DNA of 64,000 nt from Candidatus Reidiella endopervernicosa (GCF_013343005.1 NZ_CP054491.1:992001-1056000), one strand, 5' to 3'. Positions 1 to 64,000 are shown, counted from the first letter of the stretch. Translations and numbers: made by a program. Notes: generated from the letters alone by a model not told the origin.

Positions 1-2
1 AC

Positions 3-218
3 AGCGATGGGATGAAGAGCTACGGCCACATCGACGCGATGAAAGCACTGGAGCCGCCACACGCCGAACTGCACCGCACTATCAAAGAGTGTGTCGAACT
101 GACCAAGCGGGGGAATATTGATCAGGCTGAGGCGCTCTACCTGAAGATAGGTCCGATCTCCAAGACGATTGTCGGGCTGCTGGATCGGGTGGAGCAGACG
201 GTAAAGAGTGGTCACTGA
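3..218 (+). CDS. C-terminal end of a chemoreceptor-like protein with a CZB zinc-binding domain (partial)
   Basis: The reading frame is open from base 3, so the gene begins before the window; only about 71 C-terminal residues are seen. The motif LEPPHAELH followed by an amphipathic helix resembles the last conserved block of the chemoreceptor zinc-binding (CZB) domain, in which His residues hold zinc. CZB domains sit at the end of cytoplasmic methyl-accepting chemotaxis proteins or diguanylate cyclases and sense zinc or hypochlorous acid. The assignment rests on one short motif, so the parent protein type is an inference. A second chemoreceptor lies nearby at 4.7-6.6 kb. Confidence 0.5.
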   Translation, partial: SDGMKSYGHIDAMKALEPPHAELHRTIKECVELTKRGNIDQAEALYLKIGPISKTIVGLLDRVEQTVKSGH

Positions 219-246
219 AAAGTGGTGTGAAGAGGCGACTCTCTGC

Positions 247-762
247 CTAGTCACCAAACACCAGCTTACTGACTCTGCTAAAGCCACGGTCGGGTACTCG
301 TAGAATAAACAGATCACCATATACGGTCGGTGCCTCACCATCGCCGCCCAGGTCGGCATAGATGCGATCAAGGTTAGTGGTGTTGCCTACCCACAGAACG
401 GTCTTGCCGGGGTGGTCGTTGAGCAGTCGCCGGGTGATTAGCTCTACATCAGGATTTGCATCGACGAGGGTGATCTTCAGTCGACGTTGTTTGGCGAGCG
501 GTTTAACGGTGTCGATGTTGCGCGCCAGGTCGGGGCTGTAGATGGCGCTGATGTCGTAGTCGGCCACGGCAGCCGGAAGGGCTGCGGCGCGTGTCTTGCC
601 GAAGGGGGTGAGGAGTTTGGTGTCGGAGGTGCGCTCGGCATGGCGGATCAAGATGACGGTCGTGGTCGTTCCCTCTGGTGAGAACTGCTGCGTGGTGCAA
701 CCGAGGCTGAACATGTGTGCCAGAAGCAGGGGCAGCAGCACGAACTTATTTGTTATTCTCAT
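247..762 (-). CDS. histidine phosphatase superfamily lipoprotein
   Basis: This is a 171-residue protein with a lipoprotein signal peptide (hydrophobic residues 7-20, lipobox SLGC with Cys22), so it is probably anchored in the envelope. The IRHAE motif near residues 39-43 is the phosphohistidine loop of the histidine phosphatase (SixA/phosphoglycerate mutase-like) superfamily. The second conserved motif of close relatives, usually VGHSNT, reads WVGNTTN near residue 126, so the second catalytic histidine appears to be missing. Activity is therefore doubtful, and a binding role is possible. The gene stands alone, converging on the chemoreceptor fragment and divergent from the next gene. Confidence 0.75.
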   Translation of the reverse strand: MRITNKFVLLPLLLAHMFSLGCTTQQFSPEGTTTTVILIRHAERTSDTKLLTPFGKTRAAALPAAVADYDISAIYSPDLARNIDTVKPLAKQRRLKITLVDANPDVELITRRLLNDHPGKTVLWVGNTTNLDRIYADLGGDGEAPTVYGDLFILRVPDRGFSRVSKLVFGD

Positions 763-832
763 AATCCACTCCCGTTCGGTTATCTAATGATTCGTAGTTG
801 AATGTTAGTGCTTGTTCAAGAGAGGCTTCAGT

Positions 833-1030
833 ATGGATGGCAGGAAACCGATCCCCGGTGTGTCACGCGAGCAGCGCCTCTCCGATCAGGGGCTGCAGCG
901 GCTGGAGCGGCAGTTGAAGTCGAAGACGCGCATCAGTGATCGGGTGTTGGCGCAGTGGGTGAAACGTTATGGTGAGCCGGCGCGTGAACTCCTAAAAAAA
1001 TATGGGCGATACGATAGTGAGCTAGGTTAA
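833..1030 (+). CDS. small conserved-looking hypothetical protein
   Basis: A 65-residue basic protein of unknown function. The ATG at 833 is preferred over an in-frame TTG at 812 because AGAGAGG lies seven bases before it. The sequence is predicted helical, rich in Arg, Lys, Gln and Leu, with no Cys, signal peptide or membrane segment. It sits 44 bases upstream of the DUF2157 gene on the same strand and may share its transcript. I do not recognise a family. Confidence 0.45.
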   Translation: MDGRKPIPGVSREQRLSDQGLQRLERQLKSKTRISDRVLAQWVKRYGEPARELLKKYGRYDSELG

Positions 1031-1074
1031 GCGCTGTATTCTGTGCACCGAGATAATAAGAAAGGGAAGTTTTG

Positions 1075-2382
1075 ATGCGATTGATTCGTCTGTTGAAGAA
1101 CGATCTGGCCCAGGAGGTCTATGGCTGGGTGAAGGATGGTGTGATCAGTGAGGCGCAGGGTGAATCGATCTGCGATCGTTACGGCATCGACTACCATCAC
1201 GACAGTCACCACTCCTACGGTTACTACGTACTGATCGCACTTGGTTACCTCTTTATCGGTCTGGCGATCATCACCCTGCTGAGTGCCAACTGGGATCAGA
1301 TACCGCGGGCACTGCGCATGGGTGGGCTGGTCGCGGTGACCCTGGCGACCAATGTGGTCGGCCTGCGACTCTTTGCCCAGGGACGAGAGAAGCCCGCGAC
1401 CATCGCACTGCTTCTCGGTGCGCTTCTCTACGGCGCGACGATCATGTTGATCGCGCAGATCTACCATATCGGTGAACACTACCCCGACGGAATCTTCTGG
1501 TGGGCAGCGGGCGTGTTACCGCTGGCGCTGCTGATGGAGAGCGGCCTGCTTTTGGCATTGGCGATGACGCTTGCCTACACCTGGTTCGTGGTCGAGGCAT
1601 CAATGGGCTACTACCCAACGCTCTTCCCGCTGTTTCTGGTTGCCGCTGGTTGGTTACTGCTCTATCGACGCATCAATTTACTGCTCTTCTTTGCCCTGGT
1701 AGTGGGAGTGGCGGGCTGGCTGGAGACAACGCTGGCGTGGTGGCAGGGCGGTTGGCGCTGGTTCGATTTCACCAGCATGCAGGTCACCTTCGGCTGCGGT
1801 CTGGCAGTGATAAGCGCTGCGCTGGCACAGTGGTTCTCTAGCAGTGAGCGTGGCGGCTGGCAGGAGTACGGCGTGTTACTCGATCTCTGGTCGCTGCGGT
1901 TGGTATTGCTGCTGTTGCTGGTATTCAGCTTCGACTCACTCTGGTGGGAACTGATCCCTGATCTGAGCTATGACAAGAGCGGCAATATCACGGTGGTGGT
2001 GATCTGCTCCTTATCGGCAGTGGTGATCAACTATCTCTCAGGGCGTGCGAGACACTCTATCTACGCGTTGGCTGCGATATACCTGCTGCTGTTTGGTGCG
2101 GCGGTGCTCTTTGCCAGCCGTGAGGATGCCGTGGTGCTGCAGATTGTCGACAACCTGCTGCTGATCGGTACCGGTATCTGGCTGATTCAGCGCGGTATCG
2201 TGCAGGGCGTTTCGCACTACTTCTATCTCGGTGTGGCCACGGTATTGATCACCGGACTGGTGCGTTACATCGATCTGGTCGGCGACTATGTCGGCGCGGC
2301 GATTCTGTTTGGCATCTTTGCGGCGATCCTGCTCTATGCGGCCCGCTATTGGCGCAAGAGTCGCAAGGAGGTGCATTCATGA
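1075..2382 (+). CDS. DUF2157 domain-containing multi-pass membrane protein
   Basis: About 435 residues with a short cytosolic N-terminal region (residues 1-45) followed by roughly a dozen hydrophobic segments. The layout of an N-terminal helical region with VKDGVISEAQ, a His-rich loop, then paired membrane helices matches DUF2157 proteins, inner-membrane proteins of unknown function. The ATG at 1075 follows AAGGGAAG; a TTG one codon earlier is possible. Its stop overlaps the start of the next gene (ATGA at 2379), indicating translational coupling to a GDYXXLXY protein. The two families are commonly found together, so they probably act as a complex. Confidence 0.75.
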   Translation: MRLIRLLKNDLAQEVYGWVKDGVISEAQGESICDRYGIDYHHDSHHSYGYYVLIALGYLFIGLAIITLLSANWDQIPRALRMGGLVAVTLATNVVGLRLFAQGREKPATIALLLGALLYGATIMLIAQIYHIGEHYPDGIFWWAAGVLPLALLMESGLLLALAMTLAYTWFVVEASMGYYPTLFPLFLVAAGWLLLYRRINLLLFFALVVGVAGWLETTLAWWQGGWRWFDFTSMQVTFGCGLAVISAALAQWFSSSERGGWQEYGVLLDLWSLRLVLLLLLVFSFDSLWWELIPDLSYDKSGNITVVVICSLSAVVINYLSGRARHSIYALAAIYLLLFGAAVLFASREDAVVLQIVDNLLLIGTGIWLIQRGIVQGVSHYFYLGVATVLITGLVRYIDLVGDYVGAAILFGIFAAILLYAARYWRKSRKEVHS

Positions 2383-2915
2383 ATAGACGTACCGTATTGG
2401 TCGGGCTGGTGTTGACGGTGTTGCTACAGCTAGGGGTGCTGGCGGGTGAGTATCTGGGGGCGGTCTATCCGCTCTGGAGTGGTCAGGAGGTGCGCCTCAA
2501 GGTGGTGCCGATCGATCCACGCAGCCTGTTTCGTGGTAACTATGCACGGCTCAACTATGCGATCTCAACGGTCACGCTTGATGTGCGTGCCGACCGGGGC
2601 GTGTTGCCGGAAAACCCGCTCGTCTATGTGCGCTTGAAACAGGGAGATGATGGGGTGTTCGTTGCTGATGGTGCTTCACTGCAGCGGCCTGATGCGGGGC
2701 TCTATCTGCGTGGACGTCTCAAGGGTGGTCGCTATCAGCTGAGCTATGGGATGAATAGCCCGGTGCAGGTGCGTTATGGCATCGAGGCGTGGTTTGCGCC
2801 GAAGGATAAAGCGCTGCAGCTCGAGCACGATCTGCGCGGCGGTGCGGTGGCGGTGGTGATGGTGGCCAGCAACGGCAAGGCGGCACTGAAGGCGATCGAG
2901 CCAACGGCTGAGTAG
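2379..2915 (+). CDS. GDYXXLXY domain-containing membrane-anchored protein
   Basis: A 178-residue protein with one N-terminal membrane anchor (residues 6-26) and a periplasmic domain. GNYARLNY near residues 55-62 matches the GDYXXLXY signature that names the family; a second block (RYGIEAWFAPK) fits the C-terminal half. Its function is unknown; it is characteristically encoded beside DUF2157/DUF4401 membrane proteins, as here. AAGGAGG lies about 8 bases before the ATG, inside the end of the upstream gene. In other family members the C-terminal domain is sometimes fused to the membrane partner. Confidence 0.75.
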   Translation: MNRRTVLVGLVLTVLLQLGVLAGEYLGAVYPLWSGQEVRLKVVPIDPRSLFRGNYARLNYAISTVTLDVRADRGVLPENPLVYVRLKQGDDGVFVADGASLQRPDAGLYLRGRLKGGRYQLSYGMNSPVQVRYGIEAWFAPKDKALQLEHDLRGGAVAVVMVASNGKAALKAIEPTAE

Positions 2916-3032
2916 TGCCATCTGGATGGCTATAAAACCACTATAAAAATAGTCTAATCTGTCAGTGGTGTCAGACGGCCCGAGAGTGTTCGCTGTAGAA
3001 TCAGGCATCACCTGATCAGTAGTGGTAGCCCA

Positions 3033-4685
3033 GTGGCAAGCAATAAAACGATTACAGGGAAGGGACGCTCCAGGTTTATCTTTTTGGCTCTATCGGTAGT
3101 GATTCTGCTGGTCGACCTCCTTTTTGTCCTCATTAATGTGCACGCCGATAATCGTGCCATTGAGCAGTCGCTCAAGGCGCAGAGTCGTGAACTGCGTTCC
3201 GGTTTTGAACTCGCCGTTTCGCTCACCTATCGCAACATGATGCAGCTTGCCAGCTACGTCTCTCAGGACCCAGAGGTGCAGGCGCTGATGCGTAAAGCGA
3301 AGCATGCTGTGGCCGCTGAGGGCGATGGTCCTGGCGGCGAGCGTGCCGCTGAGATTCGCAGCGAACTCTATGCCTTACTGGGTCCGCGCTGGCGAGACCT
3401 GACCCAACGCTACGATGTGCGCCAACTCCACTTCCATCTTGGGCCCGGTTCAACCAGTTTCCTGCGTGTACATAAACCCGATAAGTTTGGCGACACGATG
3501 CATGCGCTGCGCTACACCATCGTCGATACCAATGCAGAGAAATCGGCTCGTTCGGGTTTTGAGACCGGACGTGTCTACTCTGGCCTGCGCGGCGTAGTAC
3601 CGATGTTTGCCGAGAACGGCGCGAGCGTGACGGAGCACCTTGGTGCGCTTGAGGTCGGCACCTCCTTCTCCAACATCCTGCATCTGATAGAGCGTGAGCT
3701 GCAATCGGATATCACCGTGCTGCTAAAGCGCGAACACGCCGAGCAGGCGATGTGGCCCGAGGCGATCACGCGAATCTTCGGTTCCTCGAAACGTGTCGAT
3801 GGTTACTTTGTTGAGGCGACCTCATCTCCGCGACAGGTGGAGATGCTACGCGAGGTGGTTTCGGAGAGCCTGATTGATGATGTCCAGAGCCGCTGGCGCA
3901 AGGTTGATAACAGGCACTACCTACATACGTTATTTCCGCTCTACGACTATTGACAGACGCTGCAGGGTGGAAGCCCGGCGGGGATGATTGCGATCAGTAG
4001 CGATATCACCGATGAGGTGGTGGCCAAGGAGCACGATCTGCGCGTCAATATCGTCTATGCGGTGGTCGCCTTTATCCTAATCGAGGTGATGCTCTTCTTT
4101 GGTATCAACTTCGCCACTCGCAAGCTGCAGGAGGTGATCGAGGGCAAGGTGAGCCACATCGAAGAACTCAATGAGTATCTTGAGGAGCAGGCGGTGACCG
4201 ATGGGCTGACAGGGTTGCACAACCACCGTTTCTTTATCGAACGGTTGGGTGAGGAGATGCACCGTGCGCAGCGCTCCTGTAGCCCTCTGACGCTTCTGAT
4301 GGTCGATCTCGACCACTTCAAACAGGTCAACGATACGCACGGTCACCTGGTCGGTGATGCGGTGCTGGAGGAGAGTGCGCGAGTAATTCGCAAACATATG
4401 CGCATCGCCGATGAGGCGGGGCGTTACGGTGGTGAGGAGTTCAGTGTTGCGCTACCCGATACCGATCTTGAGGGGGGCGAGATGCTGGCCGAGCGGTTGC
4501 TGCAGAGCCTTCGAGAGATGAGCATCACACTGCCCGATGGTTCCGAGCTGTTGATTACCGCCAGCGTTGGCGTGGCGCAGTGGAACGGCCGTGAAGAGAT
4601 CTCAATGTTGATCGATCATGCCGACAAGGCGCTCTACGAGGCGAAGCGCAGTGGACGAAATCGCGTCTGCCGGGTGGAGATGTAG
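3033..4685 (+). pseudogene. membrane sensor diguanylate cyclase (Cache-like plus GGDEF) split by one in-frame TGA
   Basis: The protein starts at GTG 3033, has a membrane helix (residues 14-36), a roughly 270-residue periplasmic Cache-like sensor region, a second helix near 4040-4110, and a C-terminal GGDEF domain. The active-site motif is GGEEF with RIAD five residues before it, a good inhibitory I-site for c-di-GMP. A TGA at 3951-3953 interrupts the frame (YDY-stop-QTLQG), and translation resumes in the same frame without any shift; TGG (Trp) would need one base change. This may be a sequencing error, a point nonsense mutation or readthrough. The catalytic half alone could restart near 3984. 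Confidence 0.75.
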
Positions 4686-4695
4686 CCGTTACTCG

Positions 4696-6602
4696 CTAGA
4701 CGTGGAAACGTGAGATCAGCGCCTGTAGACGCTCGGCCACCTCGTTGAGTGCGGCACTCGCCTCGGAGGTCTGATCGGCTGCGGTGGTCGTCTCAGCCGA
4801 GAGGTCGTTGATCGAGACGATGCTGCGGTTGACCTCTTCGGCCACCGAACTCTGCTCCTCGGCGGCACCGGCAATCTGGCTGTTCATCTCGCCAACGTTG
4901 GCCACCGTCTGGGTGATGGTATCGAGGGCGCTACCCGCTTCACCCGCCTGCGCCACGCTTGCTTCTGCCTGCTCACGTCCCTCGTTCATTACCGTCACTG
5001 CGTGTTCACGCCGTCGCGCAGTCGCTCGATGATCTCCTGGATCTCCTGGGTTGAATCGGCGGTGCGTGAGGCGAGGGTGCGAACCTCGTCAGCCACCACG
5101 GCAAAACCGCGTCCCTGCTCACCGGCACGTGCCGCCTCAATCGCAGCGTTGAGTGCCAGCAGGTTGGTCTGCTCGGCAATTCCCTTGATGACGTCCGTGA
5201 CAACGACGATGTTCTCGGTATCTCCCTCGAGTTTCTGGATCACCTCGGCACTGCTCTCAACCTTACTGGCGAGTCGTTCGATGTTGTCGATGGTCTGGCT
5301 GACCACACGCTTGCCGGTGGCTGATTGGCCGTTGGCCTCTTCGGTGGCCAGCGCAGCCAGCTCGGCATTGCGTGCCACCTCCTGAACCGTGGCGGCCATC
5401 TCATTCATCGCCGTGGCAACCTGTTCGGTCTCGCGCTGTTGTCGATGGATGGCACTGGAGGAGGTGTTGGTCGCCTGGGCGAGCTGTGTGCCGGTGGCGG
5501 CGATCTCCTGTGAGGTGGCCGCCAGATCGTTAATGGTTGAGCCGAGTTGATCACGAATCTTCTGTGCGCTGGCGGCGATTTTGCCGACCTCATCATTGGA
5601 GCTGACGCTGGTTGAGGCGGAGAAGTCGCCCTGTGCATAACTGTCGAGGCTCTTCACCAGAGCCGTTGCCGGGGTGATGATGATGCGCTGCAGGAAGGTG
5701 AGGAAAACGATAAAGGCGATCAGTGAAGCGATGCCCATTGCACCCAGGCTCACGATGATGCCGTTGGCTGATGAGGCCTTAACCTCTGCGGTCTTGCTGT
5801 TGACCTGATTGATAATCAGTTTGCTGGTACCGGCAAGCAGCTCGTGCAGCTGATGGGTCTCCTTCTCAAACTGCTTGTTGAGTTCGGCGACATTGATGTT
5901 TCCGCTCTGGAGACGCTTCAGAACAGCCTGGTAGTGGCTGTCGAGCTGGTGGTGACCCGCAATGAAGCGAACGATGAGATCCTCAACCTCAGCACTCTTG
6001 GCGTGCTCTTTGAGCATGGTGGCTTCACGCAGCACCGTCTGCTCGATCTCTTTGAGTTTGTTGAGATGGCCCTGACGCTCGTTTTTGTCCTGATTGGCGA
6101 GCAGCAGCATCTGCCACTCCTGAATCTGGGAATCGAACAGTAGCTCCACCTCGAGGATGTGGCGCTCGTAGACCAGGTCGTCGTCAATCGCTGACCGCCA
6201 TGGATAGCGAAGCGAAGGCGGTTAGTCCTCGATAGTCGACGCCGTCTGCCTATTCGTAGTTGAGAGCGCGAGCGAACGACGAAGAAGATGCAGCAGCGGC
6301 TTTATGTCGGCGTAGAGTCACTGAGGGAGTTGTGTAGAGCCGCGAAGAGGTGATTACGCAACGTACGCAGGACGGTCGGGGCGCCGTAGGCATAAACGGT
6401 CGCGTTAAGTATTTGCCGCTTGCTTGGGCTTGATGCCCAAAACATGCTTCCGCAAAATAGCGACTCCCCGACAACTTTCGAAGCTGCTGATCGCCTGCCA
6501 GCCGAGGAAAATACCAAACAGGGCGGCGGCCAGTACAAGTGTTGTGCCCGCGCCGGTAATGGCGAGAAGTTTGTTGCGTATGCTGCTGGTAATCCACTCC
6601 AT
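4696..6602 (-). pseudogene. methyl-accepting chemotaxis protein, interrupted by element copy 1 and one frameshift
   Basis: Reading right to left: start ATG at 6602, first membrane helix (LLAITGAGTTLVLAAALFG), ligand-binding helical bundle, second helix near 5720, HAMP, and a cytoplasmic signalling domain whose hairpin tip contains [19 protein letters not shown]. The receptor would feed CheA/CheW. Two lesions break it. Element copy 1 (6189-6471) lies between ISSFES and [10 protein letters not shown], early in the sensor domain. A missing base near 4996 shifts the frame in the signalling domain ([10 protein letters not shown] expected). Removing the element gives the spacing seen in related receptors but leaves a possible one-base shortfall in a T run. 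Confidence 0.8.
6189..6471 (+). mobile_element. dispersed insertion element, copy 1 (in a chemoreceptor gene)
   Basis: 283 bp from CGCTGACC to CCCCGA. A 5' hairpin pairs ACCGCC (6194-6199) with GGCGGT (6217-6222). A 3' hairpin spans 6412-6456: TTTGC, GCTTG and TTGGGC pair with GCCCAA, CATGC (one mismatch) and GCAAA around the loop TTGAT. It has stops in all frames and no transposase. The host gene is on the opposite strand. Its 5' hairpin loop is of the ATAGCGAAGCGAA type, as in copies 3 and 4. Confidence 0.85.
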
Positions 6603-6873
6603 CGTGCTCTCATCCTCTGTGCGAATATTTATATGGATGTTGTTGCTTGTTCATCAACGGAGTCTCTGGCGAGATGACTGCTGTCTGAGTCGATGCCGTT
6701 CAGATCCATCTGACCGGTTTCACTCAGTGACTCCTAAAAGTAATAGCGTAGCGCCGCTGAAAGTCTATTGGCGTCATCGCAAAAAATAAGCCATGCGCTT
6801 GTAAGGGTTTTTTCTGGTGTATTCTAATCTCACCGCGAAAAGTGGCCATACGACACGAGCATTGAGGATTAAG
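6603..6873. other. intergenic region between divergent genes
   Basis: About 270 bases between the divergent chemoreceptor and DUF4870-like genes, so it should hold both promoters. I could not identify confident -35/-10 pairs, operators or terminators. It is more AT-rich than the flanking genes. Confidence 0.4.
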
Positions 6874-7233
6874 ATGGGCAGTAACGTACGTGATGCGGAG
6901 TTTTCTGAGGGCGATGAGCTGGCCTCATCAAGACGACTCACCCTGGTGATCTATGCACTGCAGGCGGCCTCCTTCTTCAATGGCATCACACTGCTTGTTG
7001 CTCTGGTGCTCAACTACGTCAAACGCGAGGATGTTGCCGGAACGGTGCTGGAATCGCACTTTCGTTGGCAGATCCGTACCTTCTGGTTTGCACTGCTCTG
7101 GGGTGTGGTGGGCTGGCTTACCTTTCTGCTGGTAGTCGGTTATCTGCTGCTGGTCGCCGATGCGCTCTGGGTGATCTACCGCATCGCCAAGGGGTGGATG
7201 CGACTCAATGATGGTAAAGCGATGTACCAGTAG
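6874..7233 (+). CDS. DUF4870-like small membrane protein
   Basis: A protein of about 119 residues with three hydrophobic segments (near residues 25-47, 68-90 and 92-110). The pattern of a first helix ending ALVLNYVKRED, then LESHFRWQIRTFW, then two helices closely matches DUF4870/Tic20-like bacterial membrane proteins, whose function is not established. The ATG at 6874 follows GAGG; an ORF start at 6817 adds 19 residues without a membrane-protein character. It lies 8 bases before rlmJ and is probably co-transcribed with it. Confidence 0.7.
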   Translation: MGSNVRDAEFSEGDELASSRRLTLVIYALQAASFFNGITLLVALVLNYVKREDVAGTVLESHFRWQIRTFWFALLWGVVGWLTFLLVVGYLLLVADALWVIYRIAKGWMRLNDGKAMYQ

Positions 7234-7241
7234 TCACGCGC

Positions 7242-8063
7242 TTGAACTACCAACACGCCAAACATGCAGGAAACTACGGTGATCTGCTCAAACACTCGGT
7301 GCTCTGTCAGGTACTGCAATCACTCACACAACAAGATAAACCGCTCTTCTACAGTGAGACCCATGCTGGCGCGGGTGGCTACCGTCTTGATCAGCGAGGT
7401 GTAGACCCGTTCGGCATCGAGCGGCTGTGGGGTGTGTCGAATGCGCCGCAGGCGCTGGCCGACTATCTCACAATGGTTGCCGCGTTCAACCGATCTGAAA
7501 TTCTGCAGAACTACCCCGGTTCGCCCTGGTTTGCTCAGCAGTTGTTGCGCGGTGAGGATCGGATGCGACTCTTTGAGCTCAGTCCGGAACCGTATCAACA
7601 GCTGGTAAAGAGTTTTTCGCACGATGTGCGTATCGAGCTGTTTGCGGGTGATGGCTATTCGGGGGTGGTGGAGCCGATACCGGGGATGCGATGCCGGCAG
7701 GTGGTGCTGATCGATCCTCCCTATGAGTCGGTCAGTGACTATAGCGATGCTGTGGATACGCTGCTCGAGATCTACCGACGAGAACCTCAGGGGTGTTATC
7801 TGCTCTGGTATCCAACCCATGATCGGCAGCGGATAGAGTCGATGGAGCAGAGAGTGCGAGCAGGGGTGTTCAATGCGCTGTGTGTCTGTGAGCTCGCCTT
7901 CGGTCGTGGTGATGAGGCGCGCGGAAGCGGGCTATTTATCCTCAATGCGGATACCGATCTGATCCGTAAAATCACCGAGACGCTTGCTTGGTTGGCCGCA
8001 GAGGTCGATGCAGCAGGTACCGGGCGTTATCGTGTTGAGCCGATGAGTGCTGATGTTAGTTAA
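7242..8063 (+). CDS. rlmJ: 23S rRNA (adenine(2030)-N6)-methyltransferase RlmJ
   Basis: A 273-residue protein, close to the E. coli RlmJ length, starting at TTG (NYQHAKHAGNYGDLLKH follows, the hallmark N-terminus). It uses S-adenosylmethionine to methylate N6 of A2030 in 23S rRNA. The catalytic DPPY motif of N6-adenine methyltransferases is present as LIDPPYE near residue 159, and ETHAGAGGY forms the cofactor-binding region. It acts on free rRNA in the cytosol. An unusual TTG start eight bases after the previous stop suggests coupling to the upstream membrane-protein gene. Confidence 0.93.
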   Translation: MNYQHAKHAGNYGDLLKHSVLCQVLQSLTQQDKPLFYSETHAGAGGYRLDQRGVDPFGIERLWGVSNAPQALADYLTMVAAFNRSEILQNYPGSPWFAQQLLRGEDRMRLFELSPEPYQQLVKSFSHDVRIELFAGDGYSGVVEPIPGMRCRQVVLIDPPYESVSDYSDAVDTLLEIYRREPQGCYLLWYPTHDRQRIESMEQRVRAGVFNALCVCELAFGRGDEARGSGLFILNADTDLIRKITETLAWLAAEVDAAGTGRYRVEPMSADVS

Positions 8064-8139
8064 TGGTGACTGATACGCGTTGTTAAGTAAGTGGTGTGCG
8101 TAATAGACTTGCTCAAACCCATTTGGCCAATAGATAACT

Positions 8140-8754
8140 ATGCGAAAAAATTATAAGGGCTTGCTCGCGATCATCCTCACGCTGGTAGTGGCGGGTTGCT
8201 CATCCTCTCCACCTCGAAATATCAACGACGGCTGCGAGATCTTCTCCGAGAAGGATGATTGGTATGAGCACGCTCACGATAGTTATAAGAAGTGGGGTGT
8301 GCCGGTACATGTGCAGTTGGCAATAATCCATCAGGAGTCAAAGTTCAGAGATGACGCCAAGCCGGAACGCGACACGCTGTTATGGATTATCCCCTGGTTT
8401 AGAAAATCCTCGGCGTTCGGTTTTGCACAGGTAAAGGATGCGACCTGGGACTGGTATATCGACAAGACCGGCAACTGGGGTGCCGACCGTGATGAGTTTG
8501 AGGATGCGGTCGACTTCATCGGTTGGTACGGCAACATGAGTCACAAGACGCTGGGGATCTCCAAGTGGGACACCTACAATCAGTATCTCGCTTACCATGA
8601 GGGCCACGGTGGTTTTAAACGCAAAACCTACAACAAGAAGAAGTGGCTGATCGGTGTGGCGCGAAAGGTGGAGCGACGGGCAAAGAGCTACGGTGCACAG
8701 CTAAAACGTTGTGAGGGCGATCTCGACAGTGGCTGGAGCCTCTGGCCCTTCTGA
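8140..8754 (+). CDS. lytic transglycosylase-like lipoprotein
   Basis: A 204-residue lipoprotein (signal peptide residues 1-20, lipobox VAGC). IIHQESKF near residue 65 gives the catalytic Glu expected of SLT-type transglycosylases, followed by AFGFAQVKDATWDWY, similar to the G-x-x-Q motif, and YLAYHEGHGGF near the end of the fold. It probably cleaves peptidoglycan glycan strands at the periplasmic face of a membrane. The gene is alone before a thioredoxin gene 15 bases downstream. A second enzyme of this kind, MltC, is encoded at 11.1-12.3 kb. Confidence 0.75.
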   Translation: MRKNYKGLLAIILTLVVAGCSSSPPRNINDGCEIFSEKDDWYEHAHDSYKKWGVPVHVQLAIIHQESKFRDDAKPERDTLLWIIPWFRKSSAFGFAQVKDATWDWYIDKTGNWGADRDEFEDAVDFIGWYGNMSHKTLGISKWDTYNQYLAYHEGHGGFKRKTYNKKKWLIGVARKVERRAKSYGAQLKRCEGDLDSGWSLWPF

Positions 8755-8769
8755 GGAAGATCTCTATCC

Positions 8770-9099
8770 ATGAATCTGATTGAGAGCGAAACCGAGCTGC
8801 AGCAGTTTGTTGCCGAGCATCCGATAGCGGCTATCTACTTCTCCTCCGAGAGTTGCAGTGTCTGTCACGTGCTCAAGCCCAAGGTGGCAGCGATGCTGAA
8901 CGAGGAGTTTCCGAAGGCGGCACTGGCTGAGGTTGATTGCGGACATTCTCAGGAGATTGCGGGGCAGTTGAGTGTCTTCGCCGTCCCGACACTGATTCTC
9001 TATTTCGATGGACGCGAGGCGGTGCGCCACAGCCGCAGTTTTTCACTGGGTGCCGTAAGGGGCGATATCGAGCGCCCCTATTCGATGTTCTATGATTAA
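8770..9099 (+). CDS. thioredoxin family protein
   Basis: A 109-residue thioredoxin-fold protein, normal in length, without a signal peptide, hence cytosolic. The redox site is CSVC (in SSESCSVCHVLKP), in place of the classical WCGPC. The cis-proline is seen in VFAVPTLILYFDGR, and RSFSLGAVRGDIERPY forms the last strand and helix. It likely acts as a disulfide reductase or a dedicated thiol carrier for an unknown partner. The start follows GGAAGATCTCTATCC. The gene begins 15 bases after the transglycosylase-like gene. Confidence 0.8.
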   Translation: MNLIESETELQQFVAEHPIAAIYFSSESCSVCHVLKPKVAAMLNEEFPKAALAEVDCGHSQEIAGQLSVFAVPTLILYFDGREAVRHSRSFSLGAVRGDIERPYSMFYD

Positions 9100-9132
9100 G
9101 AGGGTTGATTTAATCCACAGGAGTTATCTGTT

Positions 9133-9594
9133 ATGAAAAGAGCGCGTAATTTTGGTCTATTTGTAGCGGCAATGATTTTTCCGCTTCTGGTGGGAAGCGT
9201 TCAGGCCTCTGACGTCAGTGAATTTGTCGGTGATGTGGCCAAGCGGGTCTTTACCGAGACTGAGAGAAATCTGATTCGTAACTACTATCACCAACACGAC
9301 ATCGAGATTGATGATGACGATGACGGTTACAAGTCGAAGAAGGGCAAGGGTAAAAAAGATAAGGGTGCCAAGGGCAAAGGCAACAAGAAGTTGCCACCGG
9401 GGATCGCCAAGAAGCTTGCGCGTGGTGGCACACTCCCTCCTGGAATCGCCAAACGAAATCTGCCCTACGATCTCGAAGCCCGTTTACCTCCGCTGGGACG
9501 TGGTTTTGAACGTCAGGTGATCGACGGCAAGGTGGTGCTGGTTGAGACGGCGACCGCAATCGTGCATGACATTATTGAAGACCTGCTCGACTAG
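9133..9594 (+). CDS. CigR-like secreted basic protein
   Basis: A 153-residue protein with a Sec signal peptide (residues 1-25, cleavage near VQA-SD), a run of five Asp near residue 58, a Lys/Gly stretch (residues 66-92), and two PPGIAK motifs (LPPGIAKKLARGG, LPPGIAKRNLP). This arrangement and the C-terminal VIDGKVVLVETAT match the CigR/RcnB-like family of periplasmic or inner-membrane proteins, one member of which is an anti-virulence regulator in Salmonella. A role here is unknown. Its stop overlaps the next start by one base, so it is translationally linked to a membrane thioredoxin. Confidence 0.7.
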   Translation: MKRARNFGLFVAAMIFPLLVGSVQASDVSEFVGDVAKRVFTETERNLIRNYYHQHDIEIDDDDDGYKSKKGKGKKDKGAKGKGNKKLPPGIAKKLARGGTLPPGIAKRNLPYDLEARLPPLGRGFERQVIDGKVVLVETATAIVHDIIEDLLD

Positions 9595-9986
9595 TGTCGG
9601 AGTTAATCCCCTGGGGACTCGGCGGCATCGCGCTGCTGTTTGTGCTGTTTCAGCTGCGCATCGTGATCACCTCGAAACGGATGGCCGGTACAAGGGTCGA
9701 GGGGCTCGACCAGCTGGTCGGTAGTAGTGAGTCGTGCGACGGTCGTTACCTCTTCTACTTCCACTCACCACGTTGTGGTCCCTGTCGCACGATGACCCCA
9801 GAGATTGAGGCGCTAGCAGAGAAACGTAGCTGCATTATCAAGCTCGATGTAAGTCGAGATATCAACGCCGCCATGGCGCTGGGAGTACGGGCGACACCGA
9901 CGGTGGTACTGGTCAAGGATGGTGCGGTAGAGAAGGTGCTGCTCGGTGGTCAGTCGATCGAGAAGCTCGAAGCGTTGCTCGGTTAA
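9594..9986 (+). CDS. membrane-anchored thioredoxin-like protein
   Basis: Starts at GTG 9594, overlapping the previous TAG by one base. The 130 residues comprise an N-terminal membrane helix (residues 7-26) and a thioredoxin domain with the active site SPRCGPCRTM near residue 60 (Arg replacing the usual Trp) and cis-Pro in RATPTVVLVKDG. The orientation of the anchor is not certain, so the domain could face either compartment. The coupling to a CigR-like secreted protein suggests that the two share a function, perhaps in envelope redox control. Confidence 0.8.
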   Translation: MSELIPWGLGGIALLFVLFQLRIVITSKRMAGTRVEGLDQLVGSSESCDGRYLFYFHSPRCGPCRTMTPEIEALAEKRSCIIKLDVSRDINAAMALGVRATPTVVLVKDGAVEKVLLGGQSIEKLEALLG

Positions 9987-10263
9987 TTTTCTACTTAACA
10001 AATATCGCTTGACTCATGTGGCGTTAAAACGCACTCTCGATCCATGTTGAAATTTTCTGCACAGATTGTGATTTACAAAGCGGCGCGACTGGTATGGCGT
10101 GCACTGCCTGTCACAGCGTGGCTGAGGATTTCGATTTAGCAGAGAGTTAGCAACAAGCGAAATAATCCGAAGGCCACAGATCTCACCACTCTGTGGCTTT
10201 TTTATTGGTCTCTCTGAATGGTTCTGACAGGGCTTAAAGAGACTCATTGAGGAGGGTAGGGCG
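9987..10263. other. intergenic region with a CxxCH-containing open stretch
   Basis: 277 bases. A short + frame (10028-10141) contains the haem-binding pattern CTACH but has only an internal ATG at 10094 and no clear ribosome site; it may be the remnant of a c-type cytochrome gene. The only other structure I see is a terminator at 10173-10203. Confidence 0.3.
10173..10203 (+). terminator. rho-independent terminator
   Basis: GCCACAGA (10173-10180) pairs perfectly with TCTGTGGC (10190-10197), with a nine-base loop, followed by a run of six T. It closes the thioredoxin gene cluster before the DMT transporter. Confidence 0.85.
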
Positions 10264-11145
10264 ATGTCGGTGCCAGCAGCCTATTTGGGCGTGATTTTGA
10301 TCTGGTCGACCACACCACTGACAATCAAGTGGAGTGGTGATGAGGGCGGTGTACTGTTTGCGCTATTAAGCCGCATGGTAATTGGTGTGATCGCCTGTCT
10401 GCCGCTGCTCTATCTGCTGCGAGTGCGTATGCGCTGGGATAGAGAGGCGCTCTATGCCTACCTGGTCTCGGGCCTGGGTGTGTTCAGTACCATGTCGACC
10501 GTCTACTGGGGTGCTCAGTATGTCTCCTCGGGGTTGCTCTCTCTTCTCTACGGTCTGTCTCCTGTAGTGATCGCTCTGATCTCGGCGGCCTTTGTAGGCT
10601 CAACATTTAGCTCCCGGCAGATGGCCGGTATTGTGGTTGCCTTCAGTGGCCTGCTGGTGATCTTCGGTGGCGGTGCGGAACTGGGTTCAAATGCGCTGTT
10701 GGGAGTGAGCTTTGTGCTGCTGTCGGTCCTCTTCTACTCAATCTCAGCCGTCTGGTTAAAGCGGGTACAGAAGCAGATGGCTGCGATGGCGGTTAATTTC
10801 GGTGGGCTGTTGTTCGCACTGCCGCTGTTCACCGTTAGCTGGTTGCTGTTTGAAGATGGGGTGATCTACCCGCTGAGTGAACGTGCGCTCTGGTCGACGC
10901 TCTATCTGGGGATCTTCGGTACTGCGTTTGGTTTCACTCTCTACTACTACGTACTGAAGCGTATCGATGCGACGCTGGCGGGCATGATTACCCAGATCAC
11001 TCCAGTGGTAGCGTTGATACTCGGTGCGCTGCTTAACGGCGAGATGATCGCCAATGAGGTGGCCGCTGGGGCGGTGTTGATTCTCTCCGGTGTTGGACTG
11101 TTTCAGCTACGAGCCAAAAAACGTATGCAGCGTGAGGCCGGTTAG
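10264..11145 (+). CDS. DMT superfamily (EamA) transporter
   Basis: A 293-residue protein with about ten hydrophobic helices arranged as two EamA repeats. The first begins PAAYLGVILIWSTTPLTIKW, the second is near residues 145-280. Length and the WSTTP and ALLNGE motifs match drug/metabolite exporters of the inner membrane; the substrate cannot be read from the sequence. GGAGGG precedes the start by about seven bases. The gene converges with mltC and overlaps its end by four bases. Confidence 0.85.
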   Translation: MSVPAAYLGVILIWSTTPLTIKWSGDEGGVLFALLSRMVIGVIACLPLLYLLRVRMRWDREALYAYLVSGLGVFSTMSTVYWGAQYVSSGLLSLLYGLSPVVIALISAAFVGSTFSSRQMAGIVVAFSGLLVIFGGGAELGSNALLGVSFVLLSVLFYSISAVWLKRVQKQMAAMAVNFGGLLFALPLFTVSWLLFEDGVIYPLSERALWSTLYLGIFGTAFGFTLYYYVLKRIDATLAGMITQITPVVALILGALLNGEMIANEVAAGAVLILSGVGLFQLRAKKRMQREAG

Positions 11146-12326
11146 ATATTGGCAAATTCGGCACGGGCATCGAGCACCTTGAGCAGGTAGCGCCGCGCCT
11201 CCTGGTGGGCGAGTCCACTGCGCAGCTTGTTATAGACCTGCGACGGGCTCATGCGGTTGATCAGTTTGACCGCATAGTCGCGATCCTTGCTGAAGGTGGT
11301 CAGTACGTTGCCACTGCCGGTGTTGTAGGCGGCGATTGAGCAGTACTCACGAGAGACACTGTCTTTGATTTTGCCGAGATATTTGCTGTTGATCAGCTTG
11401 AAGTAGGCCGCGCCGAGTTCGATGTTGTTGGCGGCATCGAACAGGTAGTCGCTGCTCGGTACACGATCCTTGCCGGTCAGGGAGCGGTAGGCGTCTCGTC
11501 CGCCACTGGTCGGTACCAGCTGCATCAGCCCGTAGGCGGGTGCGCTGCTGACGGCAAAGGGGTTGAAGTTGCTCTCGGTACGGATGATGGCGTAGATCAG
11601 GTTTTTGCTGATGCCGAAGCGTTTGGCATTTTTCTCAACCAGCTTGGAATAACGGGCAGCACGCACGTCGACATGGTTGCGCACCATGCGGATCTTGACG
11701 TAGTGGAGCGGTTTGATCCCTTGTGGTGTTTTGACGTTGCGCTGCATGCGGAACTTCTTCAGCAGATGGTCGGCAAACTGCTCGGCTCGTTTTGGTGAGC
11801 TGATCGAGCGCCCCTGCTGGTCGATCACCAGGTCGACGAGGTAGGGTTTGCCACTGATCTTGGTGGTCTTGGCGGAGTAGAGATCGACTGCGCGTGGATC
11901 GTTGGGTGTCAGCAGGGTAGTGACGATGGCGCTGTGCAGACTTTTGTTGCTCTGTTTCTGATCGAGGGTCTCGACCGTTACCACGCCACTATCGAAATCG
12001 ATAATGGCACGACTCTGGTAGTTCTGGGTGTACTTTACGTACTGGGTTCGACTGGCGATCTGGTCGTCACTGCCCCAACTCTTTTTAACCTCACCACGAA
12101 ACAGGGCGCGCAGCTGTTTGAACTGCTGCTTGGTGCGCCTGGCATCACTGACGAGTAATAGTGGGTTGGTTTTATAGGAGCTGACGCGGGAGGTGATCAG
12201 TGATGAAGCGGTGGCGCCGGGATCACCGCTGGTGGCGATGCTGGCGAGCTGGTAGCGAGAACAACCGCTGATCATGAGGGCGGTTGTGATTGCAATAAGT
12301 AGTAGCGGTATACGTAGGCTCTTCAT
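11142..12326 (-). CDS. mltC: membrane-bound lytic murein transglycosylase C
   Basis: About 394 residues from the ATG at 12326 (an earlier ATG at 12344 is less likely). The signal peptide ends in a lipobox (MISGC). An N-terminal DUF3393-type domain containing QYVKYTQNYQSRAIIDFDSG precedes the SLT domain, with catalytic Glu in RTESNFNPFA and the motif APAYGLMQLVP. It cleaves the beta-1,4 bond between N-acetylmuramic acid and N-acetylglucosamine, giving 1,6-anhydro ends, while attached to the outer membrane. Two-domain order and length agree with E. coli MltC. Confidence 0.9.
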   Translation of the reverse strand: MKSLRIPLLLIAITTALMISGCSRYQLASIATSGDPGATASSLITSRVSSYKTNPLLLVSDARRTKQQFKQLRALFRGEVKKSWGSDDQIASRTQYVKYTQNYQSRAIIDFDSGVVTVETLDQKQSNKSLHSAIVTTLLTPNDPRAVDLYSAKTTKISGKPYLVDLVIDQQGRSISSPKRAEQFADHLLKKFRMQRNVKTPQGIKPLHYVKIRMVRNHVDVRAARYSKLVEKNAKRFGISKNLIYAIIRTESNFNPFAVSSAPAYGLMQLVPTSGGRDAYRSLTGKDRVPSSDYLFDAANNIELGAAYFKLINSKYLGKIKDSVSREYCSIAAYNTGSGNVLTTFSKDRDYAVKLINRMSPSQVYNKLRSGLAHQEARRYLLKVLDARAEFANI

Positions 12327-12367
12327 GGTGTTCGAGTATAACAATCTGCCACTTTCGTGGTGGGTAA

Positions 12368-12844
12368 TTGCGTCACGCTATGGCACTCGGCATATTAGAG
12401 AACAATTTCTGTAACCAGATCGAATCTATGGACCCTATCAACTGTCCCTTTGAAAAGACGATTCTCAGTCGACGAGGAAACTGCGAGTGTGCCGACCGCT
12501 TCTATATCGCCGAGCGAGAGGGAGTGGGGTGCGAGCAGCTGGAGGCCTCTAATCAGTGTCGTGCGCTGATCGCGGTGCTGCGTGAGAATGCACGTTTTAC
12601 ACTGAAGATCGTTGGCAGTGCCGAGAACCTGCCGCATGGTCAGGAGATGAAGGTGCAGTGTGGTGGGCTGCTGGGGTTGCAGGCGCTGGTTGAGTCGGAA
12701 GAGTTGCAGGAGCAGGTAGCCAATATTCACTCTCTGGCCGAGGAGTTACTGGCAGAGTATGACGAGTTTGAGAGTGTGCCCTACGGTAGTGTAGTGAAGT
12801 CGATGGCGGCATATGAACATCGCCAGCGCCGGAGTCGACGCTAA
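12368..12844 (+). CDS. conserved-looking cysteine-rich hypothetical protein
   Basis: Up to 158 residues; the ATG at 12429 (MDPINCPFEK) is an alternative start that removes 20 N-terminal residues and keeps the cysteine region. Five Cys lie in INCPFEK, GNCECADRF, GVGC and NQC, suggesting metal or Fe-S binding, followed by a helical C-terminus. I do not recognise a named family. It lies divergent from mltC and convergent with the histidine kinase. Confidence 0.55.
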   Translation: MRHAMALGILENNFCNQIESMDPINCPFEKTILSRRGNCECADRFYIAEREGVGCEQLEASNQCRALIAVLRENARFTLKIVGSAENLPHGQEMKVQCGGLLGLQALVESEELQEQVANIHSLAEELLAEYDEFESVPYGSVVKSMAAYEHRQRRSRR

Positions 12845-12856
12845 GTCAGTATTGAG

Positions 12857-13552
12857 TCAGGGCAGGTAGATGGCGAAGCAGCCGCCGCCGAGACTGCCGC
12901 CATTGCTAATCTTGATCGTACCTTTGCGCTCACCGTTCTGGTGTGCATTGGCCACCAGCATTGAGAAGTAGAGTCCTAGTCCGGTACTGCCGCTGATCAT
13001 GTCGGTCTCACCCATGCGTGCCTCGGAGCGGCTCAACATCTGCTGCGGGTAGCCGGGACCGTTGTCGTCGATCCGAACCACTAGCTGCCCATCCTCTTCA
13101 GCGGCACTCAGTACTACCTGGTCGCGGCCGTAGAGCACCTCGTTATTGAGTACGTTGTTAATCACGCCCGCAAGTAGTCCGCGATCGAAGAACCAGCTCA
13201 ATCCCGCCTGGCACTCGGTGGTCAGTTCGATCTTGTTGTAGGTTAGCAGCGGTCGGTATTCGATTTGCAGCTCATCGAAGAAGTCATCGACATCAAGGTA
13301 GTCGCGGTTGGCGCTGAAGTTGTTGTTGTTCGCTTTGTAGAGGCTGAGTAGTTGAACCAGATCGTTGTTGACCCGTTTGGTCTCGTAGCGGAGTCGCTTG
13401 AGTTGTTCGGTGAGCGGGCTATCTTCGTCTGGTTCCAGGGCAGCGGTTTCGTCGAGTGAATTGAGTACCATGCCGAGTGAGTTTTTGATGTCGTGTACCG
13501 ATGACATCAATACGGCGCTGAAGTCGAGTTTTGGCTCGTCTGACTCACTCAT
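12857..13552 (-). CDS. cytosolic sensor histidine kinase
   Basis: A 231-residue kinase without a membrane or sensory domain. The H-box is SSVHDIKNSLG (His near 20), the N-box GVINNVLNNE, G1 DDNGPGYP and G2 GSTGLGLYF, all needed for ATP-dependent autophosphorylation. It starts 18 bases after the stop of the REC-TPR regulator gene on the same strand, so the two form a transcription unit and probably a cognate pair. Because input domains are absent, the signal likely comes through a protein partner or through the regulator's TPR repeats. Confidence 0.85.
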   Translation of the reverse strand: MSESDEPKLDFSAVLMSSVHDIKNSLGMVLNSLDETAALEPDEDSPLTEQLKRLRYETKRVNNDLVQLLSLYKANNNNFSANRDYLDVDDFFDELQIEYRPLLTYNKIELTTECQAGLSWFFDRGLLAGVINNVLNNEVLYGRDQVVLSAAEEDGQLVVRIDDNGPGYPQQMLSRSEARMGETDMISGSTGLGLYFSMLVANAHQNGERKGTIKISNGGSLGGGCFAIYLP

Positions 13553-13570
13553 GGCTATGCTTACCTGCTC

Positions 13571-15461
13571 TTAGAGTTCGGTTGCCATGCGCTGCAGAGC
13601 GACCAGTTTCTCATTGGCCGGGTCGCTGTCGCGGACGCGGTCGAGGAATTCGTTGACCTGCTGCAGTCCGGTGCGGTTCGCGCCCAGCTTCTGCATCTGC
13701 ATGATGACAACCTGGGCGGCGTTGAGATTGACGGTCTTGTTCTTTGGTAGCCGATTGGCTGCCTCCTCGAAGAGGCCGATCGCATCGTCGAGATTGCCCT
13801 CTTTAACCAGGCTGACGCCGCGGTTGTTGAGGTCGGTGATTTCGCTGCGAATTTCGCGTATCAGTGCATCGCCTTCGGCACCCAGATTGTGGTCGTTGAA
13901 GACCTTACGGATCTTGTCGACAACCAGATCATCCTCATAGAAGTTCTTTAGCAGGCTGCCGAGTAGACCCATCGCCTTCTCTTTCTCGTTGCGCTCCAGG
14001 TTACTGCCGGCCAGATCGAGGGTGATGTCGAGTGGCATCTGCGAGGCGGTGAGGTCGTTATTAGCACCGACCCGATCCATCGCCTCCTGCGCCTTGGCGC
14101 TATCGCCAAGTTTCTGGTGGACCAGACTCTCGACAACGGCGGTCTGCATGTCGAGATTTCGTTTTCCCTTGAATTCGGTTTTGGCCTTGTTGATCAGTAC
14201 CAGTGCATCGCGTCCCTTGCCATTGGAGGCCATGGTGCGTGCCAGGTTGGTGTAGTCATCCATCGATTTAAGATAGGAGTCATGGCTGAGGGTGACGGCA
14301 CGACGAAAGGAGAGGGTTGCGGCCTCGAGGTCATCATTCTCAAAGGCGACCTTACCGAACTCGCGTTGGCGCTGTACGGAACGGGGTGAGATTGAAATGG
14401 CATCGCTTAGTACTCGCTGCGCACCCTCTGTGTCGCCCATCTGCTGATGGCACTCGGCGAGCTGGTCGTAGGCGGTCATGAAACGGTTGTTCTCATCGAT
14501 CAACTCTTCGAAGACCTGTGCTGCAGCGCGGTTGTTGCCAGAGCACTTCTCTGCACGGCCGAGACCGAACGTGGCCCACTGGAAGGGGTGGCGTTCGAGC
14601 AGGCTGGAGAAGATCGAATGTGCTTTGTCGCACTCACCCAGTAAGAGCAGTGCTTCGCCCTTCAGACGTAGGTAGTCAAGTGCATAAGGCGAGCCCTCAC
14701 CGGCGAGGTTCTCATCGCAGAGCTTGATGGCGAGGTCGTAATTGGTTTTCTGCAGTGCAACCTCGATCTTGCCGATATGCGCCTTGCGTGCGAGTACTTT
14801 GTTAATACGTTTGTTGAGCACTTCACCGACAAAGGGTTTGGTCAGGTAGTCATCGGGCAGATAGTCGACCGCACCGAGCACCATATCCTGTCCCATCTCG
14901 GCGGTAACCATAATGTAGGCAGCATCGGCCTTCACAATGCCGCGCTCCTTAACCTCTTCCAGAATCTGCTGGCCATTACGGCCATCGCCCAGGTTGTAGT
15001 CGCAGAGAATGATGTCGTAGGGGACAAGTGCGATCTTGGCCAGCGCCTCACGGGCATTGGCAACCATGTCGACGTTCTTGACGCCGAGTTCTTCAAGCAT
15101 GCGTTTCATCGAGCGACGCATCTCATTGAAGTCGTCGATGACCAGCGCCTTCATTCGCTGACCGCCATGGAGAGCGAAGTGAGGGCGGTTAGTCCGCGAT
15201 AGTCGACGCCGTCTGCCTATTCGTAGTTGAGAGCGCGAGCGAACGACGAAGAAGATGCAGCAGCGGCTTTATGTCGGCGTAGAGTCACTGAGGGAGTTGT
15301 GTAGAGCCGCGAAGAGGTGATTACGCAACGTACGCAGGACGGTCGGGCGCCGCAGGCATAAACGGTCGCGTTAAGTATTTGCCGCTTGCTTGGGCTTGAT
15401 GCCCAAAACAAGCTTTCGCAAAAATAGCGACTCCCCGGTTCGATAGATCAAATCCAGCCAT
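13571..15461 (-). pseudogene. response regulator with C-terminal TPR domain, interrupted after codon 8 by element copy 2
   Basis: The intact gene would begin ATG at 15461 (MAGFDLS...), run seven or eight codons, then the element, then MKALVIDDFNEMRRSMKRML. The receiver domain has the acidic pair DD, the phospho-acceptor in ILCDYNLGDG, Thr in IMVTAEMG and Lys in YLTKPF. The rest, about 390 residues, consists of TPR-like helical repeats for protein binding. Removing 15156-15438 restores the frame exactly. A start at the internal ATG (15154) would still give an almost complete receiver domain, so this copy may not abolish function. It is paired with the kinase at 12857. Confidence 0.8.
15156..15438 (+). 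mobile_element. dispersed insertion element, copy 2 (near the start of a response-regulator gene)
   Basis: 283 bp ending CCCCGG. 5' hairpin loop of the GAGAGCGAAGTGAGG type (shared with copies 5, 6 and 7). The 3' hairpin pairs GCTTG with CAAGC without mismatch. The host gene lies on the opposite strand. It separates the presumed ribosome site and first codons from the internal ATG at 15154. Confidence 0.85.
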
Positions 15462-15822
15462 TATCTGTTCCTTATCGCGCATCCTTGCTGAAATCTGTCT
15501 AGTTTTACTGCCTGCGCACCCATTGTGACGCCCGTCACAACCACTATCGGCTATTATTGTTGTGATGTTAGCAGCAGAACATAAAGTAGTTTGTTCTATG
15601 TAGTTCGTAATCCATTGATAAACCTTACCATAATGAAAACTTCAGGTTGAAAATTCATATATATAAGCTCCTATGAATATTGGCAACCTTATCGCCTCTC
15701 ATGTGACTAATTATGGCCATTTATGAGTAAGTCGCTATAGAATGGCTCCCCCTGAATCGCGCCACGGCCCAACTAGAGCAAATAACAAACGGGCGATAAC
15801 AAGGTGATCCGATAGGCGACCT
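15462..15822. other. 361-base regulatory region between divergent genes
   Basis: It separates the REC-TPR regulator (left, - strand) from the NERD-domain gene (right, + strand). Its centre is AT-rich (15590-15680). It contains one clear operator-like dyad (15523-15540); I see no tRNA, terminator or convincing ORF. Confidence 0.5.
15523..15540. promoter_or_regulatory. CRP/Vfr-type operator dyad
   Basis: TTGTGACGCCCGTCACAA is a perfect inverted repeat with 8-base arms. Its core TGTGA-N6-TCACA equals the ideal binding site of CRP/Vfr-family regulators. It sits about 62 bases upstream of the regulator gene's start (15461) and about 283 bases before the NERD gene, so control of the regulator-kinase operon is the more likely role. 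Confidence 0.65.
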
Positions 15823-16542
15823 ATGCAAGACCTCATATTAGACATTGCTGCCATGCTCTCCATCTCGGCTGAAACGCTGGTGACCGCCTCGGTCGCGCTG
15901 CTGTTGCTGCTGGTGGCGGGCTTGATGTTGACCCCATACCTGCGCCGAGTGGCTGAGGAGCGTCAGATCAGGCGAGTAATATGTCGTATGGGCGTGGCGT
16001 TAAAGCGTGATGTGATGCTTGATGATGGCATGGATGGCAAGGTCTTTATCGACTATCTGGTACTTACTCCTGCGGCGGTCGTCGTAGTTGGAGTGCGTAG
16101 GCTTCAGGGTGTGGTGTTTGCCGCTGAGAGCATGGAGCAGTGGGCCAACGTGGTGACAAACCGTAGTTACAAGTTCGACAATCCCTTACCCGCGGTCGAA
16201 GTGGGCGTGGCTGCAGTCCAGCAGCTGCTGCCCAATATTAAGGTTGCAGGGCGGCTGCTCTTCTCTGGCGCAGTCAGTTTCCCCAAGGGCAAACCCGAAA
16301 ATGTATTGTTACCTGTTGATGTTGGCACGCAAGAAGGCAAGCGCAAAGATGTGCAGGCGTCGGTAGAGCAGGGTTGGAATCTGTTGGCGCAGCGTTGTGA
16401 GCCTATTCCTGAACAGTATCTACGTGATGTCGCAGTGATCGATGATGGGGGCTGCAGCCATCGCATCAATGTGGCCGTGCTGCTGTTGATAGCAAATATA
16501 GGCTGGCTCGGCTGGCGACTACTGTTTAACGGCATGCTCTAG
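15823..16542 (+). CDS. NERD domain-containing membrane protein
   Basis: A 239-residue protein with a membrane helix near residues 20-42, a central domain and a hydrophobic C-terminus (VAVLLLIANIGWLGWRLLF). IDYLVLTPAAVVVVGVRRLQGVVFA with QWANVV... and NPLP resembles the nuclease-related NERD domain, in which D, E and K residues form a nuclease-like core; here the usual E/K of VIEVKR reads VVGVRR, so catalysis is uncertain. It is followed three bases later by a glycine-rich-domain protein and probably shares its transcript. Confidence 0.65.
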   Translation: MQDLILDIAAMLSISAETLVTASVALLLLLVAGLMLTPYLRRVAEERQIRRVICRMGVALKRDVMLDDGMDGKVFIDYLVLTPAAVVVVGVRRLQGVVFAAESMEQWANVVTNRSYKFDNPLPAVEVGVAAVQQLLPNIKVAGRLLFSGAVSFPKGKPENVLLPVDVGTQEGKRKDVQASVEQGWNLLAQRCEPIPEQYLRDVAVIDDGGCSHRINVAVLLLIANIGWLGWRLLFNGML

Positions 16543-16545
16543 CAC

Positions 16546-17187
16546 GTGGATATCGTTGGTTACGCAGTTGTCCTGATTCTGATTGTCGTAATGCTCTGGG
16601 TGTGGAGCCAGCTGCGAAAACGTAAACGCAGTGCATTTATCGATAGTGACCCATTCCATGCGGCGGTAGTGAATAAGTTGCGCGAGGTTCGGCCGGAGCT
16701 GACACCTGCCCAAGAGCTGATGGTCTTTGAGGCGCTGCGCGAGTACTTCCATATCTGTAACACGGCCGGTCGCCAAATGGTTTCAATGCCATCGCAGGTG
16801 GTTGATGACGCATGGCACGGTTTTATTCTCTTTACCCGTGGCTATCGCCACTTCTGTCGTCACGCCTTCGGCCGTTTTCTTCACCACACTCCAGCCGAGG
16901 CGATGCAGAGCCCGACCCTGGCGCAGGATGGGATAAAACGCGCCTGGCGCATCGCCTGTACCCGTGAGGGGATTGACCCAAAGACTCCTTCTCGCCTGCC
17001 ACGACTCTTCGCCATTGATGCCGAACTCAACATCGCCAACGGCTTCCGCTACGTCACCGACTGTAAAGATTCACGCCAGACAGATGGCAGTGGTGGTGCC
17101 TACTGTGGTTCCGATATCGGCTGTGGTGGTGGCTGTTCGGGCGATTCTGGTGACAGCGGCTGTGGAGGTGGCTGTGGCGGCGATTAG
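16546..17187 (+). CDS. glycine-rich domain-containing protein (GRDP-like)
   Basis: Starts at GTG 16546, three bases after the preceding stop. The 213 residues show an N-terminal membrane helix (5-20), a cytosolic domain with VVDDAWHGFILFTRGYRHFC and FLHHTP, and a C-terminal tail made of Gly, Cys, Ser and Asp (from about residue 180, CGGGC motifs repeated). The VDDAWH-F-L-YT and FLHH signatures match the GRDP-like family first described in plants. The function is unknown. The Cys/Gly tail could bind metal or anchor the protein. Confidence 0.65.
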   Translation: MDIVGYAVVLILIVVMLWVWSQLRKRKRSAFIDSDPFHAAVVNKLREVRPELTPAQELMVFEALREYFHICNTAGRQMVSMPSQVVDDAWHGFILFTRGYRHFCRHAFGRFLHHTPAEAMQSPTLAQDGIKRAWRIACTREGIDPKTPSRLPRLFAIDAELNIANGFRYVTDCKDSRQTDGSGGAYCGSDIGCGGGCSGDSGDSGCGGGCGGD

Positions 17188-17230
17188 ACAGGAGTTGAGC
17201 GTGTCGCTATTCGACTGTGGCAGAAACGCA

Positions 17231-17257
17231 AAAGGCCCACGCAGTGCGTGAGCCTTT
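17231..17257 (-). terminator. terminator, likely for tRNA-Phe, possibly bidirectional
   Basis: AAAGGC-CACGCA and TGCGTG-GCCTTT form a strong hairpin. In the - strand sense it is followed by TTTTGCGTTT, suiting termination just after the tRNA; in the + sense it would serve the glycine-rich-domain gene. Confidence 0.65.
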
Positions 17258-17265
17258 CGAAAATA

Positions 17266-17341
17266 TGGTGGCCCGGGACAGAATCGAACTGCCGACACGA
17301 GGATTTTCAATCCTCTGCTCTACCAACTGAGCTACCGGGCC
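17266..17341 (-). tRNA. tRNA-Phe (GAA)
   Basis: A 76-base cloverleaf on the - strand: acceptor GGCCCGG pairs with CCGGGCC, D-arm with AGCTCAGTTGGTAGAGC, anticodon loop TTGAAAA with GAA, T-loop GTTCGATTC, and an encoded CCA end. Confidence 0.97.
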
Positions 17342-17597
17342 GTAATAACCTGAAATGTTTCCAGTTATTGCGTTGCTTGGCGACTCAAAACCGTATTAAT
17401 CGCCTGTGGCAGGCCGGTTCTCGATAACCAAGAGCTGCGCATTTTACTCATTCGGCTAATGAATCTCAACCACGCTGGCGCGGTAGTTCAATGTGGTTGC
17501 TGTATTGGGTCTGTTAGGTCCCGCTCAGCAGAGATAACTGTCGTTTTTCACAGCTATTAATTGATAGCGCTGTTCGAATGTAGGCAGGTTAGGATCG

Positions 17598-20298
17598 GTG
17601 AACCATAATCACCGAGTAACCGACTCGGTTTTGCTTCAATCATCTTTGCAGGATGGTAGTCAGAATCTAATGAAGTTTGAACAGCTACAGCGCTATCTTA
17701 ATCGGGATGAGGAGAGACCTGAGCTCGATCTCTACGATGCGGTGAACGCGCTCGTGGTTATCCTCGACCAGGAGGGTCGAATTGTGCTCTTCAACAAGGC
17801 CTCAGAGGATGTGACTGGCTATTCTACTGCCGAGGTATTAGGCAAATTAGTCTGGGATATCTTTCTGCTCCCTGAAGAGCGAGAGCCGGTGAAGCGGTGT
17901 TCGATGATCTTGAGAGTTTTGCTGGTGTTTCGATTTACGATAATTATTGGGTGACCCGTTCGGGTGAGCGCATCCAGATCCGCTGGAATAACAGTACGGT
18001 TGTCGATGAGAACGATGCGGTGCGTTACATCATCAGCACCGGTACCGATATCACCGAAATTCATGATATTGGGCGTGCGCTGGAACAGAGTGAAGAGCGC
18101 CTAAGACAGATCACCGACAATATCGACGAGGTGTTCTGGATGATGAGTCCAGAACTGTCTGAGGTGATCTATGTCAGCCCTGCCTATGAGCAGGTGTGGC
18201 AGCGTAGTTGTGAGTCACTTCTGCAAAACGCAAGTGATTGGATAGAGAGCGTCCATGTCGATGATGTTGGGTGGGTTCGTAATTTTACCATCACGACTGG
18301 AGGGATGGGGAGCTTGATCTGACATATCGTATTTACCGCCCCGATGGTTCAATTCGTTGGGTGCGTGATCGCGCCTTCCCGGTAATTATAGTGAGGGTGA
18401 AATCTATCGAATCGCCGGTATTGCGATGGATGTCACCAAGCAGGTGGAGGTCGAGGCGGCACGACAGCAGGGTGAGCAGGAGCTGCGGGGTGTGCTCGAT
18501 AGTGTGCTGGATGGAATCATCTCCATCGATGATCGAGGTTTGATCAAGATGGTTAACCCTGCTGCGCAGCAGGTGTTTGGATATAGCAGTAAGGAGTTGG
18601 TTGGTCATCCCGTATCGATGTTGATGCCCAATGCAGACGGGCAGGAGCACCAGCATTATGTTGAGCGTTATATGCGCACGGGTGATGCTCATATTATTGG
18701 CAGTCGCGGTCGTGAGCTGATTGGGCGCCGTAAGGATGGTTCGCTGTTCCCATTAGAGATATCGATCAGTGATGTGGTGATTGGTGAGCAGCGCTTTTTT
18801 ATCAGTGCGGTACGCGATATCAGTGAGCGAAAGGTGGCTGAACGTGAGTTGATTGAGGCTAAAGAGTCTGCTGAGAAGGCGAGCAGGGCCAAGTCAGAGT
18901 TCCTCTCCAGAATGAGTCACGAGCTACGCACTCCCTTGAATGCGATTCTCGGTTTTGGTCAGCTACTCGATATGGATGAGTCGCTGGATGATCTTGAACG
19001 AGAAAGTGCGCATGAGATCGTCCGCGCAGGTACCCATCTGCTCGATTTGATAAATGATATCCTCGACCTGTCACGGATCGAGGCGGGCCGACTGGCAGTG
19101 TCAATTGGGTGGGTGGCATTGGCGCCGCTGCTTGAGGAGTCGCTGAAGTTGATTGCACCTTCGGCGGAGACAAAGAAAATCAGTGTGGTCTGCGATGCCG
19201 CTAACAGTTACACCGTGAATGCCGATCCGACGCGACTCAAACAGATTATCGTCAATCTGCTCTCTAACGCCGTGAAGTACAATCACGTGTTGGGCTCAGT
19301 GCGTGTTCTGTTAGAGAGCGTTGATCAGGAGTGGTTGCGTATTGGTGTTGAGGATAACGGTAAGGGTATCGCAGCTGAGCATCTGCCGTTGCTGTTTGAT
19401 CCCTTTAACCGTCTCGTGCATGAAAATAGTGTCATTGAGGGTACTGGCATTGGGTTGACGATTAGTAAACGGCTGGCAAATCTGCTTGGTGGTGAGTTGG
19501 AGGTGGAAAGCGAGCTTGGGGTAGGCAGTACCTTCTGGGTTACGTTGCCACTGGCGCTGAGCGGTGAACCAAGTGTGAAACCAGTTGAGCATCAGGCAGT
19601 GCCCGCAAGTACCGAGTCCCCCTTCTCGCCGCTTCAAAGTACTCTATGTTGAGGGTAGTCCACCGAATCGTCGTCTGGTGGCGCAGATCCTTAAATCACG
19701 CCAGGAGTTGGAACTGCTGTTTGCACCGACGGCGGAGGTGGGGTTTGAGCTTATCGAAAAAGAGTGTGTCGATCTGATCCTGATGGATATCAATCTGCCA
19801 GGCATGAGTGGTGTTGAGGCGCTGCAGCTGTTGAAACAGAATCCGGAGACCGCAGCAATTCCGGTGGTGGCGCTCAGCGCCAACGCGATGCCCACCGACG
19901 CTGACCGCCATGGATAGCGAAGCGAAGGCGGTTAGTCCGCGATAGTCGACGCCGTCTGCATATTCGTAGTTGAGAGCGCGAGCGGACGACGAAGAAGATG
20001 CAGCAGCGGCTTTATGTCGGCGTAGAGTCACTGAGGGAGTTGTGTAGAGCCGCGAAGAGGTGATTACGCAACGAACGCAGGACGGTCGGGGCGCCGTAGG
20101 CATAAACGGTCGCGTTAAGTTTTTGCTGTTTGCTTGGGCTTGGATGCCCAAAACAAACTTTCGCAAAAATAGCGACTCCCCGATATCGAAGCGGGTATCG
20201 CCTCGGGTTTTGTTGAATATCTGACCAAGCCGGTCGATGTGAGCGTACTACTCAATAGCATCGACCGATCGCTCAGCGAGGTGAGCAGGCGTCACTAG
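17598..20298 (+). pseudogene. PAS-containing hybrid histidine kinase with receiver domain, interrupted by element copy 3 and several frameshifts
   Basis: Domains in order: PAS (17720-18060), PAS (18080-18430), PAS (18480-18830), HisKA with MSHELRTPLNAILGFGQLL (18905-19080), HATPase with NLLSNAVKY and GTGIGLTISKRL, then a receiver domain (19635-20295). No membrane helix is visible, so it is cytosolic. One-base breaks occur near 17900, 18305, 18382 and 19625. Element copy 3 splits the receiver between NAMPTD and IEAGIASGFVEYLTKPVD, and its removal restores the frame exactly. The receiver keeps its phospho-acceptor (LILMDINLPG) and Lys, but the first acidic position reads VEGSPPN instead of VEDSPPN. 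Confidence 0.75.
19899..20183 (+). mobile_element. dispersed insertion element, copy 3 (in a receiver domain)
   Basis: 285 bp ending CCCCGA, on the same strand as its host gene. The 3' hairpin has GTTTG pairing with CAAAC, a two-sided change relative to GCTTG/CAAGC in copies 2, 4 and 7. The boundary is well defined: ...ACCGA plus TATCGAAG rejoin as Thr-Asp-Ile-Glu, the usual sequence of this part of receiver domains. Confidence 0.88.
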
Positions 20299-20344
20299 AA
20301 AATGTGTGGTTGCTTTCATTCGGTCGGCTGCCTAGGGTAGCGAG

Positions 20345-21432
20345 ATGAATGACTCAAACTTAAATGGTCGTCTTGCATCGGCCAGCTATCAGCTGGTTGA
20401 GACGCGTCTGCAGACCAAGCTCGACAACGGCATCACTCGCTGTGATCTCTGTCTCTGGCGCTGCAAGCTGAGCCACGGCCAACGCGGCTTTTGCCAGGCC
20501 CATGTGAACCGCAACGGCACCCTCTATAACCTCTCCTACGGCATCGTCTCCTCAATGGAGGTAGGGCCGATTGAAGATAAACCGGTCAAACACTATCGCC
20601 CCGGTAGCAAGGTGCTCTCGGTGGGTAGTTACGGCTGTAATTTCCGCTGTGGGGGTTGCCACAATCTGGAGATTTCGTGGGGCACCGAGGCGCTCGATGA
20701 ACTGGCTCGTGGTGAGTCGAAAGCGGCCTATGTCACCCCGGATGAGCTGGTCGAGGCGGCGCTTCGTCAGGGGGTGGAGGGGATCGCCTTCACCTATTCG
20801 GAGCCGGCGGTCTGGCTCGAGTATCTGCTCGATGTCTCGGAAGCTGCTTACAGGGCAGGGCTCTATACCGTCTATGTGACCAACAGCTTTGTCACCGACG
20901 AGGCGTTGGAGCTGATGGCGCCGCAGGTCGATGTGGTCTGCTCCGATATCAAGAGTATGCGCGATGAGTTCTACCATCAGGTCTGCCCGGTCGGTAGTGT
21001 CTCCGAGGTGCTCGATTCGATCGAGAAGGCGCAGCGGCTCGGTATTCACGTTGAAACCCGCACCAACATCATCCCCGGTTATAACGATGGGCCTGAGGGC
21101 TGCGACAGATCGCCGAGTGGATTCGTGATCATCTCGGCGCCGAGAGCCCCTGGCACATCACCCGCTTCTTCCCCGCCTACAAGCTGAGCGATGTTGAGGC
21201 GACCCCTGCGGAGACGCTATGGCAGGCACACGATATCGCGTGCGAGGTGGGACTCACCAACGTCTACGTCTACGACGATAAGGGGTGTGACTGTGGTGCT
21301 GAGAATCTGCCGGTGGAGGCGTTTCTGAATGCCGACGATGCACAGGTGCATGCGGTGAAGAAGTGCAGTGCCAGCTGTTGTGGCGATGATGGGGTACTGC
21401 TGAAACGCTACGAGGAGGAGCTACCGAGGTAG
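20345..21432 (+). CDS. amrS: AmmeMemoRadiSam-system radical SAM enzyme (frameshifted)
   Basis: About 360 residues when one frame break near 21100 is corrected. An N-terminal Cys-rich region (CDLCLWRCKLSHGQRGFC) precedes the radical SAM motif CNFRCGGC, which binds the 4Fe-4S cluster that cleaves S-adenosylmethionine. The C-terminus contains further Cys (KGCDCGAENLP, KKCSASCCG). This matches the pyruvate-formate-lyase-activating-like protein called AmrS, whose substrate is not known. Frame 1 ends at 21187; the correct continuation reads QIAEWIRDHLGAESPW. The partner Memo and AMMECR1 genes are not in this window. Confidence 0.8.
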
Positions 21433-21442
21433 CTGTTCACGC

Positions 21443-22822
21443 TTAACACTCGGTAATACTCACCGCTAACCCGCCGAGTGAGGTCTCCTTGAATTTTTGC
21501 GACATCTCCAGTCCCGTCTCTCTCATCGCTGCAATACAGCTATCCAGCGGCATGAAGTGCTCACCTGTGCCGCGCAGGGCGAGCGATGCGGCGGTGTAGG
21601 CCTTGATGGCACCAAAGCCGTTACGTTCAATGCAGGGGACCTGCACCAGCCCGTTGACCGGATCGCAGGTCATGCCGAGGTGGTGTTCCAGTGCAATCTC
21701 CGCAGCGTTCTCGATCTGCTCGGGCGTGCCGCCGCGGATGGCGCAGAGGCTGGCCGCCGCCATGGCGGCGGCTGAACCGACCTCACCCTGACAACCGACC
21801 TCGGCACCGGAGATGGAGCTACGGTGTTTAATCAGGCCACCGATGGCGCTGGCGGTGAGCAGAAACTCGTGCACCTGTGCGGGCGTGCCGTTTTCATGCT
21901 GCATGAAGTAGTAGAGTACGGCGGGTATGACACCGGCGGCGCCGTTGGTAGGGGCCGTAACGACCATGTTCCCGGCGGCATTCTCCTCATTAACGGCCAT
22001 GGCGTAGGCGCAGAGCCAGTCGTTAATGTTCGCATTGGCTGGACTCTCCTGTAGCTGCCGATAGAGGTCAGAGGCGCGGCGTTTGATGGCGAGCCCACCG
22101 GGTAGAGTCCCCTGGCTCGTCAATCCCCTTTCGATACAGGTGCACATCGATTGCCAGATCTCATCGATACCCTGATTTAGCTTCTGTTCCGACAGGTGTT
22201 GGCGCTCATTGATGCGTTTCATCGCAGCGATCGATTGGCCGCTCTCTTCGGCCATCTGCAGCATGCTCTTGGCGGAGTCGAAGGGGTAGGTGCATGTCTC
22301 TGATGGGGTCATTATTAGCGGTGCTTCCAGACCGCTGATCTCTTCAGGGGTGCTGATAAATCCACCGCCGATGGAGAAGAAGGTAGTCTTGGCGAGTCTC
22401 TCTCCCTGTGCGTTGAGCAGTTCGAAAATCATGCCGTTGGGGTGCTCGGGCAGGGGCTCACCCCTATCGAAGATGATGTCTGTGTGCGGTGCAAAGCCGA
22501 CACTGTGACCGCTCTCCAGAACGATCTGCTTTCGCGCCCAAAGCTGTTTGATCAGCAGGTCGATGTTGGTGTTCAGCAGGTTCCTGGCCTGGTAACCGTG
22601 CAGGCCAAGGCTCACGGCACGGTCAGAGGCGTGGCCTCTGCCGGTGAAGGCAAGTGAACCCCTGAGGGTGCAGCGTAGCTGGGTATCTTCTGCGGTAGGG
22701 AGGGAGGGGATCAGCTGACTGATCTGCTCAATAAATCGTCCGGCCGCAACCATGGGGCCGAGAGTGTGCGAGCTGGATGGACCGATGCCGATTTTGAAAA
22801 GCTCGAGGACACTGATGAACAT
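21443..22822 (-). CDS. sdaA: L-serine ammonia-lyase, iron-sulfur dependent
   Basis: About 459 residues from ATG 22822 ([19 protein letters not shown], the standard N-terminus); the frame stays open to 22915 but the extra residues are not family-like. It converts L-serine to pyruvate and ammonia with a 4Fe-4S cluster. The single-chain form has the beta domain first and the catalytic alpha domain second, with [24 protein letters not shown] and [13 protein letters not shown] carrying the cluster cysteines. Its presence suggests use of serine as a carbon or nitrogen source, or its removal when in excess. Confidence 0.92.
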
Positions 22823-22994
22823 GCTCTGCCTCACGAAAGGTCGTGGCGTTACGATTAGGGACGCATCGCACCGCTGTGTAGATAGAGTAATAGTGGTTTT
22901 GGTTGAGATTGCCACGCAGCGTATGTGCTGACAACGGTACCGAGAGTGGGTGTTTCAGTGGCTGCTGGTACTTTGAAATGGGTTCTGAACGATA

Positions 22995-23024
22995 GGTACC
23001 GGAGTCATTTTTGACTCCGGTACC
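22995..23024. other. perfect 12-bp inverted repeat
   Basis: GGTACCGGAGTC (22995-23006) pairs with GACTCCGGTACC (23013-23024) around ATTTTT. Neither side is followed by a T run, so it is not a normal terminator. It lies between sdaA and yggX on the - strand, in a position where it could act as an mRNA stem-loop. Confidence 0.6.
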
Positions 23025-23078
23025 TTATGGACTGTCCCGATTGCCATACATCCCTGTGAGGCGCCTGACGGCTTGGTG

Positions 23079-23351
23079 CTATTCGGCGGGTGGGACGTAA
23101 CCCTCAACCTTCATACCACCATCACCGAAGAGGTACTTCTCCATCTGCTCCTCAAGTAGCTTGCGGTGTTCGGGGTTGATCGGGGTGAGACGATTCTCGT
23201 TGATCAGCATGGTCTGCTGACTTAGCCACATCTGCCACGCCTCTTTGCAGATATTATCGAAGATCTTCTGGCCGAGATCGCCCGGATAGGGTGGCAGGTC
23301 GAGCCCCTCGGACTCTTTGCCCAGCTTCACACAGTTAACCATTCGACTCAT
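23079..23351 (-). CDS. yggX: probable Fe(2+)-trafficking protein YggX
   Basis: A 90-residue cytosolic protein, the full family length. It starts [13 protein letters not shown] with the conserved Cys7, and contains [18 protein letters not shown] and [19 protein letters not shown]. YggX protects Fe-S clusters from oxidative damage and may deliver iron. It overlaps the end of mutY by 17 bases, the order seen in many gammaproteobacteria, so both repair-related proteins are probably made from one message. Confidence 0.95.
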
Positions 23352-24417
23352 TGCTGACTCCTTCGATGTTCTGTTGCAGCCTCTTTAACAGGCTTGTAAC
23401 CGGTGCGGCCAATCCGCGTCGGTTGGGTTGCCGGCTGTTATACCAGAGTGCCTGAGCCGCTTCCATCAAGCCCCCGCTGCAGCTACGGGTATGAATCAGC
23501 AGCGGGGTGATCTCAAGATGGAAGTGACTGAAGGTGTGACGCAGCACCGGCCACGTTTCGATCTGCTCAACTTGGCAGTGGTAGTGCTTGCTGCACCATG
23601 CCTCGACCTCGTCTTCATCGGTGAGTTCGGGAAAGCTCCACAATCCGCCCCAGATGCCATTCGGTGGGCGTTGCAGTAGCAGTACCTCATCCGCTTCGTT
23701 GACGATCAGCGCCATACGCGTGGTACGGGTTGGGATGCTCTTTTTCGGCTTTGGTGAGGGGAGCTCGGTGGTGCGTCCTTCGAGATGGGCATGACAGTCG
23801 GAAACCAGTGGGCACTGCTCACAGTTGGGTTGACTACGGGTACAGCAGGTGGCACCCAGATCCATCATCGCCTGAGTGTAGTCGGCGACCCGCTTATTCG
23901 GGGTGTGAGTTTCAGCGTAGGCCCACAGCTGTTTTTGTACGCCACTCTTACCCGACCACCCCTCAACGGCGTGGTAACGGGCCAGGACCCGTTTAACGTT
24001 GCCATCGAGAATCGGATGGCGCTGATGCATCGAGAGGGCGAGGATCGCACCGGCAGTAGAGCGACCGATCCCGGGCAGGGCAGTAACCGCTTCGATATCA
24101 TCGGGAAATTCGCCGGCGTGCTCATTAACGATCTGCTGGGCGCAGCGGTGCAGGTTGCGGGCGCGGGCGTAGTAACCAAGACCGGACCAGAGGTGCAGTA
24201 CCTCATCAAGCTCTGCGGCTGCCAGTGAAACGAGATCGGGAAAGTGTTCGATAAAACGATCGAAGTAGGGGATGACGGTGACGACCTGGGTCTGCTGCAG
24301 CATGATCTCCGAGAGCCAGACCCGGTAGGGGTTCGGGTTCTGCTGCCACGGCAGATCCTTGCGCCCGTGCTGGTCGAACCAGTTCAGGACGCGATCGGCA
24401 AAGCGCTGTTTCGCCAA
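23335..24417 (-). CDS. mutY: A/G-specific adenine glycosylase MutY
   Basis: About 360 residues starting at TTG 24417. It removes adenine mispaired with 8-oxoguanine. The helix-hairpin-helix region [13 protein letters not shown] with catalytic Asp in [11 protein letters not shown], the early Glu in [10 protein letters not shown], and the cluster [17 protein letters not shown] (C-x6-C-x2-C-x5-C) are all present. The C-terminal NUDIX-like domain that recognises 8-oxoguanine follows ([10 protein letters not shown]). It lies 17 bases after the AsmA gene and overlaps yggX. Confidence 0.95.
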
Positions 24418-24434
24418 GGGGAGTCAGGGGCGTA

Positions 24435-27233
24435 TCAGAAGAGGCCCTTGAGCCCCTTCTTCAGGCTATCTTCGAGGTTGTTCTTCAGCTTTTTCTTCGC
24501 CTTCTCTTCGACCTTCTTCACCTCTTGTTTAACCGCCTCCTTCGCCTTGCCTTCCAGTACAGAGGCGAGGTCGAGACCGTAGCTTGGATTGGTGAAGGTG
24601 CCGCTGACCTTGATCGGAATAGTGAGGCCCTTCAGATCCTTCAGGTCATCTCCACCCTGGCCACTGAGGCTGCTGACGATGGCGGTCTTGACCTGATAGT
24701 CGATCTTCTCGCTGTTGAGATCAGCCGTGCCCTTGCCGTTGATCCGTAGTAGCGGTGATTTGGCCAGCAGGTCGTTGTTGCGTACCAGGCCATTGGTGAC
24801 TGTGGCGCTGCCGCTTAGCTCAGAGAAGTCGGTTTTGTTATCGGCAGCGGGCGGTACCGTCTGCCCCTTCAGCTTCGCCTTCGCCTCACGAATCATCTGT
24901 GCGATGTTGAGACCATTGATCGCACCGTCGGTAAAAGAGAAGTTGAGCTTGCCGTTGAGGCCCGCCTTGAAGGCGTCGATCGAGTTGCCACTGGTAGTCA
25001 ACTGGGTGGCGAAGTCGGCCCTACCACTGAGGGTGTCGCTGTTGGCCATATCCTTGAGCAGGGGTTCGGCCTGTACACCGCTGAGCTTCTCGTTGATGGA
25101 GAGCTTCGGCTGTTTGCCGCGTACATCGACCTTGATGTCACCGTTGTAGCTCCCCTCATACATACGCGCTGATGCGGGATGCATGCGCACCAGTCCATCT
25201 TTGGCCGAGAGGGTGAGGGTGACATCGCGGCTGTTGAGTCCGAACGCCTTGAGCTGCTTCACCTTGAGAGTGCCGTTGATGTTGAGATCACGCAGGGTAT
25301 CGATCGGCAACAGTGGTTGGCTGGTGTCGGCAGGCGCCGACTCCTTCTTTGTCTCCTCTTCAGATTTGGGAGGCAGGTAACGGTCAGCATCGATGGTGTC
25401 GATATCGACATTGAAACGGATTGCAGGCTTGGCGAAGTTGTTGAGGTTTAGTGTCGCCCTGGCAGTGGTTTCATCAAGGGTGAGAGTGGTCTTGCTCAGT
25501 GCAATGGAGTCTTTGCCGCTCTTGATGGTGGTCTGCAGGGCGATCTTCTCCAGCACCGCCGGGTCGGAGGTCTCGGGGAGCGCCATGCCGATGCGATCGA
25601 AGGTTTTACGCAGGCTAAAGGGTGCGATCTTCAGACTGCCGTTGATCGCTGGTGCATCGACGATCTTGGTGCCGTTGAAGCTGCCGTTGAGGGCGATGCC
25701 TGCAGCGTTGAGCTGTAGCTTCGGCAGCTTGAGGGTCTGCTTGCCGAGATCGACGGCGAACTGGGTGTCGATGTCACTGCCGTCGAGCCCTGCTGTTTTG
25801 AAACCTTCAGGCAGTGATTCGGCCACGATGGTCAACAGCGGTCCCGCCTTTTTAAGGCTTGCCTTGAGGCTACCCTTGAGGGCCGGGTTATCGATGATCT
25901 GGCTGCCGTTGATCTGTGTGTCGAGATCGAGCAGAGCAGAGCTGAGCTTCAGCTTTGGTAATGAGAGGGTCTGTTTGCCGAGATCGACGGCGAATTGGGT
26001 ATCGATGTTGGTGCCGTCGAGTTCGGCGGCATCGAAGCCCTCCGGTAGCGATTTGGCAACGCTGGCCAGAAGAGGTTTAGCCTTTTTGATGCTCGCCTTG
26101 AGGCTACCCTTGAGGGCTGGGTTATCGATGATCTGGCTGCCGTTGATCTGTGTATCGAGATCGAGTGCGGCAGAGGTGAACTTGAGCTTCGGCAGGGAGA
26201 GGGTCTGTTTGCCCAGATCGACCGCAAAGTCAGTATCAAACTTCGTCTGGTTGAAGGCGCTGGCATCGAAACCCTCAGGTAGTGACGCCTTGAAGGGTGC
26301 GAGCAGCTGTACCGCCTCGGCGATCTCTCCCTTCAGGCTGCCCGAGAGCTGCGGTTTATCCATAATCTGCTTGCCGTCGAGATTGCCCTCGATCTCAACA
26401 CCGTTAAGTGCCAGGGTGAGGCCGCCGATTTTGAGCAGCTGTTGTGCCTGATCGATGCTGATGTCGGCCTTGAGGCTGCTCTGCAACTTTCCGCCCGGAA
26501 CCAGTGGTGTGTTGAGATTGCTGGTCTGTTCAAACTGCTTAATGCTGTAACGTTGCTGTTCGACATCAATTGAGATCTCACCCTTGAGAGCGATATGACC
26601 CTTCATCTCGGGCTGGCTGCTATCGAGATCGAAGCTCATGGAGAGATCAAACGGCGTACCGGGGCGCAGCTCGCCACTCTCTAGTTCGAGTTTGCTAATG
26701 GCGATGCGCTGCTGCTGGCTCTGGTCGTCCCAGACGATATGGGCGTCGCTGATCGCCACACCACCGATGGCGAGAGAGGCGAGTTTGGGTGCATCACCCT
26801 TGTCGTCGGTTTTCTCTTCGGCTTTTGGGCTACCGGCAAGATCGTCCCAGTTGCTCTTGCCGTTTTTATCACGGCTCAGGGTTAGCTGCAGGCCGTTGAG
26901 TTTGACGGTATCCATCTCCAGCTCTTTTTTCAGCAGCGGCAGCAGTTTGACTCGTACCTCAGTGCTCTCAATTCGTGCAAAGGGTGCGCTGCCAAAACCG
27001 GCCGCGTTGCTCAGCTGGGTGGCACCCAGCTCAAGCCCCAGCCAGGGGAACAGAGAGAGACCGATATCACCCTCTATCGCCAGTTCGCGACCGGTCTGCT
27101 TCTTCACCGCTTCGGCGATCTCGCTCTTGTAGTCGTTGGGGTCGACCAGCACGGTGACGGCGATGGCCGCGATCACCACCAGTGCAACCAACGTGGTGAG
27201 GAGAATGGAGATGAGCTTAAAGAGCTTCTTCAT
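24435..27233 (-). CDS. AsmA family protein with internal 78-residue tandem repeats
   Basis: A 932-residue envelope protein with an N-terminal membrane anchor (residues 5-30, then DPNDYKSEIAEAV, the AsmA signature) and a long periplasmic beta-rich region. AsmA-like proteins are bridge-type lipid transport or outer-membrane assembly factors. Distinctively, the middle contains almost identical tandem units (LGKQTLSLPKL... LDTQINGSQIIDNPALKGS). The C-terminal domain contains INGLNIAQMIREAKAKL and ends in a Lys-rich helix. It leads the asmA-mutY-yggX cluster. Compared with E. coli AsmA (about 617 residues) it is longer, largely because of the repeats. Confidence 0.85.
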   Translation of the reverse strand: MKKLFKLISILLTTLVALVVIAAIAVTVLVDPNDYKSEIAEAVKKQTGRELAIEGDIGLSLFPWLGLELGATQLSNAAGFGSAPFARIESTEVRVKLLPLLKKELEMDTVKLNGLQLTLSRDKNGKSNWDDLAGSPKAEEKTDDKGDAPKLASLAIGGVAISDAHIVWDDQSQQQRIAISKLELESGELRPGTPFDLSMSFDLDSSQPEMKGHIALKGEISIDVEQQRYSIKQFEQTSNLNTPLVPGGKLQSSLKADISIDQAQQLLKIGGLTLALNGVEIEGNLDGKQIMDKPQLSGSLKGEIAEAVQLLAPFKASLPEGFDASAFNQTKFDTDFAVDLGKQTLSLPKLKFTSAALDLDTQINGSQIIDNPALKGSLKASIKKAKPLLASVAKSLPEGFDAAELDGTNIDTQFAVDLGKQTLSLPKLKLSSALLDLDTQINGSQIIDNPALKGSLKASLKKAGPLLTIVAESLPEGFKTAGLDGSDIDTQFAVDLGKQTLKLPKLQLNAAGIALNGSFNGTKIVDAPAINGSLKIAPFSLRKTFDRIGMALPETSDPAVLEKIALQTTIKSGKDSIALSKTTLTLDETTARATLNLNNFAKPAIRFNVDIDTIDADRYLPPKSEEETKKESAPADTSQPLLPIDTLRDLNINGTLKVKQLKAFGLNSRDVTLTLSAKDGLVRMHPASARMYEGSYNGDIKVDVRGKQPKLSINEKLSGVQAEPLLKDMANSDTLSGRADFATQLTTSGNSIDAFKAGLNGKLNFSFTDGAINGLNIAQMIREAKAKLKGQTVPPAADNKTDFSELSGSATVTNGLVRNNDLLAKSPLLRINGKGTADLNSEKIDYQVKTAIVSSLSGQGGDDLKDLKGLTIPIKVSGTFTNPSYGLDLASVLEGKAKEAVKQEVKKVEEKAKKKLKNNLEDSLKKGLKGLF
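25741..26290 (-). repeat. 234-bp in-frame tandem repeat inside the AsmA gene
   Basis: Units begin at 25741, 25975 and 26209, each 234 bases (78 codons) apart; the first two are full and the third is partial and more diverged. DNA identity is highest in the block encoding TQINGSQIIDNPALKGSLKA. The exact 234-base spacing keeps the reading frame and points to a recent duplication within the gene. Confidence 0.85.
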
Positions 27234-27446
27234 GGCTGAGAATCCTTAATCTTGTGTGAGCCGTTTGGGTCCCTGTGAGAATGATAATACAGCCTGCTGC
27301 GACTGCCATCTCTGCCATTATATGGCCCTTCTTTGATATTTTGATATTTATCAATTATCCATTTCTTCTGTGGGGGTAAGATGCGCCCAGGTGAAGTTTT
27401 GAAGCGACGGATCCGTGACGTCTATTTAAGGATATGAGAGGTAAGC

Positions 27447-28554
27447 ATGGCTATTGAGCTCTATAACGATGGGAACCATAAATGCATCGCCTATGAAGAC
27501 CTGGTGGTGTGCGATAAGGAGAGGGATGCTGCAGCGGCGGGTAGTCGTCAGGTCAACTCCTGTGAGAGTGTGCAGTCGAATCAGTCGCTGACCGCCATGG
27601 ATAGCGAAGCGAAGGCGGTTAGTCCCGATAGTCGACGCCGTCTGCCTATTCGTAGCTTGAGAGCGCGAGCGAACGACGAAGAAGATGCAGCAGCGGCTTT
27701 ATGTCGGCTAGAGTCACTGAGGGAGTTGTAGAGCCGCGAAGAGGTGATTACGCAACGAACGCAGGACGGTCGGGCGCCGTAGGCATAAACGGTCGCGTTA
27801 AATATTTGCCGCTTGCTTGGGCTTGATGCCCAAAACAAGCTTCCGCAAAAATAGCGACTCCCCGGTTTTGATCGTCAATGATGGTCACGCGGCGGTGATC
27901 GATCCGGGTGGCAATCTCACCTATACCCGCCTCTTTATGGCGATCAGCGACCATGTGGTGGTGAAGAATCTCGATTATGTGATCGCCTCACATCAGGATC
28001 CCGATATTGTCGCTTCACTTAACAAGTGGCTGGTTGGAACCCACTGCAAGGTGATTGTCCCGGAGCTGTGGGCGCGGTTTGTACCGCACTTCTGCACCCC
28101 TGGAAATACCATCGGTCGCATTATTGGGATTCCAGATGAGGGGATGGATATTCAAATCGGAAATGGCGTGATCAAGGCGTTGCCAGCGCACTTCCTCCAC
28201 TCTGAGGGAAACTTCCACTTCTATGACCCGGTCAGCAAGATTCTCTTCTCCGGTGATGTTGGCACCTCTGCGGTGGAGAGTGAGAAGCTTGCGATTCCAG
28301 TGCAGGACTTTGATGCCCATATTCCCAACATGATTGGCTTCCATCAGCGATATATGAATAGCAACAAGGTATGCCGTCTCTGGGCCAATATGATCCGCAC
28401 CCTCGATGTTGAGGCAATTATCCCGCAGCATGGCCCCGGTTTTAAGGGCAAGGAGATGGTCGGAAAATTTCTCAACTGGTTTGAATATCTCGAGTGTGGT
28501 GTCGACCTGCTCGATCAGACCCACTTCCGCGTGCCGGGTCTCAACGCAGCCTGA
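27447..28554 (+). pseudogene. MBL-fold ODP-like metallo-protein, interrupted by element copy 4
   Basis: After removing the element the protein would be about 276 residues: MAIELYNDGNHKCIAYEDL..., then SNQFLIVNDGHAAVIDPGG at the join. The metal-site motifs are SHQDPDIVASLNKW, LHSEGNFHFYD, FSGDVG and PQHGPGFKG, matching the diiron flavodiiron/ODP branch of metallo-beta-lactamase folds. One ODP is known as an oxygen sensor acting in chemotaxis. It is followed by tusA and dsrE2-like genes. Restoring Gln-Phe-Leu-Ile at the join gives the family's usual sequence. Without excision only 46 N-terminal residues precede foreign sequence. Confidence 0.8.
27586..27865 (+). mobile_element. dispersed insertion element, copy 4 (in an ODP-like MBL gene)
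   Basis: 280 bp ending CCCCGG, same strand as the host gene. 5' hairpin loop of the ATAGCGAAGCGAA type; 3' hairpin with perfect GCTTG/CAAGC. A few single-base deletions relative to other copies (for example GTCGGCTAGAG, GTTGTAGAGCC). The host frame runs into it for 48 codons before a stop. Confidence 0.88.
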
Positions 28555-28567
28555 ATGGTTGTTTTCA

Positions 28568-28588
28568 CCCGGTCCTGTCAGGGCCGGG
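28568..28588 (+). terminator. possible weak terminator hairpin
   Basis: CCCGGTCCT and AGGGCCGGG form a G/C-rich hairpin after the MBL gene, followed by pyrimidines (TCTCCCCTT) but no pure T run. Confidence 0.4.
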
Positions 28589-28769
28589 TCTCCCCTTCCA
28601 CACGACTGTTCTTATCCCGTCCTTGTTCGTTGTGGTGATATTGCCGCTGGCGAGGTGCGGTTCTTAACCTCCTGAATTTCTGCGGTTTGTGACATATCGC
28701 AAATAGGCTTAGTCTTAAGAGCGAGGATATGTATTCGGATCGTATTGATCGCAGTGAAGGGGTCGAATG

Positions 28770-29000
28770 ATGTCAGATAACGAGCAGGATATTTCAGTGA
28801 TCGGCTCCAGTTGTCCGGTACCGCTGATCAAGCTCTCCCAGGCGGTGGCAGAGATGGCGCAGGGTGAGACGCTGACTATTACAGGAGATGACCCGATATT
28901 TGAGGTCGGGGTTAGGGATTTCTGTGAGGCGAATGGGCATGAGATCCTCGATGTAAAGGTGCATGCCGGTGGCCGGATTGAGATCCATATCAAGGTCTGA
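28770..29000 (+). CDS. tusA: TusA family sulfurtransferase
   Basis: A 76-residue cytosolic protein (ATG 28770, with an adjacent ATG at 28767; AAGGGG precedes). SSCPVPLIKLSQAV contains the CPxP motif whose Cys carries persulfide sulfur, and GDDPIFEVGVRDFCEANGHE is the second family block. TusA passes sulfur to tRNA thiolation or, in sulfur oxidisers, to the Dsr and sHdr routes. Its position directly before a DsrE2-like gene resembles the rhd-tusA-dsrE2 unit of lithotrophs, suggesting cytoplasmic sulfur trafficking during oxidation. Confidence 0.85.
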   Translation: MSDNEQDISVIGSSCPVPLIKLSQAVAEMAQGETLTITGDDPIFEVGVRDFCEANGHEILDVKVHAGGRIEIHIKV

Positions 29001-29012
29001 GCGGGGTGCGGC

Positions 29013-29579
29013 ATGTCCAATAGTGAACAACAGCTGAATTCTAAACAGACGCCAAAGCGCAGCACGATCATGCTGGTAAGTGGTGATCTCGATAAGGCAC
29101 TGCTCGCCTTTGAGATTGCCACCGGTCAGGCGGCGATGGGCATGGAGGTGACGATGTGGTTTACCCTCTATGGCGTCAACTGTCTGAAAAAACCACGCTC
29201 AATCTTTTCGCTGTCGAAGTGGTTGCCGAAGCAGAGTGGTGATAGCAAAGGGCATAAGGCCAAAACAGACCACTTTCTGCAGCATCTGCTGCGTCTGCTC
29301 AACCGAGATGGCGCGAATCGAATCCCACTCTCACAGCTCAATCTTTTTGGTGTTGGACCATGGGTGCTCGGCAAGATCATGCAGCGCAAAGGTATGGCGC
29401 CGCTTGAGGATCTGATTCGCTATGCCGAGGAGTTGGGAATCCGTTTCCGCGTCTGTCAGATCTGTGTCGATGCCCTGGCCCTCCATATGGAAGATGAGCT
29501 GGTGGTTGAAGCCGAGGCGCTGGGTGTCAGCAGCTATACCATCGATACCAATAACGCACACTACAATGCTGTTATCTAA
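29013..29579 (+). CDS. DsrE/DsrF-like (DsrE2-type) sulfur relay protein
   Basis: A 188-residue protein starting 12 bases after tusA. TIMLVSGDLDKALLAFEIATGQAAMGMEVTMWFT is the usual DsrE-family N-terminus, and the Cys pair in RVCQICVDALAL is the likely persulfide site of DsrE2-type proteins. A central hydrophobic stretch (LNLFGVGPWVLGKIMQRKG) is similar to the membrane-associated part of DsrE2. It likely exchanges sulfur with TusA. The gene ends 15 bases before a c-di-GMP gene on the same strand. Confidence 0.8.
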   Translation: MSNSEQQLNSKQTPKRSTIMLVSGDLDKALLAFEIATGQAAMGMEVTMWFTLYGVNCLKKPRSIFSLSKWLPKQSGDSKGHKAKTDHFLQHLLRLLNRDGANRIPLSQLNLFGVGPWVLGKIMQRKGMAPLEDLIRYAEELGIRFRVCQICVDALALHMEDELVVEAEALGVSSYTIDTNNAHYNAVI

Positions 29580-29594
29580 GCGCAGGCGCTGCTG

Positions 29595-32086
29595 ATGGGC
29601 GCAGCCCCTAACGAGGAACTGGCAAGACTAAAGGAGCAAGTCGCACTACAGGAAAAGGAGATCGCTCTGCTGCTCGATGTCTCGCGGCAGATCGTCACAC
29701 TGCTCGACATTGAGCAGGTGTTATCACTGGTCGCTGACCGGGCCATGGAGCTGATCCAGGCGGAGAGCCTGCTGATCCCCATCATCAATAAAACCACCAC
29801 CCACTATCTCTACCAGGCGACCAGCGGCAAGAATGCTGATCTGATCAAGGGGCAGCAGTTTCCAATCCATGTTGGTATGTGCGGCTGGGTCTTAACCCAT
29901 GAGCGACCGCTGATGTTCGGTCGTGACTACCCCTGGGAGATGGATGAGAAGACACGTTGGGAGGAGGGCAAGGAGTCGGCACTGTTGGTACCGCTGATCG
30001 CACGTGGACGGATTATCGGTGGTCTCTCGGGCATCGGTCGTGCGGGTGGTGGCAGCTTTACCCAGCGTGACCTTGAACTGCTGATGCTGTTTGCCAATCA
30101 GGTCAGTGTTGCGATCGAGAATGCCCAGGTGTTCCGCGAATTGGAGACGGAGAAGGAGATGGCGGAGATCACCCTTCACTCGATCGCCGATGGGGTGATC
30201 CGTACCGATGCCAGGGGGATAGTTCAGTACCTTAATCCAGTGGCCGAGTTTCTGACGGGGTGGAAACGAAACAGTGCTGTTGGCCAGCACGCCGATCAGC
30301 TGTTGCCACCGATGATTAGTGAGGAGCGCGCGGTATCGTCGGTGGTAACGCGCTGTCTCGAGAATAGAGAGACAGTGGTTGAGAGTGACTATGAGTTTCT
30401 GCCTAAAGGGCTCGAGGAGCGGCTGATTGTGCAGCTGTCGGCCTCGCCGTTGCATAGTAGTGACGCTGAGTTGAGCGGTACCGTTTTGATCTTCCGTGAT
30501 ATTACCCAGGCGCAGGAGATCGCCACCACCATGGCCTACCAGGCGAGTCATGATGCGTTGACTGGACTCTTTAATCGAGCAGTGTTCGAGGAGCGGCTCG
30601 AGCAGCTGATCAGCGAGTCGCGAGAGAACGATGCGGAACACACGCTACTCTATCTCGATCTCGACCAGTTCAAGATCGTTAACGATACCTGCGGACATCT
30701 GGCGGGCGATGAACTGTTGCGTCAGATCAGTGGCGAGATGAAAGAACAGCTACGCCACGATGACCTGTTGGCGAGGCTGGGTGGTGATGAGTTTGGTCTG
30801 TTGCTGGCCCATTGTGATGAGCAGTGTGGTGCACGCATTGCCGAGACGCTTAAGGACGCGATCAGTGATTTCCGCTTTGTCTGGAAGGAGAAGAGCTTCT
30901 TTATAGGGGTGAGTATCGGTGTGGTGCCCATTACGCGTCACGCTGGCAACTACACCTCGCTGCTGGTGGCTGCCGATCGCGCCTGTTACGCCGCCAAGGA
31001 TCGAGGCAGAAACCGTATTCATCTCTATCGTGAGGAGGATGTCGATCTGAATCGACGCCACGGTGAGATGGAGTGGGTGCACCAGATCAGCCAGGCGATG
31101 ATGGAGGATCGTTTTGTCCTCTTTGCCCAACCGATCCGCCCCCTACAGGCACAAGATCAGAAGGCGCGGCATGAGCTGCTGCTACGAATCCGTTCTGAGA
31201 GTGGCGAGCTGACACCGCCGGGCGCGTTCATTCCCGCCGCTGAGCGCTACGACAAGATGACCGAGATCGATCGCTGGGTGGTGGCGACAGCGATCTCAAA
31301 GATTGGCTCTTCACGTGCGCTGACCGCCATGGAGAGCGAAGTGAGGGCGGTTAGTCCCCGATAGTCGACGCCGTCTGTATATTCGTAGCTTGAGAGCGCG
31401 AGCGAACGACGGAGAAGATGCAGCAGCGGCTTATGTCGGCGTAGAGTCACTGAGGGAGTTGTGTAGAGCCGCGAAGAGGTGATTACGCAACGTACGCAGG
31501 ACGTCGGCGCCGCAGGCATAAACGGTCGCGTGAAGTTTTGCTGTTTGCTTGGGCTTGATGCCCAAAACAAACTTCGCAAAATAGCGACTCCCCGGTGCGT
31601 CAGTCGCAGGGGTGTGTCTCGATCAACATCTCCGGTCAGTCGCTTGGTGATGGTGCCTTTCTCGATTTCGTCGTGGATGAGATCCACGCCAAAAAGGTCG
31701 ATACCGAACTGGTCTGCTTTGAGATTACTGAGACAGCGGCAATTAGCGATTTCACCAATGCGCTCAAGTTTATCAATACGCTAAAGGGGTATGGCTGTAA
31801 GTTTGCACTGGATGACTTTGGCAGCGGTCTCTCCTCGTTTGGTTATCTAAAGAACCTGCCGATCGATTTCATTAAGATCGATGGCATGTTTGTTAAGGAT
31901 ATCCTCGATGACCCGGTCGATTTGGTGCTGGTCGAGGCGATCACCAAAGTGGCGCATGAGATCGGTGTGCCGACCATTGCAGAGTTTGTCGAGAATGAGG
32001 CGATTGAACAGAAGTTGAAGCAGATCGGTGTCGATTACGCACAGGGATACCATATTGGCTACCCAGAGCCGTGGGAGCTCGATTAG
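29595..32086 (+). pseudogene. GAF-PAS-GGDEF-EAL c-di-GMP protein, interrupted by element copy 5
   Basis: About 737 residues if the element is removed. A coiled start is followed by GAF (residues 30-185), PAS (195-300), GGDEF with intact RLGGDEF (near 395) and EAL. The EAL signature reads ELL (HELLLRI), with DDFGSGLSSFGYLKNLP intact. Both cyclase and phosphodiesterase activities are possible. The element lies in the EAL domain between KIGSSR and RQSQGCVSINISGQSL; removal rejoins in frame as SSRVRQSQ. As written the protein ends within the element (31364), keeping GAF, PAS and GGDEF but losing most of EAL, which could turn a bifunctional enzyme into a cyclase. Confidence 0.85.
31318..31595 (+). 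mobile_element. dispersed insertion element, copy 5 (in an EAL domain)
   Basis: 278 bp ending CCCCGG, same strand as host. 5' hairpin loop of the GAGAGCGAAGTGAGG type combined with the GTTTG/CAAAC 3' hairpin seen also in copy 3, so the two sequence types at each end are reassorted between copies. Internal single-base losses account for its shorter length. Confidence 0.88.
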
Positions 32087-32292
32087 TTATAGTTCTCTTG
32101 TGGTCTCAGATTGGCCCCAATAGTGCGCATGTTCTGCGCTCCTCTGGCTGCAAATCACACTAAGTGGATGTAGATCTGCCCCAACGCAACACATGGCCGC
32201 TTTTCCGTTGCTGAAATTGGTGGTTATTAGTATCACCGCGTTTGTACTGAGGATTAACAGTACCCTCTCTCTATCTATCAAGGAGTTTCGAA

Positions 32293-32724
32293 TTGTCTCT
32301 CGATGCTGTCTATATTACTGCGGGTCCCGATGTCGTATTTGAGGAGTTTGATGGCGACCTGGTAGTGCTCAACCTAACCACGGGGCGCTATTTTGGCTTC
32401 AATCAGGCGGCGGGCGTGATCTGGCGAGCAATGATGGAGAGCGCAACGCCGAATGAGATTTTGGCGAGTGTGGCAGAGCATCCCGTACTAAATGCAGAGG
32501 TGATGGGTGGTTTTGTTAACCGTCTGGTCGAGTTTGAGTTGTTGGTTGTCGACCCTGATGGCACATCTCGTACGCTCGAGTCAGAGACGGTTGAGCTGTT
32601 GGTGGCAGTAGCAGAGGTGCCTACGGTTGAGTCCTATGATGATCTGGCTGACCTGATGGTGGTTGATCCCATTCACGATACCGACCAGGCAGTAGGCTGG
32701 CCTCAGACAAAACAGGATGGTTAA
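32293..32724 (+). CDS. PqqD family protein (HPr-rel-A-like system)
   Basis: A 143-residue protein starting at TTG 32293 after AAGGAG. The N-terminal 90 residues (VVFEEFDGDLVVLNLTTG followed by RYFGFNQAAGVIW) form the PqqD winged-helix fold that binds peptide substrates. The acidic C-terminus with DDLADLMVVDPIHDTDQAVGWP resembles PqqD-like proteins encoded with HprK-related kinases. It begins a run of five genes (PqqD, HprK-like, two glycosyltransferases, nucleotidyltransferase). It may present a peptide or carrier for modification; no precursor peptide was recognised nearby. Confidence 0.75.
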   Translation: MSLDAVYITAGPDVVFEEFDGDLVVLNLTTGRYFGFNQAAGVIWRAMMESATPNEILASVAEHPVLNAEVMGGFVNRLVEFELLVVDPDGTSRTLESETVELLVAVAEVPTVESYDDLADLMVVDPIHDTDQAVGWPQTKQDG

Positions 32725-32754
32725 GGGTAGGAGAGTGGCAGGTAGCCCGGTCTG

Positions 32755-33810
32755 ATGGAGATCTCTCAGCCGCTGGTCTCAACCAGTACACTGCTCGAAT
32801 TCTTCGATTCACTCTTTGTTTACTTCGATGATGTTTTCGAGGCTGCGCCTTTCAGCGTAGAACGAAAGATTGCTGGAGAACGGTTCGACTGCCGTTTCTA
32901 CGATAATCACTACGCTGAGCTTGCAGAGACCGCGCTCTCTGACGCCAACCAAAGCGCTACTGAGGGCCGGTGTTCAATATTGGTGGCGCATGCGGGGGTT
33001 GAGAATGTGCCGCTGCCGCCTGTGTGGAGTGAACAAGAATTTCGTGAGCGTGAGATTGAAGCGAAGTTCTCATCGTCGCGATATCGCTTCCACTATTTTC
33101 ATCCCAAGTCCTTCTGGCAGATTTATGACCGCGATACACAGCGCGGTGTTCAGTTGATGTTACGACCGGATCTCTATCCCGACTGGGACCCTGGCTCCCC
33201 ACTGCGCAATTTTTTGCACTGGCACTTTGCGGCAAAAGGGATGGCGTTGATTCACTCAGGCACTCTGGCCGAAGAGGGGATAGGGGTTCTGTTGGCGGGA
33301 GCAGGTGGTTCTGGCAAGTCTGGCACTGTGATTGCCGGATTGATGCAAGGGATGCAGAGTGTGGGCGATGATTATGTGCTGGCCGAGTGTGGCGAGCAGG
33401 TGAGAGCACATGCGCTGTTGACTACCTTGAAGCAGGATCCGGATGGCTATTCGCGTTTAAGCCTCGCTGATCGTTTACCAAATGATATTCCGCTGAATTG
33501 GCAGGGCAAGCATCAGTTTAATCTCGCGGATGTGAGTGATATCGACCAACAGGCAAGTATCGAGATCAAGGCGCTCTGCCTACCGAAGGTGGTCGGTGCT
33601 GAGATGACGACCATAAGGCCAGCCAGTCGCAAGGAGGCATTTCTATCGCTAGCACCTTCAGGAGTGACACAGATGCCGGGGGATCGGGATATTGGTTTTG
33701 CTTTCTGTGGTGAGTTGATTCGGCGTTTGCCCTGCTACGTGATTGAGCTGGGTTGTGACCCTGTTGAAGTGATCGCTACATTAAAGGCGCATATCGGGAC
33801 ATTGAATTGA
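32755..33810 (+). CDS. HprK-related kinase-like protein
   Basis: A 351-residue protein. Residues 175-195 contain a Walker A motif (GAGGSGKS) after HSGTLAEEGIGVLLA, the arrangement of HPr kinase/phosphorylase-like proteins, followed by GDDYVLAE. The N-terminal 160 residues show no recognised domain. In systems of this type the kinase is linked to PqqD-like and nucleotidyltransferase proteins; the substrate is unknown. Its stop overlaps the ATG of the next gene by one base. Confidence 0.75.
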   Translation: MEISQPLVSTSTLLEFFDSLFVYFDDVFEAAPFSVERKIAGERFDCRFYDNHYAELAETALSDANQSATEGRCSILVAHAGVENVPLPPVWSEQEFREREIEAKFSSSRYRFHYFHPKSFWQIYDRDTQRGVQLMLRPDLYPDWDPGSPLRNFLHWHFAAKGMALIHSGTLAEEGIGVLLAGAGGSGKSGTVIAGLMQGMQSVGDDYVLAECGEQVRAHALLTTLKQDPDGYSRLSLADRLPNDIPLNWQGKHQFNLADVSDIDQQASIEIKALCLPKVVGAEMTTIRPASRKEAFLSLAPSGVTQMPGDRDIGFAFCGELIRRLPCYVIELGCDPVEVIATLKAHIGTLN

Positions 33811-34562
33811 TGAAAGTGACTGTTATAATTCCGGCCTACAATCGGGCAGATTTTCTTGAATATTCGATAACATCACTGCTGCGCCAACGAGATGTCGTCG
33901 ATCTTGATCTGCTGGTGGTTGATGACGGTTCGACAGATGAGACACCGCAACTGATGGGGCGTCTGATGGCGGAGGAGCCCGCGCTGCGTTACCTGCGGCA
34001 GGAGAATGGTGGTGTGGCGAAGGCGCGTAATTGCGGATTGGATAATCTGCTGCCCGAGACGGAGTTGGTAACGTTTCTCGATTCCGACGATATATCTCCA
34101 CTGGGACGTTTCGCTGCAGATCTTCCACTATTCGATGAGGATCCAACGCTCGATATCACATACGGTCGCCTGCTCTATGTTGAGCGTCTTGATCGGGATG
34201 CATTGGAACCAGCAGCCGATGCTCGAAGTGTCGATATCAGGGGGATTCAGCTGGCGTGCATAATAATCCGTCGCAGTTTTCTAGAGCGTGTGGGGCACTT
34301 TGATGAGGAGTTTGTGCAGGCCGAAGATACAGATTTCCTGCTCAGAGTTTTTGAGTCGGCACCCAACTATAAGATTACTGACACTAGCTGTGTCTACTAT
34401 CTGCGTCATCCGGGTAATATCACAAAACGAATCGATGAGGGTCGGCGCTTTTTTATGCGTGCGCTACATAAATCGGTTCTGCGACGTAAGGCGGACCCGA
34501 GCATTAAATCGGTCGGGGCGATATTCGAAAATCAGAATCCTGAGCGGTTGGAGTTTTACTGA
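33810..34562 (+). CDS. family 2 glycosyltransferase
   Basis: A 250-residue GT-A fold enzyme. VTVIIPAYNRADFLEYSITSLL and VVDDGSTDET bind the nucleotide sugar, and FLDSDD is the DxD metal motif; EDTDFLLRVF provides the ED base region. It transfers sugar from a nucleotide donor to an unidentified acceptor at the cytosolic face. Starts and stops overlap both neighbours by one base, indicating tight translational coupling in the PqqD/HprK-like cluster. Confidence 0.85.
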   Translation: MKVTVIIPAYNRADFLEYSITSLLRQRDVVDLDLLVVDDGSTDETPQLMGRLMAEEPALRYLRQENGGVAKARNCGLDNLLPETELVTFLDSDDISPLGRFAADLPLFDEDPTLDITYGRLLYVERLDRDALEPAADARSVDIRGIQLACIIIRRSFLERVGHFDEEFVQAEDTDFLLRVFESAPNYKITDTSCVYYLRHPGNITKRIDEGRRFFMRALHKSVLRRKADPSIKSVGAIFENQNPERLEFY

Positions 34563-35239
34563 TGTTTGAGTATGCCGTTGTTATCCCAGCCTACAATGCG
34601 TCACGCACCCTGGAGGAGGCGCTTGAGTCGGTTTTTTCACAGAGTGTGCCTCCCGCTGAGGTGGTCGTTGTCGATGATGGCTCTACCGATGATACGGCTG
34701 CACGGGCGCGGGCTTTCGATTCGCGTGTGACGGTGCTTGAGCAGCAGAATAGTGGGCCCGGTAATGCCACTTCGAACGGGGTAAGGGCTACGAGCTCTCC
34801 TGTCATCGCGACGCTCGATGCCGATGACCTCTGGTTGAAGGAGAAGATGGCGTTGCAGCTCGCCGAGCTAGAAGGTGAGCGGACATTATCGGGACTCTTC
34901 TGCAAGCAGCGGGTTTTTCGTCATGGTGACAATGACCGTAGTGGTGGGCGGATTCAATCTGGATTGAATCGGAGCTGTCTGGTGATCTATCGAGAAGTGT
35001 TTGATTCGGTAGGCGATATTATCGATCCGCCGGGAGGTTGTGGTGAGATGATCGATTGGCTCGGGCGTGTGCGTGAGGCGGGCTATCAGCTAAAGGAGCT
35101 CGATCAGATACTTGCACTGCGCCGTGCCATCCCCGGAAGCATGACCAGTCAGCGTGATGCAGAAAAGAACAGGGGTTATCTCCACGTGGCGCGCCAGGCG
35201 ATGCTGCGTCGCCGCCAACAAGAACAGGGTAATAGTTAG
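34562..35239 (+). CDS. family 2 glycosyltransferase
   Basis: A 225-residue enzyme starting at the ATG that overlaps the previous TGA. VVIPAYNASRTLEEALESVF, VVVDDGSTDDT and TLDADDLW give the GT-A fold and DxD motif. It is related to its upstream neighbour but shorter, lacking most of the C-terminal acceptor region. Together the pair could build a short saccharide on the target of the cluster. Confidence 0.85.
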   Translation: MFEYAVVIPAYNASRTLEEALESVFSQSVPPAEVVVVDDGSTDDTAARARAFDSRVTVLEQQNSGPGNATSNGVRATSSPVIATLDADDLWLKEKMALQLAELEGERTLSGLFCKQRVFRHGDNDRSGGRIQSGLNRSCLVIYREVFDSVGDIIDPPGGCGEMIDWLGRVREAGYQLKELDQILALRRAIPGSMTSQRDAEKNRGYLHVARQAMLRRRQQEQGNS

Positions 35240-35247
35240 TCGAACCG

Positions 35248-36714
35248 ATGTCGTTCTGTTTCCGATGTTTTCCAAAAATGAGTTGGGCGTGGCCTCAGGG
35301 TGATCACGATCAGCTTCTGTTTTGCGCCGTCTCTCCTGATCGTGATGTGGCGTTGGAACAGTTTTCGCGCTGGTTATCGAGAAACAATATCGATGATCTG
35401 ACATTTCGTGAACACCGCTTACTGGCAGCCATTGCCGAACGATTTGGCAAATCATTGGCGCACCATAGCGAATATCCACGCTTAGCAGGTCTGCAGCGCA
35501 TGCTCTGGACCAAGTCACGCATGGCAATCAACGAGTCGTTGCCGATGTTGCGCAGATTGGTCGAAGTTGGCATTGATGTGATGCTGATCAAGGGCGCGGC
35601 CAGGATTGCACTGAATGAGTCCGACCAGAAGGCGCGCGTGGCGCACGACATCGACATCCTGATCCGATATGAAGATTTTCAGCGAGCAATAGAGTTGCTG
35701 GTTGAAAATGGCTGGAGGTATGACTCGGGGGAGACGCTGCTCTCTCTGAAGAGTCGCCTTTCTGCGATACGAGGTATTAACCTCTTCAAAGGAAGGCTAG
35801 GTGATATCGATCTTCATCAGGCGGCCTTCAAACTCAACGAACCACTTCGTGATGGCACGCAGGGGTTGTGGGGGCGTGCAGAGAAGGCGAACTTTTTCGG
35901 CCTTGAGCTGTTTGTTCCCTCGGTTGAGGATCGCATGGTGCTCGCCATTTCACATGGTGGGGTGGATGGGCACTCCCACAGCGATTGGTTGGTCGATTGC
36001 GCATTGGCCGCCTCGGATGAGGCGTTTAACTGGCAGCGCTTTGTCGAGATTGTTGTTGAACAGCAGATTGTCGTGCCGAGTCGAATTGCCCTGGGTTATC
36101 TGCAGCAGCGACTTGGTGTTGTGATTCCGGATTTCGTCATTGACGCGTTGGAAAAGGCTGATCGCCAGAGTCTATCTGGTCGGTGGACTGAACTTGTTCT
36201 GGCTAAGCCGATGACGGATGTATCGTTGCCTGGTTGGGTGCTTCTCCCCTTAATTAAAATTCTGCGTATACGTTATGAGCGGCGTGGCAGACGTTCCGAG
36301 TCGCAGGTTGTTAAGGTGTTGCGCGGTCGTGTCCAACGGAAAGGTGGTGTCAATCCTGAAGGTGAACCAGCACTTCGTAGTTGCATTGAGACGGAGCATG
36401 TAGAGGCAGCCGGTGCTTATCTTTGCAAAATCGAAATGACGGTATCGCTGCCAGCGGTCAACCGGCGGCTTGAGTTCGAGTTAAATAGTGAGACACGCCA
36501 TATAGCAAGACTGCGAGCCCGCACGGTTAGTCGTGCACCCGGTATCGCCATAATCTCTTTTGAAGGTGAGTTGGGCCTGTTGTCAGAGGATGTAGTGCTG
36601 TGGGTAGAGTCGAGACCGGTCAGCCAGAGTCGCACTAAAACGAAGGGTTTGCAGCAGGAAAAATATGAAGCGCTTCCGTTTGTACTCAATAGCGCGCAGC
36701 TGACCAGGATTTAA
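35248..36714 (+). CDS. uncharacterised nucleotidyltransferase family protein
   Basis: About 488 residues (MSWAWPQGD near 35278 is an alternative start with similar support). IDVMLIKGAARIAL followed by RVAHDIDILIRYEDFQRAIELL is the nucleotidyltransferase signature (the DID metal-binding pair) of the NTP_transf_5 type, and DIDLHQ supplies the third acidic residue. Such proteins are frequently found with HprK-like and PqqD-like genes in polysaccharide or peptide-modification loci. It is the last gene of the cluster, nine bases after the second glycosyltransferase. Confidence 0.75.
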   Translation: MSFCFRCFPKMSWAWPQGDHDQLLFCAVSPDRDVALEQFSRWLSRNNIDDLTFREHRLLAAIAERFGKSLAHHSEYPRLAGLQRMLWTKSRMAINESLPMLRRLVEVGIDVMLIKGAARIALNESDQKARVAHDIDILIRYEDFQRAIELLVENGWRYDSGETLLSLKSRLSAIRGINLFKGRLGDIDLHQAAFKLNEPLRDGTQGLWGRAEKANFFGLELFVPSVEDRMVLAISHGGVDGHSHSDWLVDCALAASDEAFNWQRFVEIVVEQQIVVPSRIALGYLQQRLGVVIPDFVIDALEKADRQSLSGRWTELVLAKPMTDVSLPGWVLLPLIKILRIRYERRGRRSESQVVKVLRGRVQRKGGVNPEGEPALRSCIETEHVEAAGAYLCKIEMTVSLPAVNRRLEFELNSETRHIARLRARTVSRAPGIAIISFEGELGLLSEDVVLWVESRPVSQSRTKTKGLQQEKYEALPFVLNSAQLTRI

Positions 36715-36776
36715 TCAGCGCTACTATTTCACGCGCTCGGCGACAGTACGTTATCACCCTCGTGCAGTAATGAGAT

Positions 36777-36850
36777 TGGAGCGGGTGATGGGAATCGAAC
36801 CCACGTGATCAGCTTGGGAAGCTGAAGTTCTACCATTGAACTACACCCGC
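36777..36850 (-). tRNA. tRNA-Gly (CCC)
   Basis: A 74-base cloverleaf on the - strand: acceptor GCGGGTG pairs with CACCCGC, anticodon stem TCAGC/GCTGA with loop TTCCCAA (anticodon CCC), T-loop GTTCGATTC, and an encoded CCA end. Confidence 0.95.
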
Positions 36851-37005
36851 AATCAGGCCGTGATAGTTGCACTTGTCCCCATTTCAGTCAATCGGTCAGA
36901 GCGTGTAACTCAATAGACGCTCTCTGAGTGATGATTTATTATGCCCACACTTTCGTGCCCCAGTGGTACGACTCTCTCAACACTAGCTATCCAGGTATTT
37001 AATAG

Positions 37006-38064
37006 ATGCGCATTGTGCACATCGACAATCTTATGATCAGGCGTTTCGGTCGGACCAAGGTCTCGACTGGGCGGCGGCTCTTCAATGGCATGGTGCGTAA
37101 CAACTATAAGGTCTGTGAGTACTCTGATCGTGATATCTCCAGTTTTACTGCGCCGCTGAGGATCAAACCACTGGGGCGGGCGCAGGCGAATCGCCATCTG
37201 ATCGAGACATGTGAGAACTTCCGTCCTGACTTCATTCTGATGGGCCACTGTGACCTGATTGAAAACGAGACGCTGGCCGAGATTCGCAAACTGCTGCCTG
37301 CGGTGAAGATCGCCTATCGCAATCTCGACCCGCTCTGGGACGAGCATGAGTCGGTCAAAATGCGAGAGAGCAATATCTCAAAAATCCAGCACCGTATGCC
37401 GGTAGTCGATGCGATCTTTATTACAACCGGTGGCGAGCTGTTGAAACAGTTTCAGACCGATCAGAATGTCGTTGCCTTTCTGCCCAACGCCACCGATGCC
37501 GGTTGGGATGATCAGAACAATGCCGAGAAGCGTGAGTTCAAGCGCGACCTGATGTTCTGCGGTGTCGGCAATAAGAGTGATGACCGTTATACCTTTGCCG
37601 GTGAGTTGCATCAGGCTCTAGGTGATCGAGTCAGCTTTGAGAGCTTCGGCATGCACGGCTACCCGGCGGTATGGGGGCTCGACTACGAGGATGTAATCGC
37701 GACCAGCAAAATGGGGCTTAATCTCAATCGTTACGAAGGCTATCCGCTCTACTCCTCTGATCGTATTGCGCAGCTCATGGGCAATGGTTTGTTGACCTGC
37801 CTCTGGGATAGTCCAGAGAGTCGCATGCGAGAGTTCTTCAGTGATGAGCAGGTGCTCTTCTTCCGTGATCTCGATCAGTTGGTAGAAAAGCTAAAGGTGT
37901 TCAAGGCGGATGATGCCCAGCGCCGCGCCGTGGCCGCTGCTGGGCGCGCCCACTACCATGAACATTTCAGTGGTGAGCGGGTGATTAAATATATGGTCGA
38001 GACCACCTTCGGCCTCCCCTATAGCTACGATTATCTGTGGCAGAACGAGGTCTATCGCCGATGA
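37006..38064 (+). CDS. GT-B type glycosyltransferase
   Basis: A 352-residue protein. The C-terminal half has the form of family 1 / CgeB-like glycosyltransferases: SKMGLNLNRYEGYPLYSSDRIAQLMGNGLLTCLWDSP then a helical tail (HYHEHFSGERVIKYM). The N-terminal half (VHIDNLMIRRFGRTKVSTGRRL) fits the acceptor domain. It likely adds a sugar to a surface glycan. Its stop overlaps the following sulfotransferase start (ATGA), so glycosylation and sulfation are probably linked steps. Confidence 0.75.
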   Translation: MRIVHIDNLMIRRFGRTKVSTGRRLFNGMVRNNYKVCEYSDRDISSFTAPLRIKPLGRAQANRHLIETCENFRPDFILMGHCDLIENETLAEIRKLLPAVKIAYRNLDPLWDEHESVKMRESNISKIQHRMPVVDAIFITTGGELLKQFQTDQNVVAFLPNATDAGWDDQNNAEKREFKRDLMFCGVGNKSDDRYTFAGELHQALGDRVSFESFGMHGYPAVWGLDYEDVIATSKMGLNLNRYEGYPLYSSDRIAQLMGNGLLTCLWDSPESRMREFFSDEQVLFFRDLDQLVEKLKVFKADDAQRRAVAAAGRAHYHEHFSGERVIKYMVETTFGLPYSYDYLWQNEVYRR

Positions 38065-39005
38065 GCGAGCAGCAGGTCGTAGTCCACATCGGGCTCTCCA
38101 AATGTGCCAGCACCTATCTCCAGAAGACGATCTTTCCGGGTATGGGTAACTACTCCAATGTCGCCTTCGCGCCGCGACGAGAGAAGTACCATCTCTTCTA
38201 CGATGGCATGACCCCCGACTCCTATCGGGAGATTGTCGCCCGTCACATGGTCAACCCAAATCCGAAGAGTCGCTGGCTGGTGCTCTCCTGTGAGGACTAC
38301 ACCGAGCTGATGTTCCAGGGTTTTGAGGATGTCTTCTACGATTGGGAGCGTGTTGGGCGTGAACACTACCGCTACTCCAATAAGATGATCGCTGAGAATA
38401 TCGCGCGTACCTATCCAGGGGCGAAGATCGTAGTGGTGATCCGAGAGCAGATCAGCTGGGCGATCAGCCGTTACAAGATGAACTACCGTGGTGGTAAGAC
38501 TTCGGCCGGTATCGATGAGCTGATGGCCGAGCCGCTGGAGGGTTACGATGTGATGGTGGAACGCTACCAGCGGCTGTTCGGGCGCGAGAATGTGCTGGTG
38601 ATGCCGCTTGAGATGATGCGTGAAGACCGGGACGGGTTTGTTAACCAGATCACCCGCTTTATTGGTGAAGAGCAGCGTGTCGATGCCCCCGATCTGGCGG
38701 TCAATGCGGCACCGGAGTTGCTGCGTACGGTGGAGTATGAGCGGCTGAAAAATCGCTGGCGGCTCAATATCCACCGCACCGGCTGGCTAACGATGCCGGG
38801 ACGTTTTCTGATCGGTGCCGTAGCTCGGCTGTTGGTCGGACTGACGAAGCCTACCTTCTATCTGAAATATGGCAGTGAGATCTACTCTGCTGCGCCTTCG
38901 GAGCAGGTCGTGGCTCGACTGCATCCGCTATTGGCGGAGAGTAACCGTAAGCTTGAGTCGCTGACCGGGCTGGAGTTGGCCAAGTATGGTTACATCGTCG
39001 ATTAA
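38061..39005 (+). CDS. sulfotransferase family protein
   Basis: A 314-residue protein with the two PAPS-binding motifs of sulfotransferases: a 5'-phosphosulfate loop HIGLSKCASTYLQ and a 3'-phosphate motif VVVIREQISWAISRYKM. No signal peptide is present. It would transfer a sulfo group from PAPS to a carbohydrate, probably the product of the coupled glycosyltransferase. It precedes the thiamine genes by 67 bases. Confidence 0.85.
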   Translation: MSEQQVVVHIGLSKCASTYLQKTIFPGMGNYSNVAFAPRREKYHLFYDGMTPDSYREIVARHMVNPNPKSRWLVLSCEDYTELMFQGFEDVFYDWERVGREHYRYSNKMIAENIARTYPGAKIVVVIREQISWAISRYKMNYRGGKTSAGIDELMAEPLEGYDVMVERYQRLFGRENVLVMPLEMMREDRDGFVNQITRFIGEEQRVDAPDLAVNAAPELLRTVEYERLKNRWRLNIHRTGWLTMPGRFLIGAVARLLVGLTKPTFYLKYGSEIYSAAPSEQVVARLHPLLAESNRKLESLTGLELAKYGYIVD

Positions 39006-39072
39006 CCCACCATCGGCACGGGGTGTTGTTGTAGAATGGTCGTCCGAGTTTTTGATTTCCGACTGAATACCT

Positions 39073-39279
39073 ATGAATATCACAGTTAACGGCGAGCCGC
39101 GTGAGATCCCCGACGGGAGCACACTGGCTGGATTGGTTGAGATTATGGACCTGCATGGGCGTCGTCTCGCGATCGAACTGAACCTTGAGATCGTACCGCG
39201 CAGCGAACACGAGAGTCAGGCGCTGCAGGATGGTGACCGGCTGGAGATTGTGCACGCCATTGGTGGCGGTTACCGTTAA
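39073..39279 (+). CDS. thiS: sulfur carrier protein ThiS
   Basis: A 68-residue ubiquitin-like protein (MNITVNGEPREIPDGSTLAGLVE, DGDRLEIVHAIGGG). ThiS carries sulfur as a C-terminal thiocarboxylate on Gly-Gly for thiazole formation by ThiG. Here two residues (Tyr-Arg) follow the GGG, so the diglycine is not terminal; either a protease trims it or the stop has been displaced by a base error. It is 38 bases before thiG, and I found no TPP riboswitch in the short upstream gap. Confidence 0.9.
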   Translation: MNITVNGEPREIPDGSTLAGLVEIMDLHGRRLAIELNLEIVPRSEHESQALQDGDRLEIVHAIGGGYR

Positions 39280-39317
39280 CCACCCGTCTTTCAAATAGCT
39301 AACTAGAAGATAGAGTA

Positions 39318-40118
39318 ATGACAGATTCCAAACTTTCAGCTGATAGCCCACTGGTGATTGCCGGGGTTGAGTACGGTTCACGCCTGCTGGTCGGTAGCGG
39401 CAAATATAAGGATCTCGAAGAGACCCGTCTGGCTACCGAGGCGAGTGGTGCCGAGATTATTACCGTGGCGATTCGTCGCACCAATATCGGCCAGAATCCC
39501 GATGAGCCCAATCTGCTTGATGTGGTGCCGCCTGAGAAATACACCATTCTGCCCAATACAGCCGGCTGTTATACCGCCGATGATGCGGTACGTACCTGTC
39601 GTCTGGCACGTGAGCTGCTTGATGGCCACGACCTGGTCAAGCTCGAAGTGCTCGGTGATGAGAAGACCCTCTTCCCTGATGTGGTCGAGACACTGAAGGC
39701 GGCCGAAACGCTGATCAATGACGGTTTTAAGGTGATGGTCTACACTACCGACGATCCAATCACTGCCAAGCGTCTCGAGGAGATGGGGTGTGTGGCGGTA
39801 ATGCCACTGGCTGCGCCAATCGGCTCTGGGCTCGGTATCCGCAACCCCTATAACATCCGTCTGATCATCGAGAACGCCAATGTGCCGATTCTGGTCGATG
39901 CCGGTGTCGGTACCGCCTCCGATGCGGCTGTGGCGATGGAGCTTGGCTGTGATGGTGTGCTGATGAATACAGCCATCGCCGGGGCAGGTAATCCGGTATT
40001 GATGGCCTCTGCGATGAAAAAGGCGATTGAGGCGGGCCGTGAGGCCTATCTGGCTGGGCGTATGCCGCGCAAGCTCTATGCAAGTGCCTCCAGTCCTATC
40101 GACGGAACCTTCTTCTGA
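39318..40118 (+). CDS. thiG: thiazole synthase ThiG
   Basis: A 266-residue TIM-barrel enzyme of normal length. It joins 1-deoxy-xylulose 5-phosphate, dehydroglycine and ThiS thiocarboxylate to make the thiazole of thiamine. The catalytic Lys lies in [17 protein letters not shown], and [12 protein letters not shown] and [15 protein letters not shown] form the phosphate-binding part. The order thiS-thiG-trmB is common in gammaproteobacteria. Confidence 0.96.
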
Positions 40119-40154
40119 TTCTGCTTGGCACAAGGATGTGCCAGATATCCTCCC

Positions 40155-40831
40155 ATGAGTGACACCATTCGACGCATCCGCTCCTTTGTTCGCCGCGAGG
40201 GACGCTTTACCCCGGGGCAGCAGCAGGCGTGGGAGCGCTTGATGCCGCAGTTCGGCATTGAGTTTAGCGACCAGCCTCTCGATTTTGAGCGGCTATTCGG
40301 TCGGGATGCCCCCGTCACACTGGAGATCGGCTCCGGTAACGGCGAGACACTAGTCACCCTGGCTGCCGCCCATCCTGAAAACGACTACATCGGTATTGAG
40401 GTTCATCGCCCTGGTGTCGGACGACTGTTGCGCCGTATCGAGGAGCTGGAGCTGAGCAATGTGCGGGTGATCTGTCACGATGCGGTTGAGGTGGTGGAGA
40501 GGATGGTGCTCGATGCGTCGCTCGATGCGGTGTTGCTCTACTTTCCCGACCCGTGGCACAAGAAACGCCATACAAACGCCGTATCTGCAGCCCCCATTCG
40601 TCGCGCTGCTCTCCTCCAGACTCAAGGCCACTGGTCTCTTCCATCTGGCAACCGACTGGGAGGATTATGCCCACCATATGGTTAAGGTGCTGGAGGCGGA
40701 GCCGAGCCTGCATAACAGTGCCGGTAGCGGCGCTATGTTTCTCGTCCCGAAGAGCGCCCCTGACCAAATTCGAACAGCGTGGGCTTCGTTTGGGCCACGG
40801 TGTCTGGGACCTGATCTATACCAGGCAGTAA
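40155..40831 (+). CDS. trmB: tRNA (guanosine(46)-N7)-methyltransferase TrmB (frameshifted)
   Basis: The ATG at 40155 ([17 protein letters not shown]) is the usual TrmB start. [11 protein letters not shown] binds S-adenosylmethionine and [11 protein letters not shown] is the family signature. The frame breaks near 40572 (expected HNKRRI) and again near 40755; the correct C-terminus [19 protein letters not shown] is in the third frame and ends at 40831. Both breaks look like lost bases. The full length would be about 226 residues, as expected. The enzyme forms m7G46 in tRNA. Confidence 0.85.
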
Positions 40832-40953
40832 TCAAAATGTTGGATTTGGCGTAAGTAGTTGAAAAGATGTTACCGTCTGGAAACTAGCCTGTTCACGTTG
40901 ATGTACCCGCGCAATTTTGCGCTGATCTACTAATACTAATCTGAGCGGAAGAT

Positions 40954-42382
40954 ATGAAAATGAATTTACTGAGGCGGATGGCACTCATGATCGGGCTCTA
41001 TTTTATGCCCTTTATGAGTTGGGGGTCGACGGGCGCTGATCGGATCGACCTGACAACCAGCTCTACCGGGTATCTGGCGATAGCGATCTTTGTATTCGCC
41101 TACGCGCTGGTGATGGCGGAGGAGTTCCTCCATCTGCGCAAATCGAAGCCGGTGATCCTGGCTGCGGGTATCATCTGGGCGATGATCGCCTGGGTTTACG
41201 CCGGTACCGGCGATCATCACAGCGCCGAGATGGCGGTGCGCCACAATATTCTCGAGTTTGCCGAACTGTTCCTCTTCCTGCTGGCAGCGATGACCTATAT
41301 CAACGCAATGGCAGATCGCAAGGTCTTTGACTGGCTGCGCTCCTGGCTGATTAGTCGTGGTTATGGGCTGCGCAAACTCTTCTGGATGACCGGTATTCTC
41401 GCCTTCTTCATCTCGCCGATTGCCGATAACATGACCACTGCGCTGCTGATGTGTGCGGTAGTGCTGGCCGTTGGCGCGGGTAATCCGAAGTTTATCAGCA
41501 TCGCCTGTGTCAACATCGTTGTGGCCGCCAATGCCGGCGGTGCCTTCAGTCCATTTGGCGACATCACCACCCTGATGGTGTGGCAGAAGGGGGTTGAGAC
41601 GGCACAGGGTGTAGTCGACTTCTGGGCCTTCTTTGCACTGTTTATCCCTCAGTGGTCAACTACCTGGTGCCAGCGGCGATCATGCACTTCGCCGTCCCGA
41701 ATGAGCAGCCAACCGCCAGCGATGAGGCGGTAAAGATGGAGCGCGGCGGTAAGCGCATCATTGCTCTTTCTGCTTACCATTGCTACTGCGGTTTCGTTCC
41801 ATAACTTCCTCCACCTCCCGCCGATGCTCGGTATGATGACGGGCCTCGCCTACCTCAAGTTCTTTGGCTACTACCTGAAGAAGACCCATCGCCCGGAGGA
41901 TGGCAAGCAGGACTTCGAGGTCTCTGAAGCGGGTGATATCGTCACCTTTGATGTTTTCAAGAGTGTTCAGCGGGCGGAGGGGATACGTTGCTCTTCTTCT
42001 ATGGTGTAGTGCTCTGTGTGGGTGGTCTCGGCTTTATCGGCTATCTCGAGCTCGCCTCGCAGATGATGTATACCGACTGGGGTCCAACCAATGCCAACAT
42101 CATGGTTGGTGTGCTCTCGGCAATCGTCGATAACATTCCGGTGATGTTCGCTGTACTGACCATGATGCCCGACATGTCGATGGGGCAGTGGCTGCTGGTA
42201 ACTCTACCGCCGGTGTTGGTGGTAGCCTGCTATCAATTGGCTCAGCGGCCGGTGTGGCACTGATGGGGCAGGCACGCGGTTACTACACTTTCTTCGGCCA
42301 CCTGAAGTGGACATGGGCAATCGCGCTCGGTTATGCCGCCAGTATCGCCACCCATCTCTGGATCAACAGCGCTTACTTCTGA
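40954..42382 (+). CDS. nhaD: Na+/H+ antiporter NhaD type (multiple frameshifts)
   Basis: About 475 residues over several frames. The N-terminus has a signal-like helix, then many membrane helices; ISPIADNMTTALLMCAV and NAGGAFSPFGDITTLMVW are typical of NhaD and the ArsB/NhaD superfamily. Frame breaks occur near 41652, 41757, 41975 and 42225, after each of which recognisable sequence continues (for example AIVDNIPVMFAVLTM). It would export Na+ for H+ entry in an alkaline or marine setting. Terminator at 42411. Confidence 0.8.
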
Positions 42383-42410
42383 TTGATTCGCTAACGGAGT
42401 GATTTCAACG

Positions 42411-42432
42411 AGCGGCCTTCGGGCCGCTTTTT
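42411..42432 (+). terminator. rho-independent terminator of nhaD
   Basis: AGCGGCC (42411-42417) and GGCCGCT (42422-42428) around loop TTCG, followed by TTTT. Confidence 0.9.
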
Positions 42433-42448
42433 ATGTCCAGGGATGGAC

Positions 42449-42552
42449 GGTATGCCGCGGGTGCAGGGATGCACAAGAGTGGCGATGTACAGAGATGGGT
42501 GGTATGCCGCGGGTGCAGGGATGCACAAGAGCGGCGATGTCCAGGACGCCTG
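42449..42552. repeat. 52-bp direct repeat, about two units
   Basis: GGTATGCCGCGGGTGCAGGG begins at 42449 and again at 42501. Each unit contains the small dyad GTGCAGGGATGCAC and ends AAGAG(T/C)GGCGATGT. Only one further degenerate unit is hinted at on the left. Confidence 0.8.
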
Positions 42553-42565
42553 CAGGGATAGGTGT

Positions 42566-42594
42566 GCCGATAGCGTCGGGAACGTGCTATCGGC
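42566..42594. other. perfect 9-bp hairpin in the intergenic repeat region
   Basis: GCCGATAGC (42566-42574) pairs with GCTATCGGC (42586-42594) around an 11-base loop. A related but decayed sequence (ATCGATAGCGTCTGGA) occurs again near 42680. Confidence 0.6.
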
Positions 42595-42916
42595 TGTTTG
42601 GGTCTAGATGGAGGTGGTAGCTCTGTTTTTGTGTGGGAGCAGTGATGTCTATGGAAGCTTGCTGGGAAGTAGGCGTATCGATAGCGTCTGGAGTGCATTT
42701 TAACGGGAGCATTGCTAGAGGTGGTTCTTGTGCTGTTGGCGCAAGAGCGACGAGATCCAAGGGAGGTGGGGTGTTGTCGTTACAGGATGGATCGCCTATC
42801 AAAGACTTAAGCGTGTGCTGATCAATATGGTTGGCGGTAGCGATGTTCTAATCTGAAACGGGACCTTACTGGAGAGGCCCTCTCGTAACGGGACGTTATA
42901 GACATTACCCATAAAA

Positions 42917-42932
42917 GCGGCCCGAAGGCCGC
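42917..42932 (-). terminator. terminator of sulP
   Basis: GCGGCC (42917-42922) and GGCCGC (42927-42932) around CGAA; on the - strand it is followed by TTTTAT. Confidence 0.8.
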
Positions 42933-42951
42933 CTTATAGTTGAGCTTTCGG

Positions 42952-44739
42952 CTACGCCTTCTCAGGCATCAATGGACAGAAATTGCCCTCATCGCCGTAA
43001 GGATTGATCTGGTCGTAGATAGCAGAGAGTGCCTGGTCCTCGGTGGCGTAGATATTGCCGCTGCCGAGTATCTCGTAAAGGCCGGTGTGGCGCATCACAT
43101 CAAGTACCTGGCGTTTGAGGCCAGAGACCACCATGAAGATGCCGTTACCACGCAGGCGTTCGATCAGGTGACGCAGCACCTCTTCGCCCGAGGCGTCCAT
43201 CTCATTGATGCCATCACCCACAACCAAAACATAACGTGCGCTGGGCTTGTCAGCTACTGCGGCGAGGATGGTGTCTTCGAAATAGGCGACGTTGGCGAAG
43301 TAGAGTGAACCGTCGAAGCGAATCAGGATGATACGCTCATCGGTGGGAAGCTCCGGATAGACTCGTAGGTCACGCAGGGTGCCATCCTCAAAACGACCAA
43401 GTTGGGCAACGCGTGGGCTTATGGTGCGGTAGAGGTAGAGCAGGATGGCTAGACCAGCACCGACCATGATGCCTTTGTCGAGATGTGGAGCGAAGCCAAG
43501 GGTGGCGACAAAGGTGACGATTGAGGCAATACCATCATGCTTGCTGGCGTGCCAGGCGTGGATTACAGCCTTGAAGTTGATCAGGCCGATAACCGCCATG
43601 ATGATTACAGCAGCCAGTACCGCCTTGGGCAGGTGGTAGAGCAGTGGGGTAAGAAAGAGCAGGGTAATGACCACGATTACGCCGGTGAAGACTGAGGACA
43701 TACCGGTCTTCGCGCCTGCGCCGAGGTTGACCGCAGAGCGGGAGAAGGAGCCGGATGCCGGGTAGGACTGGAAGAAACTACCAGTGATGTTGCCGAGCCC
43801 CTGACCGATCAGTTCCTGATTGGGATCGATACGATCCTTGGTCTTGGCAGCCATCGCCTTGGCAATCGAGATTGCCTCCATGAAACCGACCAGTGAGATC
43901 ACGATTGCGCTGGTGATGAGGGTGCCCATCATGTCGAGATCGAAGGTTGGCATGGTGAAGGAGGGCAGACCCTCGGGGATGGTGCCGACCACGGCACCGG
44001 GGCGCATTGCTTCATAACCGACCATCCAGCTCACTACGATGGTACCGGCAACGGCAACCAGAACGCCGGGAATCTTCGGCAGATACTTCTTGAAACCCCA
44101 CAGGATCAAGATCGCGCTAGCACCAAACAGGAACGTTGGAATGTGGGTGTGATCGGGAACCTGCTGAATCACCCCCCAGATATCGTTAACGAAGCTTTCA
44201 CTGCGCTCTTTGCTCACGCCGAAGATCTTGTTTAGCTGCGACAGGCCGATGATCATCGCGGCAGCGTTGGTGAAGCCGACAATAACGGGGTGGGAGAGGA
44301 AGTTGACGATAACGCCAAGCTTAAACACGCCGAGGAAAAGTTGGAAGGTGCCGACCAGAAAGGCGAGCAGGATAGCGAGCGGCGCATAGATGCTGATCAT
44401 CTGCGCTTCGGTCATGGCACCCGGATCTCCAACCAGAGGGATGATCGCCGAGGCGGTCAGTAGTGATACCACCGCCACCGGACCTGTAGCCAGCTGCTTT
44501 GAAGAGCCCCAAAGTGCCGCGATGATCACCGGCATAAAGGAGATGTAGAGACCGTAGTATGGGGGGAGTCCAGCCAGCTGCGCATAGGCCATCGACTGGG
44601 GGATCAGTACCAAGGCAACGGTAATGCCTGCGATCAGATCAGCACGGATGGTGGTTGGGTTTTTTGCTTCTCCCAACCAGTTCATGAATGGCAGGAGTTT
44701 CATCCAGGGTTTTGTTTCGGACTGCTCTGACTCGCTCAC
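42952..44739 (-). CDS. SulP family inorganic anion transporter with STAS domain
   Basis: About 595 residues from GTG 44739; the frame remains open to 45489 but that part lies under prk. Residues 30-430 contain the membrane domain with IAGITVALVLIPQSMAYAQLAG and PYYGLYISF, the SulP signature, and the C-terminal STAS domain contains GDGINEMDASGEEVLRHLIERL, with Asp where some STAS domains have a phosphorylated Ser. Substrates in the family include sulfate, bicarbonate and chloride. Location opposite phosphoribulokinase makes bicarbonate uptake for CO2 fixation an attractive possibility, though sulfate is equally possible for a sulfur oxidiser. Confidence 0.9.
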   Translation of the reverse strand: MSESEQSETKPWMKLLPFMNWLGEAKNPTTIRADLIAGITVALVLIPQSMAYAQLAGLPPYYGLYISFMPVIIAALWGSSKQLATGPVAVVSLLTASAIIPLVGDPGAMTEAQMISIYAPLAILLAFLVGTFQLFLGVFKLGVIVNFLSHPVIVGFTNAAAMIIGLSQLNKIFGVSKERSESFVNDIWGVIQQVPDHTHIPTFLFGASAILILWGFKKYLPKIPGVLVAVAGTIVVSWMVGYEAMRPGAVVGTIPEGLPSFTMPTFDLDMMGTLITSAIVISLVGFMEAISIAKAMAAKTKDRIDPNQELIGQGLGNITGSFFQSYPASGSFSRSAVNLGAGAKTGMSSVFTGVIVVITLLFLTPLLYHLPKAVLAAVIIMAVIGLINFKAVIHAWHASKHDGIASIVTFVATLGFAPHLDKGIMVGAGLAILLYLYRTISPRVAQLGRFEDGTLRDLRVYPELPTDERIILIRFDGSLYFANVAYFEDTILAAVADKPSARYVLVVGDGINEMDASGEEVLRHLIERLRGNGIFMVVSGLKRQVLDVMRHTGLYEILGSGNIYATEDQALSAIYDQINPYGDEGNFCPLMPEKA

Positions 44740-45066
44740 TATGGGCCTCTTATGCGTTTTTAAGTTATCGATCAAAGGGTTTCGGTTAACCGCGTATCTT
44801 AAACTAGTAGCCCGCCTCTTTATAGTGGTTGTCTCCTCGGAGATAGTATTGCATCGCTCATAACCCAGTTTAAAAGTCAGAATTTGGTGTATTTTTGTGG
44901 CCGAAAATGGTTCAATTGACGGCTTCGTGTCGCAGTCTAGTGCGGCACAGACCGAATTTGGGTGGCCTCCATAGTAAATATGTTTGGGGGTGCACTGGGA
45001 GCACGCTGGATATTCCGCGTACCCAATTATTAGTTTTGAATTGAATAAAAAGTTAAGGAGATTGAT
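44740..45066. promoter_or_regulatory. shared control region of sulP and prk
   Basis: 327 bases between divergent genes. The last bases hold a strong ribosome site AAGGAG (45055-45060) six bases before prk. The region is AT-rich; I could not assign a confident promoter or CbbR site. Confidence 0.5.
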
Positions 45067-45960
45067 ATGTCTGCCAAGCATCCCGTTGTTGCGGTTACCG
45101 GTTCTTCCGGTGCAGGTACTACCACTGTAAAGAACGCCTTCGAGCACATTTTCTATCGTGAGAACATCAAGCCGCTGGTTGTTGAGGGTGACTCGTTCCA
45201 CTGCTTTGATCGTGCTGCGATGAAAGAGGCGATGGCCAAGGCTGAGTCTGAGGGTAACCGTTACTTCAGCCACTTCGGTCCTGAGGCCAACCACTTCGAT
45301 AAGATCGCCGAGACCTTCAAGTCCTACAGCGAGACCGGTACCTGCAAGCGTCGCTACTACATCCACAGCGATGAAGAGGCGGTTGAGCACAACGCACGTC
45401 TTGGGGGTACCGACTACACTGCCGGTCAGTTCACTCCCTGGGATGATATTACTGAAGAGACCGACCTGCTCTTCTATGAGGGTCTGCACGGTTGTGCGAA
45501 GGATGGCAACGCGGATGTCTCCAAGTACGCAGATCTGAAAATCGGCGTTGTACCGATCGTTAACCTGGAGTGGATCCAGAAGATCTTCCGTGATAATGCA
45601 CAGCGCGGTTACTCGGCTGAGGCAATTGTAGATACTATTCTGCGTCGCATGCCTGACTACATGAACTACATTACCCCGCAGTTTTCACGCACCGACATCA
45701 ACTTCCAGCGTGTACCGACTGTTGATACCTCAAACCCTTTCATCGCGCGCGATATCCCGACGCCTGATGAGAGCTTTGTGGTTATCCGCTTTAAGGATCC
45801 GAAGAAGTACAACGTTAACTTCCAGTATCTGCAGAGCATGATTAAGGACAGCTTTATGTCTCGTCGTAACACCCTGGTTGTTCCGGGTGGCAAGATGGGC
45901 TTTGCGATGGAGATCATCCTGACCCCAATTATGGAAGAGATGATGGCCAAGCGCGGTTAA
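45067..45960 (+). CDS. prk: phosphoribulokinase
   Basis: A 297-residue enzyme of the proteobacterial type. VAVTGSSGAGTTTVKNAFEHI gives the P-loop and DSFHCFDRAAMKEAM the ribulose-5-phosphate site. It phosphorylates ribulose 5-phosphate to ribulose 1,5-bisphosphate with ATP, the reaction specific to the Calvin cycle, so the organism most likely fixes CO2. Codon use is strongly biased and the Shine-Dalgarno is ideal, indicating high expression. RpiA, encoded at 60.3 kb, supplies a precursor pathway step. Rubisco genes are not in this window. Confidence 0.96.
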   Translation: MSAKHPVVAVTGSSGAGTTTVKNAFEHIFYRENIKPLVVEGDSFHCFDRAAMKEAMAKAESEGNRYFSHFGPEANHFDKIAETFKSYSETGTCKRRYYIHSDEEAVEHNARLGGTDYTAGQFTPWDDITEETDLLFYEGLHGCAKDGNADVSKYADLKIGVVPIVNLEWIQKIFRDNAQRGYSAEAIVDTILRRMPDYMNYITPQFSRTDINFQRVPTVDTSNPFIARDIPTPDESFVVIRFKDPKKYNVNFQYLQSMIKDSFMSRRNTLVVPGGKMGFAMEIILTPIMEEMMAKRG

Positions 45961-45972
45961 TCGCTTCCGTTT

Positions 45973-46010
45973 AAAAAGGCCCGTTCAGCTCAGGTTGAAC
46001 GGGCCTTTTT
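45973..46010 (+). terminator. strong terminator of prk
   Basis: AAAAAGGCCCGTTCA (45973-45987) pairs with TGAACGGGCCTTTTT (45996-46010), a 15-bp stem with its own A and T runs, likely active both ways. Confidence 0.93.
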
Positions 46011-46185
46011 ATTGCCTGCTGATAGTTAGTTAACACAATTGCTGGGTGTTTTAGTGGCTTTTTTAGTAAAGATTTATGGGTACGACGATGAGTTAGTGTA
46101 TTATCCATTTACGAAGTAGGTCTTAGGAAGCAGGAACGGACTACGGATTGGTTGAGAACAACAATAAGATAGTTAGGACAGCAGT

Positions 46186-47040
46186 TTGATCTCCAGTTTG
46201 CACGACAAAATTATCTCCCTTGATGGGCTTCCGATCATGCCTGATGCTGCGCGTCAGTTGCTCTATATACGGAATGATCCGCACGCGGGTGCCTACGAAC
46301 TTGCCCAGATCATAGAGCAGGACCCGGCGCTGACAGCGCAGGTGCTGCGTTACGCCAACTCCCCCATGTTTGCACGTCGCGGTGATATCGATTCTATCCA
46401 GGCCGCAGTTGCGCGGGTGCTTGGTTTTGATTTTGTGCTGCATCTCGCGCTGGGCATGCTGGTTGGTAGTAGCATGAAAACAGCGCCCGTGAAGATTGCC
46501 GGTATGTCGCTATGGGAGCATGCAGTCTACAGCGCGCAACTGTCGCAGCGGCTGGCTGAGGAGATGCCAATGTCGCATCGGCCGCAGCCGGGTGTGGTCT
46601 ATCTGGCGGGGCTGCTGCACGATATTGGTCATCTGATGTTTGCCTATCTTTTCCCTGAGCGAATGGCAGAGTTCTCTGCGTCAATTAATGAGCATCCAGA
46701 GCAGACGGTCTTGGAGCGTGAGGCATCACTGTTTGAAATGAGCCATGCAGAGTGTGGTGCCCTGTTGCTTGATGTCTGGGGGCTGCCACAGGAGTTGGTC
46801 GCCGCAGCCCGATATCATCATGACTGTTTCTTTTCTGGTGAGCATGAGGCGATCACAAGGATAGTGTTGCTCTCTGATCGATTGCTGATGCAAATTGAGC
46901 AGAGCGATGCTGAGGGAGTGGAGCTGCCAGAGCAGGTGATTGCGGCACTTGGCCTCACTCAAGAGCAGATCAATAGGGTCTGGGATGGGCTTCTGGAACA
47001 GCGTGACGGACTTGATGCGATGGTTAAATTGTTTGCTTAA
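46186..47040 (+). CDS. HDOD domain-containing protein
   Basis: A 284-residue cytosolic protein (TTG start at 46186). LPIMPDAARQLLYIRNDPHAGAYELAQIIEQDPALTAQVLRYANSPMF is the HDOD N-terminal helix set and the HD-like part contains YLAGLLHDIGHLMF and RYHHD. HDOD proteins are signalling scaffolds related to HD hydrolases, often linked to c-di-GMP and two-component systems; here the HD pair is present, so hydrolase function is not excluded. The gene is monocistronic. Confidence 0.85.
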   Translation: MISSLHDKIISLDGLPIMPDAARQLLYIRNDPHAGAYELAQIIEQDPALTAQVLRYANSPMFARRGDIDSIQAAVARVLGFDFVLHLALGMLVGSSMKTAPVKIAGMSLWEHAVYSAQLSQRLAEEMPMSHRPQPGVVYLAGLLHDIGHLMFAYLFPERMAEFSASINEHPEQTVLEREASLFEMSHAECGALLLDVWGLPQELVAAARYHHDCFFSGEHEAITRIVLLSDRLLMQIEQSDAEGVELPEQVIAALGLTQEQINRVWDGLLEQRDGLDAMVKLFA

Positions 47041-47183
47041 GAGTTCCTGGTAACCGATCAGATCTTGCGCTGCCGCGCGATATGACAACATAACAACGGT
47101 CTCGTTCAATTCATCACGCCTCAACCTCGCGGAGAAGCTGCCGATATTCATATTAGAAGTCGATTCTGATTTGGAGGTGTGTG

Positions 47184-47414
47184 ATGGCTCATTTTGATAT
47201 GGCTGAGAGTGATCTTCCGCTTGAGTGTTCCGGGGGTGAGAAGAGTGAAATTGCCTACATCGATGGCAATGGCTGGGTGCCTGAGCTGGCTCGGTTGGCA
47301 ATGCAAGAGCCAGAAGCGCATCTGCATCACGAAAGTCCCTCCATATCGCACCCTCTAGCGGCTGTAGATCCTGATCATTTTTTGGGGCTGATGCGTGATC
47401 TAGAGGGAAATTAG
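47184..47414 (+). CDS. small acidic hypothetical protein
   Basis: A 76-residue acidic protein, starting at ATG 47184 after GGAGGT (a GTG at 47181 is adjacent). It has no membrane helix or recognisable motif; one Cys and several His occur. It is followed by a terminator, which supports a real gene. Family unknown. Confidence 0.5.
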   Translation: MAHFDMAESDLPLECSGGEKSEIAYIDGNGWVPELARLAMQEPEAHLHHESPSISHPLAAVDPDHFLGLMRDLEGN

Positions 47415-47520
47415 ATTAAATTCAACTTGGGGGTTGACACTAGGAGTGGAATATTAGAAAATTCTTACATGCTGATCTTTCAGCTGACTCCTCCATCCTC
47501 CTTTGGTGGATATTTTTTAC

Positions 47521-47553
47521 GCGCGGCTCCTCACTTTGGCCGCGCTTTTTTTT
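47521..47553 (+). terminator. rho-independent terminator
   Basis: GCGCGGC (47521-47527) and GCCGCGC (47539-47545) with an 11-base loop and eight T. Confidence 0.93.
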
Positions 47554-47650
47554 GTCTGAAATTCAGGTGTCAGAAAGATCTTGTGTGAAGGGGGGGTCTT
47601 GGGTAATATACCCGGCTCTTTCTCAGGCTCTTGTTACGGGATAAGGCAAC

Positions 47651-48079
47651 ATGAAGACGTTTAGTGCAAAACCGGCAGAAGTAAAGCGCGATTGGTTCAT
47701 AGTCGACGCTAGCGAAAAGACCCTTGGTAGGCTCGCGAGCGAAGTGGCTCACCGCCTGCGTGGCAAACATAAAGCAGAATATACTCCCCACGTTGATACC
47801 GGTGATTACATCGTTGTTATCAACGCGGAGAAGATTCGTGTCACTGGCAACAAGGCCAAGGACAAGATGTATTATCACCACACCGGCTACATCGGTAACC
47901 TCAAATCAATCAGCTTCGAGAAGCTGGTTGCCAAGAAGCCTGAGTCGGTAATTGAGCTGGCAGTGAAGGGTATGTTGCCAAAGAACCCACTGGGTCGCGC
48001 AATGTATCGCAAACTCAAGGTTTACGCAGGGTCTGAGCATAACCATGCCGCCCAGCAGCCCAAGCCTCTAGAAATTTAA
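47651..48079 (+). CDS. rplM: 50S ribosomal protein L13
   Basis: A 142-residue protein, the standard length: [59 protein letters not shown]. It is an early-assembling large-subunit protein. rpsI follows after 17 bases, the usual operon. Confidence 0.98.
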
Positions 48080-48096
48080 TACGGGACGCATAGCAG

Positions 48097-48489
48097 ATGG
48101 CTGAACAGCAGAATTACGGAACCGGTCGCCGCAAGAGTTCAACGGCGCGTGTCTATTTGACCCAGGGTAAGGGCGATATCGTGGTAAACGGTCGCTCGCT
48201 GGATGAGTACTTTGGTCGTGAGACCGCACGGATGGTTGTTCGTCAGCCACTCGAGTGTGTTGAGATGCAGGAGAAGTTTGACGTTAAGGTTAGCGTCTGT
48301 GGCGGCGGTGGCTCAGGCCAGGCCGGTGCAATCCGTCTCGGTATCACCCGCGCACTGATGGCATTTGATGAGTCGCTGCGTCCTTCGCTGCGTAAGGCGG
48401 GTTATGTAACTCGTGATGCACGTGAGGTTGAGCGTAAGAAGGTCGGTCTGCGCAAGGCGCGTCGTGCCACCCAGTTCTCCAAGCGTTAA
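48097..48489 (+). CDS. rpsI: 30S ribosomal protein S9
   Basis: A 130-residue protein, full length: [35 protein letters not shown] and the C-terminal [11 protein letters not shown] tail that reaches the P-site tRNA. Second gene of the rplM-rpsI operon. tRNA-Gln begins 15 bases downstream and could be on the same transcript. Confidence 0.98.
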
Positions 48490-48504
48490 GCACACTATAT
48501 ATAT

Positions 48505-48578
48505 TGGGGAATCGTCTAGCGGCAGGACTGCGGACTCTGACTCCGCCAACCAAGGTTCGAATCCTTGTTCCCCAGCCA
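48505..48578 (+). tRNA. tRNA-Gln (CTG)
   Basis: A 74-base cloverleaf: acceptor TGGGGAA/TTCCCCA, anticodon stem GCGGA/TCCGC with loop CTCTGAC (anticodon CTG), T-loop GTTCGAATC and an encoded CCA. Confidence 0.95.
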
Positions 48579-48585
48579 CAAGAGA

Positions 48586-48615
48586 AGCCGGTGCAGCGAT
48601 GTACCGGCTATTTTT
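48586..48615 (+). terminator. terminator after tRNA-Gln
   Basis: AGCCGGT (48586-48592) and ACCGGCT (48603-48609) followed by ATTTTTA. Confidence 0.85.
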
Positions 48616-48676
48616 ATCTCCAAGTGTTGCAAAAAATCAACAATTGAACTTTTTGTAGTTTTTTTTGAAAAAAGTG

Positions 48677-48705
48677 TTGCATTGGAGAAAAAGAGCGACT
48701 AATAT
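48677..48705 (+). promoter_or_regulatory. predicted sigma-70 promoter of the first porin gene
   Basis: TTGCAT (48677-48682), a 17-base spacer and TAATAT (48700-48705), with a T6/A6 tract just upstream that would serve as an UP element. The predicted leader is about 55 bases and contains AAGGAG before the porin ATG. Confidence 0.7.
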
Positions 48706-48764
48706 CACTCTCGTCCGATGAATACACAACAACTGTTTTTATTAAATCCTTTAAGGAGATCTAC

Positions 48765-49787
48765 ATGAACAAGAAGCTTCTCGCTCTCGCAGTTGCAGCT
48801 GCAATGACCGCACCTATGGCTGCTAACGCAGACGTCACCATCTACGGCAAGATGCACGTCTCTATCGATGCTACCGATAGCTCAGATTCATCTGACAGCG
48901 ACAACACCTCTATCTCAAGCAACTCTTCACGCATTGGCTTCAAGGGTTCTGAGGATCTGGGTAACGGCCTGAAGGCTGTATGGCAGGTTGAGAATGACAC
49001 TGTTCTTGATGAGGCGGATGGCGCCAAGTGGGCTTCTCGCCAGTCTTTCCTCGGTCTTGCTGGTGACTTCGGTACCGTTGCAATGGGTAAGCTCGAAACT
49101 CCTTTCAAGCTGATGAACGTTAACCCCTTCGGCGACACTATTGGTGATAACCGCGCACTGCTCGGTACCAACAACGACACCAGCCACACCTTCAACATGC
49201 GTACCAAGAACACCATCGCATACATCTCACCAAACATGGGTGGTGTTTCAGTCATCGGCGCATACGTAACCGATCACACCAATGATACCTCTGCTGAGGA
49301 TGACAACAACACCGACGCATTCAGCGCAAGCGTTAAGTACAAGAGCGGTGGCCTGATGCTGGGTGGTGCTTTCGAGCGTCACAACTTCAGCACTTCTGGG
49401 ACTGTTGACGGCCTGCGTCTCGCAGCTTCCATGACCATGGGCGCTACCATGGCTGGTTTCGTTTGGGAGAACACCGACGGTCAGACTGACCACGACCGTG
49501 ATGCATGGACTGTTGCTTTGACCCAGGGTTTTGGTAACAACAAAATCAAGGCTGCTTACACCACTGTAAACGAGTCTTCAAATAACCTTGATGAGGCTTC
49601 AATGTGGGCAATCGGTCTTGACCACGTGATGAGCAAGCGCACCACCGTATACGGTATGTACTCTTCACTGACCAATGATGACAACTCAGCACGTCAATTG
49701 GGTGTTGCAGGTCACGGCGACAAGCTGACTTCAGTCAGCGGCGGCGACCAGAGTGGTTTCTCTATGGGTCTCGTACACACTTTCTAA
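48765..49787 (+). CDS. outer-membrane porin
   Basis: A 340-residue trimeric-type porin: signal peptide MNKKLLALAVAAAMTAPMAANA, then DVTIYGKMHVSIDATD, LGNGLKAVWQVEN and alternating strands, ending with the outer-membrane C-terminal Phe (MGLVHTF). Acidic loops (SSDSSDSD) suggest a surface exposed to salt water or cation preference. Codon use is strongly biased to preferred codons, implying an abundant protein. It is a paralog of the porin at 52650. Confidence 0.93.
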   Translation: MNKKLLALAVAAAMTAPMAANADVTIYGKMHVSIDATDSSDSSDSDNTSISSNSSRIGFKGSEDLGNGLKAVWQVENDTVLDEADGAKWASRQSFLGLAGDFGTVAMGKLETPFKLMNVNPFGDTIGDNRALLGTNNDTSHTFNMRTKNTIAYISPNMGGVSVIGAYVTDHTNDTSAEDDNNTDAFSASVKYKSGGLMLGGAFERHNFSTSGTVDGLRLAASMTMGATMAGFVWENTDGQTDHDRDAWTVALTQGFGNNKIKAAYTTVNESSNNLDEASMWAIGLDHVMSKRTTVYGMYSSLTNDDNSARQLGVAGHGDKLTSVSGGDQSGFSMGLVHTF

Positions 49788-49814
49788 GTTCTCTTAGAAA
49801 ACGTGTAATAAAGA

Positions 49815-49841
49815 ACGGGCGCTTCGGCGCCCGTTTTTTTT
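49815..49841 (+). terminator. terminator of the first porin gene
   Basis: ACGGGCGC-TTCG-GCGCCCGT followed by seven more T, an ideal hairpin. Confidence 0.95.
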
Positions 49842-49912
49842 GACTTAATAACCTGGTTTCCTTGATGCTATCTCTCATATAAAAGTTGAAGCCTTTATTG
49901 GATAGAAGAGAT

Positions 49913-50446
49913 ATGGCAGACAATTTGGAACAAGAAATTGCTGATGGAAAGCAGCTTCATCGGGCTGGTAGGCTTGATGAGGCAAAAGTGATTTATCAAA
50001 GAGTATTGAATGAGACGCCAGATAATCCAGATGCGCTGCATTTGCTAGGTGTGATCGCTTCAACTCAAGGCGACCATCAAAAAAGCCAGGATTATATTTC
50101 AAGAGCTATCAAATACGCCCCGAAGACGTTGCATTATCACAACAACCTAGGGCTTGCGTTGCTTGAGCTTGGAAGAGAGATCGAGGCAGAGCAGGCATTT
50201 AAAGTCGAGATTGAGCGTAGTCCCAACCATGTGGTAGCACTCTCTAATCTTGGTTCTCTGCTACAGAAGAGAGGGTGTGTCGATGAGGCGTTAGACCTCT
50301 ATCTAATCGCGCTTAAGTATGATTCTAAGAATATTACGATTCTAAATAATCTAGCCGCAGCGATGGTCGTAAGTGAAAGATATTCCGACAGCCAGCAGCT
50401 GGTGATTGGGATGGTGTTATTACGAATGCTGCGGGAGACTTTCTGA
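49913..50446 (+). CDS. TPR protein, probably truncated
   Basis: About 177 residues from the ATG at 49913. Tandem tetratricopeptide repeats (LHLLGVIASTQGDHQKSQDYI, YHNNLGLALLELGREIEAEQAF, ALSNLGSLLQKRGCVDEALDLY) fill the protein, but it ends abruptly after SERYSDSQQLV with an unrelated tail, suggesting truncation or a frameshift. It resembles the N-terminal half of the TPR-sulfotransferase encoded next. The region has distinctly lower G+C than its neighbours. Confidence 0.65.
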   Translation: MADNLEQEIADGKQLHRAGRLDEAKVIYQRVLNETPDNPDALHLLGVIASTQGDHQKSQDYISRAIKYAPKTLHYHNNLGLALLELGREIEAEQAFKVEIERSPNHVVALSNLGSLLQKRGCVDEALDLYLIALKYDSKNITILNNLAAAMVVSERYSDSQQLVIGMVLLRMLRETF

Positions 50447-50519
50447 TTTTATTGGTTATAGATGATCAAGAGACCATATTTATAATCACCCGATTTCTTG
50501 TTTGGAGAATCTATAGAAA

Positions 50520-52433
50520 ATGAATAGAGCGGAGCGACGACGCCAGAAAAACTATCGGAAAAAGGGCGAGTAAGAGGGATCGTAGTACTGCTGATATGGC
50601 TTCACAAGGATTACGAGAGAGATTCAGCAAGCATTGAATTGGCTGTGAATCAGCATGTCTCAGGTCAGTTTCAGCAAGCAGAAATGTTCTCAGAAAAGTT
50701 CTCGAAGTGCAGCCGGAGCACCCAGTCGCACTACACATATTAGGGTGCTTGCTCATCAGACTGGTGATGATGAGTCCGCTTTATATTATTTGCGAAAGAC
50801 AATTGCTATAAGCCCAGACTACATTGAGGCGCATAATAATCTTGGAATAGTGTTGTTTGAAAGAGGAATGCTTGATGAAGCTGAAAAGCAGTATAAAAAG
50901 GCGATTAAGCTAAAACCAGATTTTGCTGAAGCATATAATAATTTAGGAAATGCTCAGCGTTGCCTGGGAAGATTGGAACAGGCTGTTCAAAGTTATAGGC
51001 TGGCTCTGAATATTACTGATGAGTATCTTGAGGCCCGAAATAATCTGGGTGTTTCACTGAGTGAGTTGTCGCAATATGAAGCAGCAACAGAATGTTTTAA
51101 CAGGGTTCTTGAGGTGAATCCGAATTACGCAGATGCGCATAACAATCTGGCCTATGCTCTTCTGAAGAGAGGGCAATATGATGATGCGATTGAGCGCTGC
51201 GTAACGGCATTAGAGTTGCAGCCAGATTTTTCGGATGTGCACTGTAACCTTGCCGATCTCTTTGAAAAGTCGAATCAACTAGACCAACTGAAAGATGCTG
51301 TTGATAAGGGGGTGAAGAGCTGCCCGGATGATCAGCGTCTTATGCTGTGGAAGGCACAAGTATTAAGAAGAGATGGTGAGTACCAGTCGGCGCGTGAAGT
51401 TATTGAAGCGATATCTGAAGAGAGCTTAGATGAGGCGCATCGAGCACTTCGTGCAAAGCTGCTCGGCGAGGTCTGTGATCGGCTGGGTGATTATAAGACG
51501 GCCTTTTCAAACTTTAAGGTGGGTAATCAGCTCGCATCTCGATCTGTCTCATCTAAGCGCTATAACAAAAAGAGATATATAAGTAGCTTGACTCAATATG
51601 AGCAGCTCTTTTCCGAAGATTGGGTGGCAAATTGGACTGATGTTTCTCCAGTAGATGATCGTGATGATCCTGTTTTTCTGGTGGGGTTTCCGCGTTCGGG
51701 CACAACATTATTGGATACAGTGCTAAGAAGTCATCCTGAGATATCAGTGGCAGAGGAGGTTCCTGCCGTCGAGGCCATGGTGGATAAACTAGAATCGTCT
51801 GCTGGAAGTACAGCAGATAATCTCGCCTCACTAGATAGTGATGGTTTGGCCGTTCTGAGAGAGGTGTATTTTAAAGAGTTGGATCAGCACCTTTCAGTTG
51901 GTGAGCGAAAGACTGATGTTGTCATCGATAAGCTGCCTTTGAATATTGCGCGGGCTGGTATTATTCACCGTGTTTTCCCTAATGCAAAGTTCATCCTAGC
52001 GCTAAGGCATCCGTATGACTGTGTGCTTAGTTGCTTCATGCGTGACTTTGCGTTGAATGATGCAATGGTGAATTTTCTCGAATTGAAGGATGCGGCCGCC
52101 TTATACGATCATGTGATGCGTCTTTGGAGTCACTATTGTGATCTTCTGCCTCTTAATTCATATCAGCTTAAGTATGAAGAACTGGTTGAAAATTTTGAAG
52201 GTGCCGTTAAGCCCTTGCTGGAATATTTAAATGTGGATTGGAGTAGCGAGGTTGAGAATTATGCTGAAACTGCTCGCGAACGAGGAATGATTAATACCCC
52301 AAGTTACGATCAGGTGATTGAGCCGATCTATACGCGTGCAAGCGGTAGATGGGAGCATTATCGAGAAGAGATGGCGTCGGTGCTGCCTGTATTAGAGCTG
52401 TGGGCTCGGCACTACGGGTATAGATGGGAGTAA
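50520..52433 (+). pseudogene. TPR-containing sulfotransferase with a damaged N-terminal region
   Basis: The natural start is probably ATG 50520 (MNRAERRRQKNYRKK, a usual start for this family), but breaks near 50567, 50620, 50685 and 50747 shift the frame; the long uninterrupted part runs 50757-52433. It has at least six TPRs and a sulfotransferase domain with FLVGFPRSGTTLLDTVL (5'-phosphosulfate loop) and FILALRHPYDCVLSCFM (3'-phosphate site). The family is poorly characterised. It lies in an AT-rich block between two paralogous porins and may have been gained by transfer and be decaying. Confidence 0.75.
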
Positions 52434-52649
52434 GAGGTTTTCGTAGGAGCTATTCACATAAGGCATTCATATTGTTGATAGCGTACATTTCTGCGAGTTA
52501 ATGGCACATTCATGGTGCCTAGTGCTCTTCATTGCACCATGAGTGTGCTAATTACGAATTAGTGTTGCTATTTTGATAATTGCTGTTGTTTATTTGTGTT
52601 TTCGTAGTAATCTCCAATCGTCGGAAATTACTTATTAGAGGAAATCTAA

Positions 52650-53690
52650 ATGAACAAAAAGCTCATCTCGATGGCGATTGCTGCAGTATTGGCAGCACCA
52701 GCAATTTCTGTGGCGGACGTAAGTATCTCAGGCACTATGCACATGTCTATCGATGCAACTGACAGTGGCGATGCGTCTGATAGTGACAATACTTCTGTTT
52801 CCAGCAACTTCTCCAATATCGTATTTAGTGGCGATGAGGATCTGGGTAATGGCATGAAGGCGGTTTGGCAGGTGATGAATGTTACCGTGCTTGATGAGTC
52901 AAATGGTGCGCAGTGGGCAACTGGTCCTTCTTACCTTGGTCTGGCAGGCGACTTCGGTACTGTAATCATGGGTAAGGCAGATACCCCTTACTTTACCTTC
53001 CAGTCTGGCTTTGACGTATTTGATGGTACGCTGGCCGATCTCGCTACCACCATGGGTACCGATGGTGGTGGTAACACGAACGCTTGGAGTGATAACTTCA
53101 ATCTGACCACGCAGAACACGATTGCTTATATCTCACCAGATATGGGTGGTTTCTCTGTCGTTGGTGCTTATGTTACCGACTGGGACGCTGCGGGTGCAGA
53201 GGATAATAACAACACCGACGCGTTCAGTGTGTCTGCTAGCTACAGTAGTGGTGGACTGATGGTAGGTGGTGCATTTGAGCGTCATAACCACGATGGTGGT
53301 GTTACCAATGATGGTATCGAGTTGGGTGCGTCAATGACCATGGGTGAGACCAGTGTTGGTCTGCTTTGGGAGAACCTCGACGGTGACTCAAATACTGACC
53401 GTGACGCATGGGCTGTCTACCTGACCCAGGGCTTCGGCAACAATACTGCTAAGGTCCTTTACACTACTGTCAACGAGTCAAGTAACAACCTTGACGAGGC
53501 GTCAATGTGGGCGATTGGTCTTGATCATGCTATGAGCAAGCGTACTTCTGTATACGGTATGTACGCTTCGCTTGAGAACGATGATAACTCTCAGCGCTCG
53601 TTGGGTGGCGTTGATCACGGGGATATCCTCACTTACAACTCTGGCGCAGACCAGAGCGGTTTCTCGATGGGTATCGTTCACAGCTTCTAA
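52650..53690 (+). CDS. outer-membrane porin (paralog)
   Basis: A 346-residue porin closely related to that at 48765; both share NESSNNLDEASMWAIGLDH and the signal-peptide pattern. It ends MGIVHSF. The main differences are in the surface loops (GTLADLATTMGTDGG insertion). AGAGGA precedes the ATG. The duplicate may be expressed under other conditions. Confidence 0.92.
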   Translation: MNKKLISMAIAAVLAAPAISVADVSISGTMHMSIDATDSGDASDSDNTSVSSNFSNIVFSGDEDLGNGMKAVWQVMNVTVLDESNGAQWATGPSYLGLAGDFGTVIMGKADTPYFTFQSGFDVFDGTLADLATTMGTDGGGNTNAWSDNFNLTTQNTIAYISPDMGGFSVVGAYVTDWDAAGAEDNNNTDAFSVSASYSSGGLMVGGAFERHNHDGGVTNDGIELGASMTMGETSVGLLWENLDGDSNTDRDAWAVYLTQGFGNNTAKVLYTTVNESSNNLDEASMWAIGLDHAMSKRTSVYGMYASLENDDNSQRSLGGVDHGDILTYNSGADQSGFSMGIVHSF

Positions 53691-53714
53691 GATCTGGTTG
53701 TTGTGTGAAAAAAG

Positions 53715-53744
53715 AAACGGGCGCCAATGGCGCCCGTTTTTGTG
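53715..53744 (+). terminator. terminator of the second porin gene
   Basis: AAACGGGCGCC (53715-53725) pairs with GGCGCCCGTTT (53729-53739) and is followed by TT. It is nearly the same sequence as the first porin's terminator. Confidence 0.93.
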
Positions 53745-54032
53745 TCTGAATAGCGAGTAAGTGCTGTCTGTTTAGTTGGTCTGTTGCTAGCGGATCAGGT
53801 AGGCGCTTGGTACATCTTTCAGGCCATCTGTCAGTACGCTGGAACGAAGTCCATCCTGGCTGAGCAGGAAGGCCGCTGCAGAACTACGGCGATAGATCAG
53901 GTGATGCAATTCGCGGTCGAGACCAGCGAGATGTTGGCGAATCTCTTGTAACGGGACGTTGATTGCGCCTGGCAGATGGCCTTGGTCATACTCCGCAGGG
54001 ACCCGAACATCAATCAGCTCTGCACCTTCCTC

Positions 54033-54314
54033 CGCTGACCGCCATGGAGAGCGAAGTGAGGGCGGTTAGTCCCCGATAGTCGACGCCGTCTGCCTATTCG
54101 TAGTTGAGGCGTGAGCGAACGACGGAGAAGATGCAGCAGCGGCTTTATGTCGGCGTAGAGTCACTGAGGGAGTTGTGTAGAGCCGCGAAGAGGTGATTAC
54201 GCAACGTACGCAGGACGTCGGGGCGCCGTAGGCATAAACGGTCGCGTTAAGTATTTGCCGCTTGCTTGGGCTTGGATGCCCAAAACATGCTTCCGCAAAA
54301 TAGCGACTCCCCGA
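54033..54314 (+). mobile_element. dispersed insertion element, copy 6 (between cNMP and rhodanese domains)
   Basis: 282 bp ending CCCCGA, opposite in strand to the host gene. 5' hairpin loop of the GAGAGCGAAGTGAGG type; 3' hairpin with the CATGC variant also found in copy 1. It lies only 206 bases from copy 7. Confidence 0.88.
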
Positions 54315-54520
54315 AAGCTCCTCAAGTAGGTCCCCGAAACTGAGCCAGTTAAGCATCGGTTCCTTGAGCAGTTCGACAAAGTTCTGCTTGTTGAGTCGTA
54401 GCAGTGTTCCATCGGTAACCATCACAACGTTAGCGTTACGAGGGTTGTCGGAGATCAGTGCCTCTTCGCCAAAGGATGCGCCTTCACCAAGTTGCACCAG
54501 TTCGACAGGGGCCTCGCCGG

Positions 54521-54802
54521 CGCTGACCGCCATGGAGAGCGAAGTGAGGGCGGTTAGTCCCCGATAGTCGACGCCGTCTGCCTATTCGTAGTTGAGAGCG
54601 CGAGCGGACGACGAAGAAGATGCAGCAGCGGCTTTATGTCGGCGTAGAGTCACTGAGGGAGTTGTGTAGAGCCGCGAAGAGGTGATTACGCAACGTACGC
54701 AGGACGGTCGGGGCGCCGTAGGCATAAACGGTCGCGTTAGTATTTGCCGCTTGCTTGGGCTTGGATGCCCAAAACAAGCTTCGCAAAAATAGCGACTCCC
54801 GG
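54521..54802 (+). mobile_element. dispersed insertion element, copy 7 (in a cNMP-binding domain)
   Basis: 282 bp; the end reads CCC-G-G with one C fewer than the others. Opposite in strand to the host gene. 3' hairpin with perfect GCTTG/CAAGC. It is more like copies 2 and 4 than copy 6 at the 3' end, so the two adjacent copies need not come from one local duplication. Confidence 0.88.
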
Positions 54803-55599
54803 GTGAGTTGGAGCGGGTAACGGATACCACGCCACTTTCGAGCAGATAGAAGTAGTCGCCGGGATCGCCCTGCTTGATGACCATCTCAGTGGGCTTGGCC
54901 TCTATGCGCTCCATCCTTGCCAGCAGTTGTTCGAGATTGGCGGCCGGTAGCTGCTGCAGGATGCTGGAGGTGTGCAGTTGCCCAAGAGTCTGGTTGCTGA
55001 CTCCAGGCTCTGTGGAAGCATCATTGCTGTGGTCATCTTCAGCGGTGCTGCTGTCATCAACGCCAGCCATCTGATCCCAGGTCAATAGATTGTCGAAGAT
55101 ATCGGCATCAATACGGATGACCTCCGCATGGGAAAGTGTTTTGGCCGTGGCCTGGCGCGGTAGTTTGTGACCGATCGGATGCCATGTCTCAGGCATACCA
55201 GCAGTAATGACGCGCTGACTATTACCGATACTTGAGCTTAGTTCGATCTCACCCTCAAGGAGATAGAAGAGGCGTCGATCTCGATCTCCCTCTGTAAACA
55301 GAGTGGTATCGGGTTCAACAAATTCGATGACTGTTTGGTCTGCAAGCTCTTGCAAGCGCTCAGACGAGAGCGAAGAGACTGGCTCCAGCCCCTTTAGCGT
55401 ATCTACATCGACGTGTTCGCTTTCTTCATTCATTCATTCAGGGAGTTCCAGTCCCGCATAGGGATCCCCTTGTTAAGGGTGTTGTTATGTTGTTTGCGGT
55501 GCCTTTTGCTGAGGCTATGGTTCGCAGTCCATGCTACACTTCTGCCGCATATTAACTTAACCCGATAGTTTCTGCATCAGGTACTTACCCCCATTCGTC

Positions 55600-58500
55600 A
55601 TGAGTAAATCGCAAGCAGCTCGCATTCGCGAAATTCCATACAATTACACCTCATTTTCTGACCGTGAGATTGTCATCCGTTTTCTGGGAGAACGTGCCTG
55701 GGAGGTGCTGAATAATCTGCGTGGCGAGCGGAAGACGGGGCGTTCAGCGCGCATGCTGTTTGAGGTGCTGGGCGACATGTGGGTTATCAGTCGCAACCCC
55801 TTTATCCAGGACGATCTTCTTGAAAATGAACGGCGTAGAGATGCACTCGTCGGTGCACTCAACCACCGTCTCGATCAGATAGAGCAGCGTGCTGATAGTA
55901 ACCAACATGCACTTGAGCTACTGGCGATGGCGCGCAGTGCGGTGGCCAAGTTTAAGGAGTGGTTTCCACGTCAGCTGGAGTTGCGGCGTGGTGTCTCAGA
56001 TCGCATGGCGGGGCTTACCCGTCGAGACAATATCGACTTTGGTGGGCTTGCCCGTGTCTCGCACGCCACCGATGCAACCGATTGGCGTGTTGAGTACCCC
56101 TTTGTTGTTCTTACCCCCGATAGTGAGGCTGAGGTCGCCGCACTGGTCGCAGCTTCGATCGATCTTGGATTAACTATCATTCCGCGTGGTGGCGGTACCG
56201 GTTATACCGGTAGCGCTGTTCCACTGCATGCCGAGAGCGTGGTGATCAATACCGAGAAGCTCGAGGGCCTGGGTGAGGTCGAGTCGCGTCGCGATGATGT
56301 ATCAGGTGTCGATGTGGCGGCAGTTAGGGTTGAGGCGGGTGTGGTGACACGTCGAGTCTCAGAGCGTGCGGCTGGCGCCGGTTATGTCTTTGCTGTCGAT
56401 CCCACCTCGCAGGATGCCTCCACCATCGGTGGAAATATTGCCATGAATGCTGGCGGTAAGAAGGCGGTGATGTGGGGTACCACACTCGATAATCTGCTCT
56501 CCTGGCGCATGGTGACTCCCGATGCAGAGTGGTTGGAGGTCGAACGCCTCAACCACAATCTGGGCAAGATCCATGATCAGGAGTGGGTCGAGTTCCGTAT
56601 TCGCCGATTTGAAGCCGATGGCGTTACCCCGTGTGGTGAGCCTGAGCGGCTGAAGATTGCCGGTGCCGATTTCCGTAAACGTGGTCTCGGTAAGGATGTA
56701 ACCGATAAATTCCTCTCCGGTCTACCGGGTGTGCAGAAGGAGGGGTGTGATGGCCTGATCACCTCAGCGGTGTTCCTGTTGCACCGTATGCCAAACCATA
56801 CCCGCACCGTCTGTCTCGAGTTCTTCGGCAGCGATCTGCGTCGAGCGGTGCCGGCGATTGTAGAGATCAAGGACTACCTCGATGCAACCGAGGGTGTGGT
56901 GCTCTCGGGCCTGGAACACCTCGATGAGCGCTATGTGCGCGCCATCAACTACTCGAGTAAGGCCTCTCGAGGCGAACGACCGAAGATGGTGCTACTAGCC
57001 GATATCTCAGGCGATGGAGAAGACCGAGTTGCTGAGGCGGCCTCAACGATTGTTCGACTGGCCAATGCACGCGAGGCGGAGGGATTTGTTGCCGTCAGCC
57101 CCGAGGCGCGTCGACGTTTCTGGCTCGACCGCAGTCGTACCGCCGCCATTGCCGCTCATACTAATGCCTTTAAGATTAACGAGGATGTAGTGATCCCGCT
57201 CGACCGTTTGGCCGAATATAGCGAAGGGATCGAACGCATCAATATCGAGCAGTCGATGCGTAACAAACTGACGATGATCGACGAGCTCGAGCAGTGTCTG
57301 ACAGGTGATATACCCGAGCTGAGTGGCATGCCGGGGCTTGAGGATAGCGAAGAGATCCGCGAAATCGTCGAGCATAAACGCACCGCAGCCTGTGAGCATA
57401 TCCGCGCGGTGCGCGAGCGTTGGCAGCAGCTGCTTGAACATCAGGAAGAGGGCGCTGGAGGCCATCTGGAGCTTCTACCAGAGGTGCTTCGTGAGCAGAT
57501 AGATACAAACGATACCCTGATACGGTTGCTGCTTACCCGTCAGCTCAATATCTCCTACCGTGCCGAGATAGAACATCCACTCAAGGAGATCTTCTCTGGT
57601 CACGATCTGGAGGCGACCCATCAACGCTTCGATAAAATTCATGCGCGTGTGCGCTCGAGTCGTCTCTTTGTAGCGACTCATATGCACGCCGGTGATGGCA
57701 ATGTGCACACCAATATCCCCGTCAACTCCAACGACTATGAGATGCTGCAAGAGGCAGATCGCATTGTCGATCGTGTGATGAAGCTTGCGATTGCGCTCGG
57801 TGGTGTGATCTCGGGTGAGCACGGTATTGGTTTGACCAAGATGGAGTATCTTGATGAATCGGTGGTCGATGCCTTTGCCCAGTACAAGCAGAAGGTCGAC
57901 CCTGAGGGGCGTTTCAACCGCGACAAGCTACTGGCGGGTAGCGGGCTGGATAACGCCTATACACCGTCACTACGACTGGTTCAGCAGGAGGCATTGATAC
58001 TTGAGGAGAGCGAGCTCGGTAGCCTTAATGATGCAATCAGCCACTGCCTGCGTTGTGGTAAGTGCAAGCCGGTTTGCAGCACTCATGTGCCGCGCGCCAA
58101 TCTACTCTACTCGCCACGCAACAAGATTCTTGCCACCGGGCTGATCATCGAGGCGTTCCTCTATGAGGAGCAGACTCGGCGCGGTCTCTCGATTCGTCAT
58201 TTCGATGAGATGAACGATGTGGCCGATCACTGCACCATCTGTCACAAGTGCGTAACCCCCTGTCCGGTCAATATAGACTTTGGTGATGTTTCGGTAACGA
58301 TGCGCACCATTCTGCGTAACCGTGGCCAGAAACGAAGCAACGTTGGCACTCAGCTCTCGATGGCCTATCTGAATGCGACTGACCCGACGGCCGTTAAGCT
58401 GATGCGAAAGGGTTTGATCCAGTGGGGCTATGGGGCACAGCGACTCGGCCATGGTTTCCTGAAGCGTCTGGGGCTAGTGAAAAAGGAGCGTCACCCCAAG

Positions 58501-59445
58501 GCGACGGCCGGTAAGATGAGTATTCCGGTACAGGTGCGGGAGATCATGAAGACGCCGATGCCGAAGACGGCGCCGAGTCAGACCGTGCGACAGTTGCTGG
58601 CGCTGGAAGATAGCAGTTATGTGCCGATTCTCCGAGATGCCAAGGTGGTCAGTGAGGAGTCAGAGGCGGTCTTCTACTTCCCCGGCTGTGGCTCGGAGCG
58701 GCTCTTCAGCAAGATTGGTATGGCCTCGTTGGCGATGCTCTATGAGCATGGTGTACAGACGGTGCTGCCGCCTGGTTACCTCTGCTGCGGCTATCCACAG
58801 ACTGCCAGCGGTGATTTGGCCAAGGGTCGGCAGATCACTACCGAGAATAGGGTGCTGTTCCACCGCGTCGCCAATACGCTTAACTATCTCGATATCAAGA
58901 CGGTGATCGTCTCCTGCGGTACCTGTATGGATCAGCTGCTCAAGTATGAGTTCGAGCAGATCTTCCCCGGTTGCCGACTGCTCGATATCCATGAGTATCT
59001 GATGGAGCAGGGCGTTACCCTCAAGGGCAATAATCAGCGTTACCTCTACCACGACCCCTGCCACACGCCGATGAAGCATCACAATCCGGTCTCGGTTGCA
59101 GAGAAGTTGCTGGGCAGTGAGGTACGGCTCTCTGATCGTTGCTGTGGCGAGGCGGGCACCATGGCCGTGGCGCGTCCCGATATCAGTACTCAGCTTCGTT
59201 TCCGCAAGGAGGAGGAGTTATTGAAGGGTGTTAGAGAGATGGAGCAAGATTGGGGCAATGCACCGGCTAAGCTACTGACCTCCTGCCCCGCCTGTCAGCA
59301 GGGGCTGTCGCGTTATGAGGGCAGCACCGGTCTGCAGAGTGATTATGTCGTTGTTGAGATGGCCAGAACTCGTTATGGCGAAGAGTGGATGGATGAGTTT
59401 GTTGGGCGAATCAAGGCTGGTGGTATTGAGAAGGTGCTGCTCTAG
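55600..59445 (+). CDS. large FAD-linked oxidoreductase with 4Fe-4S and CCG domains (DUF3683 type)
   Basis: A 1281-residue multidomain protein. Residues 1-130 form a DUF3683-type region; FAD-binding-4 follows ([18 protein letters not shown], then [10 protein letters not shown]), then the FAD-oxidase C-terminal domain ([29 protein letters not shown]). Two 4Fe-4S motifs ([23 protein letters not shown]) and two CCG domains ([28 protein letters not shown]) complete it. This matches the D-lactate dehydrogenase/glycolate oxidase fusion class. It probably oxidises a 2-hydroxy acid and passes electrons to the respiratory chain. The substrate is not known. It has no membrane segment. Confidence 0.9.
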
Positions 59446-59483
59446 AAGCTGGTGCTGGATTGGTTGCGTGGAAAAGGACAATA

Positions 59484-59518
59484 AAAAGGGCGGCAGCTGA
59501 AATAGCTACCGCCCTTTT
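59484..59518. terminator. bidirectional terminator
   Basis: AAAAGGGCGG and CCGCCCTTTT form the stem with an internal AGCT pair. It serves the oxidoreductase and the converging beta-barrel gene. Confidence 0.9.
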
Positions 59519-59525
59519 TTGTTGT

Positions 59526-60194
59526 CTACTGGAACTGGTAGGAGAGACCGATGGAGGCGACCGGCCAGATGTTGAAATCGCTTAGATCATCTTCAAGGTT
59601 GGCGCGTTCGATGGCGAGATCGGCCTGTAGAGCATCGACGATAGTTGCATCGGTGCCGACCGCCTTGAGTGTGGCGCTGGGAGAGCCTTGGTAGAGCACG
59701 CCCACATCGAAGACAATGTTGACCCCCTTGTTACCGATTGGGTTGCCCCAACCGATGCCTACATAGGGCGCGATGTCGTTAAAATCGATGGTACTCTCCA
59801 GGGTGCCGACCAGCTCACTATCGTAGCTGGTGGTGCCTACTTCCCAGAGAGTGCCCGCCTCTGGTTTTCCGGTCAGACCAAACTCATTAGCATTGAGCAT
59901 TATGCCGCCGGTAAATCGGAAACTCCCTTCAAAGAAGTGCCAATCGAGTAGTGCACTACCGGTGAAGAGATCGACACGAGCGTCATAGTCGATACCGCCC
60001 TCACCCATAGATTTGTCATAGGACCAGCCATTGACGCCGACGCGCGCATTGAGATGTGGAGCGAGCTCCTGGGTCATCTCTGCGCCCATGCCGAGGGTAC
60101 TGATGCGTCCGCCGATGGCCGTTCCCTCGGCCTGAGTGCTGAATGGGGTTGCGAGTAGCGCAGTAACTGCGATCGTTAACAGCCTCTTCATCAT
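59526..60194 (-). CDS. outer-membrane beta-barrel protein
   Basis: About 221 residues. A Sec signal peptide (KRLLTIAVTALLATPFSTQA) is followed by alternating strands, including IGGRISTLGMGAEM and DIAPYVGIGWGNPIG, with FDVGVLYQGSPSATL near the end and a C-terminal YQFQ. It is a typical small barrel (OmpW-/CarO-like fold) but no function can be assigned. GAGGAATAG precedes the two possible ATG codons. The last residue is Gln rather than the usual Phe. Confidence 0.7.
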   Translation of the reverse strand: MMKRLLTIAVTALLATPFSTQAEGTAIGGRISTLGMGAEMTQELAPHLNARVGVNGWSYDKSMGEGGIDYDARVDLFTGSALLDWHFFEGSFRFTGGIMLNANEFGLTGKPEAGTLWEVGTTSYDSELVGTLESTIDFNDIAPYVGIGWGNPIGNKGVNIVFDVGVLYQGSPSATLKAVGTDATIVDALQADLAIERANLEDDLSDFNIWPVASIGLSYQFQ

Positions 60195-60268
60195 CTATTC
60201 CTCAAAGTGTGTTTGCCAATGGCTATGTAGAACAGTGTCGGCCGATCGCGGGTTACCTTTAGCCAGCG

Positions 60269-60931
60269 TTACGGTAGCTGTTTGATGCCTGATGAGGAGC
60301 CAAGGATCAGTGCATCGGCTGGGCGTATGGCAAAGATGCCCACAGTGACCACGCCGACGATGCTGTTGATCTGCTCTTCGAACTTCACCGGTTCCATGAT
60401 TTTCAGATCCTGAATGTCGAGAATGATATTGCCGTTATCGGTGGTGAAACCTTCGCGAAGAATAGGTGTGCCACCAAGTTTGACGATTTCGCGAGCGACA
60501 TAGCTGCGTGCCATCGGAATCACCTCTATCGGTAGAGGGAAGGCACCCAGCACGTCGACCAGTTTTGAGTCATCGGCAATGCAGACAAACTTGTCGCTCG
60601 CTGCGGCGACGATCTTCTCGCGCGTCAGTGCGCCACCGCCGCCTTTAATAAGGTGTAGGTGGCGATTCGACTCATCAGCCCCATCCACATAGAGCGGCAA
60701 TTGACCGACGCTGTTGAGATCCAGCACCTGGATGCCGTGTCCGCGCAGTCGCTCAGCGCTCGCTTCGGAGCTGGCAACGGTGCCGTCGATTTTTCCCTTC
60801 ATCGCACCGAGTAGGTCGATAAAGTGGTTGGCGGTTGAGCCGGTACCGACTCCGACCACGGTGCCCGACTCTACATATTCGATAGCGGCTTCCGCGGCCT
60901 GTTTTTTCATCTCATCTGGTGTCATGGCCAT
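60269..60931 (-). CDS. rpiA: ribose-5-phosphate isomerase A
   Basis: A 220-residue protein of normal length with [35 protein letters not shown] and catalytic residues Asp and Glu in DGADE. It interconverts ribose 5-phosphate and ribulose 5-phosphate in the pentose phosphate and Calvin cycles and so supplies phosphoribulokinase. It is divergent from ilvA. Confidence 0.97.
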
Positions 60932-61030
60932 TTTCCTTCTGCGTAATTAAAATTTGCAGTGATGATACCCGTGCCGCCTGGTTATGTCATGCCGCTAGGC
61001 AGGGCTGAGAGGAGCTGATAAGTTAGCGAC

Positions 61031-62551
61031 ATGAGTGACCGATATATAGAAAAAATACTGAAATCGCGTGTTTATGATGTCGCCTGCGAGACCCCGCTGG
61101 ACCCTGCGCCGCTGCTTTCAAAACGTCTCAATAATGAGGTGTTGCTAAAGCGAGAGGATCTGCAGCCGGTCTTCTCCTTCAAACTGCGTGGTGCCTATAA
61201 CAAGATGGCAAACCTGACGCAGAAACAGCGTGAACGAGGTGTGGTCGCAGCATCAGCGGGTAATCATGCGCAGGGTGTCGCGCTCTCGGCAGATAGGCTG
61301 GGTATCAAAGCGACGATCGTGATGCCCCGAACCACACCGGGCATCAAGGTGGAAGCGGTCAAACGCCTTGGTGGCAAGGTGGTGCTGCATGGCGATACCT
61401 ATGATGATGCCTATGAGCATGCTCGCATCATCTCGGATGATAAGGGTGCCTGTTTTATTCACCCCTACGATGATCCAGAGGTGATCGCGGGGCAGGGTAC
61501 GGTGGCACTCGAGATCATGCGTCAGCATGCGCAGGATATTCACGCCATCTTTGTACCGGTCGGAGGCGGTGGCCTGATTGCTGGCGTGGCGGTGTTCGCC
61601 AAGTACCTCAATCCAAAGATTCGTATTATCGGTGTTGAGCCTGAAGAGGCAGCCTGCATGGGTGAGGCGCTCAAGGCGGGCAAACGAGTGGTGCTTGATC
61701 AGGTCGGCATCTTTGCCGATGGTGTGGCAGTGAGGCAGGTGGGCAAGGAACCGTTTCGCATTGCCAAGCAGCTGGTCGATTCGGTGATTACCGTAACCAC
61801 CGATGAGACCTGTGCGGCGATTAAGGATATCTTCGACGATACACGTGCGATCGCCGAACCGGCAGGTGCGCTTGCTCTGGCGGGTCTAAAAAAACATGTC
61901 GCCAAGAGCCGGATCACGGGTAAATCACTGGTTGCGATTACCAGTGGTGCCAACATTAACTTTGATCGCCTGCGTCATGTGGCAGAACGGGCCGAGGTGG
62001 GTGAGCGGCGAGAGGCGGTACTGGCCGTCACGATTCCAGAACAGCCGGGTAGCTTTCGTAAGTTTTGTAAGGCGATTGGTAAACAGGGCATTACCGAATT
62101 TAACTACCGCTATGCTGATGCGAGCAGTGCGCACATCTTTGTAGGTGTGAAACTGGCGAATGCACAGAGCGAAAAGCGTGAATTGATTCAGCGTCTGCGT
62201 GATGGGGGTTATCGGGTGCTCGATATGGCCGACAATGAGATGGCCAAGCTGCATATTCGATACATGGTTGGCGGACGATCATCGGGTGTTGAGAACGAGA
62301 TACTCTATCGATTCCAGTTCCCGGAGCGCCCCGGCGCATTGATGCAGTTTCTAAATCAGATAGGACAGCAGTGGAATATCAGTCTGTTCCACTACCGAAA
62401 CCATGGTGCTGCCTATGGCCGGGTACTGGTCGGCATTCAGGTGCCTGCTGAGGAGAAGGGCCAATTCCAGGGATTTCTTGATAATCTCGGTTACCCCTAT
62501 TGGGATGAGAGTGATAACCCGGCCTATAATCTCTTTCTGGGGACGCTCTGA
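61031..62551 (+). CDS. ilvA: threonine ammonia-lyase, biosynthetic
   Basis: A 506-residue PLP enzyme. PVFSFKLRGAYNKM contains the PLP Lys, SAGNHAQGVA and VPVGGGGLIAGVA the cofactor phosphate loop. Two ACT-like regulatory regions occupy the C-terminal 170 residues (FPERPGALMQFLNQIG). It deaminates threonine to 2-oxobutanoate, the first step of isoleucine synthesis, and is normally inhibited by isoleucine. rpiA-ilvA divergence is common in this class. Confidence 0.97.
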   Translation: MSDRYIEKILKSRVYDVACETPLDPAPLLSKRLNNEVLLKREDLQPVFSFKLRGAYNKMANLTQKQRERGVVAASAGNHAQGVALSADRLGIKATIVMPRTTPGIKVEAVKRLGGKVVLHGDTYDDAYEHARIISDDKGACFIHPYDDPEVIAGQGTVALEIMRQHAQDIHAIFVPVGGGGLIAGVAVFAKYLNPKIRIIGVEPEEAACMGEALKAGKRVVLDQVGIFADGVAVRQVGKEPFRIAKQLVDSVITVTTDETCAAIKDIFDDTRAIAEPAGALALAGLKKHVAKSRITGKSLVAITSGANINFDRLRHVAERAEVGERREAVLAVTIPEQPGSFRKFCKAIGKQGITEFNYRYADASSAHIFVGVKLANAQSEKRELIQRLRDGGYRVLDMADNEMAKLHIRYMVGGRSSGVENEILYRFQFPERPGALMQFLNQIGQQWNISLFHYRNHGAAYGRVLVGIQVPAEEKGQFQGFLDNLGYPYWDESDNPAYNLFLGTL

Positions 62552-62577
62552 AGCTGTAGTAATGGTTTGTTGCATCA

Positions 62578-62603
62578 AAAAAGCCCGCGATTGCGGGCTT
62601 TTT
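62578..62603 (+). terminator. terminator of ilvA
   Basis: GCCCGC (62583-62588) and GCGGGC (62593-62598) with flanking A and T runs (AAAAA/TTTTT) extend to an 11-bp stem. Confidence 0.93.
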
Positions 62604-62642
62604 GTCAGGATAATCGATCAACCTGAAGGGAAGGTGAAGTGA

Positions 62643-63098
62643 TTAACGCTTTTTGGCGCTCTTCTTCTTAGCTGCTTTCTTCTTAGCAGCTACCTTCTTC
62701 TTGGCAACCTTTTTCTTAGCCACTTTCTTCTTAGCAGCTACCTTCTTCTTGGCGACCTTTTTCTTAGCCACTTTCTTCTTAGCAGCTACCTTCTTCTTGG
62801 CAACCTTTTTCTTAGCCACTTTCTTCTTAGCAACCTTTTTCTTAGCCACTTTCTTCTTAGCAGCTACCTTCTTCTTGGCAACCTTTTTCTTAGCCACTTT
62901 CTTCTTAGCAACCTTTTTCTTAGCTACTTTCTTCTTAGCAGCTACCTTCTTCTTGGCAACCTTCCTCTTAGCAGCGGCCTTTCTCTTTGGTGCTGCTTTC
63001 TTGGCTACCTTCTTCTTAGCTACTACCTTTTTCTTGGCAGTTACCTTCTTTTTTGCAGTCGCTTTTTTCTTGGAAGCGGCCTTCTTCTTCGTCGCCAT
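62643..63098 (-). CDS. histone H1-like/AlgP-type lysine-alanine-rich protein
   Basis: A 151-residue protein from the ATG at 63098 (GGAGG eight bases upstream) that is almost wholly Lys, Ala and Val, in repeats such as KKVAKKKVAAKK. It resembles the C-terminal domains of histone H1 and of AlgP (AlgR3), which bind DNA without sequence specificity. The repeats run down to the DNA level (period 15 and multiples), so repeat number may vary between strains. It probably condenses DNA or regulates transcription. Confidence 0.85.
   Translation of the reverse strand: MATKKKAASKKKATAKKKVTAKKKVVAKKKVAKKAAPKRKAAAKRKVAKKKVAAKKKVAKKKVAKKKVAKKKVAKKKVAAKKKVAKKKVAKKKVAKKKVAKKKVAAKKKVAKKKVAKKKVAAKKKVAKKKVAKKKVAAKKKAAKKKSAKKR
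62680..62960 (-). repeat. in-gene short tandem repeats coding Lys/Ala/Val
   Basis: Blocks of CTTCTTAGC, TTCTTGGCAACC and TTTTTCTTAGCCACT alternate over about 280 bases. Each block is a multiple of three, so changes in number keep the frame. Confidence 0.8.
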
Positions 63099-63612
63099 TA
63101 ATCGATCCTCCAATAGTGAAATTCCATTAACGCAATTGAGTATAAACAACTGTTTGCAAAATGCTAGTTGTCGAATGTGGTTAATAAGGCCTCTGTTTGA
63201 CTCGCTCTGTGGTGCGGTTTCTTAATGGCTAAGCTCGCATCATTGTTGGTCTCTGTGTGTGTGGTTTGTTGGCTCGTGTGGTAAGTGTTGGCAAGGGGAA
63301 GGGTGGTTGTTTCGTGCTTGTATAGTAGTGCGAGAGGTTGGTTGTGATTCGGTTCTGATAGCGATGAGCGGTTGTTGGTTATGTTGTCTTATACGTAGCA
63401 GTGCTTGAGATGTGTTTGGAGGTTCTGTGTGCGTTGTTGCTGTGAGGTTGAGATGAAAATATGAGTGGTGAAATGAATTTGCGCAAAAGTGTGTATGAAT
63501 GTTTGTAAGGGGTTGTTTGTTTGTTGGCAGTAAATGCTATTGCTGGATGATGGCGAAGATGGTTATGAAGAGAATGAGTGATCGATGTTGACGAGTCGTT
63601 GTGCTTGGTTGT
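63099..63612. other. 514-base intergenic region with strong G/T bias
   Basis: From about 63225 to 63605 the + strand is rich in G and T and poor in C, with no convincing ORF, hairpin or tRNA. I see no known RNA here. It separates the histone-like gene from the end of the cyclo-ligase gene, both on the - strand. Confidence 0.6.
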
Positions 63613-64000
63613 TTAGTCGAAGAGTGCAACGCCTTGTTCGGTTGCTATGCCTGCTAGTGGTACATCCCACTCCTGATGAGGAAGTGTGTTGATCTGTTGG
63701 CAGGCAAATGCAAAGCCAAGCAGTCTTGGTTTCTGCCAGTGACGACGGTGGTGTAGAAAGGCGAAAGAGCGATCATAGAAACCGCCGCCCATGCCAAGAC
63801 GGTTGCCATTGTTGTCAAAGCTGACCAGCGGTGTCAGTACCAGATCGAGTGTGTGGATTGAGATCATCTGCGAGCGTGAGACCACTGGCTCGGCGATACC
63901 AAATCGATTGGCTCGTAGCAGTGAGTGCGGGTGGTAGGGGGCAAAGTCGAGTCGGTTGGCGCGATTGGGTGCTAGAACCGGCAGGAACAGGTTCTTGTCA
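63613..64000 (-). CDS. 5-formyltetrahydrofolate cyclo-ligase (C-terminal part)
   Basis: The C-terminal 129 codons of a gene that begins beyond the window. DLVLTPLVSFDNNGNRLGMGGGFYDR is the hallmark of the family and is followed by LLGFAFACQQINTLPHQEWD. It converts 5-formyl-THF to 5,10-methenyl-THF with ATP. In many gammaproteobacteria the 6S RNA gene lies near this gene, but on the upstream side, which is outside the window. Confidence 0.93.
   Translation of the reverse strand, partial: DKNLFLPVLAPNRANRLDFAPYHPHSLLRANRFGIAEPVVSRSQMISIHTLDLVLTPLVSFDNNGNRLGMGGGFYDRSFAFLHHRRHWQKPRLLGFAFACQQINTLPHQEWDVPLAGIATEQGVALFD

Follow-up and report, generated by a model that had tools for sequence, protein, structure and literature searches.

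A conserved five-gene module encoding a lasso-type recognition protein with a precursor-like C-terminal tail

Sets of genes for PqqD-like, HprK-like and NTP_transf_5 proteins are widespread. Here we describe such a set in which the PqqD-like protein, a peptide-recognition (RRE) domain of the lasso type, carries a conserved C-terminal tail composed of a leader-like segment and a candidate core, and in which two GT2 glycosyltransferases are constant companions. An initial annotation of this DNA proposed phosphorylation and glycosylation of a peptide or glycan whose precursor was not found; the 'missing' precursor is probably the PqqD-like protein itself, with the precursor apparently fused to it as the tail. 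Were the precursor concealed at the C-terminal end of an RRE protein, the failure of precursor searches here would be explained, and RiPP biology would come to include precursors and recognition domains joined in one protein. The fuller reading that we favour, at slightly less than even chances, is of a self-contained RRE-leader-core protein whose tail is modified by the kinase, the nucleotidyltransferase (NTase)-like enzyme and the glycosyltransferases of the module.

Gene organization

The window, the whole 64,000-nucleotide stretch of DNA that was analysed, contains five adjacent genes on the plus strand at 32293-36714, listed here with the tRNA gene that bounds them:

32293..32724, + strand: PqqD-like RRE protein with C-terminal tail, 143 aa (PF05402, RRE fold, TbiB1 profile)
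32755..33810, + strand: HprK-like P-loop kinase with an N-terminal domain of ~150 aa (P-loop matches, conserved residues)
33810..34562, + strand: GT2a, soluble GT2 glycosyltransferase, translationally coupled (TGATG) (PF00535)
34562..35239, + strand: GT2b, short soluble GT2 glycosyltransferase (PF00535, conserved motifs)
35248..36714, + strand: NTP_transf_5 protein, with N-terminal helices, NTase domain and C-terminal beta-sandwich (PF14907)
36777..36850, - strand: tRNA-Gly(CCC), downstream boundary, outside the module

The PqqD-like gene starts with TTG at 32293, with AAGGAG (32280-32285) 7 nt upstream. The GT2a ATG (33810) overlaps the HprK-like stop codon as TGATG; a TTG at 33807, called as its start, is an ORF-caller artefact. 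The GT2b ATG likewise overlaps the GT2a stop as TGATG at 34562, and 8 nt separate the GT2b stop from the NTP_transf_5 start. The initial description of five overlapping or nearly touching genes, two of them GT2 genes translationally coupled inside the cluster, is thus borne out by the TGATG overlaps around both glycosyltransferases, and the families were matched in Pfam/NCBIfam. Membrane segments were found in none of the five proteins (maximum 19-residue hydropathy 1.51).

Upstream of the module, a repeat interrupts an EAL gene. Downstream, genes for a CgeB-like glycosyltransferase and a sulfotransferase (37006-39005) were considered as module parts and excluded, because the tRNA gene intervenes and they are not seen beside related cassettes.

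Related loci

A contig scan with the HprK-like protein yielded 20 loci, 40-51% identical and mostly from Rhodobacterales and Rhizobiales (Alphaproteobacteria); the sample is biased to relatives matching short exact peptide patterns, and non-Pseudomonadota were sampled through plasmids only. Protein identity across these loci is 34-55%. The order HprK-GT2a-GT2b-NTP_transf_5 is kept in all 20, and PqqD stands ahead of HprK in 19, which are all those with a contig long enough. Four Mesorhizobium loci have an extra GT2a-like gene. We also collected 14 divergent loci with tail-type PqqD genes, some on short contigs: at least one GT2 gene is present in 14/14, HprK in 11/14 and NTP_transf_5 in 9/14. 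The glycosyltransferases are therefore no less integral than the kinase, and it is GT2, not the kinase, that is the most constant partner of the tail-type RRE.

The recurring gene order marks the five genes as a real module. The contrary idea, that they are chance neighbours into which the glycosyltransferases were accidentally inserted, had been tied to homologous clusters consistently lacking them; the glycosyltransferases occur in all 20 and all 14 loci, the pairwise identities of the five proteins correlate (Spearman 0.30-0.75), and we regard the idea as refuted, with next to no weight left to it.

When a 56-genome set of relatives was searched with the HprK-like protein, only the source genome matched; by this measure few members of its class have the module, which suggests that the block was laterally acquired. 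A second cassette (L003) in the same genome comprises PqqD, HprK, GT2b and NTP_transf_5 genes; its GT2a is eroded to a 42-aa matching remnant directly after HprK. This second cassette adjoins a ManC-like gene and genes that, on our reading, resemble those of alginate synthesis.

Among the partners suggested initially, radical SAM genes lie beside only two of the 20 loci (L010 and L011). As for a peptidase, the whole genome gave no match to the Transglut_core3 lasso peptidase B2 (PF13471), and none was noted beside related cassettes. GDP-mannose dehydratase-like epimerase genes occur near the L008 and L010 copies, and ABC export genes near the L038 copy.

The recognition domain and its tail

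Three segments of the PqqD-like protein are distinguished:

32305..32550, + strand: RRE (peptide-binding) domain, residues 5-86 (AF2 pLDDT >90, fold alignment)
32620..32658, + strand: leader-like segment, residues 110-122 (PTVESYDDLADLM), with predicted beta-strand 112-115 (AF2, entropy, motif)
32659..32703, + strand: candidate core, residues 123-137 (VVDPIHDTDQAVGWP), disordered in the model (conservation, AF2)

RRE domain. The protein scores 26.7 bits against PF05402 (cut-off 23.4) and E 1e-13 against a TbiB1 profile. In fold comparison (range 5-87) the RRE part matches TfuB1 (6jx3_B) and TbiB1 (5v1u_A) at Z 10.6, and both of these structures were solved with leader bound. On profile and model evidence the domain is of the lasso type. 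The AlphaFold2 model is confident for the RRE and for a strand at 112-115, places a helix at 97-105 and is disordered beyond ~120. Models of lasso B1 proteins place the bound leader next to beta-3, where it forms a fourth strand (PMC5067487); strand 112-115 may occupy the corresponding leader groove of the RRE here.

Tail conservation. In every PqqD of the related loci a variable linker is followed by a C-terminal extension ending DDLADLxxxDPIHDVDxxxGWP plus a few residues. The tail consensus is P-x-[LVI]-x-x-[YF]-x-D-[LM]-x-x-L-x-x-x-DPIHDVDxxxGWP, within which the core reads [A/V/L]DPIHDVDxxxGWP. Averaged over alignment columns, entropy falls from 2.29 bits in the linker through 1.50 in the RRE and 1.05 in residues 110-122 to 0.73 in residues 123-137, so that the core, with 7 of its 15 columns invariant, is the best-conserved stretch of the protein. 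The three sphingomonad-like loci (L050-L052) depart from this pattern: their tails end in LDPPLPAAPR or similar, without the His and GWP.

Leader motif. The lasso leader motif, as [YF]xxPx[LVIMF], is found in 10 of the 14 divergent tails (shuffled mean 0.75, maximum 5 in 2000), where it always starts 18 residues ahead of the conserved core Asp. Bradymonadales lasso precursors have YxxPxL at -17 to -12, and their -2 residue is isoleucine, not threonine (PMC10368454). When lasso numbering is applied to the tail, the conserved Asp falls at position 2 of the core, with a hydrophobic residue (I/L/F/M) at -2; the motif spacing is close to the published one. Of this motif, the window tail retains the Pro, P110, and the hydrophobic residue after it; the first aromatic is lost.

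No conserved Ser, Thr or Tyr was found in the alignment of related tails and the 14 divergent tails. This leaves two options: modification of some other residue, or a tail that is no more than a docking motif. In the second case the tail would act as a docking or scaffold motif recruiting the kinase, NTase and glycosyltransferases to some other acceptor, be it protein, glycan or small molecule. Besides the lack of a conserved hydroxyl residue, such a role would suit the strong conservation, without a hypervariable core, that is typical of interaction motifs, and some copies lie near polysaccharide genes (the epimerase and ABC export genes mentioned above). Two observations weigh the other way: a lasso leader motif at the correct spacing before the core is better suited to a substrate, and the searches turned up no further conserved gene or small ORF to serve as acceptor. 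We consider docking possible, if on the unlikely side.

Searches for a separate precursor

The tail alone was searched for in two genome sets (398 from Pseudomonadota and 385 from one class, ~780 together), in a plasmid collection and in all fetched loci. In these searches the tail motif occurs only as a PqqD fusion, with one exception: a match (G379, 9e-4) inside an unrelated 954-aa ORF, treated as chance. Gamma- and alphaproteobacteria have the tail, as does the cyanobacterium Crinalium (Cyanobacteriota), on a plasmid of which a tail-type PqqD gene adjoins NTP_transf_5, HprK, FkbM and GT2 genes. A profile scan of all ORFs of at least 20 aa in every fetched locus found no stand-alone tail, and the tail was absent from viral contigs and from PDB sequences.

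Short precursor ORFs, which had been proposed as a search target, were sought both in the window and around the 20 loci. Of the 815 small flanking ORFs compared across those loci, conserved ones were confined to close Mesorhizobium genomes, so that no separate precursor ORF emerged, and small ORFs of the window containing YxxPxL numbered 0, with 4 expected by chance. Open-access literature held nothing relevant on the tail string or the PqqD/HprK/NTase/GT module, which given that scope is weak evidence of novelty.

The enzymes

HprK-like kinase. The protein matches HPr kinase families in the P-loop region only, with 32.8 bits against TIGR04352 (HprK_rel_A; cut-off 200) and 24 against TIGR00679 (cut-off 240); PF07475 gives 18 bits (cut-off 33.3). 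Since it is not an HprK_rel_A protein, the initial view of a recurrent PqqD/HprK/NTP_transf_5 set holds in that the module is conserved and fails in that it is not the canonical set. H167, K188, S189, D205 and D206 are invariant in 16 sequences. The resulting H...GKS...DD signature is common to lasso peptide kinases, which need these His-Lys-Asp-Asp residues (H, GxGKS, DD), and the RRE BsfB1 speeds up phosphorylation by one of them, BsfK (PMC9266682, PMC10368454). Known lasso kinase chemistry cannot apply unchanged, because the tail has no conserved Ser, Thr or Tyr.

Glycosyltransferases. GT2a and GT2b match PF00535 at 1e-23 and 7e-27 (84.6 and 94.9 bits, above cut-off) and contain DDGS/DxD motifs. 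In GT2b, D38-D-G-S, D86-x-D-D and a C-terminal RR are conserved in gamma-, alpha- and cyanobacterial copies, and it is one coherent subfamily across these groups.

NTP_transf_5 protein. The match to PF14907 is strong (9e-21, 75 bits, cut-off 31.2). Two domains were compared with known folds:

35518..36156, + strand: nucleotidyltransferase-fold domain, residues ~91-303 (fold comparison, motifs)
36313..36708, + strand: C-terminal beta-sandwich, residues 356-487 (fold comparison)

K115-G116, D134-x-D136 and D186-x-D188 of the NTase domain are conserved, and its closest folds are MenT1 (Z 14.0), LnuA (Z 11.7), ANT(2'') (Z 11.3) and FKRP (Z 10.1). The beta-sandwich has a weak likeness to CBM35 sugar-binding domains (Z ~6) that is within chance range and not decisive. 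In a lasso pathway, PsmN installs hexoses on phospho-Ser; the alternative there is nucleotidylation followed by host glycosylation (PMC9266682, PMC10368454).

Proposed function

The idea of phosphorylation and glycosylation draws on the lasso precedents PsmK/PsmN and BsfK (PMC9266682, PMC10368454). The module would be a relative of the RRE/kinase/NTase part of lasso clusters, without peptidase, cyclase or exporter, and in the PqqD-like protein an RRE of the lasso type would be joined to the very substrate it recognizes. The leader-like segment might dock on the RRE as an extra strand, holding out the core; the HprK-like kinase would phosphorylate, the NTP_transf_5 protein would act on the phosphate by analogy with PsmN and pseudomycoidin, and GT2a and GT2b would add sugars. 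The product would be a glycosylated and/or phosphorylated tail, still tethered to its carrier. In support of this explanation stand the conservation of the operon and of the core, the fold of the RRE, a leader motif that keeps its register and active-site residues that are intact. Counted against it are the tail's lack of conserved Ser, Thr or Tyr, the missing first aromatic in the window motif, the tails of L050-L052 without His and GWP, and the missing NTP_transf_5 (5/14) and HprK (3/14) genes at divergent loci, some of them on short contigs.

A more specific proposal is a RiPP-like class in which RRE, leader and core form one uncleaved polypeptide, serving as carrier or primer for a phosphoglycan built on the non-hydroxyl Asp, His or Trp of DPIHDVDxxxGWP; this we hold to be distinctly doubtful. 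The tail supplies a 15-residue motif open to mutation and mass spectrometry.

The same enzymes could instead serve sugar activation, with the HprK-like protein as a sugar kinase, the NTP_transf_5 protein forming an NDP-sugar, the GT2 enzymes building a cell-surface polysaccharide and the PqqD-like protein an accessory. Kinase, nucleotidyltransferase and glycosyltransferase make a chemically coherent series, the NTase domain is akin in fold to FKRP and to NTases acting on small molecules, and the second cassette has the ManC-like and alginate-synthesis-like neighbours noted above. We nevertheless judge sugar activation improbable: the PF14907/HprK pairs with demonstrated activity (PsmK/PsmN, BsfK) target peptides, all five products are soluble and without membrane segments, the RRE and tail are left unexplained, and the tail-type PqqD co-occurs more constantly with GT2 than with the kinase or NTase.

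Comparison with known systems

Lasso clusters. There is a close likeness to the clusters for phosphorylated or glycosylated lasso peptides, namely those of pseudomycoidin (psmK/psmN), paeninodin (padeK) and Bradymonas (bsfK/bsfN/bsfB1). Shared with them are a lasso-B1-type RRE, an HprK-like kinase, a predicted-nucleotidyltransferase partner and, in most of the divergent tails, a YxxPxL-like motif at near-equal spacing. Unlike them, the module has its probable precursor fused to the RRE, two GT2 enzymes and a core without conserved Ser, and is without B2 peptidase, cyclase or transporter. No asparagine-synthetase-like cyclase C was found among the five genes and two downstream genes. Because the genome is without a PF13471 peptidase and the cluster without a cyclase, the module, by gene content, is not a lasso cluster. 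A peptidase and cyclase supplied in trans from elsewhere in the genome would fit the lasso-type RRE, the leader motif, the kinase and NTase pairing of the bsf and psm clusters, and the acidic residues at core positions 8/9. Such a cluster is very improbable, the genome-wide absence of PF13471 having largely refuted it; no such peptidase was noted beside related cassettes, core residue 1 is not Gly, and the probable precursor is fused to the RRE.

HPr-rel-A and SynChlorMet. In the HPr-rel-A system, defined by TIGR04352, PqqD, HprK-type and NTP_transf_5 genes stand side by side as here; the low TIGR04352 score led us to reject membership. The HPr-rel-A loci examined have a short PqqD without tail and no GT2 match, whereas the module here has both tail and GT2 genes, and upstream they have a separate gene for a candidate target that begins with a Tat-like RRKLLKG. 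The SynChlorMet cassette also has an HprK-like/PqqD-like pair (ScmC and ScmD). Membership was rejected at 13.4 bits for ScmC (cut-off 125) and 16.1 for ScmD (cut-off 100), and the cassette here differs in having no radical SAM gene.

Mycofactocin. The mycofactocin system, in which the RRE MftB and the GT2 enzyme MftF act on a peptide-derived product, differs from the module here in its stand-alone precursor and radical SAM enzyme. GT2a resembles MftF at the superfamily level only (68 bits, cut-off 280).

Repeat copies and the second cassette

A GAF/GGDEF/EAL gene in the window (29595-31364, resuming at 31595-32086) is split by a ~280-bp repeat, whose copies share 94-98% identity. At least 42 copies were scored in the genome (368 candidates at first look), and the repeat appears to be a MITE-like element of very high abundance.

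31310-31600, repeat within the GAF/GGDEF/EAL gene
around 6270, 15237, 19980, 27667, 54113 and 54602, further copies

At L003, the locus of the second cassette in this genome, a 42-aa remnant matching GT2a (12792-12920) directly follows HprK; this GT2a has decayed. The cassette and a ManC-like gene adjoin a cluster resembling alginate synthesis genes (573-8451), encoding Sel1/TPR-repeat, outer-membrane-like, right-handed beta-helix, HlyD-like and PilZ-like proteins. The PilZ-like gene is apparently cut off by the same ~280-bp repeat.

In the window, overlapping CgeB-like glycosyltransferase (PF13524) and sulfotransferase (PF13469) genes (37006-39005) lie between the tRNA-Gly(CCC) gene and thiS/thiG.

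Other PqqD-type loci

Two canonical HPr-rel-A loci encode, directly upstream of a tail-less PqqD, a separate protein with a Tat-like N-terminus (RRRKLIKG/RRKLLKG), possibly a target of that system.

L079 3831-4364, separate upstream protein
L081 3386-3865, separate upstream protein

Three variant loci (L063, L064 and L065), all from one sphingomonad-like genome family (f173), have two NTP_transf_5 genes; their PqqD ends in LDPPLPAAPR or similar, replacing DPIHDVD...GWP, possibly as a second core type.
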